Shown here piece by piece: positions 1 through 41,687 of a stretch of DNA of 41,687 bases (position 1 is the first letter of the stretch; each line of letters opens with the position of its first letter). Both the position numbers and the translations under genes were made by a program. The notes below the pieces were generated by a model that saw only the letters and a program-made list of their open reading frames with translations, had not been told where the DNA came from and made no database searches. This DNA comes from an uncultured delta proteobacterium. Its GTDB lineage: Bacteria; Desulfobacterota; Syntrophia; Syntrophales; Smithellaceae. The stretch is from contig CAIVQG010000050.1 in the NCBI GenBank assembly GCA_903907985.1, positions 1 to 41,687 on the forward strand, given 5' to 3'.

Positions 1-710
1 CCTATTATGGTTCACAGAGGCTTGGGACATACTGAAATGAGGGCTCTATCGCCCAGGAAGCACTGAGTCCTCCTGCCTTCCTATGAATAACAAAACCATT
101 ATACATTATTCTATATACGAATTCATGGTAGGAGGAAGGAGGGCAGGATTTGAATGAACGGGAAACTAGCCATCAAACCTCTGCACCTTTCTCTCAGAAA
201 TCAGTGGACTCGCCTGACATGTAACGTCCATGTTCAATAGCCGGCCACAATCCGTCATGTCGATCATTGCCCAGGGCGCGTGGCATCTTTGCACTTGGCA
301 ACTTTGCGCAAGGTTTAATATTTCCTATTTTTCCACAGGAACTAGTGCTTAGTGCGTGGATTGTTGCTATCTAAGCATCATGATTATAACAACATATAAA
401 GTTTATAAACATTATGAGTGATGTTAACTACTTACACATACATAGATTTGCACTGCCTTAACATTCATATTCTGTATGTGTGACAAAGACCGTAATGCTA
501 TTATGTCATAAACAGCATAGTCAATGAAAAACAACATGATACCGACCACTTATAGGTTTATCGGTTTTCTGATCGCCACACATGATGGATGGTAGAAGGT
601 AAGCAAATGTGGCGTTGCTAAACCTTATTTTTCTGTCCTGCTTGCTGGGGATAGCGATGGGGAATGCCTATTTAAAGCCTGGCTTTAGAATAAAAACCAT
701 CACTAACTAT
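1..710. other. Gene-poor flank left of att1
   Basis: I see no supportable gene here. A reading frame open from base 1 stops at 64-66 and could be the last 21 residues of a truncated protein, but it is too short to assign. An imperfect inverted repeat (TCCTGCC-rich arm near 71-95, TAGGAGGAAGGAGG-type arm near 128-150) lies further in. The last 70 bases carry two TGGGGA motifs 12 bp apart, like those flanking the integrase genes, so the segment is best read as the right end of another integrated element. That reading is inference. Confidence 0.4.
645..663 (+). promoter_or_regulatory. Paired TGGGGA arm-type motifs left of att1
   Basis: CTGGGGA at 645-651 and ATGGGGA at 657-663 are spaced 12 bp start to start, about 60 bp left of att1. 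The pair shares the ten bases GCTGGGGATA with the pair in front of the second integrase (22360-22378) rather than with the GTGGGGA pairs of element 1. Probable integrase or excisionase arm sites of an upstream element; function is inferred from position and repetition. Confidence 0.45.
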
Positions 711-768
711 TTGATTTTATTTTGGTAGTCCCACGGGGAGTTGAACCCCGGTTTCCGGCGTGAGAGGC
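711..768 (-). repeat. att1: tRNA-Glu(CUC) 3'-end fragment, attachment site
   Basis: This 58-bp segment recurs at 22169-22226 with one T/C difference. Read on the minus strand it is the 3' part of a tRNA: anticodon loop CTCTCAC (anticodon CUC, Glu), a T arm CGGGG/TTCAACT/CCCCG, and the acceptor end finishing in TACCA. Twelve further bases (TTGATTTTATTT) beyond the tRNA 3' end are also shared. Identity stops just inside the anticodon stem, and no 5' tRNA half follows to the right, so this is not a functional tRNA gene. This is the pattern left by tyrosine integrases that use a tRNA 3' end as attB. Confidence 0.88.
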
Positions 769-847
769 TACAATTTCCATTGTCTTGTTTTTATCTCTTT
801 TTACCCATATTAATAATATTAAGTATTATCAATATGTTTCATTTCTC

Positions 848-875
848 TTGACTTACCTGAAATTACCTGTATATT
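848..875 (+). promoter_or_regulatory. Sigma-70 promoter of integrase 1
   Basis: TTGACT at 848-853 and TATATT at 870-875 are separated by 16 bp. Both hexamers and the spacing are conserved in front of the second integrase (22321-22348), although surrounding bases differ, which supports function. The predicted start lies immediately before the TGGGGA arm motifs, so proteins bound there could repress the integrase gene. Confidence 0.7.
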
Positions 876-885
876 CAAATCATGT

Positions 886-934
886 GTGGGGAGTAGTGTG
901 GGGAGTTGGTTTGATGTGGGGAATACTGTGGGGA
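886..934 (+). promoter_or_regulatory. Two pairs of GTGGGGA arm-type repeats in the integrase leader
   Basis: GTGGGGA occurs at 886-892, 898-904, 916-922 and 928-934. The first two and the last two are 12 bp apart, with an 18-bp step between pairs. They lie between the integrase promoter and its start codon. The same motif pair with the same spacing lies left of att2 (22102-22120), so both ends of element 1 carry the same kind of site, as expected of integrase arm sites. Confidence 0.6.
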
Positions 935-962
935 ATACGAGGCAAAAAGGGAGGTCATAAAT

Positions 963-2126
963 ATGCCAGCTTTTGAGCGACACAAGACTGATTATCCCGG
1001 CGTTACCTATATTGAAGCTGATGGGCCGAAAGGGAAGAAAGTTGAAAGAGTCTATTACATACGCTATCGGCGTAATGGCGTAATGGTTGAAGAAAAGGTG
1101 GGCCGTCAGTATCAGAATGCTATGACGGAGGCCAAGGCATCGCAGATTCGGGCTGACCGCATCAGGGGAAAAGAAAAATCAAATAGAGAAAGACGCGAGA
1201 CAGAACGAGCGGCAAGAGAAGAGGAAAAAGGCCGCTGGACTGTAAACAAGTTATGGGAAGAATATGAAAGACAGAAAGAAGAGACAAAGTCTTTCCGGAT
1301 AGATAAAAACTGGTTTGAGAAATACCTGAAAGAACCTTTCGGCTCGAAGGAACCGCAAGATATAATCCAATTAGATGTTGATCGTCTAAGAATCAAACTT
1401 CTTAAAACGTTATCACCTCAGTCCGTCAAACATATCCTTGCTCTACTGCGGCGTATCGTCAACTTTGGCGTACAAAAACAACTATGTCATAATCTCAGTT
1501 TTAAAATTCAATTACCGGAAGTGCACAACAACAAGACAGAAGACTTAACGCCAGAACAGTTGCAAAACCTGTTAAAAGCCATTGGGGAGAGTGAAGACTC
1601 TATGGCCGCAAACATGATGCGGATAGCATTGTTCACTGGGATGCGGCGCGGAGAAATGTTTAAATTGAGATGGGATGATATTGACTTCCATAAAGGCTTT
1701 ATCTCTTTGCGAGACCCCAAAGGCAAAGAACCCCAGAAGCTCCCCTTGAATGATTCTGCAAAATCAGTTTTTGAAAGTATCCCCAAAAACAAATCAGGAT
1801 TTGTCTTTACGATGAACAATGGAAAACCTTTCACAACAGATCTTCGACGACGGCTAAACAGGATCAGGGATGCGGCTGAGATACCAAAGGAGTTTAGAGC
1901 TCTTCACGGGTTAAGGCATGTCTATGCTTCCATGCTGGCATCTTCGGGGCAGGTGGACATGTACACCCTGCAAAAACTCCTAACACACAAGAGCCCCTTG
2001 ATGACCCAGCGTTATGCCCACCTTCGGGATGAATCATTGAGACGGGCTTCAAACCTGGCCGGAGACATTATCAATGGGGCGATGAAAGAGAATAGCCAGC
2101 TCGTTAAAATTCAGGATCAGAAATAA
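963..2126 (+). CDS. Tyrosine recombinase / integrase of element 1
   Basis: Site-specific recombinase of 387 residues that would integrate and excise element 1 at the tRNA-Glu 3' end. The catalytic set is complete: R228 in TGMRRGE, H315 and R318 in HGLRH, H342 in LLTHKS and nucleophile Y351 in QRYAHL. The N-terminal third is basic and coiled, typical of an arm-binding domain, followed by a core-binding SAM-like domain at about 85-180. The start codon ATG 963 follows GGGAGG (about 950) at good spacing. It lies about 195 bp from att1 and is transcribed away from it, the usual layout. It is clearly related along its whole length to the integrase at 22456-23586. Family call certain; target assignment inferred from att1 and att2. 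Confidence 0.95.
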   Translation: MPAFERHKTDYPGVTYIEADGPKGKKVERVYYIRYRRNGVMVEEKVGRQYQNAMTEAKASQIRADRIRGKEKSNRERRETERAAREEEKGRWTVNKLWEEYERQKEETKSFRIDKNWFEKYLKEPFGSKEPQDIIQLDVDRLRIKLLKTLSPQSVKHILALLRRIVNFGVQKQLCHNLSFKIQLPEVHNNKTEDLTPEQLQNLLKAIGESEDSMAANMMRIALFTGMRRGEMFKLRWDDIDFHKGFISLRDPKGKEPQKLPLNDSAKSVFESIPKNKSGFVFTMNNGKPFTTDLRRRLNRIRDAAEIPKEFRALHGLRHVYASMLASSGQVDMYTLQKLLTHKSPLMTQRYAHLRDESLRRASNLAGDIINGAMKENSQLVKIQDQK

Positions 2127-2155
2127 GAAATCTATTGCACAGTGGGGACGCATAC

Positions 2156-2719
2156 ATGGATAAAAGGAAAGTTGGACCAGCTGGGATTATCAAGATTAAT
2201 GATGAAACCAATGATATGTTTGGTGCCATGCTCTTACATGTTATTTTTAATGAGCCATCGAAAAGCCCCTTGCTTGAAATTAAGCCTAAGGAAAGGGATG
2301 AGGGGCTGACGGAAACCTTGTTAGATAAACTTTCTGTTGCTGATGAAATTATTCGTTATCTGATTACACACATGAGGATTCTTGATCATGAGATAATCCC
2401 ACTGTATTTATTCAAGGGGGTAATGAAGGAGGCAGATAGGTTATATGATGCAGTTGCGGATGAAGCGAAGAAGCAAAATGTTACCATAAAGTCCAGAGAT
2501 TTTAGTTGGTTTAAGTCAAACACACTTTCGGTATATCGAAAGATGAAGGGAGATTTTCAATTTATCAACACTTATCATCTCGGCATCGCATATAATTTTT
2601 CGTATGGGAATGAAAAAAAGGAATTTATTACCCGTATGGTGGATATTTACTTTAAGGCCATTGATATTAAGATGTTCCCGAAGTCGAAAATGAGTGAATT
2701 GATGAGTCATATCGAATAG
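2156..2719 (+). CDS. Hypothetical protein downstream of integrase
   Basis: A 187-residue protein I do not recognise. ATG 2156 is preferred over TTG 2135 because GGGGAC sits just upstream, though the site is weak. There is no signal peptide, membrane segment or obvious catalytic motif. The middle is helical and moderately acidic, and the C-terminal third is basic and aromatic. It begins 29 bases after the integrase stop, so it is probably co-transcribed with it, and the terminator at 2769 closes the pair. A role in element maintenance or recombination control is possible from position alone. Confidence 0.6.
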   Translation: MDKRKVGPAGIIKINDETNDMFGAMLLHVIFNEPSKSPLLEIKPKERDEGLTETLLDKLSVADEIIRYLITHMRILDHEIIPLYLFKGVMKEADRLYDAVADEAKKQNVTIKSRDFSWFKSNTLSVYRKMKGDFQFINTYHLGIAYNFSYGNEKKEFITRMVDIYFKAIDIKMFPKSKMSELMSHIE

Positions 2720-2768
2720 TAATGATCTTCTGTTTTATTTGACGCCATCAGAATAATTATTCTTCCAT

Positions 2769-2805
2769 AATGCCCGCGAAGTTCAAACTCGCGGGCATTT
2801 TTTTT
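2769..2805 (+). terminator. Rho-independent terminator after the integrase unit
   Basis: A perfect 11-bp stem (AATGCCCGCGA at 2769-2779 with TCGCGGGCATT at 2789-2799), a 9-base loop and eight T residues. It separates the integrase unit from the regulator/replication module. Element 2 has an analogous CCCGCAA-type terminator (25931-25965) directly before its AlpA-like gene. Confidence 0.92.
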
Positions 2806-2823
2806 GAAAGAAAGGAGGGAAAT

Positions 2824-3051
2824 ATGATCAGCAAAAAGTTCAGGGCATCGATAAAACTCTCGGAAACCCCCGCATGGAAGATAGCACTGAAAGCGGGGTT
2901 AGATCCAAGCGTATTGTCGAAAATTATGAGCGGGACCATTCCTGTCAGACCGGGAGATCGGCGCGTCAGGAGGGTGGCAGATTTGATTGGGTTGAGTGAT
3001 GATGAATGCTTTGAGGATGGCGTGGAAGGAGGGTCGGGTTATGGAAATTGA
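2824..3051 (+). CDS. Small XRE-like helix-turn-helix protein
   Basis: A 75-residue probable DNA-binding regulator. The segment from SETPAWKIALKAGLDPSVLS to IGLSDDE resembles a lambda-repressor-type HTH: a helix, then KAGLDPSVLSKIMSG as turn and recognition helix, then a variable basic loop and a closing helix. ATG 2824 is chosen over the upstream ATG 2770 because GAAAGGAGGG sits at ideal distance and because 2770 lies inside the terminator stem. Its end overlaps the AlpA-like gene by 11 bases, suggesting translational coupling. It could control the integration or replication genes; that is inferred from context. Confidence 0.7.
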   Translation: MISKKFRASIKLSETPAWKIALKAGLDPSVLSKIMSGTIPVRPGDRRVRRVADLIGLSDDECFEDGVEGGSGYGN

Positions 3052-3235
3052 TCGTATGTATATTACAGAAAAGGAGGTCAGTCTTTTTACCGGCCTTTCA
3101 TTGAGTCTGTTGCGTAATTCGCGTTTCAACAGAAAGGGCATACCGTATGTCAAGGTGGGCCGCTCTGTCCGGTATAAATATTCAGATGTAACAAACTTTA
3201 TGGAGGCAAGGATGGTGAAGACTGAGCCCATATAA
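3041..3235 (+). CDS. AlpA/excisionase-like HTH protein of element 1
   Basis: A 64-residue protein with a MerR/AlpA-type winged helix: ITEKEVSLFTGLSLSLLRNSR as the HTH, then GIPYVKVGRSVRYKYSDV as the wing. Such proteins act as excisionases or activators of integrase genes. ATG 3041 follows GGAGGG at good spacing and keeps only the domain; the longer frame from 2996 would run through the preceding gene. The C-terminal half is homologous to the protein at 25998-26354 in element 2 (GIPYLKISKRSIRYR, then NFMEAR), so both elements share this regulator type next to different replication genes. Confidence 0.8.
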   Translation: MEIDRMYITEKEVSLFTGLSLSLLRNSRFNRKGIPYVKVGRSVRYKYSDVTNFMEARMVKTEPI

Positions 3236-3288
3236 TTACACAATAAAAATTTGAACTTTAAAACTGAAATTAAAAAAGGAGAATTATT

Positions 3289-3531
3289 ATGATTTTAAGA
3301 GCAAAATTTGAACTTTTGGAAAACAAGAAAGATATCGAACCATTTTGTGAGGGTGATATTGATGTAAAACTGGATCCAGACGATATATTTTCGTTTCTAA
3401 ACAGTCGCCGAAAAAAATTTAATGGCAGTCTCTCTGACTGGCTGCTCCTTGAAGCTCGTATTTTATTGAAGGAAGCAATAGCTGTCGAGACCAAGCACCG
3501 ACTTATCCATAAAACTAGAACCGAACTTTAA
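3289..3531 (+). CDS. Small hypothetical protein
   Basis: An 80-residue protein with a strong ribosome binding site (AAAAGGAG) seven bases before ATG 3289. The N-terminal part is acidic, and a helical segment near residues 35-70 (SLSDWLLLEARILLKEAIAV) follows. No known domain is recognised. It sits in a run of small genes between the AlpA-like regulator and the RepA-like ATPase, so a part in replication or copy control is plausible but unproven. Confidence 0.6.
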   Translation: MILRAKFELLENKKDIEPFCEGDIDVKLDPDDIFSFLNSRRKKFNGSLSDWLLLEARILLKEAIAVETKHRLIHKTRTEL

Positions 3532-3546
3532 CCGGAGAGGCAAGTC

Positions 3547-3726
3547 ATGCAATTAAAAATTAAAATAGCTCTACACAATGATGAATTTACTCTTAACACA
3601 ATAATTGAAACCGAATGTCGTTTCAATATTGAGAGTGATAGGGCATTGGATAAAATTCAAGAATTGGTTCGCTTTATTATCGCTAAGCAGCTGCGAACGG
3701 ATGGCATCCAGGGCAAAGGTCATTGA
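3547..3726 (+). CDS. Small hypothetical protein upstream of the RepA-like ATPase
   Basis: A 59-residue protein beginning MQLKIKIALHNDEFTLNTII. Its start is supported by GGAGAGG just upstream and it ends four bases before the ATPase start, a tight operon junction. The predicted fold is two or three beta strands then a helix (DRALDKIQELVRFIIAKQL). No family is recognised. The spacing and ribosome binding site are the main reasons to accept it. Confidence 0.55.
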   Translation: MQLKIKIALHNDEFTLNTIIETECRFNIESDRALDKIQELVRFIIAKQLRTDGIQGKGH

Positions 3727-3729
3727 TTA

Positions 3730-4761
3730 ATGCAAAATTCCAATATGCAAATGGTTGGTAAATTTCCTGACATATTTGAAGAAGCGATTGATTGTGTTGA
3801 ATTTATCAAAATGGATTTACCACCTAGACCGACAATTATTTACCCTTGGCTTCGTGAATCTTCTTTAGTCATGATCTATGCTGATCGTGGAACTGGCAAA
3901 ACAATGTTTGGAATTTCTTTGGCCCTTAGTATTGTGACGGGAGTATCGATTGGAAAGTGGAATATCGAAAATCCTGTAGGCGTCTTATATGTGGATGGTG
4001 AAATGGCCGCCGATGAAATGCAGGATAGAATGAGAAAAATATCACTAGGGCTGCCGCCTCAATTGGCACCATTAAAATTTTTGTCATCAGATTTACTCCA
4101 TCAAAAAAAATATTTATCGGTCAATATTAATAATCAACAGTGGAGAAAAATAATTTACGATGCCCTCGCAGGGCAAAAAATAATAAAAGTGTTGATCCTT
4201 GATAATCTATCCTGTTTAACTCCCGGCGTTGATGAAAATGACAAGGAAGCTTGGGATGCAATTAACCAGTGGCTTATCTCGTTACGTTTCTTGGGTATAG
4301 CTGTAATCTTTTTGCATCATAGTGGCAAAAGTGGGAAACAGCGAGGGACTTCCGGGCGAGAAGATGCTTTGGACATCGTCATCAACTTATCAGCGCCACC
4401 AGGATATTCATCCACAGATGGGGCAAAGTTCATTGTATCTTTTGAGAAATCAAGAGGCGTATGCGGTGAAAGTTTATCCCCGTTTACATTCAGCATAGGG
4501 AAGGACAGTGCGGGTCATACGATATTGCTTACCGATGTATCGATATCGTCAAGCAATAAAGAAAGAATAATTGCCCTTCTTGGATCAGGTAAATCCCAAA
4601 GCGAAGTGGCAACAATAATCGGATGCTCAAAGCAAAATGTCAGTAAACATAAAGATTGGGCAGCAGAGAAGGAGTATTTGGTGGAGAATGGTAACCGAGG
4701 CTGTTTTACATTTACAAAAGAAGGACGAGATAAGTATGCCACATATCTCATTGATGTTTGA
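3730..4761 (+). CDS. RepA/RegA-like AAA_25 (RecA-fold) ATPase
   Basis: A 343-residue RecA-fold NTPase resembling plasmid RepA/RegA hexameric helicases. Walker A lies at about residues 51-58 (ADRGTGKT), an acidic strand DGEMAADEM follows, Walker B is VLILDNLS, and FLHHSGKSGKQRG is the sensor/arginine-containing region. The last 70 residues hold a helix-turn-helix (SQSEVATIIGCSKQNVSKHK), an unusual C-terminal DNA-binding module that could direct it to an origin. The cluster of GTCAAC repeats begins 16 bases after its stop codon. I infer a replication or mobilisation ATPase of element 1. Confidence 0.82.
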   Translation: MQNSNMQMVGKFPDIFEEAIDCVEFIKMDLPPRPTIIYPWLRESSLVMIYADRGTGKTMFGISLALSIVTGVSIGKWNIENPVGVLYVDGEMAADEMQDRMRKISLGLPPQLAPLKFLSSDLLHQKKYLSVNINNQQWRKIIYDALAGQKIIKVLILDNLSCLTPGVDENDKEAWDAINQWLISLRFLGIAVIFLHHSGKSGKQRGTSGREDALDIVINLSAPPGYSSTDGAKFIVSFEKSRGVCGESLSPFTFSIGKDSAGHTILLTDVSISSSNKERIIALLGSGKSQSEVATIIGCSKQNVSKHKDWAAEKEYLVENGNRGCFTFTKEGRDKYATYLIDV

Positions 4762-4776
4762 ACATGGTCACTATTG

Positions 4777-4945
4777 GTCAACCCGTCAACTCCCCTATAA
4801 ATAGGGGGAGAGTTGACTTGAATTGAAGGGAAGACTGTCCACTTGTTGACTTGATAATATTGCAACATATTTAAGTACTTATTGATAGTTGTCCACCGTA
4901 AGTCAACCGATTGGTCAACCGAGATAAGAGAAGAAAACCGTCAAC
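4777..4945. repeat. Iteron-like GTCAAC cluster, candidate replication origin
   Basis: GTCAAC occurs at 4777, 4785, 4902, 4914 and 4940, its complement GTTGAC at 4812 and 4845, and the variant GTCCAC at 4837 and 4891, all within 169 bases. A hairpin (CTCCCC/AGGGGGAG) lies between the first copies, and the stretch around 4850-4885 is AT-rich. Density, position directly downstream of a RepA-like ATPase with a C-terminal HTH, and absence of a gene suggest an iteron-type origin. Function is inferred. Confidence 0.5.
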
Positions 4946-4968
4946 CATCACATTTTTAGGAGAATATT

Positions 4969-5259
4969 ATGAAAACGATCAAAGCAAGGACAGAAGAAAT
5001 TTTAGCTAAGGCATTAGAACTTAAAGATGGAAGTGAACTTTACCTGGAATGCGGCACTGACCGGGAAAGGGATGTTCTTTATGATGATCTTATTCAAAGA
5101 AGGTTCTGGTTCATCGAAGACGGCCTGAGCAAATATGAACAAATAATTATCACCAAGAAACATTTTAACATTCATCCCAATATAATTTTGGCAAAACTAA
5201 ATATCTTATCGGCCTACATCAGAAAAGCAAATGGCAGCAGGGAAGAGATTACTTTATAA
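4969..5259 (+). CDS. Hypothetical protein
   Basis: A 96-residue protein with a good ribosome binding site (TAGGAGA) before ATG 4969, just after the iteron-like repeats. It has an N-terminal helix, an acidic central part (ECGTDRERDVLYDDLIQRR) and an alternating C-terminal half. No known domain is recognised. Placement between the candidate origin and an HTH gene makes a replication or maintenance role possible, without direct evidence. Confidence 0.6.
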   Translation: MKTIKARTEEILAKALELKDGSELYLECGTDRERDVLYDDLIQRRFWFIEDGLSKYEQIIITKKHFNIHPNIILAKLNILSAYIRKANGSREEITL

Positions 5260-5322
5260 TGCAGAAGACATATGTCACCCCCAAAAACGCACATATTTTT
5301 ACCATAACGGAGACTCACAATA

Positions 5323-5691
5323 ATGGGCAGGCCCAAAAAGCATATTGATGAAGTGACATTGCTGGCAATGAGGGGCGAGGGAAAACATCTCAGAGAGATT
5401 TCCAAGGAAATGGGTGTGTCCACTACAACCCTTTCCCGGAGGATTGCCGATTTGCAGTATAAAAAAGGCATTCTAACAAAATACCGGCAGCTTCAAGGGT
5501 TGGAACTGACGGCACTCCGAGCAAGAATATTATCAACCATCGACCTAGACCACATAGAAAAAGCCTCCCTGATAGATATTGCCAATGCTTTATATGTCCT
5601 TACAAAGTTGGAAATATCTATTCAGGGGAAGGATTCTGGCAAGGGCAAGAGGCTTGTGGATCATATTCTGGCGTTGGAAAACGATAAATAA
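5323..5691 (+). CDS. Helix-turn-helix protein (Hin/terminase-small-like)
   Basis: A 122-residue protein beginning with a basic MGRPKKH tail followed by a homeodomain-like HTH (residues about 12-45, with the turn at EMGVSTTTLSRRI). A longer helical region follows, ending in a lysine-rich patch. The arrangement resembles resolvase HTH domains and phage small-terminase N-termini, but length and context do not decide between them. It is the last gene before the restriction-modification operon and could be an element-encoded regulator. Confidence 0.65.
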   Translation: MGRPKKHIDEVTLLAMRGEGKHLREISKEMGVSTTTLSRRIADLQYKKGILTKYRQLQGLELTALRARILSTIDLDHIEKASLIDIANALYVLTKLEISIQGKDSGKGKRLVDHILALENDK

Positions 5692-5699
5692 ACAAATAG

Positions 5700-5881
5700 T
5701 GCAATATAGCAGAGGCAACATTATTTTTTAACTAATTTAGGTTGCAATGTTTTGGAGAAGTAGTATTATTCTGCAACATTAAGAACATCCCTTTACTACT
5801 TAAAAAACAATTATATGCACGGCCACGCATATAAACTAATGCACTAACAGTTGTATATAAATTCAATTATGAGAGAGTATA
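5700..5881. promoter_or_regulatory. Control region of the restriction-modification operon
   Basis: This AT-rich 180-base gap precedes hsdM. A perfect 7-bp inverted repeat TATATGC/GCATATA lies at 5812-5833, about 50 bases before the start codon. GCAACATT occurs twice, near 5718 and 5773, with a related GTTGCAATG between them. These look like operator sites for delayed or repressed expression, which type I systems often need on entry to a new host. I could not fix a -35/-10 pair. Confidence 0.4.
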
Positions 5882-7867
5882 ATGACTAATCATCAAGATC
5901 ACGCAAACCTAATCTGGCAGATTGCCGATTTGCTTCGTGGACCCTATAGACCACCTCAATATGAACGTGTTATGCTTCCCCTGACCGTGCTGCGTCGTTT
6001 TGATTGTGTTCTTGCACCCACCAAGGATGCTGTGCTGAAAAAATATGAACAGGTCAAAGATAAACATAAAGATGAAGCGCTGGAGAGTATCCTCAATAAA
6101 GTTGCTAGGGAAAGATTTCACAACCACTCACCCCTTACCTTCGAAAAGCTTAAAGGCGATCCAGATAATATCGAAAAACATTTGGTCAGCTACATCAAAG
6201 GTTTTTCGAAAAACGTGCAAACAATCTTTGAATATTTTGAATTTGAAAATGAAATAGAGAAAATGCGGGAAGCCAACATCCTCTACCTCGTGATTTCTAA
6301 ATTCTGTGATGTAAATCTTCATCCTAACAAAGTTCCCAATGAGGAGATGGGGCTCATATTTGAAAACCTCATTCGCCGTTTCAATGAACTGGCAAATGAA
6401 ACGGCCGGTGATCACTTTACACCCCGCGAAGTTATACGGCTCATGGTAAGCATACTATTTATCAATGACGATGAGCTATTGGCTACGCCTGGTACGGTCC
6501 GCAAACTATTAGACCCTGCCTGCGGCACTGGTGGGATGCTGGCTGAGGCGCAGAATTATCTGCGTAATCATCACAAAGAAGCACGACTTTATGTATATGG
6601 GCAGGACTATAACAAGAGAGCCTATGCCACTGCTGCTTCAGATATGCTCATGAAACAGGTTGATCATAATGGCGGAGGGGACAATATCCGCTTCGGTGAT
6701 TCTTTCACCGATGACCAGTTTGATAACGAAAAATTTGATTATTTTTTAACAAATCCACCATTTGGTGTGGACTGGAAGAAAGAACAGAAGGAAATTGTTC
6801 AGGAGCATGAAAAAAGAGGATTTAGTGGCCGCTTCGGTGCAGGCCTTCCGCGTATAAGCGATGGATCATTACTTTTTCTTCAACATATGGTCCATAAATT
6901 TGAGCCGGTTCTCGCTGACCAACTCAAACATGGCTCGCGCCTGGCAATTGTTTTCAGTGGTTCACCTCTATTCTCCGGTGGCGCTGGTTCTGGAGAAAGC
7001 AATATCCGCAAATGGATAATTGAAAACGATTGGCTTGAGGCTGTTATCGCCTTGCCTGAGCAAATGTTCTATAATACGGGCATTGGCACTTATATTTGGA
7101 TCGTCACAAACCGCAAAGAAAAAAATCGCAAGGGGAAGATTCAGTTGTTTGATGCTAGGGATATCTATGTGCCTTTGCGCAAAAATCTTGGCGCTAAAAA
7201 GCGCATGATCGGCAACGGCGAAGAGGGCACCCCTAATCAGATCGATGATATTGTTAAGCACTATGCAGAATTTCATGATAGCGATATCGCGAAGATTTTT
7301 GACAATAATGATTTTGGTTATACCCATGTAACAGTCGAACGTCCGTTAAGACTCCGGTATCAGATGTCTGTAGAAGACAAGGCTCGGTACCTTGATGCCT
7401 GCCCGCAATGTCTTGATGATATACAGGCAATCGATTTGGAACTCGGCCGTGAGCCAATACATGACTGGAATGAGGTGGAATATCGAATTATCGATCTCCT
7501 CCATAAACGAAAGTCATACTGGAAAAAAGCCGAACTTAAACTCTTTCGTGATGTCTTCACCCAAAAAGATCCTGAAGCAGTGCCAGTGAAAAAAGATAAG
7601 GGTGATGGTTTCGAACCTGATACCGATCTGCGAGACTTTGAAAACATATCACTTAAAGATGATATTGATGATTACTTCAAGCGCGAAGTATTACCACATG
7701 TGCCCGATGCATGGATGGATAGAAGCAAAGACAAAGTAGGATATGAGATAAACTTTAATCGTCATTTTTACAAAGACACGCCACAGCGAACATTGGAAGA
7801 AATAGATGCCGAGCTAAAAAAAGCTGAAGAAGATATTTTGAAGTTACTGAAAGAGGTGACAACGTGA
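5882..7867 (+). CDS. hsdM: Type I restriction-modification methyltransferase subunit HsdM
   Basis: The N6-adenine methyltransferase subunit of a type I restriction-modification complex, 661 residues. The N-terminal HsdM_N helical domain (about 5-150) is followed by the SAM-binding motif DPACGTGG starting at D211 and the catalytic NPPF starting at N291 (motif IV). A long C-terminal region past 450 includes a charged helix that probably contacts HsdS. Its TGA overlaps the GTG start of hsdS (GTGA at 7864-7867), so translation is probably coupled. First gene of a five-gene run hsdM-hsdS-ATPase-HNH-hsdR. Confidence 0.96.
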   Translation: MTNHQDHANLIWQIADLLRGPYRPPQYERVMLPLTVLRRFDCVLAPTKDAVLKKYEQVKDKHKDEALESILNKVARERFHNHSPLTFEKLKGDPDNIEKHLVSYIKGFSKNVQTIFEYFEFENEIEKMREANILYLVISKFCDVNLHPNKVPNEEMGLIFENLIRRFNELANETAGDHFTPREVIRLMVSILFINDDELLATPGTVRKLLDPACGTGGMLAEAQNYLRNHHKEARLYVYGQDYNKRAYATAASDMLMKQVDHNGGGDNIRFGDSFTDDQFDNEKFDYFLTNPPFGVDWKKEQKEIVQEHEKRGFSGRFGAGLPRISDGSLLFLQHMVHKFEPVLADQLKHGSRLAIVFSGSPLFSGGAGSGESNIRKWIIENDWLEAVIALPEQMFYNTGIGTYIWIVTNRKEKNRKGKIQLFDARDIYVPLRKNLGAKKRMIGNGEEGTPNQIDDIVKHYAEFHDSDIAKIFDNNDFGYTHVTVERPLRLRYQMSVEDKARYLDACPQCLDDIQAIDLELGREPIHDWNEVEYRIIDLLHKRKSYWKKAELKLFRDVFTQKDPEAVPVKKDKGDGFEPDTDLRDFENISLKDDIDDYFKREVLPHVPDAWMDRSKDKVGYEINFNRHFYKDTPQRTLEEIDAELKKAEEDILKLLKEVTT

Positions 7868-9033
7868 CGTGGCTTAATGCAAAGCTGAAATACGTTGCTC
7901 GCTTTGGCTATGGCGATGGGTTGCCTGCTAACGAAGCCCAGGACGGTGCATTTCGAGTTTATGGATCGAATGGACCATATTCCTACTTCTCAAAAGTGAA
8001 CACTGGGGCTCCAGCAATAATCGTGGGGCGCAAGGGTTCATATGGGAAAGTCAACTGGACACCCGAACCATGTTTCGCATCTGATACCACCTTTTTCATC
8101 GATGCTTCAACGTGCAACCATGAGCTGCGCTGGGTTTATTGGCTATTGCAGACACTTCGTCTGGACGAAGGAACAGATGAGGCTGCTGTGCCAGGTCTAA
8201 ATCGTGAAACTGCTTATGCCAAGGACGTTAAAGTTCCAGAACTATCGCTGCAACGTGCAATTGCCGACTACCTAGACCGCGAGACTGCGAAAATAGATGC
8301 AATGATTGCCGCAAAAGGGAGACAGTTAGATTTACTGGCGGAGAAAAGACGAGCATTTATCACACGTGCTGTAATATGTGGCCTTGACCCAAAAGTCTCC
8401 CTCCGCGATTCAGGTATTACTTGGCTTGGAAAGACTCCGGTTCATTGGGATACTAAGCGTGTCAAATACCTGTTTCGACTTGTTACAGAACAAGCCCCAG
8501 CAGACAACGATTATGAATTGCTTTCATTATATACAGATATTGGAGTCCGTCCAAGGAAAGAGATGGAAGCTAGGGGTAATAAGGCTACAACAACCGATAA
8601 TTACTGGCTTGTGCGCCCGGGTGATTTGATAGTGAATAAACTGCTTGCTTGGATGGGCGCATTTGGAATATCAGAATATGAAGGTGTGACGAGTCCGGCC
8701 TATGATATCCTTAGACCTATTAATGGTGTCAATACGGCTTATTACCATCACCTATTTCGATGTGGCGTATGTATTCCAGAAATTCATCGGAGATCAAGGG
8801 GAATTATGGATATGAGGCTGCGTTTATATTTTGATGAACTCGGTGATATGCGCGTTCCCGTCCCACCCCTCCCTGAGCAACAAGCCATTGTTGAACACAT
8901 TACTCACGTAACTGCAAGAATGGACGCTATGAGCGACGCGACAAAACGAACAATCGCACTTCTTAAAGAACGCCGTGCCGCACTCATCACAGAAGCTGTA
9001 ACTGGCAAGACAGAGGTCAAGCTGAAACAATGA
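7864..9033 (+). CDS. hsdS: Type I restriction specificity subunit HsdS
   Basis: The DNA-recognition subunit, 389 residues, with two target recognition domains: about residues 1-130 and 180-325. Each is followed by a conserved helical spacer (LQRAIADYLDRETAKIDAMI at about 125-150, and LPEQQAIVEHI at about 335-350). A GTG start overlapping the hsdM stop is accepted because the overlap is typical and the first residues already belong to the first domain. The four-base ATGA junction at 9030 links it to the ATPase gene. The first domain is slightly short at its N-terminus compared with many HsdS proteins. Confidence 0.93.
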   Translation: MTWLNAKLKYVARFGYGDGLPANEAQDGAFRVYGSNGPYSYFSKVNTGAPAIIVGRKGSYGKVNWTPEPCFASDTTFFIDASTCNHELRWVYWLLQTLRLDEGTDEAAVPGLNRETAYAKDVKVPELSLQRAIADYLDRETAKIDAMIAAKGRQLDLLAEKRRAFITRAVICGLDPKVSLRDSGITWLGKTPVHWDTKRVKYLFRLVTEQAPADNDYELLSLYTDIGVRPRKEMEARGNKATTTDNYWLVRPGDLIVNKLLAWMGAFGISEYEGVTSPAYDILRPINGVNTAYYHHLFRCGVCIPEIHRRSRGIMDMRLRLYFDELGDMRVPVPPLPEQQAIVEHITHVTARMDAMSDATKRTIALLKERRAALITEAVTGKTEVKLKQ

Positions 9034-10277
9034 TAATCAACAGTATCAATGTAACTAATCTTAGAGCTATCGAGTACGCGGAATTTGAGTTCAGGCCAGG
9101 CATGAACCTTATCGTCGGCGTAAATGGCGTTGGCAAAACCACGCTACTTGATGCATTACGTATTTGCCTATCGCAGGTTTTAGCCGATATAACCGTATCG
9201 CGTAGTCGCCTGCAATTTAACAATTATGATATTCGACTACAAGCTGAGTTTCTGGATGTTACGTGCAAATTTAATCTTAATAAAGAAGAATTTAGTTACA
9301 TAATGCATAGAAACAGGGACAATATAATATGGCTGGAGTCGGACAGTGTTCGTGAACAAACCAAGGAAAATCCAAATAAGAAGGAATATTATCCACCTTT
9401 AACAGTAGCGGCCAAGAAGATCAAGCAATCTCAATGTCAACCTGTCGGCGTGTTCTTTGGTACTCGAAGATCATTGATCTCCGATGTGGCACCCGCAAAA
9501 TCTAGCATAGCTGGTGGTCAGGTTGCTGCATTTGCAAATGCGCTATTGGACAGAGAAATCAGGCAACAGGAAATTGCAGCTTGGATTCTTGCCCAAAAAG
9601 AACTTGGACGAGAACAACCTTTGGCCTTGAAGCATCTTAGGGTGATGCAGCAAGCTTGCAATTTATTCATGCCGGGCTATACCAATTTGAGGGTAGCTAC
9701 TTCACCGGAGCGTTGTTTAGTTGTCGACAAATCCGGAGAAACACTAGAATTTAGGCAGCTATCTGACGGTGAGCGCAGTATGTTTGTTATTGCATTAGAG
9801 ATTGCTAAAAGGCTTTCTCAAGCAAATCCGTTTCTTGAAGACCCAGTTAAAGATGGCAGCGCTATTGTTTTGATTGATGAAATTGACCTGCATCTTCACC
9901 CAAAATGGCAACGAACAATAGTGAATCAACTAACAAAGACATTTCCAAGCTGTCAGTTTATTGCAACAAGCCATTCACCCCAGATCATCGGTGAAGTTGA
10001 AAATGATCGAATCCAGATAATTGCCGACGGTCAGGTCTATTCACCGACTTACTCTTTTGGCGTCGATTCCAGTCGGGTGCTGGAAGAGATTATGGCTTCT
10101 GAACCTCGCACCACGGCGGTGAAAGCACTGCTTGCGGAGATCTCCCGGAAAATTGGGGAGCAGCAATTTGAAAGCGCGCGGGAATTGCTGGAAAAGCTCA
10201 GCAAGCTGCTTGGAGATGGTGACCCCGAGGTGACAAGGTTACGTATTCTTCTCGACTTCGTTGAAGGAAAGGAATGA
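9030..10277 (+). CDS. PtuA-like AAA/ABC-type ATPase (Septu-like, inside the hsd operon)
   Basis: A 415-residue SMC/RecF-type ATPase. Walker A is GVNGVGKT at 30-37, a signature-like LSDGERS precedes a helix at about 245-260, Walker B is LIDEID with D283/E284, and the His-switch motif is ATSHSP. There is no TOPRIM nuclease domain, unlike OLD or Gabija A. It overlaps hsdS and the HNH gene by four bases each. An ATPase followed by a TIGR02646/PtuB-like HNH protein is the composition of the Septu anti-phage system, where PtuA forms a complex with PtuB. Here the pair is embedded between hsdS and hsdR. The Septu label is from family knowledge; no homology search was run. Confidence 0.82.
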   Translation: MIINSINVTNLRAIEYAEFEFRPGMNLIVGVNGVGKTTLLDALRICLSQVLADITVSRSRLQFNNYDIRLQAEFLDVTCKFNLNKEEFSYIMHRNRDNIIWLESDSVREQTKENPNKKEYYPPLTVAAKKIKQSQCQPVGVFFGTRRSLISDVAPAKSSIAGGQVAAFANALLDREIRQQEIAAWILAQKELGREQPLALKHLRVMQQACNLFMPGYTNLRVATSPERCLVVDKSGETLEFRQLSDGERSMFVIALEIAKRLSQANPFLEDPVKDGSAIVLIDEIDLHLHPKWQRTIVNQLTKTFPSCQFIATSHSPQIIGEVENDRIQIIADGQVYSPTYSFGVDSSRVLEEIMASEPRTTAVKALLAEISRKIGEQQFESARELLEKLSKLLGDGDPEVTRLRILLDFVEGKE

Positions 10278-10918
10278 GAAATATCATCAAAGGCTCGGAG
10301 CCGCTAAGTTTGACAACTCATCGCCAGACGCCACACAGCGATTATGACAACTACGCGGACAAAGATACTCTGCGGCATGCGCTGCTAACAGAACAAAAAG
10401 GTCTTTGTTGCTATTGCATGAAGAGGATTTACAACGGCCCAGACACTATGAAGATTGAGCATTGGCACTGCCAAGCAAATCATGAAAACGAACAGCTTAA
10501 TTACCAAAACATGCTTGGCGCGTGCATAGGCGGGAAAGGTCAACCGCCGCATCTCCAACACTGCGATACGCGAAAAGGTAACTGTGATCTGAAATGGAAT
10601 CCGGCTAATCCAGCCCACAGGATTGCGTCACGACTGCGCTATGAATCGGATGGCAGTATTCGATCTGATGATATAGAGTTCGACACTCAGATCGAGAATG
10701 TACTGAATCTTAATATACCATTCTTAAAGAATAATCGAAAAGGGGTATTGGATGCTATTCTTTATTGGTGGCACGATGAGAAGCATCGTCTATGTGGTCC
10801 GGTGCCGAAGGCACAGTTCGAGCGTATGCGTGATCGTTATATTGCAGGGCATGGTGAACTTCAGCCATATTGCCAGATAGCGGTCTGGTGGTTGGAACAA
10901 CGATTATCAAGGATATAA
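10274..10918 (+). CDS. PtuB-like HNH nuclease (TIGR02646-like)
   Basis: A 214-residue HNH/zinc-type nuclease. GLCCYC (C45, C46, C48) followed by IEHWHC (H63, H65, C66), then an Asn-rich segment and HCDTRKGNCD, give the metal-binding and catalytic pattern of the TIGR02646 group. Members of this group act as the nuclease partner of PtuA or retron-type ATPases. ATG 10274 overlaps the ATPase stop (ATGA), so coupling is very likely. The stop is three bases before hsdR. In this setting it may work with the ATPase as an independent abortive defence or as a backup to the type I enzyme. Confidence 0.85.
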   Translation: MRNIIKGSEPLSLTTHRQTPHSDYDNYADKDTLRHALLTEQKGLCCYCMKRIYNGPDTMKIEHWHCQANHENEQLNYQNMLGACIGGKGQPPHLQHCDTRKGNCDLKWNPANPAHRIASRLRYESDGSIRSDDIEFDTQIENVLNLNIPFLKNNRKGVLDAILYWWHDEKHRLCGPVPKAQFERMRDRYIAGHGELQPYCQIAVWWLEQRLSRI

Positions 10919-10921
10919 GGA

Positions 10922-13900
10922 ATGAGTGACACACGCCATTCGGAGACAGCATTCGAAACCGTGATCGAAACACATCTTTTGTCGAACGGATATGAAGTGA
11001 TAGATCGCGGCAGCTTTGATCGCGAAAAGGCGATCTTTGCCGAAAGAGTACTGGCTTTTATAAAAGAAACACAGCCGAATGAATGGAACAAACTGGAAGC
11101 GTTACATGGCGGTAAAACCGGTGAACAGATTATCAGCGATCTATGGAAATGGATGGATGCAAACGGATCGCTTGCAACACTACGTCATGGTTTCAAGTGC
11201 TATGGTCGGACACTGCGGATAGCTTATTTTAAGGCAGCGCATGAACTTAATCCTGAGCTTGAGGCACGCTATAAGGCAAACTGTCTTGGCATTACCCGAC
11301 AACTTCATTATTCTGACAAGTCTGAAAAGTCTCTCGATGTAACAATAAGTCTCAACGGTATACCGATTATAACTGTGGAATTAAAAAATCCCTTAACCGG
11401 ACAAACTGTTGATAATGCCATTAGGCAGTATATGCGAGATCGTGACCAGCGCGAACCCATCTTTGAATTTAAGCGCAGAACTTTAGTGCATTTTGCCGTG
11501 GATACAGAAGCTATATTCATGACCACAAGGCTTGCAGGTAAAGCCAGCTACTTCCTTCCATTTAATAAAGGAAATGCAGGCGGTGCGGGAAATCCACCCG
11601 ATCCGGCAGGACGGACATATAGAACGGGTTATCTATGGGAAGAGATTCTTCAACGCGATAGTCTTCTTGATCTTCTTGCCCGGTTTCTTCATTTGCAGAT
11701 TGAGGAAAAGATGACCGACGAAGGGAAAAAGATTAAGAAAGAAAGCATGATCTTTCCGCGCTACCATCAGTTACAGGCTGTACGTACGATTGTAAACGCA
11801 GCGCGGGAAGAAGGTGTTGGACATAATTACCTTGTGGAGCATTCTGCAGGCAGTGGTAAAAGCAATACCATCGGTTGGTTAGCGCACCGTCTTTCATCGC
11901 TTCATGATTTGCAAAACCAACGCGTTTTCGATTCTACCATTGTTATTACTGACCGCATTGTTCTTGATCAGCAGTTGCAGGATACTATTTATCAGTTTGA
12001 ACACAAACGTGGAGTTGTGCAGAAAATTGATGAGAGTTCTCAGCAATTAGCAGAAGCTTTAGAGAATACCGTACCGATTATCATTACAACACTCCAAAAA
12101 TTTCCCTTTGTATCAAAACAATTATTGAAGATGGCTGAAAAGAGGGGAGAAGCGCATACTGGACGACTGCCTACACGAAAATGTGCGGTTATCATTGATG
12201 AAGCGCACAGTTCTCAAGGTGGTGAGACAGCCACCGATCTCAAGGAAGTGCTGGGCGGTGAAGTCTTACACGAAGAGGCGAAAAGGCGTGCTTTTGAAGA
12301 AGGCATGGACAACATGGAAGAACTCTTCCGCAGTATGGCTAAGCGCGGGAAACAAGCTAATATCAGCTTCTTTGCTTTTACGGCAACACCGAAGCATAAA
12401 ACGCTTGCTGTTTTTGGACGCAAAGGCGAACCTGCTCATCGTTATGCGATGCGACAGGCCATTGATGAAGGTTTTATCCTTGATGTCCTGAAATACTATA
12501 CAACCTACGCCACATATTATAAGTTATTAAAAGTCTGTGAAGATGACCCGAACGTTGAACGCAAAAAAGCTGCTAAAGCACTGGCACGTTTTCTCAGGCT
12601 TCATCCTGCCAATATTGCGCAAAAGACTGAATTGATGGTGGAGCACTTCAATTCGGTAACCCGTCATAAAATAGGTGGCCATGCCAAGGCAATGGTTTTA
12701 ACAGGCTCCCGTTTGGAAGCAGTGCGATACAAACAAAACTTTGACCGGTACATCAAGTCTAAAGGATATCCCATTAAGTCTCTAGTTGCATTTTCTGGTA
12801 CGGTGCAAGATGACAAATTATCTGGTGTGAACTATACGGAAGTGGGAATGAATCAGGGTGTAAAAGAAAAAGAACTTCCGGAAAAATTTGCGACACCTGA
12901 GTACAGCGTATTACTGGTTGCTGAAAAGTATCAAACCGGTTTCGATCAGCCTCTATTACACACAATGTATGTGGATAAACGGCTCGCAGGAATTCAAGCT
13001 GTACAGTCATTGTCCCGGCTTAATCGGACGCATCCACTCAAAGAAGACACTTTCATCCTCGATTTTGTAAACAAGCGCGAAGAGATTCACGATGCTTTCA
13101 AAGCATATTATGAGGGTGCAACAATGGGTGAAGAGGTGGATCCTGCGCGAATGTACCAGATCAAAGGTGAACTTGATGCTTCTGGCGTATATTTGAACGA
13201 AGAAGTCATCCGGTTTGGCGAGATATATTTCAAGCCCAAACAGCGGCAGAGTGCCGGTGACCACCAAGCCATGAATGCAGTTTTAGACCCGGCTGTCGAT
13301 CGTTTCAAAGCACTACAAGACAGCGACGAAGAAAATGCGGAACTATGGCGTGGAAAGCTTTATTCATTCCGTAATCTGTATTCATTTTTGAGCCAAATCA
13401 TTCCATATCAGGATTCAGACCTGGAAAAGCTTTACGTCTTTTTACGTCATTTATCAGCCAAACTCCCGCGGCGTAAACGTGGTCCGGAATATAATTTCGA
13501 CGATGATGTGCGTCTGGAATATTACAGGCTTCAGAAGATCAGCGAAGGGTCTATTGATTTGAAGAGTGGACATGCATATGCGCTAGACGGTCCAACAGAG
13601 ATCGGCACTGGTACAGTGCATGAAGAGCAAGTCGCTTTATCCCGATTAATTGATGTTGTGAATGAAAGGTTTGGTACTGATTTTAATCAGGCAGACCAAC
13701 TATTCTTTGACCAAATTGTTGAAGCAGCTGTAACCGACGAGATATTAAAACAAGCAGCAGCCGTTAATCCTGAAGATAAGTTCGAATTGGTTTTTAAGAA
13801 TTTATTAGAAACTCTTTTTGTGGAACGTATGGATCAGAATGAAGAAATATTTGGAAAGTTTATGAACAATCGTTCGTTTAAAAAAGTTGTTACGAACTGG

Positions 13901-13948
13901 TTGGCAGCGGAAGTATATAAGAGACTACGTGGTAGTGCGGTATCGTAA
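10922..13948 (+). CDS. hsdR: Type I restriction endonuclease subunit HsdR
   Basis: The restriction and translocation subunit, 1008 residues. The N-terminal PD-(D/E)xK nuclease has D139 and E153-x-K155 (VELKN), followed by the QxxxY-type helix (NAIRQY). The SF2 motor has Walker A AGSGKS ending at S314, DEAH at 426-429, FTATP, and later helicase motifs including EKYQTGFD and QSLSRLNR. The C-terminal 250 residues would bind the methyltransferase core. ATG 10922 has AAGGA directly before it. All key catalytic residues are present, so the enzyme looks intact. It closes the operon. Confidence 0.96.
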   Translation: MSDTRHSETAFETVIETHLLSNGYEVIDRGSFDREKAIFAERVLAFIKETQPNEWNKLEALHGGKTGEQIISDLWKWMDANGSLATLRHGFKCYGRTLRIAYFKAAHELNPELEARYKANCLGITRQLHYSDKSEKSLDVTISLNGIPIITVELKNPLTGQTVDNAIRQYMRDRDQREPIFEFKRRTLVHFAVDTEAIFMTTRLAGKASYFLPFNKGNAGGAGNPPDPAGRTYRTGYLWEEILQRDSLLDLLARFLHLQIEEKMTDEGKKIKKESMIFPRYHQLQAVRTIVNAAREEGVGHNYLVEHSAGSGKSNTIGWLAHRLSSLHDLQNQRVFDSTIVITDRIVLDQQLQDTIYQFEHKRGVVQKIDESSQQLAEALENTVPIIITTLQKFPFVSKQLLKMAEKRGEAHTGRLPTRKCAVIIDEAHSSQGGETATDLKEVLGGEVLHEEAKRRAFEEGMDNMEELFRSMAKRGKQANISFFAFTATPKHKTLAVFGRKGEPAHRYAMRQAIDEGFILDVLKYYTTYATYYKLLKVCEDDPNVERKKAAKALARFLRLHPANIAQKTELMVEHFNSVTRHKIGGHAKAMVLTGSRLEAVRYKQNFDRYIKSKGYPIKSLVAFSGTVQDDKLSGVNYTEVGMNQGVKEKELPEKFATPEYSVLLVAEKYQTGFDQPLLHTMYVDKRLAGIQAVQSLSRLNRTHPLKEDTFILDFVNKREEIHDAFKAYYEGATMGEEVDPARMYQIKGELDASGVYLNEEVIRFGEIYFKPKQRQSAGDHQAMNAVLDPAVDRFKALQDSDEENAELWRGKLYSFRNLYSFLSQIIPYQDSDLEKLYVFLRHLSAKLPRRKRGPEYNFDDDVRLEYYRLQKISEGSIDLKSGHAYALDGPTEIGTGTVHEEQVALSRLIDVVNERFGTDFNQADQLFFDQIVEAAVTDEILKQAAAVNPEDKFELVFKNLLETLFVERMDQNEEIFGKFMNNRSFKKVVTNWLAAEVYKRLRGSAVS

Positions 13949-14148
13949 GTCAATAAATAACGCGTTTCTCAAGGATTTGAGATTATTTTTGTATTTTATT
14001 TATTGTCGACCAGAATTCTATAATTTTTTTCATTTATACTTAGACGTTGTGAAGCACGAAATACTTTCAAAATTCGGTAAGTATAGTTAATTCCGTGGAG
14101 TATTGAATAGCCAATAATTAGAACTATTTATGAAAAGAAAGGAAGCTT

Positions 14149-15249
14149 ATGCCGCTCGAAATTAACGTTTGGCGCATCGATCATGGTTTGACTCCCGTTG
14201 TCTTTGGCCCACTTGACATTGAATTCCGCTTGGAAAAAATCCTAGATGAAAATATAGACATCGCTTCCCCGAATTGGCTCGTAATAGGACGGCAAGTAAG
14301 AACCGATCATGGGCTTTTCATAGATTTACTTGCGATTGATCGTGATGCCAATTTAGTTGTCATAGAACTAAAGCGCAATAAAACCTACCGGGACATCGTT
14401 GCGCAGCTGCTCGATTACGGCTCTTGGGTCCGTGAGCTGAGAGATGATAAAATCGCAGAAATTTATGATGAATATCAGAAACACTGGCATAAAGGTCGCC
14501 CTTCAGTGTCCATAGATGATGCGTTCAGAAAAAAGTTTAAGATTACAATACCTGATGAGATAAACTCAACTCACGAATTGGTAGTAGTAGCAGCAAGCCT
14601 AGATCCGAGTACAGAACGTATTGTGCGCTATCTTGCAGATGAGTACGGCGTTCGAATCAATGCAGTGTTCTTCAGGGTGTTTCAGGACGAAAAACGCGAG
14701 TATCTCAGCCGGGCATGGTTCCGAGACCCTGCAGAAGTAAGTGCAGGCTTAAGCGAAGAAACTACTTCCGGGGAATGGAATGGAGAGTACTACGCATCTT
14801 TCGGATATGACTTAGAAACAGTTCGTGATGGACTCAAGAGGGGTTACCTAGTTGCCGGTGGTGGTTTATGGTATTCTCAAACCCTCGCAATGCTTGAGCC
14901 AAATGCCCGTATTTGGGCAAACGTGCCAGGTGCCGGTTATGTGGGTGTAGGAATAGTTACGCAAGGGATGGTTCCAGTGGATGAATTTACGGTGTCAAAC
15001 AAATCTGGTAAAAATGTTCGAATCATTGATGTCTCTCCAGCAGCTGCGAAACTAAACCGCGCGAAGAAAAACCCTGAAACAGCTGATTATCTTGTGCGCG
15101 TCAAATGGCTAAAGACCTTTGACCCAAAAGATGCCATCCACGAAAAAGGTTTTTTTGGCAACCAAAACTCAGTTGCTAGGCCGCGTTCCCCAAAATGGGA
15201 TCATACCATTAAACGTCTTAAAATGAGATTTGGCATTAAGGAGACTTAA
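14149..15249 (+). CDS. DUF91/NucS-like PD-(D/E)xK nuclease
   Basis: A 366-residue protein whose first 110 residues form a PD-(D/E)xK core: D59 in LFIDLLAID, then E73-L-K75 in VIELKRN, then an alpha-helix with LLDYGSWVREL. This matches the DUF91 group related to NucS-type nucleases. The remaining 250 residues are of unknown fold and end in a basic tail. ATG 14149 follows GAAAGGAAG. It starts 200 bases after hsdR and is probably a separate unit. Intact catalytic residues suggest an active nuclease in the defence cargo; substrate unknown. Confidence 0.72.
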   Translation: MPLEINVWRIDHGLTPVVFGPLDIEFRLEKILDENIDIASPNWLVIGRQVRTDHGLFIDLLAIDRDANLVVIELKRNKTYRDIVAQLLDYGSWVRELRDDKIAEIYDEYQKHWHKGRPSVSIDDAFRKKFKITIPDEINSTHELVVVAASLDPSTERIVRYLADEYGVRINAVFFRVFQDEKREYLSRAWFRDPAEVSAGLSEETTSGEWNGEYYASFGYDLETVRDGLKRGYLVAGGGLWYSQTLAMLEPNARIWANVPGAGYVGVGIVTQGMVPVDEFTVSNKSGKNVRIIDVSPAAAKLNRAKKNPETADYLVRVKWLKTFDPKDAIHEKGFFGNQNSVARPRSPKWDHTIKRLKMRFGIKET

Positions 15250-15345
15250 AATTTTCTTTGATCTTAAAGTAATTAGGGCCGGTTCCAGTTAATTCCGAAT
15301 ATGCCAAAGATACAGAAAGTCGGTTTATAATGAATTAGAAAGATT

Positions 15346-16326
15346 ATGGATTGCTTTATGAAAAAACCATTATCAAAATTAACTAAAGTTAATTTGCGGG
15401 AAGTCTGGGAACATGAGGCTCTCGATTTTACAAATTGGCTTGCACAGAAAGAAAACCTCGATATTTTAAGCGAGGAAATAGGTATTGACATTAAGCTCGT
15501 TAAAACTGAGGCATATGTCGGGCGTTTTAGTGTTGATATTTTAGCCGAAGAAGAAAACTCTGGTAGAAAAATCATTATTGAAAATCAACTTGAAGATACA
15601 AATCATGATCATCTCGGCAAAATAATAACTTATGCTGCTGGCTATGACGCTGAAATGATTATTTGGATTGTCAGAGATGCTAGAAAAGAACACCAAAAGG
15701 CGTTGGATTGGCTAAATGAGCATACCGACGAGAAAATAGGTTTCTTTTTGATTAAACTTGAACTTTGGCAAATTGAAGGATCAAACCCTGCGCCCAAATT
15801 TGAAATTATAGCCAGCCCAAATGAATGGGCAAAAACAATTAAAACGGGTGCCGCGGATGCTTCTTTAACCGATACGAAACTTCAACAGTTAGATTTTTGG
15901 TCAAAGTTTAAAGAGTATGTTCAGAAAAAAGATTCGAATATTCGTTTGCAAACCCCCGGCCCTAAACATTGGTACGATGTGAGTATGGGAACCGCAGAAG
16001 CCCACATTGCCTTGACTATTAATTCCCGTGAAAACCTGATTGCCTGCGATATTTATATCAAAAACAATAAACCACTATTTAATTTCCTACGCGAAAAGCA
16101 AGCAGAAATAGAAAACGAAATTGGAGAAAAACTTGAGTGGGTTGATGCCACGGTTGCGTCAAGAATTAAAATTATTAAGAAAGTTCCAGATATCTTTGAT
16201 CAAGTGGGAGCAGATAATTATTACGATTGGCTTTATAAAAAAACTGTTTTATTTCAAACAGTGTTCGCTAAGTATTTTAAAGAGTTTAAAAAGAATAACA
16301 ACAGCCTAGATTTAGTAAATCAATGA
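15346..16326 (+). CDS. DUF4268 family PD-(D/E)xK-like protein
   Basis: A 326-residue protein with the DUF4268 layout. A helical N-terminus (LREVWEHEALDFTNWLA) is followed by a nuclease-like core with D64 in FSVDILAEE and E79-N-Q81 in IIIENQLE, then DHLGKIITYAAG. Position 81 is Q rather than K, a variant seen in some PD-(D/E)xK families. The second half (about 180-320) is the DUF4268 alpha/beta domain. ATG 15346 is used; ATG 15358 would match the usual family start and cannot be excluded because neither has a clear ribosome binding site. Probably an element-borne accessory or defence nuclease. Confidence 0.75.
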   Translation: MDCFMKKPLSKLTKVNLREVWEHEALDFTNWLAQKENLDILSEEIGIDIKLVKTEAYVGRFSVDILAEEENSGRKIIIENQLEDTNHDHLGKIITYAAGYDAEMIIWIVRDARKEHQKALDWLNEHTDEKIGFFLIKLELWQIEGSNPAPKFEIIASPNEWAKTIKTGAADASLTDTKLQQLDFWSKFKEYVQKKDSNIRLQTPGPKHWYDVSMGTAEAHIALTINSRENLIACDIYIKNNKPLFNFLREKQAEIENEIGEKLEWVDATVASRIKIIKKVPDIFDQVGADNYYDWLYKKTVLFQTVFAKYFKEFKKNNNSLDLVNQ

Positions 16327-16357
16327 TTTTAAAAACAATATTACGAATAATTGATTT

Positions 16358-16684
16358 ATGGCATTATATATAATAGTTCATCACCGGCGAGATAATAGAC
16401 AACCCTGGGCAAATGACTGGTCAGATGATCAAAAATTGAGAGCAATCACAACCACAGTTGAAGTTGCTCGACTTTGCAAAGAAGCTAAAAGAAAAAGTGA
16501 CCGCCTATATATTCATCGATGTGCATGGGGCGAATGTGTTCATACTATCTGTTGTTCTATATGTGTAAAACGTGTGGAATCGATCGACAACAACACAAGT
16601 TTGATAGAGTTTACTGATTTAGAGGAAATGGATTTTCAGCCACCTTTACAACCTTCTCAAGGGCAGAATTATTATATTGTTTGA
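16358..16684 (+). CDS. Hypothetical protein
   Basis: A 108-residue protein with no recognised domain. The centre is cysteine-rich (RCAWGECVHTICCSICVKR, about residues 53-72) with four Cys in nine residues, suggesting a metal site or disulfide cluster. Residues 10-25 are acidic and tryptophan-containing. It begins 31 bases after the DUF4268 gene without an obvious ribosome binding site. It could be translated together with its neighbours, but coding status is only moderately supported. Confidence 0.45.
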   Translation: MALYIIVHHRRDNRQPWANDWSDDQKLRAITTTVEVARLCKEAKRKSDRLYIHRCAWGECVHTICCSICVKRVESIDNNTSLIEFTDLEEMDFQPPLQPSQGQNYYIV

Positions 16685-16734
16685 ATTGCAAAAGTGAAAT
16701 TCATATATCAATTGTTATCTTCTGAGATAAAGAA

Positions 16735-17748
16735 ATGACATTACCTGAAGCCATTACAAACATTCTTTCTACTACTGCAAAGCCGATCACTCCCCAGGAG
16801 ATACGAGAGGCTATTAAAAACCAATACCCTCAGTTTTATGGAACACCTGCCCAGATACACAATGTTCAGAGCGGTCATTACAAAAACATAGACCACGCAC
16901 TTCTTGCCCATATTTATAGTACTCTCAGGACCAATAAGCACTTCTTCTGTGACAACAACTCAAAGCCAATGAAGATTTCGTTGAAGGCGAACGATACAGC
17001 ACATACTTCCGATGGAGCAGTAATAATGCGCCAAAGAGAGCAGAGGTCATCCATTATTAACCCCGGAAAGTTGCTGGAAAAGGCTACTGATATAATCGAA
17101 AACAGTGAAAAGTATCACGAAGCTTATTATAAGGCCGAAACTTTTCGAGGACCGAGTCTATACTTTCATCAGCGCGCCCTTGAAACGCGCAGTTCGCCCC
17201 TGTCCCAGCTACACTTGGAGTATGTATACGCTACCTTGGCAACATGGGGGATGCACAGGATGGGCCAGGGCGGGTCTAAGATGCAGAGCTTTGATACGTT
17301 TCGTCATAGCATTGAAGCTCTCGCAGACAGATTATCAGCGGCTCAAACATTTAACTTACGGGAAATGGATGATACAAAGTGGACACTTCTGAGAGATATA
17401 TTCCAAAGTATTTCTGTGATGGCCAGCGGGACAAGCTTAGTAGGCAACTCAAAAGTCATGCACCACATATTGCCGAATGTCGTGCCACCTATTGATCGGG
17501 AGTACACTCTTTGGTACTTGGTGGGAAACAAGAGTATAAGAAATGATTTGGACAGTGAATGGAAGCTTATGAAAGATATCATTTCGGGCTTCTTTATACC
17601 TGTTGCCTCCGACCGAGATTTTGTAAAGAGAGCTTTACAATGGATTGCGAGAAAGGACAAATATCCTTGGGACACGTCACTTATGAAAATCGTGGACAAT
17701 CTTATTATTGGTTCAAAAAAAGCGATAAGAAATCCAAAGACTAAGTAA
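16735..17748 (+). CDS. HARE-HTH-like protein of unknown function
   Basis: A 337-residue protein. Residues 1-80 resemble the HB1/ASXL/restriction-endonuclease HTH (HARE-HTH): a helix LPEAITNILSTTAKPITPQE, REAIKNQYPQ, then a strand-turn FYGTP and HALLAHIYSTLRTNKHFF. These domains read modified DNA or tether nucleases. The C-terminal part (about 110-330) contains conserved-looking stretches such as WGMHRMGQGG, GNSKVMHHILPNVVPPIDREYT and a late WIARKDKYPWD, and has no recognised catalytic motif. It lies in the defence cargo between the nucleases and the broken gene. Confidence 0.6.
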   Translation: MTLPEAITNILSTTAKPITPQEIREAIKNQYPQFYGTPAQIHNVQSGHYKNIDHALLAHIYSTLRTNKHFFCDNNSKPMKISLKANDTAHTSDGAVIMRQREQRSSIINPGKLLEKATDIIENSEKYHEAYYKAETFRGPSLYFHQRALETRSSPLSQLHLEYVYATLATWGMHRMGQGGSKMQSFDTFRHSIEALADRLSAAQTFNLREMDDTKWTLLRDIFQSISVMASGTSLVGNSKVMHHILPNVVPPIDREYTLWYLVGNKSIRNDLDSEWKLMKDIISGFFIPVASDRDFVKRALQWIARKDKYPWDTSLMKIVDNLIIGSKKAIRNPKTK

Positions 17749-17797
17749 TTACTGAGCGTAATGTTAGGACTTATAAAGCATCCAGGAGATTATTGAT

Positions 17798-18391
17798 ATG
17801 TTGCCCAATATTGACCAAGCTCTTTATGCGAGATTCAAACAGGACGGATACAGAAAAAAAGAATATAAGGGAAAGCCTGTTCGTAGCATCACTGAGATTG
17901 TCCAGCTGGGATATTTGGACGTCAATCGTACTATAAGGGGCATTGATCAATAGCAAACTTTATCATTCAAACAATCGGTCGTATCGTTCATAGGTGATTT
18001 GCTGGCTACTCCACCAGAAAGCCAGCAAAATTTTGACTCTTTACACCATCGGTGTTGCCAACAATGCCTAGAATCAAGTTTGCTAGGGATAGCGCGTATC
18101 CACTATGGCCAGGCTCAAAAACTCCTTAATATGTCTCTGAAATATCTTTATAATGAGTTTGCGACCTATTACGAGCTGGAAAACCAATTTCATTTTCCAG
18201 ATAATAACATGGAGTTCTTCTTCCATCTTCCTATCGACAGTCAGATTCGCAACTATTTAGTAAACAACTACCATTTCAATAACCCGACAACGTTGCCATG
18301 GTCGCAATGGACTTACGATCACTATATCAACTTTCAATCTCAGCTGCGAGATCGTATAAACCCTGATTACAAGCCGTTAGAAATTGACTAA
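17798..18391 (+). pseudogene. Gene interrupted by an in-frame amber codon (or two coupled ORFs)
   Basis: A 51-codon frame starts at ATG 17798 with AGGAG at ideal distance and ends at TAG 17951-17953. The same frame then stays open to 18391 (about 146 further codons), with a possible TTG restart at 17999 preceded by AGGTGA. Joined, the parts give a continuous soluble protein of about 197 residues (first part ends GIDQ, second begins QTLSFKQSVV; later HYGQAQKLLNMSLKYLYNEF). CAG to TAG is a single transition, so this looks like a recent nonsense mutation. Product not recognised. Readthrough or reinitiation remain possible. Confidence 0.55.
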
Positions 18392-18544
18392 TATCCTCTG
18401 GAATATACAAGGCGCATCTGTTGGAAATGCCATCATACCTTGCCACTTGGCCTAATAATTTATTCAACTTAACATTGGTTGACAGATTATCTATGAAGCG
18501 TGTATGTTTAACAATCCAAAACCACAGTCAATCTAAGGTTCCTT

Positions 18545-18952
18545 ATGGCTGATGACAAAAAAACAATTCTTCAGATCAAGAAAAAAATAAAAACTTTTAT
18601 AAAAGAAAGAGATTGGGAAAAGTTTCATTCTCCAAAAAATTTAAGTATGTCTCTTGCTATAGAAGCATCAGAGCTAATGGAGATATTTCAGTGGTTAACG
18701 ACGGAAGAAGCGAATGTAGATCAATTAACAAAGAATCAAAAAAAGAGAATCGAAGAAGAAATTGCTGATATCGGTATATATCTTTTTGATTTATGCAATG
18801 TTTTAAATATAGACGTAAGTTGTGCGATTGAAAACAAATTAAAGCTAAACAGATGCAAATACCCCGTTAAATTAGCAAAAGGTAAAGCTGAAAAGTACAC
18901 AGCATATAAGGAGACGAGAATTGCTAAAAGAGATGCTCGAAAGAATAAGTAA
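18545..18952 (+). CDS. MazG-like nucleotide pyrophosphohydrolase
   Basis: A 135-residue all-alpha NTP pyrophosphatase of the MazG/RS21-C6 type, which hydrolyses (d)NTPs to the monophosphate and pyrophosphate. The metal-binding ExxE (E40, E43 in IEASELMEIFQW) and ExxD (E72, D75 in EEIADIGIYLFDL) pairs are present. The C-terminus is lysine-rich, ending KDARKNK. Its last 32 bases overlap the start of the DUF3578-HNH gene. It sits in a defence cargo rather than in a housekeeping operon, so a role against altered phage nucleotides or in depleting the pool is plausible. Confidence 0.85.
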   Translation: MADDKKTILQIKKKIKTFIKERDWEKFHSPKNLSMSLAIEASELMEIFQWLTTEEANVDQLTKNQKKRIEEEIADIGIYLFDLCNVLNIDVSCAIENKLKLNRCKYPVKLAKGKAEKYTAYKETRIAKRDARKNK

Positions 18953-20000
18953 AGAATATAACTATACCAACACCTCCTCAGATGTCTTTCAATTAATTAC
19001 CGACCAAGGGCCTAATGCTATAAGAACACTCGGTCATATATCAAATGACTATAAAATTTATGGCAAGCACGGACAAGGAAACACAGCTCGTGTGCCATGG
19101 ATTGTGATTTGCGATAGAAGCGTGACTACATCAGCACAAAAAGGATATTATATAGTTTATTTATTTAATGCTGAAAATAAAGGTGTGTACTTATGCTTGA
19201 ATCAAGGGTGGACTGATTACGAAAATAAGTATGGAATCCAAAGAGGCAGAATTGAAATAAAAAAAACTGCAATAAATTGTCGTAACTTAATTAATTCATC
19301 TTTGTCTACTTTTAATACATTTGACATAGATTCAGGAGCTGATTCTACTTTGGCTCGTGGTTATGAATTGGGACATATATGCGGCAAGTTTTATCCCTCC
19401 AATAATATTCCACCAGATAATATCTTAATTAATGATTTAAGAAATTTAATGGGCATTTACTCTGACCTAAAAGGCCTCTTGTTAAATCATAATACTCCAA
19501 TTACAGGAGCTACAAATATTGTAAAAAAGATTAAAGAAGAAAGTGAATTAATAGAAGATGCTGAATACCAAAAAGAGGTTGAGAAGGCAGCAGCTGTCTT
19601 AATTCCAAATAGTCCACAACCAAAGCCAGTCTTCTCTTCAAGAGGTAATGTTAAAAGTTGGACAAAAAATCCGGGGATAGCGAGACAAGTCCTGGAAGGA
19701 AAAAATTATCAATGTGAAGTTAATAATAGTCATATTACATTTACGTCTGAGGTAACAGGTAGGAATTATGTTGAGTGTCACCATTTAATACCTATGAAAA
19801 TTCAGGACAGCTTTCAAAATAGTTTAGATGTCCCAGCAAACATTATTGCTTTATGTCCAAATTGTCACAGATTATTTCACCATGCAAAAAATGACGAGAA
19901 AGCAAATTTGATAGAAAAATTCCATCAAGAGAGAGAAAATAAATTAAGAAATTTTGGTATTTGTATAACAATAAGTGATTTAATAAGATATTATGCTTGA
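18921..20000 (+). CDS. DUF3578 (MrcB N-domain-like) - HNH endonuclease fusion
   Basis: A 359-residue protein. Residues about 1-170 match the DUF3578 domain found at the N-terminus of McrB-like proteins (VPWIVICDRSVTTSAQKGYY, YLCLNQGWTDY). Residues about 240-335 carry an HNH nuclease with ECHHLIP (E285, H287, H288) and CPNCHRLFHH (C312, C315, H316). The TTG start at 18921 is given; ATG 18933 is an alternative, and both overlap the MazG gene. The architecture suggests a modification-sensing (type IV-like) restriction enzyme. That is inferred from domain families; no substrate evidence is in the sequence. Confidence 0.8.
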   Translation: MLKEMLERISKEYNYTNTSSDVFQLITDQGPNAIRTLGHISNDYKIYGKHGQGNTARVPWIVICDRSVTTSAQKGYYIVYLFNAENKGVYLCLNQGWTDYENKYGIQRGRIEIKKTAINCRNLINSSLSTFNTFDIDSGADSTLARGYELGHICGKFYPSNNIPPDNILINDLRNLMGIYSDLKGLLLNHNTPITGATNIVKKIKEESELIEDAEYQKEVEKAAAVLIPNSPQPKPVFSSRGNVKSWTKNPGIARQVLEGKNYQCEVNNSHITFTSEVTGRNYVECHHLIPMKIQDSFQNSLDVPANIIALCPNCHRLFHHAKNDEKANLIEKFHQERENKLRNFGICITISDLIRYYA

Positions 20001-20222
20001 TATAAAATATTTTATTAAAATTATCGGTTTTTTTAAATACGATAATATTTATATATATATAAAATTTACAACTGTGACAAAGCAAGAATTGTAAATATAA
20101 AATATATTATTTATGATATTGAATTAACTAACTATTTTGCTTTATTCAAAAAAAGCCTATACCCCTTAATCTTTTAGTTTTATAAATAGCGCTGTGTGAC
20201 ATAATTCCCAAGGGAGCTAACT

Positions 20223-21791
20223 ATGAGCAATTTACTAAAAGAACTAATGAACAATCATGGCCCATGCTTGAGCACTGACCTCACAAAAATTCTAGCTAAG
20301 GAGCATAGCCTATCCGAAGAAACAGCGCGTAAGCGAGTGTCGAGAGGATTTGCGGAACTAAAACGGCTCCCCTATCTAACTTTCCCACGAAAAGCGCGGT
20401 TCATTTATCTTCAAAATGATTATAATTCCCCGCAATACTGGGAGGCCCTCAAGAAGTCAATTCTAGACAACAGTCCAGCCTACGGTCCAGCCTTAGCCTC
20501 CTTGATACAGCGTGGCGGATTGATTCCTAAGGAGCACTTTCATATTGTATGTGGTGCACCTCTGCGCCAGAAAAAACATTTGTCATCTGAGATAATCCTC
20601 TCTCGCTTAATACGGGCCGAGGTAGTTAAAGAACTTGCTGTTCCGGGTATCGGGCCGTGTATTGCCTTAACGGGAATGCTCACAGGTAGTGAACCCGATG
20701 TAAATCAGTTGAGAGCTCGCTTAGTCACCGAGGCAATTTTATTAAAAGCCATCCGAATGTGGGTCCGCAACCTAGGTATTGCAAGTTTTAATAAAGTTGC
20801 CTTACGGGACGAAGGTAATATGATGCCAAAGGTAGGGACTTTTGTTTGGGACCTGACGGGTCCTAGTTACTTAGCTCCCATGGTAGATTGGAACAAACAG
20901 GGAAAGCCGGTTCCTGGTTTTATCGCCTGTGATATTCTGCTCGGCTCGGAGGTAGACGAAATAGGACTTCGCCCCTTTCTTCAGAAAATCTCTACATTGA
21001 AGAGTTTGAAACGAATAGGTCGATGTCTATATATATTTGTGGCTGATAGTTATACGTCACTTGCATTTCGCAAAGCCAAGGAGAAAGGGATTATCCCGGC
21101 GACACCTGAAACACTATTCGGAAGTGAGGTGGCCCAAGGTCTTGCACGCCTAACAGAGGTACTGACTCAAGCCGCGAAATTAAGCATTAATCCCGATGTT
21201 TTTGATGAGTTATTTCAGCGCTTAGGAAAGATCGAGGGAGCTACAGGCAATCTACGTGGTGCGCTGTTCGAGTTCATAGTCGCAGAGTTGGTTCGTCAGA
21301 CTATAAGCTCTCAAGTCATGCTCAATCAAATTATAAAAGATTATGAAACCGGCGCTCAGGCGGAAGTGGATGTGCTGGCAGTAAAAAAGAACCGCACGGT
21401 TCATTTCATTGAATGCAAAGGCTATCACCCTTCGAGTGTAGTTGCGGACGATGAAGTGGAACGTTGGCTGAGTAATCGAATCCCATTGATCCGAAAGTAT
21501 GCCCTGCAGCATCCAGAATGGAAGCATCTGGAACTCCACTTTGAATTCTGGACCACCGGTAATCTGTCCAATATTGCAGTCAAAATGATAGACAAAGCTA
21601 AGGCTACTACAAGAAAATACGAAATCGAGTATCGTAACGCTATGGCCGTCCAAGCTTACGCGCTCGAGGTTAAAGACCCATCATTGTTAAAGACCCTTAA
21701 TAACCATTTTCTTGAACATCCGATGCTAACGATTGAGACAGCTGTAGAGAAGCAAAAGGCCAGGGCAAAGCGCTCACACAATGAAAAATGA
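20223..21791 (+). CDS. wHTH - PD-(D/E)xK nuclease-like protein, family not recognised
   Basis: A 522-residue protein. The N-terminus (1-70) resembles a winged helix (CLSTDLTKILAKEHSLSEETARKRVSRG, then LTFPRKARFIYL). A middle region of about 280 residues has no known fold. At 355-440 there is a restriction-like core: a helix with ALFEFIVAELV, then D383 in AEVDVLAV and E397-C-K399 in FIECKGY. ATG 20223 follows AGGGAGCTA. It has its own 220-base AT-rich upstream region and is the last gene before att2, a common cargo position. I infer a stand-alone restriction or defence nuclease. Confidence 0.7.
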   Translation: MSNLLKELMNNHGPCLSTDLTKILAKEHSLSEETARKRVSRGFAELKRLPYLTFPRKARFIYLQNDYNSPQYWEALKKSILDNSPAYGPALASLIQRGGLIPKEHFHIVCGAPLRQKKHLSSEIILSRLIRAEVVKELAVPGIGPCIALTGMLTGSEPDVNQLRARLVTEAILLKAIRMWVRNLGIASFNKVALRDEGNMMPKVGTFVWDLTGPSYLAPMVDWNKQGKPVPGFIACDILLGSEVDEIGLRPFLQKISTLKSLKRIGRCLYIFVADSYTSLAFRKAKEKGIIPATPETLFGSEVAQGLARLTEVLTQAAKLSINPDVFDELFQRLGKIEGATGNLRGALFEFIVAELVRQTISSQVMLNQIIKDYETGAQAEVDVLAVKKNRTVHFIECKGYHPSSVVADDEVERWLSNRIPLIRKYALQHPEWKHLELHFEFWTTGNLSNIAVKMIDKAKATTRKYEIEYRNAMAVQAYALEVKDPSLLKTLNNHFLEHPMLTIETAVEKQKARAKRSHNEK

Positions 21792-22168
21792 AGACCAATT
21801 CAACGCGCACTTGACAACGGCCATCAAAAGTTCGGCATAAGAATCTATGATAAGCAATTCTAAAGATTGTAAAAAATGACTTGAGTAGAACATGCCATCA
21901 GGTCATACACTGGATAAGTACCCACTGGTGCATGGTGGGGGGGGTGTCAATCCCTCAAAATTTTTTGCAAACTTTCCTTCCGATGGAACGACGCAACTCT
22001 AATGGTTTTGCCTATCATTCAGGCGCATCTTTCAGCCATGCAGCCGGACAATCAACAAAAATTCATATTAATGCTCTTTGATTCCTATTTACATTCCCGA
22101 TGTGGGGAATGCTGTGGGGAGCGCCATTTTACAAAGATGAAAAGAGACCAAGTATTGTATGTAAATAC
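21792..22168. other. Right end of element 1, no gene
   Basis: I see no credible gene. A 66-codon TTG frame at 21881-22081 has no ribosome binding site and no protein-like composition. The segment holds a run of nine G residues near 21938, the paired GTGGGGA arm motifs (22102-22120) and, directly before att2, a perfect 7-bp inverted repeat AAGTATT/AATACTT at 22150-22170 whose last two bases enter the att repeat. Confidence 0.5.
22102..22120 (+). promoter_or_regulatory. Paired GTGGGGA arm-type motifs left of att2
   Basis: GTGGGGA at 22102-22108 and 22114-22120, again 12 bp apart, about 50 bp left of att2. They match the GTGGGGA pairs in the leader of integrase 1, so both ends of element 1 carry the same motif class in the same orientation. 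Probable arm sites for the integrase at 963-2126. Confidence 0.55.
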
Positions 22169-22226
22169 TTGATTTTATTTTGGTAGTCCCACGGGGAGTT
22201 GAACCCCGGTCTCCGGCGTGAGAGGC
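22169..22226 (-). repeat. att2: second copy of the tRNA-Glu 3'-end attachment site
   Basis: The second 58-bp copy differs from att1 at one position (C for T in the variable/anticodon side). As in att1, it runs from 12 bases beyond the CCA end to the anticodon stem on the minus strand and lacks the 5' half of the tRNA. It closes element 1 on the right and opens element 2, whose integrase starts 230 bases further on. This is a tandem insertion junction. Confidence 0.88.
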
Positions 22227-22320
22227 CGAAAAATAGCACTTTACCTTGTTTTACCAATTTTTACTTTGCTATTCCTTTAGTCAATCAAACTCAATGCCAT
22301 AAAGAGTTATCTCTTTTTTC

Positions 22321-22348
22321 TTGACTTACTTTTAAATACTTGTATATT
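22321..22348 (+). promoter_or_regulatory. Sigma-70 promoter of integrase 2
   Basis: TTGACT at 22321-22326 and TATATT at 22343-22348 with a 16-bp spacer, the same elements and spacing as in front of integrase 1. Conservation of the hexamers against a diverged background supports it. Confidence 0.7.
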
Positions 22349-22359
22349 TGTTTCACCTG

Positions 22360-22378
22360 CTGGGGATAGTGCTGGGGA
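22360..22378 (+). promoter_or_regulatory. Paired CTGGGGA arm-type motifs in the integrase 2 leader
   Basis: CTGGGGA at 22360-22366 and 22372-22378, 12 bp apart, placed just downstream of the integrase 2 promoter. The first base differs from the element 1 class (GTGGGGA) and matches the pair at 645, suggesting each integrase recognises its own variant. Confidence 0.55.
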
Positions 22379-22455
22379 CTTTTTTCCGGCTTACAAAAAC
22401 AGCGACAAAATTTTGAAAATTGTGTTTCCGGCTTTTAACATGAAAGAGGTGTCAA

Positions 22456-23586
22456 ATGCCAAAGCAAGAAAGAATTAAAACGAAATATCCGGGCGTTTAT
22501 TTCATTCATAAAGGCGATGAGAAAGTATTTTATATCTTCTATCGGCTCAATGGCAGGCAGGTTGAAGAAAAGGCAGGCCGTAAATTTGCTGATGATATGA
22601 CGGCGGCAAAAGCGGCAGGTATCCGGGCAAATCGTATGCAAGGCAAAGAAGTTTCCAATAACGTACGGCGCGAAAAGGCGCAAGCGGCGAAGCAGTCAGA
22701 GACCGACAAGATGACAATTAAACGCCTATGGGATGAATACAAGACAAATAAGGCCGATTCCAAATCAATCAATACGGACGAAGGCCGTTATGAAAAATAC
22801 CTACTGCCTATTTTCGGTGATAAAGAACCGCACGAATTAATCAGGCTTGACGTTGATCGTTTGAGAATGAAACTGCTAAAAACGTTGAAGCCTCAGACAG
22901 TAAAGCACGTTATGGGATTGCTCAAGCGAATAGTCCACTATGGGGCGGCGCGGGAATTATGCCAGAACCTTAATTTTGAAATCGAAGCCGTGAAAGTGGA
23001 TAATCAAAAAACAGAAGATTTAAACCCCGAACAATTAAAGAAGCTGCTGGAAGCTATAGACAATTCATCGGACGTTGAAGCAAAAGCTATTATGAGGCTT
23101 GCTCTATATACAGGTATGAGGCGCGGGGAAATGTTCAAGCTGAAATGGAATGACATTGACTTTCAACGGGGGTTCATTGCCATAAAGAACCCGAAAGGCG
23201 GCGTGTCCCAGAAGATACCCCTCAATGAACAAGCGCGGCAAATATTAGAGAATCATCCCCGGACTGCTGAAAACGTTTTTGTCAGGCCGGACGGTGAACC
23301 CTTTACGGATATTCGGCGGCGCGTGAACCCGATCAAAGAGGCGGCAGGCATAACGGGCGATTTTCGCGCCCTTCATGGCTTGCGGCATACTTACGCTTCC
23401 ATGTTGGCTTCATCCGGCAAAGTTGATTTATATACCCTGCAAAAGCTCTTGACGCACAAGTCCCCGATAATGACACAAAGATATGCTCACTTGAGGGATG
23501 ATGCGTTAATAAAAGCGTCAACATTGGCCGGGAATATCATTGAACAGGCAATAAGCAACAAAGAACAGGACACCGCAAACGCATAA
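22456..23586 (+). CDS. Tyrosine recombinase / integrase of element 2
   Basis: A site-specific recombinase of 376 residues for element 2. The catalytic residues R222, H307, R310, H334 and Y343 are all present, in the same motifs as integrase 1. The start ATG 22456 follows AAGAGGTG at good spacing. Overall it is collinear with the integrase at 963-2126, with the largest differences in the N-terminal arm-binding domain. That fits the different arm-motif variants (CTGGGGA versus GTGGGGA) despite a shared att core. Its leader holds promoter and arm sites, as in element 1. Confidence 0.95.
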   Translation: MPKQERIKTKYPGVYFIHKGDEKVFYIFYRLNGRQVEEKAGRKFADDMTAAKAAGIRANRMQGKEVSNNVRREKAQAAKQSETDKMTIKRLWDEYKTNKADSKSINTDEGRYEKYLLPIFGDKEPHELIRLDVDRLRMKLLKTLKPQTVKHVMGLLKRIVHYGAARELCQNLNFEIEAVKVDNQKTEDLNPEQLKKLLEAIDNSSDVEAKAIMRLALYTGMRRGEMFKLKWNDIDFQRGFIAIKNPKGGVSQKIPLNEQARQILENHPRTAENVFVRPDGEPFTDIRRRVNPIKEAAGITGDFRALHGLRHTYASMLASSGKVDLYTLQKLLTHKSPIMTQRYAHLRDDALIKASTLAGNIIEQAISNKEQDTANA

Positions 23587-23681
23587 GTCATACATTACAA
23601 ACAAACGCAGCAGGGCAAGTGGTGAACTTTCCGAAGTAATAAAAACTTGCTTTATACCTTTTATTAGTATAGGATAAAATC

Positions 23682-23960
23682 ATGATATGGACGGTTACGG
23701 AAAAACGAAGTCTGAATAAACGTATCAGAAAGTTGCCGGGGAATGTTCAAAATATACTCATTGCATTGAAAAAGGACATGGAAATAAACGGGCCTATTCG
23801 GGGAGACTGGCCGAATTTCAGCGCGTTTTCCGATGGACGGTACCATTGTCATTTAAAAAAAGGCCACCCCACATATGTGGCAATATGGGAAGTTAAAAAT
23901 AAAGAGATAAGATTGATTGAGGTGACATATGCAGGCACACACGAAAAAGCGCCCTATTGA
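23682..23960 (+). CDS. HigB/RelE-like toxin
   Basis: A 92-residue protein of the RelE/ParE superfamily: a helix-rich N-terminus (RIRKLPGNVQNILIALKKD), then strands WPNFSAFSDGRYHCHL, PTYVAIWEVKNKEIRLIEVTYAGTHEKAPY. In this superfamily members cleave mRNA on the ribosome or poison gyrase. The order toxin first, antitoxin second, with a 32-base overlap, is typical of higBA-type systems. TAGGAT precedes ATG 23682. On a mobile element such a pair usually stabilises the element or acts against phage. Confidence 0.82.
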   Translation: MIWTVTEKRSLNKRIRKLPGNVQNILIALKKDMEINGPIRGDWPNFSAFSDGRYHCHLKKGHPTYVAIWEVKNKEIRLIEVTYAGTHEKAPY

Positions 23961-24282
23961 TACCATTGAGGTTAAATTCATTGGGCCTATTATTAACATG
24001 GCGCGGGCTATTGAAGCTTTGAAGCCGATGGGCTTTGTGGACACATCTGATTCTGTACCCTGGCGCGAAGCTTATCCTGAATGTACTGAAAAACAGCTTA
24101 TTGGCAAGGTGCTGGCCGGGGCAAGGCACCGCGAAGGCATGACGCAAATTCAGCTTGCGGAAAAAACAGGCATACCTCAACGTCATTTAAGCGAAATGGA
24201 ACACGGCAAGCGAACTATCGGCAAAAAAAACGCAAAGCTCTTTGCAAAAGCCTTGAATACGGATTACAGGGTTTTTCTCTAA
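23929..24282 (+). CDS. HigA-like XRE antitoxin
   Basis: A 117-residue antitoxin. The C-terminal 65 residues hold an XRE helix-turn-helix (MTQIQLAEKTGIPQRHLSEME), and the N-terminal part (VKFIGPIINMARAIEALKPMGF) probably wraps the toxin. ATG 23929 lies inside the toxin gene, so translation is coupled. Antitoxins of this type bind their own promoter, probably in the 95 bases before 23682. Fic follows 34 bases downstream and may be in the same transcript. Confidence 0.82.
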   Translation: MQAHTKKRPIDTIEVKFIGPIINMARAIEALKPMGFVDTSDSVPWREAYPECTEKQLIGKVLAGARHREGMTQIQLAEKTGIPQRHLSEMEHGKRTIGKKNAKLFAKALNTDYRVFL

Positions 24283-24316
24283 CCGGATATGGCAATGCTT
24301 TTGAGGAAGGAACGGG

Positions 24317-25054
24317 ATGAAAGACATACTCAAGAAAATTGATTCGATCAAAACAAAGATTGATGCTCACAGACCGATGGACGCGCACTTGCTTAAACAG
24401 CTTCGCGAATATTTCCGCATCGGCATGACCTATACCAGCAATGCCCTAGAAGGCAATTCGTTGACGGAAACGGAAACAAAGGTTGTCATTGAAGATGGAA
24501 TTACAATCGGCGGCAAGCCGGTTAAAGATCATCTGGAAGCTTTGGGACATTCGGAAGCGTATGACCTGCTTTTCCGGCTGGCCAAACGTCAAGACATTAC
24601 AGAAGCGAATATCAAAGAACTGCACAGGCTGTTTTATTACCGGATTGATGAAGATCAGGCCGGGAAATACCGTAAGCAAAAAGTAATTATTACCGGAACG
24701 GATTTTCTTCCCCCCGCACCGGATAAAATACCGGCTTTAATGCAAACCTTTGTTAATGATCTTCCCGGCAAACGGAAAAAAAATCATCCAGTGGAATTTG
24801 CAGCCATCATCCACAAAGAGCTTGTGACTGTACACCCTTTCATTGACGGTAACGGAAGGGCGGCGCGTCTGTTGATGAACCTTGCACTATTGCAATCAGG
24901 CTACCCCGTGGCAATCATTCCCCCGATATTGCGGCGTGACTATCTGGACACCCTGAATAAAACCCATAAGGGCGATTTTAGGCTTTTTAACAAACTGATT
25001 GCCGGTGTCTGCTATGAATCAGCAAAGGAATATTTAAGGCTTCTGGAAGGATAA
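24317..25054 (+). CDS. Fic family AMP-transferase with built-in inhibitory helix
   Basis: A 245-residue Fic protein that transfers AMP (or another nucleotide part) onto hydroxyl side chains. The active-site motif HPFIDGNGRAAR starts at H173 and matches HxFx(D/E)GNGRxxR. The N-terminal SNALEG (S41, E45, G46) matches the (S/T)xxxE(G/N) inhibitory motif that keeps class II Fic proteins off until it moves. GGAAGGAACGGG precedes ATG 24317. It follows higBA closely, so the three may form one stress or defence module. Target unknown. Confidence 0.88.
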   Translation: MKDILKKIDSIKTKIDAHRPMDAHLLKQLREYFRIGMTYTSNALEGNSLTETETKVVIEDGITIGGKPVKDHLEALGHSEAYDLLFRLAKRQDITEANIKELHRLFYYRIDEDQAGKYRKQKVIITGTDFLPPAPDKIPALMQTFVNDLPGKRKKNHPVEFAAIIHKELVTVHPFIDGNGRAARLLMNLALLQSGYPVAIIPPILRRDYLDTLNKTHKGDFRLFNKLIAGVCYESAKEYLRLLEG

Positions 25055-25150
25055 GTTTTCATAACCGGGAATCGGCAGGCCAGCCGACAAGCGGAAGAAC
25101 TCCTTTCCGTTTTCCCTGTTTAATAACGGGGTGCTGTGAGAGGGGAAGCA

Positions 25151-25882
25151 ATGGAGCAAGGCAGTCATGATTTGATTAAACAAGGTATTGGGCTACGGCT
25201 GGAAAACATAATTCAGTTAGGTTGCAAGCTTCTCATGTACGACAATGCCTTTCGCAAAAAACCTCCGCCGACGGATGAAGAAGTCAGGCGTATGATTCTA
25301 TCTGTAATCAATAAATCAACAAACAAAAATCGTAAATCCAAAATAAAATCTTTTACTGAATGGACTGAACAAGAACGTATTGCCGAGTTTACCAGAAACA
25401 GAGAGCTAATCCGCAGTGTGGAAATGGGCGGAATACAGGATGGTTCCGATGATCCTTCTGATTACGATATCAGCAAGCAAAAGTGTTTACGGAATTTAGC
25501 TGAATTTTGCTTTTGCATTGCGATTTTTTACTCGGCTTATGATTACGGAGATGAAGACGACATAGAATGTTTAAAAGTATTAGACTTTTTTGATACAACA
25601 ATTTCCAAAAAATCACATGAAGCCATCGGCTACTGGACGCAAAAATTGCCCTATGTAAATTCTCAAGGGCAGAATAGCCTTGAGCTAGGCCAATGGTCGA
25701 TAAATACAGCAAAAGAAGTTCTTAAAAAATATGGTGGTATCAAAGGTTATGATAAGCTGCCTAGTGGGAAGGAGGAGGGGAAAGGGAAAGTTATTGACGA
25801 AATTGTGATAGCAACAAAATTTAAGGATGAACGCCAAGTTTATAAGATACTGAATAAAATAAGAAATAGTAAACATAACTGA
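25151..25882 (+). CDS. Hypothetical protein, element 2
   Basis: A 243-residue soluble protein I do not recognise. ATG 25151 follows AGAGGGGA and is preferred to the GTG at 25136. It has a basic segment at about 60-80 (NKSTNKNRKSKIKS), an acidic stretch (YDYGDEDDIE) and a helical C-terminus. The stop codon overlaps an 8-bp inverted repeat CTGAACTC/GAGTTCAG (25879-25901), followed by the terminator at 25931. It lies between the Fic gene and the replication module, a cargo position. Confidence 0.6.
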   Translation: MEQGSHDLIKQGIGLRLENIIQLGCKLLMYDNAFRKKPPPTDEEVRRMILSVINKSTNKNRKSKIKSFTEWTEQERIAEFTRNRELIRSVEMGGIQDGSDDPSDYDISKQKCLRNLAEFCFCIAIFYSAYDYGDEDDIECLKVLDFFDTTISKKSHEAIGYWTQKLPYVNSQGQNSLELGQWSINTAKEVLKKYGGIKGYDKLPSGKEEGKGKVIDEIVIATKFKDERQVYKILNKIRNSKHN

Positions 25883-25930
25883 ACTCTATTTGGAGTTCAG
25901 TGACTTATATACTTTTAGGTCTTAAAATAT

Positions 25931-25965
25931 ACCCGCAAGTCACATGGATTGCGGGTTTTTCTTTT
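25931..25965 (+). terminator. Rho-independent terminator before the AlpA-like gene
   Basis: An 8-bp stem ACCCGCAA (25931-25938) with TTGCGGGT (25949-25956), a 10-base loop and a T-rich tail to 25965. It ends the 25151 gene and mirrors the terminator in front of the regulator genes in element 1. Confidence 0.88.
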
Positions 25966-25997
25966 CCGCAACCGCAAATCACTTAGGAGGTTATGCA

Positions 25998-26354
25998 ATG
26001 AATCAAGACAATAAATCAGCAGTGTTAGAAAAAAAGTCTATAGGGAAAAAGGATGAAGAAGACGCAACAGTAGCAATTGCGCCGGAAGTAGTTGCAGCAG
26101 TTGGAAAGAAGTCGAACAGGAAAATACGTGTTGAAGTTGCGACTGCAAATGAACTTCTAAAGAAACCTTTTTTAAATGAGTTTGAGGTTTCGGAAATTAC
26201 AGGCCGGGCGGTTTCGACTTTGCGGAATGATCGTTTTCTTCGGCGTGGCATCCCTTATTTAAAAATTTCAAAGCGTTCAATCCGCTATCGCACACCGGAA
26301 GTTATGAATTTTATGGAAGCGCGGCCCATTAACTTTGATGCGGTAGCAAAATGA
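25998..26354 (+). CDS. AlpA/excisionase-like HTH protein with N-terminal extension
   Basis: A 118-residue protein whose last 60 residues form a MerR/AlpA-type winged helix (NEFEVSEITGRAVSTLRNDR then GIPYLKISKRSIRYR), homologous to the 64-residue protein at 3041-3235. The first 55 residues are a low-complexity acidic/basic extension (KKSIGKKDEEDATVAIAPEV) absent from the element 1 copy. ATG 25998 follows TTAGGAGG and is preferred over the upstream frame start at 25944. It heads the replication operon of element 2 and probably regulates integrase or replication genes. Confidence 0.8.
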   Translation: MNQDNKSAVLEKKSIGKKDEEDATVAIAPEVVAAVGKKSNRKIRVEVATANELLKKPFLNEFEVSEITGRAVSTLRNDRFLRRGIPYLKISKRSIRYRTPEVMNFMEARPINFDAVAK

Positions 26355-26375
26355 GTTACATATAGGAAGGTGGCC

Positions 26376-26480
26376 ATGAAGCATAATTCAAAAAAATCTC
26401 TGGCCGGAATTCAACGGTTAAGGAGAGCGCGGTTTGATAAGCTAAAGGTTTGTCAGTTGTCGGGGGGATTAAAACGATGA
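26376..26480 (+). CDS. 34-residue leader ORF coupled to the replication gene
   Basis: A very short basic protein (MKHNSKKSLAGIQRLRRARF at its start; seven Arg or Lys in the first twenty) preceded by a good ribosome binding site AGGAAGGTGG. Its stop overlaps the next start as ATGA (26477-26480), which is strong evidence that it is translated and that it sets translation of the downstream DnaD-like protein. It may be a regulatory leader or a small DNA/RNA-binding peptide. Confidence 0.5.
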   Translation: MKHNSKKSLAGIQRLRRARFDKLKVCQLSGGLKR

Positions 26481-27187
26481 CCCGGGGATACGTCCGATTA
26501 TGGCGTAAATCACTTGATGCAGGCTGGATTAAAAATCACAAGCTATGGGTGTTCTGGTCCTACTGCCTGATGAAAGCTAGCTGGAAGGAATACGATGCAA
26601 TAGTTGGCTCCCAGACTGTTCCTCTGATGCCAGGTCAATTCGTCTTCGGACGTAAAGTTGCGTCCCAAGAAACAGGTCTAACAGAAAGGGAAATCCGCAC
26701 TATCATTGATTTTCTGAAGAAAGCCGGAAATATGACCATCAAACCGACCAACAAATTTTCGATAATTACTATTATAAATTGGACCACTTACCAAAGCGAA
26801 GCGATTGAAAACGACCAGCTAAACGACCAGCCACCGACCAACAAAGGACCACATACAAGCATTAAAGCATTAAAGAATAAAAAAACCTTTTCGTCTGACT
26901 CTACCGAGATCAGAATTGCAGAGCTTCTTCTTGAAAAAATCATTTCCAGAAATCCAAACTTTAAGAAGCCGAATCTTCAATCTTGGGCAATACATATCGA
27001 CCAGATGATCAGAATAGATGAGAGAACTATTGAAGACATCCAATCCGTCATCGAATGGAGTCAAGAAGACAAATTCTGGCAAAATAATGTTTTAAGCACA
27101 GGCAAATTAAGAGAAAAGTTCGATCAGTTGTATTTGAAAATGGGGAGTAATGAGAACGGAGTGAAAAAAGAGGCATGGGAAATATAA
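26477..27187 (+). CDS. DnaD/phage replisome-organiser-like protein
   Basis: A 236-residue protein. Residues about 1-95 resemble the N-terminal winged helix of phage replication initiators (YVRLWRKSLDAGWIKNHKLW, then PGQFVFGRKVASQETGLTER and INWTTYQSE). A polar linker follows (DQLNDQPPTNKGPHTS), then a C-terminal helical part (residues about 145-235). ATG 26477 is chosen because of the ATGA overlap with the leader ORF. It overlaps the primase-helicase start by 13 bases. I infer an initiator or loader that brings the primase-helicase to the element 2 origin. Confidence 0.72.
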   Translation: MTRGYVRLWRKSLDAGWIKNHKLWVFWSYCLMKASWKEYDAIVGSQTVPLMPGQFVFGRKVASQETGLTEREIRTIIDFLKKAGNMTIKPTNKFSIITIINWTTYQSEAIENDQLNDQPPTNKGPHTSIKALKNKKTFSSDSTEIRIAELLLEKIISRNPNFKKPNLQSWAIHIDQMIRIDERTIEDIQSVIEWSQEDKFWQNNVLSTGKLREKFDQLYLKMGSNENGVKKEAWEI

Positions 27188-28845
27188 GCCAGATAATAAA
27201 TTATTTAACACGGCGGGGAATACCGTTTAAGCGACGCGGAGAGGAAGCGATTTTTAATTGTCCGTTTTGTGATGATAAAGAAAAGAAGTTTTCCATTAAT
27301 GTTACCACCGGACTTTATAACTGCTTTCATCTGAATAATTGCGGCGTGCGCGGTGACTTCTATTCATTCCAGCAGAGGTTAGGGGATAAACCCGACAAGC
27401 TGAATAAGAAGCGAGTCTTTATAAATCAGGGAAAGAAAAACTTTGTCCGGCCTCAAAAAGATTGCCCTGCAATGCAAGATGTTCAGATTCCGGCTTATAA
27501 ATACCTTAAAGACAGGGGCTTTTCAGATGAAACAATAAAGCACTTCAGAATCGGCGCGGAAGAAAACACCCTCAAGTTTCCGTATTTCAAAAACGGTGTT
27601 CTCACTAATATCAAATACCGTGACATTAAAGACAAAAAGAAAATGTGGCAAGAGATAGATGCGGAGCCGTTATTATTTAACCGCGACAACATCGACGATG
27701 ACATTCTTGTTATTTGCGAGGGAGAATATGATGCAATGGCTTTACACCAATTCGGAATTGAAGCGGTTTCAGTTCCTAACGGCGCCAGTGGTCTAACATG
27801 GATTGAACAGGAATGGGATTACCTGGAAAGTTTCCGGCATATAAATATCTGCTACGACCAGGATGCAGCCGGTAAAGAAGGCGCGGCAACGCTGGCGGCA
27901 AGGTTAGGGCTGTGGAGATGTAGCCTGATTAATCTTCCCTACAAAGACGCCAACGAATGTCTTTTAAAGGGCATCTCCAAAGAGGAAATTCAAGGTTGCT
28001 TCAATGCCCCTGTTGATTTAACACCGGAAACAATCGTTTCACCTGATTATTTCACCGATAAAATTCAGAGGCTTTTTGAGCTAGGCGTTAAACTGTTTGG
28101 GACGCCTACAGCATGGACTGAATTAGACGGAGTTCTCAAGGGCTGGCGCGGAAGTGAATTAACGGTTTGGTCAGGGCGTAACGGATCTGGAAAGTCAACG
28201 ATCCTCAACCAGGTTATTCTTGATCTGGCCAGTAAGGGCGAGCGTTCTTGCATTTATTCCGGCGAAATGTCACCTGAGCGCTACCTCCGCTGGGCGATCA
28301 TCCAGCACAAAGAAAACGACAATCCGGCTCCGGCGTCAATCGTTGATGCACTGCAATGGATGACCGGCAAGATTTACATCCTCAATGTCACAGACATAAT
28401 AACTCCTGATAAACTTCTGGAAGATTTCGAGTACGCCACGCGGCGTTATGGGTGCAAGCATTTCGTGATTGACTCTCTGATGAAAGTCAGCATATCGGAA
28501 AACGACGAATACAACCAGCAGAAGCAATTTGTTTCCAGACTGACCGACTTTGTAAAAACACACAACACGCATATTCACTTGGTCGCTCACCCGCGAAAGA
28601 CACTCACAGACACGGATGAACCGGGCAAGGTTGATATTAAAGGTTCTTCCCATATCACGGACCTGGCCCATAACGTGATCGTGCTTTACAGGCCAAACGA
28701 CGAGCAAAAAGCGAAAGCCACTAAGAAGGGTGCGGCAGTAAGCGATATGCAGTTATACGTCAAAAAGAATCGGGAATTTGGGACTGAGGGAAAAGTGCAT
28801 ATGTGGTTCAATCAGCAGACTAAAAAATTTAGGTGTGAAGTGTGA
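27175..28845 (+). CDS. Primase-helicase (CHC2 zinc finger, TOPRIM, DnaB-like)
   Basis: A 556-residue bifunctional replication protein like phage T7 gp4 or Twinkle. Zinc ligands include C29 and C32 in CPFC and further Cys near NCFHLNNCG. The TOPRIM domain has EGEYDA starting at E182 and YDQDAAGK. The RecA-like helicase has Walker A GRNGSGKS at 334-341, VIDSLMK as Walker B, HLVAHPRK and a late KKNREFG. Primase and helicase in one chain are typical of phages and satellites. The following 63-codon gene overlaps its stop. It makes element 2 self-sufficient for priming and unwinding. Confidence 0.92.
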   Translation: MGNISQIINYLTRRGIPFKRRGEEAIFNCPFCDDKEKKFSINVTTGLYNCFHLNNCGVRGDFYSFQQRLGDKPDKLNKKRVFINQGKKNFVRPQKDCPAMQDVQIPAYKYLKDRGFSDETIKHFRIGAEENTLKFPYFKNGVLTNIKYRDIKDKKKMWQEIDAEPLLFNRDNIDDDILVICEGEYDAMALHQFGIEAVSVPNGASGLTWIEQEWDYLESFRHINICYDQDAAGKEGAATLAARLGLWRCSLINLPYKDANECLLKGISKEEIQGCFNAPVDLTPETIVSPDYFTDKIQRLFELGVKLFGTPTAWTELDGVLKGWRGSELTVWSGRNGSGKSTILNQVILDLASKGERSCIYSGEMSPERYLRWAIIQHKENDNPAPASIVDALQWMTGKIYILNVTDIITPDKLLEDFEYATRRYGCKHFVIDSLMKVSISENDEYNQQKQFVSRLTDFVKTHNTHIHLVAHPRKTLTDTDEPGKVDIKGSSHITDLAHNVIVLYRPNDEQKAKATKKGAAVSDMQLYVKKNREFGTEGKVHMWFNQQTKKFRCEV

Positions 28846-29033
28846 TTACGAGAATTAACGATGTGGATTATGACGGAAAGTATATTACAATTTATATGTT
28901 GTGCAATTACGATTATACATCCGTAAACGAATGTTTATATTGCATTATTTACAAATGGCGCAGTAGAGTTTTTATAGCCCTTAAAGAGGAGTTTTTGGCT
29001 ACCCTAAAGAAAGGTAAAGCAGCAGGTTGTTGA
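28842..29033 (+). CDS. Small hypothetical protein coupled to the primase-helicase
   Basis: A 63-residue protein with a GTG start overlapping the primase-helicase stop (GTGA at 28842-28845), hinting at coupled translation. The composition is rich in Tyr, Cys and Ile (MLCNYDYTSVNECLYCIIYK), with a helical, charged C-terminus (ALKEEFLATLKK). Four cysteines could form a metal site. It shows no recognised domain. It is probably the last gene of the element 2 replication operon. Confidence 0.5.
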   Translation: MITRINDVDYDGKYITIYMLCNYDYTSVNECLYCIIYKWRSRVFIALKEEFLATLKKGKAAGC

Positions 29034-29180
29034 CATCCGGAGGGGCATTTGCAAAACCTAACATTCAGGAAAGAATATACTAAATATTGCTAAGAAATAG
29101 CACTCTGTAAAATTGTTTGCAAAGGTTAACATTAAACGATTATTTTTACAGAGAAATCGTCTGAAGATAAGGGCGGTAGA

Positions 29181-29305
29181 ATGTTAAGAAATGTCAAGGT
29201 TGCGGATAGAATATCAAGGGCAGCGGTTGTTGAATAATGTTGAAACTCAAAAAACAAATCAAGGCAGCAGAATGATTAGAAATGCACAGGTGCAGGCAGA
29301 TGGCC
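29181..29305 (+). repeat. Imperfect tandem duplication of a gene start
   Basis: The stretch from about 29172 (GGCGGTAGAATGTTAAGAAA) resembles the stretch from about 29265 (GGCAGCAGAATGATTAGAAA), 91-93 bases apart. Both encode related starts: MLRNVKVADRISRAAVVE then a stop, and MIRNAQVQADG continuing for 54 residues. It looks like a duplicated gene with the first copy truncated. Confidence 0.5.
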
Positions 29306-29436
29306 TTTCTCCAAAAACTCTGGAAGTTCAAGTCGACCAAATCCTCAAAGAACCTCACGTTAAAAAAACTTTTCAAGACCTTTTTGAAGAAGCCATCCCG
29401 GATGATTTTCACACAGGAAAGGAAATTAAATCATAA
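29272..29436 (+). CDS. Small hypothetical protein (second copy of a duplicated start)
   Basis: A 54-residue protein from ATG 29272; the frame also opens upstream at ATG 29191, giving 81 residues. The shorter start is preferred because it matches the start of the truncated copy at 29181. The body (PKTLEVQVDQILKEPHVKKT then FQDLFEEAIPDDFHTGKEIK) is amphipathic and acidic. It could be a small regulator or antitoxin-like peptide. No ribosome binding site stands out (AAGGCAG only), so confidence is modest. It may mark the right part of element 2. Confidence 0.4.
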   Translation: MIRNAQVQADGLSPKTLEVQVDQILKEPHVKKTFQDLFEEAIPDDFHTGKEIKS

Positions 29437-29762
29437 TCGATAAATTAACACCCACTGAAACAGTCCTGACCTATTGTATTAAAACCAAAGCCAGAGACGT
29501 TCCTCTAAATTGCCGCAGGATAAAGTCTATTTGACTATAAAGGTAAAGACGACCGCTAACGCATAGCTTCCTACTACACACATTGCTTACCTCAGCGAAA
29601 ATGCAGTATTTCGAGCCGTAATCATTAATGCTGTCTCATTGGAAATATGATATATAAAACTTGTTGCCATACTATGGCACTGGTGGAAAACTTGGCGGTA
29701 ATGGAAAAACAAACCGCAATCTGTAGCATCGGAATAAGCCGGTCTATACGATTCAAAGAGGA
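29437..29762. promoter_or_regulatory. Intergenic region with a perfect 15-bp palindrome upstream of the caspase gene
   Basis: No gene is seen. TGCCATA-C-TATGGCA is a perfect 15-base palindrome at 29665-29679, about 85 bases before the caspase-WD40 start, with an AT-rich stretch (TGATATATAAAA) directly in front of it. It looks like a repressor or activator operator. AAAGAGGAG (29755-29763) is the ribosome binding site for the next gene. Confidence 0.45.
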
Positions 29763-32189
29763 GTGAATATGTCTGTTTATCAAAAAATATTGGTAGTGTG
29801 TTTTGCACTTTTTATTTCTTCTTGTATGTCTTTTAAGCCTGTTCTGACAGCAAAGAATGCTGATATGTCCCGGGAGATTAAACAAAAAGCTCCGAAGGTG
29901 AGTAAAGTAGATATCTCTCCGGATGGACGCTATGTTTTATCTGGCGGTCTTGATTCTTTTATTCTCTGGGACATTCTGCAAGGGAAGAAAATACAAACAT
30001 TCTCTCATCCCAAAGGTGAAATGGTTGATACAACTGCAGTCGCTTTTTCGCCTGACGGAAAATATTTTGCCTCTGGTGGCAGAGGAACAAAACTTTGGGA
30101 ATTTGCCACAAGACAAGAAATAATGACATTTAACAATGATAGAATTGTCTCAATAGCTTTTTCTCCAGACGGGAAATATTTATTATGTGGAGGCCCTCTT
30201 GACGTGCCTCTGTTTTCTAAAAACATGCCTCCAACAATGAAAATTTTTGAAGTATCGTCAGGAAACGAAGTAAGAGATTTTAAATTACAAATACGTGCCT
30301 ATGATAATATTTGGTCTGTTGCCTATTCTCCGGATGGCAAATATGTCTTATCAGGCAGCGGTTGCGGAATGAGTTTATGGGATATATCAAGTGGAAGGAA
30401 GCAGCGGCAAGTTGGTCAATGCGTCATGCTAAATGCTGTAGCCTTTTCTTCAGATGGTGAATATGCCTTGTCCGGTGGAAGGGATAAAAGCCTCATATTG
30501 TGGAATGCAAGAAATTTAACTCAGATCAAGAATTTCGTCGGGCATACAGATAAGTATGGGATTTCCTCTGTAGCTTTTTCGTCGGATGGCAAATATGCCT
30601 TATCAGCGTCCTATGAAGGTCAGGTGAAAATCTGGGAGTTAGCATCAGACACTGAAAGAAGTGTTCTTGATGGTCATAAAGGTATGCATCTAGAACTACT
30701 CGGCACATCGGCTAAATTTTCCCCCACCGGCAAGTATGTAATATCCGCTGGAGACGCCTCTACGAGAATCTGGGATGTGGCCACGGGAGAAGAAATTGCA
30801 TCCATGATCGCTTTTGAAGACGGGGAATGGCTTTTCATAACAGCCGAAGGTTACTACAACGCCTCTGAGAAAGGCGCACAGTATTGGAATGCTACAGTAG
30901 GTGATAAGTCTTACAGCGTTGATCAGTTTTACGACGTCTTCTACCGCCCGGACATTGTGGCGGCAAAACTGAGGGGAGAAGACATTAAAAACCTTATTAC
31001 CATCACCATGAAAGACGCCATAAAAAGCCCTCCACCGACTGTGGAGATTGCAAATCCTAAGGATACCGACTCACCCAAGATCAAGGTATGCTACTCCGTC
31101 AGGAACACCGGCGGCGGAATAGGTGAAGTCAGATTATTCCACAATGGCAAACTCATCCAATCGGATGGCTATTACAGGGAGGTGGCCAAGATTTCAATCG
31201 GAACGACCCAACTCGCTTTGTTAAACAGCAGGTCAATCTATGCCGATATGAGGAGCCTCAACATCAAGGCCAAAACAGACTCTACGGTTATAACCAGCAA
31301 ATCGAAGGGAGAACTCTTTGAAGACTGCAAAGAGATAGACGCCATTGCTGGTGAGAACGAGATTAGCATCTCCGCCTTTAACAGCAGCAACACGGTTCAG
31401 AGCTACATGAAAACCATTACTTTCAACTCTGGGATCAAGTCTGCGGATCCCCATCTTTATATCCTTTCCATCGGGATAGACCAGTACACAGACAATAGCG
31501 TCAATCTCAAATATGCTGTCAAGGATGCAAAAGAGCTAGAGGAGAAAATCAAAACACAGTCTGCCACATTGTATAAACCCCAAAACATTCATTATTCACT
31601 CGTGACAGACAGAGATGCAAACAAGGCAAATATCCTTAATAAAATAAATGAACTTGCCAATACCATCAAGCCACAAGACAGCTTTATCCTTTTTGTGGCT
31701 GGTCACGGCGTACTGTTACAGAACCAGTATTATATGCTTACCCATGACTTCAATGGGCAAGTAGGTGACACAAACATGATCAGTTCTAACGAGATCGTAG
31801 AAATGTCCAAGAAGATAAAATCATTGAACCAGCTTTTCATCTTTGATACCTGCCATGCCGGGGGAGTTGATACCATCGTCAGCGGCCTTTATGACGCCCG
31901 AATGTCAGTGCTTGCCAAAAAGATGGGGCTGCACATTTATGCATCCGCCAGCGACAAGCAAGCGGCAATGGACGGGTATAAAGGTAACGGTCTTTTTACC
32001 TATAGCTTATTGGATGGTCTTAACAACAACAAAGCTGCCGACAAAAACAAAGACGGCAAGGTCAGCATTGTGGGACTGGGTGAATATTCAAAGAAGATGA
32101 CGACGGATATATCCAAAGAAATTGGTCACAGTCAAACGCCGTTGATTATCAATTTCGGGAAAGACAGCCCCATCTATAAATTGCAGTGA
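29763..32189 (+). CDS. WD40-repeat caspase-like (peptidase C14) lipoprotein
   Basis: An 808-residue secreted protein. A signal peptide ends at the lipobox ISSC with Cys19. Residues about 40-345 contain WD40-type repeats recognisable by SPDGKY and SSDGKYALS blades and terminal W-D/W-E units. A linker domain with a Tyr-rich start (YYNASEKGAQYW) spans about 350-555. A C-terminal caspase/metacaspase domain (about 560-800) has H648 in VAGHG and C697 in FDTCHAGG. Catalytic residues are intact, so a protease anchored outside the cytoplasm is expected. It stands alone with its own palindrome upstream. Its substrate and trigger are unknown. Confidence 0.9.
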   Translation: MNMSVYQKILVVCFALFISSCMSFKPVLTAKNADMSREIKQKAPKVSKVDISPDGRYVLSGGLDSFILWDILQGKKIQTFSHPKGEMVDTTAVAFSPDGKYFASGGRGTKLWEFATRQEIMTFNNDRIVSIAFSPDGKYLLCGGPLDVPLFSKNMPPTMKIFEVSSGNEVRDFKLQIRAYDNIWSVAYSPDGKYVLSGSGCGMSLWDISSGRKQRQVGQCVMLNAVAFSSDGEYALSGGRDKSLILWNARNLTQIKNFVGHTDKYGISSVAFSSDGKYALSASYEGQVKIWELASDTERSVLDGHKGMHLELLGTSAKFSPTGKYVISAGDASTRIWDVATGEEIASMIAFEDGEWLFITAEGYYNASEKGAQYWNATVGDKSYSVDQFYDVFYRPDIVAAKLRGEDIKNLITITMKDAIKSPPPTVEIANPKDTDSPKIKVCYSVRNTGGGIGEVRLFHNGKLIQSDGYYREVAKISIGTTQLALLNSRSIYADMRSLNIKAKTDSTVITSKSKGELFEDCKEIDAIAGENEISISAFNSSNTVQSYMKTITFNSGIKSADPHLYILSIGIDQYTDNSVNLKYAVKDAKELEEKIKTQSATLYKPQNIHYSLVTDRDANKANILNKINELANTIKPQDSFILFVAGHGVLLQNQYYMLTHDFNGQVGDTNMISSNEIVEMSKKIKSLNQLFIFDTCHAGGVDTIVSGLYDARMSVLAKKMGLHIYASASDKQAAMDGYKGNGLFTYSLLDGLNNNKAADKNKDGKVSIVGLGEYSKKMTTDISKEIGHSQTPLIINFGKDSPIYKLQ

Positions 32190-32286
32190 AAATTTCTAAA
32201 TAGTAATTATCAATTCTAGCAATGGCCTGCAACCAAAACTTTGGTGGCTGAACAACGTTATTCGGATTGATTTGTGGCAAGCGAGA

Positions 32287-32307
32287 ATGTATAGTTCAAC
32301 TATGCAT
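32287..32307. promoter_or_regulatory. 21-bp imperfect palindrome upstream of the HU gene
   Basis: ATGTATAGTT-C-AACTATGCAT (ten-base arms matching at nine positions) lies 30 bases before the HU start. The position fits an operator overlapping the promoter. The regulator is unknown. Confidence 0.45.
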
Positions 32308-32336
32308 CTGATAAAAATAAAAACAGGAGGCACTAA

Positions 32337-32606
32337 ATGAACAAAGGACAATTGATCGGTGAAATAGCAAAAGTTACATGCAGCAAGAAAGAAGCGGGAC
32401 TGGCATTAGACGCAGCATTGGCGGCAATCCAGAAAGCACTCAAAAAAGGTGACACTGTTACGCTTGTTGGATTTGGCACATTTAAAGTCAGTAAGAGAAA
32501 AGCTCGCGTAGGCAGGAACCCCCAGACAGGCGCATCTCTTAAAATAGCCGCAAAGAAGGTTCCCGTATTTAAGGCCGGGCAGGGTCTGAAAGCCGCAGTT
32601 AAATAG
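32337..32606 (+). CDS. HU/IHF-family DNA-binding protein
   Basis: An 89-residue histone-like protein that bends DNA as a dimer. [20 protein letters not shown] starts the first helices, the strand [20 protein letters not shown] is diagnostic, and [20 protein letters not shown] forms the DNA-binding beta arm and saddle. Length and motifs are those of HU. ACAGGAGG precedes ATG 32337. It is followed by its own terminator, so it is a single-gene unit. It could serve as an accessory factor for recombination of the nearby elements, which is inference only. Confidence 0.95.
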
Positions 32607-32639
32607 ACTGATACCAAACCATTCCTGAACATGTTAATT

Positions 32640-32677
32640 GAGCCGTCTCATGCTCCGATGGGATGGCTCTTTTTTTA
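32640..32677 (+). terminator. Rho-independent terminator after the HU gene
   Basis: GAGCCGTCTCAT (32640-32651) pairs with ATGGGATGGCTC (about 32658-32669) with two G-U pairs, followed by seven T residues. Confidence 0.88.
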
Positions 32678-32844
32678 TGCAAGCCTGCACATTTCGTTGA
32701 TAACTGGTTGAAGGGTTCAGATTTTTCAGCGTGAATTTCTGGAATGATGGTGGGATGATGCCTTCCTGAAAGCTGCACACCGCCATAGTCATAAAATATT
32801 CATGATAACAACTGATAATACTTACCTTGTGGCATAATATATAA

Positions 32845-32872
32845 TTGACATGCGACTCCGTTCTGCTATACT
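32845..32872 (+). promoter_or_regulatory. Sigma-70 promoter of the sigma-54 activator gene
   Basis: TTGACA (32845-32850) and TATACT (32867-32872) with a 16-bp spacer, close to consensus, 31 bases before the first ATG at 32903. The activator therefore seems to be made constitutively by the housekeeping sigma factor. Confidence 0.7.
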
Positions 32873-32959
32873 TTACCCATCTAAAAACTATATTCTCAAT
32901 CAATGCTGTGTTGTCTTCTCGTGGGATTTATACAAGTTCGTGCCTTGATAGTGGAAACC

Positions 32960-34978
32960 ATGGAAACCAAGCAAACAGATATTCGTCAGTGCCTCCAGAA
33001 AGCGTGGAATGACTTCGTCTGCGGAGGGACGGTTGCGGAGGGAACCGTTAGGCCCGAAATCATAGCATCCTGGAAAAGATCTAGGGCGTATGATATAGAC
33101 CCGCACCTAAAGGGCTTTCCTCCCCCCCTTATGAATGATGAACAGTTGAAGTCTCTGCTGACCCGGAACAGTCTTCTCATAAACAGCACTCAACGGGTGC
33201 TGAAGAGCTTCTACCATTACATCAAGAATATCGATATCTTGATTTCCTTGCACGATAAGGAAGGCTATATGCTTGAAAACATGGGGGAGGGGGCCATATG
33301 GAGCTATGCGGCGCAAGTTCTAGGCAATAGGTTAGGGACCTCGGCCCATGAGAAAGATGTTGGGACCACGGCACCTTTCCTGGCCATTTTACACGACCAG
33401 CCCTTTGAAATGGTGGCGGAGGAGCATTACGTACAATTTCTACATCCGTGCATATGCGTCGCCGCGCCGCTTCACAATGAGCGGGGACAAATTATGGGGG
33501 CACTCAATATTACCGCAAGCTATGAAATGGCTTCGCAGCATCCCCATACCCTGGCCCTGATTGCCGCCGTGGCCAAGATCATTGAGAACGATCTGCAGTT
33601 GGCAAATGCTCTGGAGCAGACGGAATTCATGAGCCAGTCCCTGAAGGACGCCATGGCTTCCATGTCTGATGGGCTCATCGTGCTCGGATGGGATGAAAGG
33701 GTCGTTCATGTGAATTCCACAGTAGAAAAGCTCCTGGGTGTCCGGATGGAGGATATCGGGGGCAAGGAGATCGTTCACATCGTTAAAAACATCGTGATTG
33801 TCGAGGCGGTTAAGAACAGGCAAAAGCTGGTGGATTATGAACTGATCCTCGAAGAATCCGTGAAAAAGTCCCGCTATCTCGTTTCGGTAAGTCCCATCAT
33901 GAGCCTTGTGGGGAAACATCTCGGCACCTCTGTTGTCCTCCGGGAGCTTAAATCGGTACAGAAGCTCTTGCAACGGGTCGTGGGTCATCGGGCCCCTTAC
34001 AACTTCAACGATATCCTGGGGGAAAGCCCTGGCATTGCGCAAGTTAAACGTCTTTCACGCATAGTTGCTAAAAGCAACTCCAACGTCATCATCACCGGTG
34101 AGACCGGAACCGGCAAGGAAATGCTGGCCCAGAGCATCCACAACAGCAGCGAATTTGCCAAGGGACCTTTTATCGCTATTAACTGCGCCGCCATGCCGGC
34201 GGAACTGATTGACAGCGAAATATTTGGATACGAAGCGGGGACATTTACCGGCGGCCTTAGTGGCGGAAAGCCCGGCAAACTTGAACTCGCTCATGGCGGC
34301 ACCCTCTTTCTCGATGAGATCAACGGCACGTCTTTGTCCATACAGGTCAAGCTGCTTCGTGTCCTTGAGGAAAGGGTGTTTCAGCGACTCGGAGGCAACC
34401 GATCCATGGAACTGGGGGCGCGCATCATCTCGGCCACCAACCAGGACCTTACTGAACGGATTCGGCACGGCAATTTCCGGCCCGATTTGTATTATCGTCT
34501 CAGTGTTATGGAGATTCAGATTCCTCCGCTGCGCCAGCGTATCAAGGACATAGAAATGCTGACGTATTGGTTCATTGAAGAGAAGAACCGGCATCTCAAT
34601 AAAACCATAACGGGTATAACTGATGAGGCCTTATCCCACTTGCTGACATATGCATGGCCGGGAAATGTCCGTGAACTGAAGAATTGGATCGAAAGGGCCG
34701 TCAATCTTGCGGAAGGTGACACCCTGACGGTTCATGATTTCCCCAGATCAGCCCCTCCAGATGGTCTTTTCGCGTCCCAAATCATGCCTCACACCATCAA
34801 GCCCGACAACGATTCCGGGTCTCTGAGGCAGACAGAACGGGAGGCTATCATAGCCGCCATAAACAAATGCCAAGGCAACATTCCGGAGGCAGCCAGGTAT
34901 CTGGAAATCAGTCGGGCGACGCTCTATAGAAAATTGGAAAAATATCAGATTTCCTTTTCCAAGAAGGTCTATTCCTGA
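32960..34978 (+). CDS. Sigma-54-dependent enhancer-binding protein (AcoR-like)
   Basis: A 672-residue activator of sigma-54 promoters. The N-terminal sensory part has an AcoR/GAF-like segment (VRPEIIASWKRSRAYDIDP, then ISLHDKEGYMLEN), a PAS-like segment at about 215-330, the AAA+ domain with Walker A GETGTGK (380-386) and a C-terminal Fis-type HTH (NIPEAARYLEISRATLYRKL). The sigma-54 contact loop reads GTFTGG at 427-432 instead of the usual GAFTGA. ATG 32960 is chosen because the family normally starts shortly before the WxxF segment; ATG 32903 in the same frame is the alternative. It probably controls the operon starting at 35181. Confidence 0.9.
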   Translation: METKQTDIRQCLQKAWNDFVCGGTVAEGTVRPEIIASWKRSRAYDIDPHLKGFPPPLMNDEQLKSLLTRNSLLINSTQRVLKSFYHYIKNIDILISLHDKEGYMLENMGEGAIWSYAAQVLGNRLGTSAHEKDVGTTAPFLAILHDQPFEMVAEEHYVQFLHPCICVAAPLHNERGQIMGALNITASYEMASQHPHTLALIAAVAKIIENDLQLANALEQTEFMSQSLKDAMASMSDGLIVLGWDERVVHVNSTVEKLLGVRMEDIGGKEIVHIVKNIVIVEAVKNRQKLVDYELILEESVKKSRYLVSVSPIMSLVGKHLGTSVVLRELKSVQKLLQRVVGHRAPYNFNDILGESPGIAQVKRLSRIVAKSNSNVIITGETGTGKEMLAQSIHNSSEFAKGPFIAINCAAMPAELIDSEIFGYEAGTFTGGLSGGKPGKLELAHGGTLFLDEINGTSLSIQVKLLRVLEERVFQRLGGNRSMELGARIISATNQDLTERIRHGNFRPDLYYRLSVMEIQIPPLRQRIKDIEMLTYWFIEEKNRHLNKTITGITDEALSHLLTYAWPGNVRELKNWIERAVNLAEGDTLTVHDFPRSAPPDGLFASQIMPHTIKPDNDSGSLRQTEREAIIAAINKCQGNIPEAARYLEISRATLYRKLEKYQISFSKKVYS

Positions 34979-35010
34979 GACAAATATCTCACATAAAGGA
35001 TATTTGTCTC
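34977..35010. promoter_or_regulatory. Perfect 12-bp inverted repeat: likely activator site, possibly also terminator
   Basis: GAGACAAATATC (34977-34988) is repeated inverted as GATATTTGTCTC (34999-35010), with T and A extending the symmetry. The centre lies about 120 bp upstream of the sigma-54 promoter, the usual distance for an upstream activator sequence. The T run that follows (ATTTCTTT) is weak for a terminator, so operator function is favoured, but both are possible. Confidence 0.6.
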
Positions 35011-35111
35011 ATTTCTTTAAGTATCTCCTTTTTATCTCACGGTACCACTTCATAGCATCAAACAATTAATATCACTAAATAATTTTCCTCGGCACCCGTC
35101 TGTCGTCTGTT

Positions 35112-35127
35112 TGGCACTAACGTTGCT
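35112..35127 (+). promoter_or_regulatory. Sigma-54 (-24/-12) promoter
   Basis: TGGCAC at 35112-35117, five bases, then TTGCT at 35123-35127 matches the TGGCAC-N5-TTGC consensus. It lies 54 bases before the alcohol dehydrogenase start and just downstream of an activator gene and an inverted repeat, so the three parts form a complete control circuit. Confidence 0.88.
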
Positions 35128-35180
35128 ATAGCAAGCACCATTGACAAAGTGATCATCAATAAAATGGAAAGGAGAAAAGT

Positions 35181-36377
35181 ATGAAATACCCGGATTTAGG
35201 ATTTGAACCATTCTTTACTTGGTCCAACCGGCCCAGGGTCATGTACAAAGCCGGCGTGCGCGAAGAGTTGGGTTTTGAGATGGAAAAACTTGGAGGCACG
35301 AAGGCTGTCCTTTACACAGACAAGGGCCTTGTTGATGTCGGCGTGGCCCAGATGGTGATCGATACCATCAAGGCTTCCAGTCTGGAGTTGGTTGGCGTTT
35401 TCGATAAGATCGTTCAGGATGCACGTATTGACCTGATCAACGAAGGGGCTGCTTTCTACCGGAAATGCGGCGCCAACTGCATGGTGGTTGTGGGCGGCGG
35501 CAGCGTTATGGACACGGCCAAGGCCATCAATATCCTGATTGGCGGAGGCCTTGATGATTTTACGCCCTTGGCGGAGCAGGTCGGATTGTTTGACGGCGCC
35601 AAGTCCCTGCCGCCGCATATCGCTTTCCCGACGACGGCTGGAACAGGCGCGGAAGTGACCTATGCCATGGTGGTTTTGAATGACATAGCCCACGCGAAAA
35701 TTGCCGTGGCCCACCCCTATTGCAACCCGGACATTGCTATGCTGGATCCGGAGCTCACGGTGAAGCTTCCCCCGAAGATCACAGCCTTCACAGCGATGGA
35801 CGCCCTGACGCATGCGATCGAGGCCATCACCACCACTAATGCAAATCCTATTTCCGATGGATTGGGGCTCCATGCGGTGCGGCTTATTGCGAAATATCTC
35901 CCGGAAGTCGTGAAGAATCCGGGTAATGTCGAGGCGCGCGGTTACCTGCTGATCGCCAGCACCATGGCCGGTATGTCCTTCATTAACGCATTCACCGGCG
36001 GGGTCCATGCGACAGGCCACGCCTTGGGCGCCATTTACCATGTCCCCCACGGCATGGCTATGAACATCATGCTGCCCCATCTGATGGCCTTTAATCTGGG
36101 AGAAAAGCCGGAGCGATTCGCCATGATTGCCGATGCCATGGGCGTGAAGATCGACGGGATGACGACGCAGCAGGCCGCTCAGGCCGCTGTTCAAGCTGTG
36201 AAAGACTTGCAGAAAGCCGTGGGTTTGACGCAGACCCTGAAGGATTTCGGTGTTCCCGAAGGACGTGAAGCCCTTAACCCCTTGATTGATCTGGCTATGG
36301 GGGATTCACAGCTCCCGTACAACCCCCGCGAGCTGCAAGAGGACGACTTGTATAATCTTTATATAAAAGCCCGGTAA
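35181..36377 (+). CDS. Iron-containing alcohol dehydrogenase
   Basis: A 398-residue group III alcohol dehydrogenase oxidising an alcohol to an aldehyde with NAD(P). The nucleotide loop GGGSVMDTAKA lies near residue 100. Metal ligands are D207, H211 (MDALTHA), H276 and H290 (GHALGAIYHVPHG). GGAAAGGAG precedes ATG 35181. It heads the sigma-54 operon. Downstream genes encode an aldehyde oxidoreductase and a sulfatase, so the substrate is probably a long-chain or sulfate-released alcohol (inferred). Chain length is the family norm and all ligands are present. Confidence 0.95.
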   Translation: MKYPDLGFEPFFTWSNRPRVMYKAGVREELGFEMEKLGGTKAVLYTDKGLVDVGVAQMVIDTIKASSLELVGVFDKIVQDARIDLINEGAAFYRKCGANCMVVVGGGSVMDTAKAINILIGGGLDDFTPLAEQVGLFDGAKSLPPHIAFPTTAGTGAEVTYAMVVLNDIAHAKIAVAHPYCNPDIAMLDPELTVKLPPKITAFTAMDALTHAIEAITTTNANPISDGLGLHAVRLIAKYLPEVVKNPGNVEARGYLLIASTMAGMSFINAFTGGVHATGHALGAIYHVPHGMAMNIMLPHLMAFNLGEKPERFAMIADAMGVKIDGMTTQQAAQAAVQAVKDLQKAVGLTQTLKDFGVPEGREALNPLIDLAMGDSQLPYNPRELQEDDLYNLYIKAR

Positions 36378-36411
36378 CATAAATAATTATTTAAAAATGG
36401 AGGAGGAAACC

Positions 36412-36831
36412 ATGAAGTATTGGAAAGACGAAGCAGAAGCAGTCAAAGCATTTGTGTCCCTGTGGGAAGCGTGCGGCAAGGATCAGGAACTAATCGACGG
36501 CATGAAGAAAGTCAATCAACTCATTTGGTTTGATTACACCGAGTCCGGCCCCAACTGTTCGTTCAACGTGGACAGCCGCGACGGGAAGTTTATTGTCGCA
36601 GGCGGTAAGCCCGCCGGAGAGCCCAATCTCATAATGAGCCTTACCGCCGACAACGCCCATTTGTCCTGGGCAAATAAGCTCAATCCCGTGATGGCCATCA
36701 CCAGAGGGCAGATCAAGGTTAAAGGTTCCGCCACGGGACTTTTGAAGCTGGCCCCCAAACTGAAAAAGGTGGCACTGATCTACGAGCAGGTACTGAAAGA
36801 TTTAGGCATGGAAGATAAGTTGAAGATGTAG
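36412..36831 (+). CDS. SCP2 sterol/lipid-carrier domain protein
   Basis: A 139-residue stand-alone SCP2-like protein. The fold is suggested by alternating strands (CSFNVDSRDGKFIVAGG, PNLIMSLTADNAHLSWA) and the closing GQIKVKGSATGLLKLAPKLK helix typical of SCP2. Such domains bind fatty acyl chains in a hydrophobic pocket. ATG 36412 is preferred to ATG 36397 because AGGAGGA lies just upstream of it. It follows the alcohol dehydrogenase by 34 bases. It probably presents long-chain intermediates to the neighbouring oxidoreductases. Confidence 0.85.
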   Translation: MKYWKDEAEAVKAFVSLWEACGKDQELIDGMKKVNQLIWFDYTESGPNCSFNVDSRDGKFIVAGGKPAGEPNLIMSLTADNAHLSWANKLNPVMAITRGQIKVKGSATGLLKLAPKLKKVALIYEQVLKDLGMEDKLKM

Positions 36832-37048
36832 TCGCCTTGTAACAGACCGTCTTCCTATTGATCAATTCTTTTCGGGCTACCGGCCTTGGCGTGAGTAATT
36901 CCGGGGCCGGCAGTCATGAAGATTCTACAAGATGATTTTAGCTACCCACACCCCCCTCAAAGGGGAGCTTTATCAGGGAGTAACTCTTGAAGCCACTCAG
37001 AAGACAGGACGGTTCCAGATCTATCGCCGATTTTAAAGGAGCAGACCT

Positions 37049-38917
37049 ATGAAAGGAAACACGGGAAAAGTCGTCAATATTGACATGACCAACGGTAGTG
37101 TCCGGATCGAAACATTGCCGGAAGAATACTATAAACAATACATCGGTGGCAGTGGACTGGCTGCAAAGATCTTTTGGGAGCGCGGACGCTTCGATATTGA
37201 TCCTCTTGCCCCGGAAGCCATGCTGATCTTCATGAACGGCCCTTTTGCCGGACTCAAAGTATCCGGTGCCAGCCGCAACAGCGTGGCCGGATGTTCACCA
37301 CTCACCGGACACTGGGGCGATTCCTCCTCCGGCGGCTACTTTGCCCCGGAACTGAGATATGCCGGGTATGATGGTCTCATCATCACCGGCAAAGCATCCA
37401 AACCGTCCTATCTGCTGATCAAGGACGATGCCATTCAAATTCTCGATGCCTGCGAATACTGGGGAAAAGGAACGGAGGAAGTCACAACTGCATTAAAGAT
37501 TAAATACGGGAAGGATCACCGTACTCTCACCATCGGTCCCGCCGCGGAAAATCTGGTCAAGTATACCATCATTCTGAACGACGGCCATCATGCGACAGGC
37601 CGCGCCGGTTTTGGCGCCATCATGGGATCGAAGAATCTCAAGGCCATCGTGATCAAGGCCTCAAAAAAGGACATGGCGTATGCGGACAAGGAACATTTTG
37701 AAACCTACCGTAAAGAACTCAACTCCAGAATCGTGGAAGCCCTGCCGGCAAGTGTTTTGCACGAAGACGGAACGGCCGCAAACCTTGGTGGCGGCGTAGC
37801 TTCCGGAGACGTGCCGGTGAAGAACTGGCAATCAAACTTCTGGGAGGAATCGTCAGATGCCCTGGCGGGAAGCACTCTGAGTGAGCTATATCTGACCAAG
37901 CGCACCGCCTGTGCCTTTTGCGGCATTGCCTGCAAGCGGGTAGTTGAGGTCAAAGAAGGGCCGTTTGCCATACCGGAAGGACCGGGACCGGAATATGAAA
38001 CCATGGTCGCTTTTGGAACCCTCATCGGTTCCATTGATCTGGCGGCGACGTGTAAAGCGGGGCGTGTCTGCAACGAACTGGGCATGGACACCATCTCCGC
38101 CGGTGGTACCATTGCCTGGGCCATGGAAGCTTTTGAAAAAGGTGATCTGACGCTGGCTGATACTGACGGCATTGCCCTGAAATGGGGAGACTTGGAGACG
38201 GTAATTAACGTGATTCTGCCTAAAATTGCCAAAAGAGAAGGCAAACTGGGGCAACTTCTGGCCGACGGCAGCGTGGCTGCCGCCAAAAAGATCGGCAAGG
38301 GACTGGAATACACGGTTCACAGCAAGGGCCTGGAAGCGCCTATGCATGACCCGCGGGGCGGCGGGCACGGGTTGGCTCTGACCTATGCGATGAGCCCGCG
38401 AGGTGCCTGCCATGTGGCGGATCCCATGTTGTTCATCGAGATGGGCGCGCGCTACTACCCGGAGATCGGATTCGATTACATCACAGGGAATGATCCCCAG
38501 AGCGACGAGAACAAGCCGGAAGCGACAGTGGTTGCCGTAACCTTTGGAGCCCTGGAAAACTGTGCCTGCTGGTGCCAATTTGCCGATGTGCTGACCATTC
38601 CGGACTGGCTGAACCTCTTCAATGATGTGGCAGGTTATGATTGGAATACTGAGAAAATGTTGATGGCCGGTCGCCGGGTTTTTTACCTGAAACGGCTCAT
38701 CAATTATCGCTATGGCCTCACGGCAAAAGACGACAGCCTCACGCCGAGAATGCTGGAGCCGGCCAGAGACGGAGCGCCGGAAGGTATTGTGATGAATTTT
38801 GAAGGAATGAAATCGCGATTCTACGGACTCATGGGCTTCGATCCTATCAAAGCCATTCCGACAAAAGAAAAACTTTTGGAATACGGCATGGCCGAAGAGG
38901 CCAAGAAGGTGTGGTGA
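37049..38917 (+). CDS. aor: Aldehyde:ferredoxin oxidoreductase (tungstopterin)
   Basis: A 622-residue enzyme oxidising aldehydes to carboxylic acids with ferredoxin as acceptor. The [4Fe-4S] ligands are C288, C291, C295 (CAFCGIAC) and probably C509 in CACWCQF. The N-terminal AOR_N domain begins GKVVNIDMTNGSVRIE and includes the GGSGLAAKIFWE segment. AAAGGAGCAGACC precedes ATG 37049. A 217-base gap upstream holds small hairpins but no clear promoter, so it is probably in the sigma-54 operon. In this setting it should oxidise the aldehyde made by the alcohol dehydrogenase. The function fits strictly anaerobic metabolism. Confidence 0.95.
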   Translation: MKGNTGKVVNIDMTNGSVRIETLPEEYYKQYIGGSGLAAKIFWERGRFDIDPLAPEAMLIFMNGPFAGLKVSGASRNSVAGCSPLTGHWGDSSSGGYFAPELRYAGYDGLIITGKASKPSYLLIKDDAIQILDACEYWGKGTEEVTTALKIKYGKDHRTLTIGPAAENLVKYTIILNDGHHATGRAGFGAIMGSKNLKAIVIKASKKDMAYADKEHFETYRKELNSRIVEALPASVLHEDGTAANLGGGVASGDVPVKNWQSNFWEESSDALAGSTLSELYLTKRTACAFCGIACKRVVEVKEGPFAIPEGPGPEYETMVAFGTLIGSIDLAATCKAGRVCNELGMDTISAGGTIAWAMEAFEKGDLTLADTDGIALKWGDLETVINVILPKIAKREGKLGQLLADGSVAAAKKIGKGLEYTVHSKGLEAPMHDPRGGGHGLALTYAMSPRGACHVADPMLFIEMGARYYPEIGFDYITGNDPQSDENKPEATVVAVTFGALENCACWCQFADVLTIPDWLNLFNDVAGYDWNTEKMLMAGRRVFYLKRLINYRYGLTAKDDSLTPRMLEPARDGAPEGIVMNFEGMKSRFYGLMGFDPIKAIPTKEKLLEYGMAEEAKKVW

Positions 38918-39007
38918 CGGCGTTTCTCAATCTTTCATCACAAAGCATCCAACCATCGGGCTCTCTTAGATTCATTAATAGACGCCCCTTTAAAAATGAG
39001 GAAACAA

Positions 39008-40975
39008 ATGAGAAAATTATCGACAATAGCCATAGCTCTAGCTCTTGTAGTTATTCTTGCCGGCTGCGGCAAGGAGTCCGGTAGCGGCGGTAAGGCCGGT
39101 GACGCCACGACTGCAACGATAAAGTTCAATGAAAATTTCGCTAAATCGCTGGAACTTGACAACCCCCGGTATTTAGAGGATGCCAAACGCGGTCTTATCG
39201 CCAGGCCTGAAGGAAAAATCACCAGAGCATCGGGTGAGGTCCTGATCGATTTTGACGCCTTCAAGTTTGTCGAAGGCAAGTCGCCGACGACGGTCAACCC
39301 CAGCCTCTGGCGGCACGCCAATCTCAACGCCCAAATCGGCCTGTTCAAGGTAATGGAAGGTATCTATCAGGTACGCGGCTTTGATATCGCCAATATGACT
39401 CTGATCGAGGGCAACTCCGGGTGGATTGTGGTCGATACGCTGACATGCCGCGAAAGTGCAGCGGCGGCGATTGCCTTTGCCCGCAAGCACCTGGGCGACA
39501 AGCCGGTCTCGGCAATCATTATCACACACAGCCATGTGGACCATTTCGGGGGTGCCTTGGGCGTGATTTCGTCTCAGGAAGTCGCCAAACGAAAGCTTCC
39601 TGTGATTGTTCCGGATGGCTTCATGGAGGAAGCCACCAGCGAAAATATCATTGTCGGTACAGCCATGGGGCGCCGAGCAAGCTACCAGTTCGGCAAAGAT
39701 CTTGAACGCTCCGCCAAAGGCATGGTCGATACAGGCCTGGGCAAGGCAGTGGTATATGGCAACTTCGGTATCTTGCCGCCGAATCGAATCATCAGACAAC
39801 CAAAGGAAAATATGGTCATTGACGGCGTGCGCTTCATCTTCTACAACGTACCAGGGGCAGAGGCGCCCGCCGAACTTACATTCCTGCTCCCTGATAAGAA
39901 AGCCTACTGTGGGGCGGAAAATATTGTCCAGACTATGCACAACCTCTTGCCGGTGCGAGGCGCCAAGGTGCGCGATGCCCTGCGCTGGTCAAGCTATCTG
40001 GATCAGGCGCTGGAGCAGACAGCCGACGCCGATGTGTTTTTCGCCACGCATAACTGGCCGATCTGGGGCCGCGAGCGTATCGCCGAGTTCATCACCAAGC
40101 ATCGCGATGTCTACAAATATACTCACGACCAGACGGTGCGTCTCATCAACGCCGGCTACACTGCACGCGAAATCGCCGACATGATCAAGCTGCCCAAGTC
40201 TCTTGAGACATACGCCCCAAGCCGCGGCTACTATGGCGATCTGCGCCACAACGTCAAGGCTGTCTATCAATTCTATATGGGCTTCTACGATGGCAATCCG
40301 GCAAACCTGAATCCGCTGCCGCCTGAGGAATCGGCCAAACGCTACATTGAACTTGCTGGTGGCGCCGAAAAAGCCATCACGGCGGCGCAGACCGCATTTG
40401 ACAAGGGAGACTACCGCTGGACCGCTGAGTTGCTGAATCATGTCGTGTTTGCACAGCCAGACAACAAGAGCGCCATTAAGTTGCTGGCACGAACTTACGA
40501 CCAGATGGGCTACATGGCCGAAGCAGCCACTTGGCGCAACAGCTATCTGACCGCGGCCGCTGAGTTGCGTAATGGTCCGCCGAAGAAAGGCGCCGATCGC
40601 AGCTACTTCATCGATATGCTCAGTCAAACACCGGTCGAGCGTTTCCTTGACGCCATGGCCGCAGGCCTCAACGGTCCGGACGCGGAGGATATGAATCTCA
40701 AGATTAACCTGGTCATTTCTGATACCAGGGAATCCTTTGTGCTCTGGATAGAAAATGCGGTGCTGCACCACAAGAAGGCACCTCCGGCAGCCAATGCCAA
40801 CGCGACCTTGACATTAACGAAAGAGATCTTCATCAAGATGATGGCTGGGACCGCCGGTGTGAAGGATACACTGATGAGTGATGACCTCAAGATCACCGGC
40901 AGCAAGATCGACTTGATCCGCTTTTTCAGATTGATCGAAAAAGCGCCCGGTACGTTTGCCATCGTAACACCTTAG
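39008..40975 (+). CDS. Alkylsulfatase (SdsA1-like MBL-fold) lipoprotein with C-terminal SCP2-like domain
   Basis: A 655-residue secreted metallo-beta-lactamase-fold sulfatase. It has a lipobox LAGC with Cys20. Zinc ligands H174, H176, D178, H179 form THSHVDH. The family signatures GAENIVQTMHNLLPVRGAKV, HNWPIWGRERI and the dimerisation domain (YYGDLRHNVKAVYQFYMGFY) follow. The C-terminal 125 residues match the SCP2-like alkylsulfatase domain. These enzymes cleave sulfate esters of long-chain alcohols. ATG 39008 is preferred over 38996 since GAGGA precedes it. Being a lipoprotein, it would act outside the cytoplasm and release alcohols that the dehydrogenase can oxidise. Confidence 0.9.
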   Translation: MRKLSTIAIALALVVILAGCGKESGSGGKAGDATTATIKFNENFAKSLELDNPRYLEDAKRGLIARPEGKITRASGEVLIDFDAFKFVEGKSPTTVNPSLWRHANLNAQIGLFKVMEGIYQVRGFDIANMTLIEGNSGWIVVDTLTCRESAAAAIAFARKHLGDKPVSAIIITHSHVDHFGGALGVISSQEVAKRKLPVIVPDGFMEEATSENIIVGTAMGRRASYQFGKDLERSAKGMVDTGLGKAVVYGNFGILPPNRIIRQPKENMVIDGVRFIFYNVPGAEAPAELTFLLPDKKAYCGAENIVQTMHNLLPVRGAKVRDALRWSSYLDQALEQTADADVFFATHNWPIWGRERIAEFITKHRDVYKYTHDQTVRLINAGYTAREIADMIKLPKSLETYAPSRGYYGDLRHNVKAVYQFYMGFYDGNPANLNPLPPEESAKRYIELAGGAEKAITAAQTAFDKGDYRWTAELLNHVVFAQPDNKSAIKLLARTYDQMGYMAEAATWRNSYLTAAAELRNGPPKKGADRSYFIDMLSQTPVERFLDAMAAGLNGPDAEDMNLKINLVISDTRESFVLWIENAVLHHKKAPPAANANATLTLTKEIFIKMMAGTAGVKDTLMSDDLKITGSKIDLIRFFRLIEKAPGTFAIVTP

Positions 40976-41062
40976 GCTTACCGGTCGCGAACAGATAATC
41001 AATCTTTTCGCCAACGAGGAAAGTGTTTAAGAAGTTATGCCGATTTGGATATGATCGTTTAG

Positions 41063-41097
41063 CAGGCAGAACCTCTGGGTTCTGCCTGTCATTTTTC
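41063..41097 (+). terminator. Strong terminator of the sigma-54 operon
   Basis: A perfect 11-bp stem CAGGCAGAACC (41063-41073) with GGTTCTGCCTG (41078-41088), a 4-base loop and a T-rich tail (TCATTTTT). It closes the ADH-SCP2-AOR-alkylsulfatase unit. Confidence 0.92.
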
Positions 41098-41189
41098 CAG
41101 AGAGTCAAAGACAATACGAATTCTGGTTGAAGTAGGTCCGACACTTACGAATGGTAATCCTCACCGCAATTCACAGCTGAAAATTACAG

Positions 41190-41687
41190 AGTGGTAGAGT
41201 ATGCCGTGTAAAACGCATGACTTGTCGGTTAAAGTCCGACGGTGGGAGTTCGGTAGTTCGCCCACGTAGCTTGAGGGAGGTGTAAAGGGTAACCTGAAGC
41301 ATTAAGTTTCCTGACAAAGGCTCCTTAGGGGAGTCGAGCAAACCTGCGGGCCGCAGCGCAAGCGAACCCAGATGTAGCCTCGAAACATACGATGGAGTTG
41401 TCGACCCTTTTCTACAGTGGGGAAGACCGGAGCATCTATCCTGACGATAACTACCAGAACCGATAGATGGGCTTCCGGGGTAACAGGGGTGGCACGTAGG
41501 GGCAGCCATGCGACAATGAACACGGGAGACCCTTGTCGATGCTCTACAGGAGAGCAACCGGTAAATATAAGGAAACGAAATTTTACTGGGTCGGCAAGGG
41601 AGTCGGATTTGCCCATAGTACCGCTTGTATTCCAAGGACAACATAACCTTGGGAGAGGAAAGGGGCAATACCTTCATCATGCTTCTA
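41190..41687 (+). mobile_element. Group II intron, 5' part (cut off by the window end)
   Basis: From about 41190 the sequence is dense in paired segments and matches remembered bacterial group II intron domain I sequence: GTGTAAAACGCATG, TCGGTTAAAGTCCGAC, GGGAGTTCGGTAGTTCGCCC, CTTGCG/CGCAAG-type stems, and GGGGAAGACCGG with ATCTATCCTGACGATAACTA near 41440. The pattern GAACACGGGAGACCCTTGTC and GGAAACGAAATTTTACTGG (41517-41590) belongs to the region before the intron-encoded reverse transcriptase, whose start would lie at or past the window edge. The 5' boundary is approximate. It sits about 90 bases after the operon terminator. Confidence 0.8.

Follow-up and report, generated by a model that had tools for sequence, protein, structure and literature searches.

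Why should the gene for a putative nucleotide hydrolase overlap the gene for a nuclease that is predicted to read modified DNA? This question was raised by two forward-strand genes in a 41,687-nucleotide contig from an uncultured delta proteobacterium of the Smithellaceae, here called the window, by which the whole analysed stretch is meant. The reading we prefer, with a probability of roughly 0.45, is that both genes police the same C5-cytosine mark, the nuclease in DNA and MazG in the dNTP pool, mainly preventing self-attack. The MazG-like gene (18545..18952, forward strand, ATG start, 135 aa) was assigned to the Pfam MazG-like family PF12643, and the DUF3578-HNH nuclease gene (18921..20000, forward strand, TTG start, 359 aa) to PF12102, HNH_2 and HNH. 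The overlap described in a first-pass annotation was confirmed and comprises 32 bp (18921..18952, forward strand), the TTG start lying behind AAGGAGA. It would be 20 bp instead if the nuclease began at the next in-frame ATG (18933). TTG was favoured as the start because of AAGGAGA just upstream and because the ATG of the closest homologue, from locus L012, aligns with it (MLKEL against (M)LKEM). Chance or an annotation artefact was ruled out as the origin of the overlap by recurrence of the pair in other genomes and by the L012 start alignment. A consensus scan found a promoter-like site, TTGACA-18-TATGTT, upstream of MazG (18479..18508, forward strand, 10/12 matches), which is weak evidence because the region held 19 such sites against 10.3 in shuffles. 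We infer that MazG and the nuclease are jointly expressed. The GC content of the two genes, 32.1% against 43.8% for the whole window, falls in the lowest 1% of same-length stretches within the window, as if they had been acquired together. The nearby gene at 15346-16326 is likewise low in GC (35.6%).

The gene pair sits amid a defence-like region of the window. Type I restriction-type genes were read from the ORF translations at 5882-13948, with an AAA-ATPase-like gene (9030-10277) and an HNH-like gene (10274-10918) lying between them. Two adjoining genes at 14149-16326 matched PDC-S11, a candidate family of PADLOC, with E 3.5e-127 and 9.6e-119. The 522-aa gene at 20223-21791, which lies 222 bp past the nuclease and has a NERD/PD-(D/E)XK-like C-terminal part (Pfam marginal, PADLOC weak), is probably a separate unit. 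Two tyrosine-integrase-like genes that are alike (963-2126 and 22456-23586, the Pfam analysis covering the second) flank the defence region, which may represent a nested or tandem integrative element. The 808-aa protein encoded at 29763-32189 appears, by its motifs, to combine WD40-like repeats with a caspase-like C-terminal part.

The nuclease scored 172.7 bits against MrcB_N/DUF3578 (PF12102, cut-off 25), and HNH_2 (29.1 bits) and HNH (25.0 bits) were both over the Pfam cut-off. An AlphaFold (AF2) model built from 25 sequences (mean pLDDT 92, pTM 0.68) resembled the DNA-binding domain of E. coli McrB in residues 1-195 (Z 11.4, rmsd 3.6, 146 aligned; VIA-align) and the HNH of EcoKMcrA in residues 242-343 (Z 10.5, rmsd 2.5, 94 aligned, 30% identity), the likeness of the HNH to ScoMcrA being weaker (Z 8.2). 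A profile search with the nuclease family retrieved EcoKMcrA (E 3.5e-15), ScoMcrA (0.0022) and the McrB domain (0.0094). HNH residues H287, H288, H316 and H320 are invariant in 25 sequences and N307 is nearly so, and the protein matches the PADLOC-DB 2.0.0 model mREase_IV. Judged by their titles, structures of the McrB DNA-binding domain include complexes with 5-hydroxymethyl-, 5-formyl- and N4-methylcytosine DNA. The domain also binds 5mC. In E. coli McrB, DUF3578 is the domain that binds methylcytosine, according to the accessible parts of PMC11090510 and PMC7641849. By its architecture the window protein is predicted to be a single-chain modification-dependent (type IV) restriction enzyme, and its specificity is presumably for C5-modified cytosine.

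Among type IV modification-dependent enzymes, where its predicted architecture would place it, the nuclease corresponds to neither McrBC nor EcoKMcrA. It has a reader fold in common with McrBC but would cleave by HNH. McrBC was ruled out because the nuclease has no GTPase domain, MrcB_N and the HNH domains being the only Pfam matches above cut-off; no McrC match was found by Pfam, PADLOC or NCBIfam among the neighbours at 20223-21791 and 18545-18952. The HNH is related in sequence and fold to those of EcoKMcrA, ScoMcrA and TagI, but the MrcB_N reader is unlike their NEco, SBD-SRA or SRA domains, and membership of the EcoKMcrA family was rejected because the NEco N-terminal domain is absent. 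The nuclease also differs from these three in being overlapped by a hydrolase gene, a MazG partner going unmentioned for them in the accessible portions of the literature. VcaM4I (EVE-HNH) follows the same reader-HNH logic with a different reader fold, and the accessible literature on it likewise mentions no hydrolase partner.

The MazG-like protein scored 47.7 bits against PF12643 (cut-off 27) and missed the threshold of the MazG family PF03819 (13.5 bits, cut-off 22). Against PADLOC-DB 2.0.0 it matched GajA alone, over a short stretch (E 0.0085). Its closest PDB matches were RS21-C6 / dCTP pyrophosphatase 1 (DCTPP1), with E 3.5e-22. DCTPP1 is a housekeeping enzyme of animals, and we know of no nuclease with which it is paired. 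The DCTPP1 pocket consists of H38, W47, E63, E66, W73, E95, D98 and Y102 (PMC4491611, accessible part). Residues W24, E40, E43, W50, E72, D75 and Y79 of MazG align with W47, E63, E66, W73, E95, D98 and Y102, so that 7/8 pocket residues are kept and H38 is replaced by I15. The catalytic ExxE...ExxD is present, E40, E43, E72 and D75 being invariant in 11 sequences. In the text available from PMC4491611, DCTPP1 is described as a dCTP/5-methyl-dCTP pyrophosphatase that prefers dCTP and its C5 derivatives. Based on the kinship to DCTPP1/RS21-C6, MazG probably hydrolyses free C5-modified dCTP.

Hydrolysis of dCTP itself by DCTPP1, found in the same partial source (PMC4491611), would suit a different role, in which MazG drains ordinary dCTP on infection and starves the phage while the nuclease forms a separate layer. 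We regard this as highly improbable, since the Km of DCTPP1 is higher for dCTP than for 5-methyl-dCTP and cellular dCTP was without visible change in cells with DCTPP1 knocked down or overexpressed (PMC4491611, as far as accessible), and since Pfam, PADLOC and NCBIfam showed MazG to have no recognisable trigger domain.

The first-pass annotation had proposed counting how often the two families co-occur. A scan of genome contigs with the nuclease gave 43 loci. MazG and the nuclease are neighbours on a Priestia plasmid (L002) and in Flavicella (L013), Bacillus (L018), Terribacillus (L020) and Pontibacter (L031); in Candidatus Zapsychrus (L026) MazG stands at the nuclease locus with a DUF2075/SLFN gene between. 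Both gene orders occur. The nuclease-bearing set consists of 23 genome entries, probably 22 genomes as two have identical nucleases. This MazG was found in 8/23 entries, in 9 copies, and was absent from 15; it lies at the nuclease locus in 6/8 MazG-bearing entries (5/8 copies when the window's own is left out). Random placement in 3.4 Mb genomes would put 0.016 MazG copies within 3 kb of a nuclease, so that 6 of 9 copies at the nuclease is a pairing beyond chance.

MazG on the same strand within 3 kb was found for 7/39 DUF3578-HNH genes (6/38 without the window), for 7/48 HNH genes that have a different N-terminus (6 loci), and for 0/51 DUF3578 genes without this HNH, many of the last having flanks of about 1.5 kb, in which downstream partners may be missed. 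These counts refer to unique genes of the nuclease-centred searches, loci from the MazG search and repeat fetches being excluded. They indicate that MazG tracks the HNH type of the nuclease and not the reader, and MazG as a partner of the DUF3578 reader per se was rejected on the 0/51. Contrary to an exclusive link with this nuclease, MazG was also seen next to SLFN-type helicases and to HNH nucleases that carry other readers. Independent occurrence, which the first-pass annotation had named as evidence against its proposal, was indeed the rule for the nuclease: 30/39 DUF3578-HNH genes had neither MazG nor a NudG-like gene on their strand at a distance of up to 3 kb, an approximate count that includes short-flanked loci and the near-copies L003/L004 and L005/L028. 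MazG is therefore optional for the nuclease. Likewise, 15/22 other nuclease-bearing genome entries had no copy of this MazG anywhere. Full-length nuclease was found among 395 genomes of the window's phylum in the window and G263 only, and three further samples of the phylum gave few. Two Paenibacillus plasmids (L003, L004) carry the DUF3578-HNH gene followed by a DUF2075-type helicase gene, without MazG; the N-terminal part of that helicase gene is, by motif, presumably GIY-YIG-like.

Partners appear to have been exchanged between nucleases and MazGs, to judge from the two trees. For the 8 nucleases linked to MazG, the nuclease tree (quick search) requires 6 label changes, of which starred branches force 5; label shuffles give 7.3. 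In the MazG tree, where few forks are resolved, the 9 DUF3578-linked copies need 8 parsimony changes, 2 of them forced by well-supported branches; shuffles needed 8.6 and were as low in 162/500.

A replacement of MazG is seen in L012, whose nuclease is the sister of the window nuclease in the nuclease tree (46% identity, SH-aLRT 99). A genome search found no MazG in the L012 genome (G397). A Nudix gene occupies the slot of MazG, with an 8-bp overlap between its end and the start of the nuclease gene. Similar Nudix genes stand beside the nuclease in L002, L013, L016 and L031, a convergent Nudix gene beside L027 not being counted as a partner. All five scored higher against PDB 2rrk than against MutT (1mut): 75.0 against 58.6 bits in L012, where the best PDB match was 3ees (84.1), 87.9 against 44.3 in L013, 69.9 against 45.3 in L016, 102 against 57.5 in L031, and a near tie of 74.7 against 72.4 in L002. 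For the Nudix proteins of L013 and L031 only, 2rrk was the top PDB match. We take 2rrk to be E. coli NudG, relatives of which are absent from the window's cassette. The Nudix fold is unrelated to the MazG fold. E. coli NudG (Orf135) is, besides DCTPP1, the other published 5-methyl-dCTP hydrolase (PMC10742078, in the part accessible). That a single slot holds either of two unrelated folds for which the same substrate has been reported is the strongest functional clue obtained here.

Both hydrolases could also be connected to the nuclease through a signalling nucleotide, for example an alarmone, which they would hydrolyse and which would control the nuclease. MazG proteins have been linked to ppGpp. 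PMC7593582, as far as accessible, deals with (p)ppGpp and the Nudix hydrolases of E. coli. Still, the nuclease consists of a reader and an HNH, with no further nucleotide-binding domain recognised by Pfam, the AF2 model or fold comparison, and what links the two unrelated partner types is 5-methyl-dCTP, which makes a signalling role the most improbable of the explanations weighed here.

Viral contigs were scanned with both hydrolase families. The Nudix scan gave 76 loci, of which the 74 with a Nudix ORF by model were examined. An HNH partner abutting or overlapping the Nudix gene was found by model in 8/74 (L276, L278, L282, L283, L284, L286, L287, L292) and by reading in two more (L277, L291), which have cut-short HNH domains and no partner-model match. 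All 10 are among the members most similar to the query, and their nucleases are SRA-like or PUA-like. The SRA calls are sub-threshold in Pfam (SAD_SRA with E 0.0014 in L278, DUF3427 in L276), and the SRA identity of L276, L278 and their relatives is presumed from sequence motifs.

The MazG scan of viral contigs gave 80 loci, many of them near-copies. In 46/80 the downstream gene belongs to one family with a YTH/EVE-like reader, a fold modelled in one member, L139, of which residues 1-177 resembled the N-terminal domain of T. gammatolerans McrB (Z 15.1) and VcaM4I (Z 10.5) while the C-terminal part was poorly predicted. The YTH-like domain of T. gammatolerans McrB binds 6mA according to the accessible parts of PMC12707154 and PMC7897488. 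In several members (L180, L199, L207) Pfam gave no HNH match, and their HNH nature is taken from alignment only. At 11 loci an HNH gene lies upstream of MazG, its reader EVE-like by reading (Pfam found HNH only in the two scanned, L168 and L194). L190 has a DUF3578-HNH gene, L237 an MrcB_N protein with another C-terminus and L239 a Pua-like NOV_C protein. Altogether 63/81 viral MazG ORFs (80 loci) had a recognised partner, corresponding to 23/39 clusters at 80% identity.

This MazG was present in 34/380 genomes of the window's phylum, and 30 of these 34 matches were inspected for partners. A nuclease, reader or SLFN-type helicase partner was found at 15/30 loci (14/29 without the window), or in 13/25 clusters. 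The partner counts are partly circular, 4/6 models (lff, evehnh, cog3440, l252) having been built from MazG-adjacent genes. A non-circular Pfam tally was made of 73 co-directional MazG neighbours of 120 to 1,099 aa, with one locus per cluster and none from 8/64 clusters. It gave HNH_2 10, HNH 9 (the two may overlap), ResIII 9, SLFN-g3 helicase 8, N6_N4_Mtase 5 and MrcB_N 3. Among 97 other genes of the MazG loci, HNH_3, GmrSD_C, ResIII and N6_N4_Mtase occurred 2 times each, and HNH_2, HNH, SLFN-g3 helicase and MrcB_N were missing from the 25 commonest families. The SLFN-type helicase is a second recurrent partner of MazG. In the window's phylum the loci L244, L245, L251, L253, L260 and L261 carry a helicase gene of the SLFN group 3/DUF2075 type directly downstream of MazG. 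In the window's family MazG was found in 3/8 genomes, and in the two besides the window (L266 and L267) its neighbour is another gene, an HNH nuclease by reading.

A joint mechanism might be dispensed with altogether if MazG and Nudix genes were mutation-avoidance or fitness genes hitch-hiking in defence islands and prophages. At the other half of the inspected MazG loci of the phylum (15/30) no adjoining nuclease or SLFN partner was recognised, and 64/74 viral Nudix loci had no HNH gene of the kind described directly beside, as hitch-hiking would predict. The overlap of the genes, the repeated association on both trees, the MazG tree being poorly resolved, and the 0/51 for DUF3578 genes without this HNH argue against it, and we consider it improbable.

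Turning to the reading we prefer, the McrB-like domain of the nuclease would bind 5-methyl- or 5-hydroxymethylcytosine in DNA and the McrA-like HNH would cut, whereby foreign or phage DNA carrying C5-modified cytosine would be restricted. The co-expressed MazG would hydrolyse the matching free triphosphates, 5-methyl-dCTP and its relatives. Neither salvaged modified dCTP nor that of a co-infecting phage would reach resident DNA, and the nuclease could stay armed. In most restriction-modification systems methylation marks self; here self would be maintained by barring the mark from the precursor pool. Tolerance, we infer, is the purpose of coupling MazG to the nuclease.

Self-protection is favoured by the distribution of C5-methyltransferases. 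PF00145 was detected in 0/6 genomes with MazG at the nuclease, the window's included, compared with 10/14 control genomes (two-sided Fisher p 0.011), the controls being unmatched in taxonomy and some hosts being draft or metagenome assemblies. The search of the window's genome, which covered the C5-cytosine type, gave no PF00145 match. Among 10 nuclease hosts tested, PF00145 was present in 2, the hosts of L016 and L019; the nuclease is linked to Nudix in one of them and solo in the other.

The first-pass annotation had seen the pair as a possible two-step defence against phages with modified bases. In that scheme MazG drains the hydroxymethyl- or methyl-dCTP of the phage and the nuclease cuts DNA that is still modified; in a pincer version, the drained phage DNA would be left open to ordinary restriction by the neighbouring type I system. 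The recurrent pair, the modified-base-reader build of the nuclease and the dNTP-type hydrolase all held up; MazG itself proved optional and not specific to this nuclease. The defence-like surroundings (type I-like genes at 5882-13948, PDC-S11 at 14149-16326), the frequent occurrence of such pairs on viral contigs and the preference of DCTPP1 for dCTP and its C5 derivatives (PMC4491611, accessible part) are all compatible with phage attack. The logic suffers from the fact that MazG, by removing modified dNTPs of the phage, would strip the very mark that its partner nuclease reads, and from the hydrolase being of a house-cleaning type, with another house-cleaning type in the L012 slot. Given the replacement of MazG by Nudix and the hosts in which no C5-methyltransferase was detected, self-protection fits at least as well, and we judge phage attack to be rather unlikely, although it remains the foremost competitor.

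Several observations also count against self-protection. The nuclease is mostly without MazG, the order of the MazG and nuclease genes varies, and H38 of DCTPP1 is not conserved in MazG. Furthermore, 5-methyl-dCTP may have no source in bacteria that are not infected; 5-methyl-dCMP kinases are known from phages and have not been identified in mammals, according to the accessible part of PMC10742078. The YTH-like reader of L139, from the commonest prophage partner family, suggests that a mark other than C5-modified cytosine may be read in some cases.

No model for both genes exists in PADLOC-DB 2.0.0 and the literature search found none, in agreement with the first-pass annotation, to which the combination was not known as a named system. 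SauUSI is a type IV restriction enzyme. MutT homologues adjoin SauUSI homologues in the Fig. 9 legend of PMC7641849, the accessible text of which proposes no mechanism; this is a restriction enzyme with a hydrolase next door, but the nuclease is another one and the hydrolase is Nudix, not MazG. MazG is listed among uncharacterised predicted defence domains in the part of PMC13092281 that is accessible. A MazG- or NudG-coupled modification-dependent nuclease was not found described in the literature searched, partly in excerpt, most subscription journals lying outside it.

The pairing suggests a new way of keeping a defence nuclease off the cell's own DNA. Modification-dependent nucleases are usually called safe since the host lacks the modification. 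If coupled precursor cleaning is true, this safety needs active upkeep, the MazG and Nudix genes of prophages and defence islands gain a role, and the mark that a nuclease reads should be predictable from the substrate of its cleaner, and vice versa. We tentatively extend the idea to a widespread class, which may well be drawn too broadly, in which an HNH nuclease combines an exchangeable reader (DUF3578, SRA-like, EVE-like or YTH-like) with an exchangeable guard of the dNTP pool (DCTPP1-like MazG or NudG-like Nudix). If such a class is real, self is what the cell refuses to incorporate and not what is methylated. At one viral locus (L140, 3096-5393) a probable SRA-HNH gene, MazG and a YTH-like-HNH gene stand in a row, placing two HNH nucleases around one MazG.
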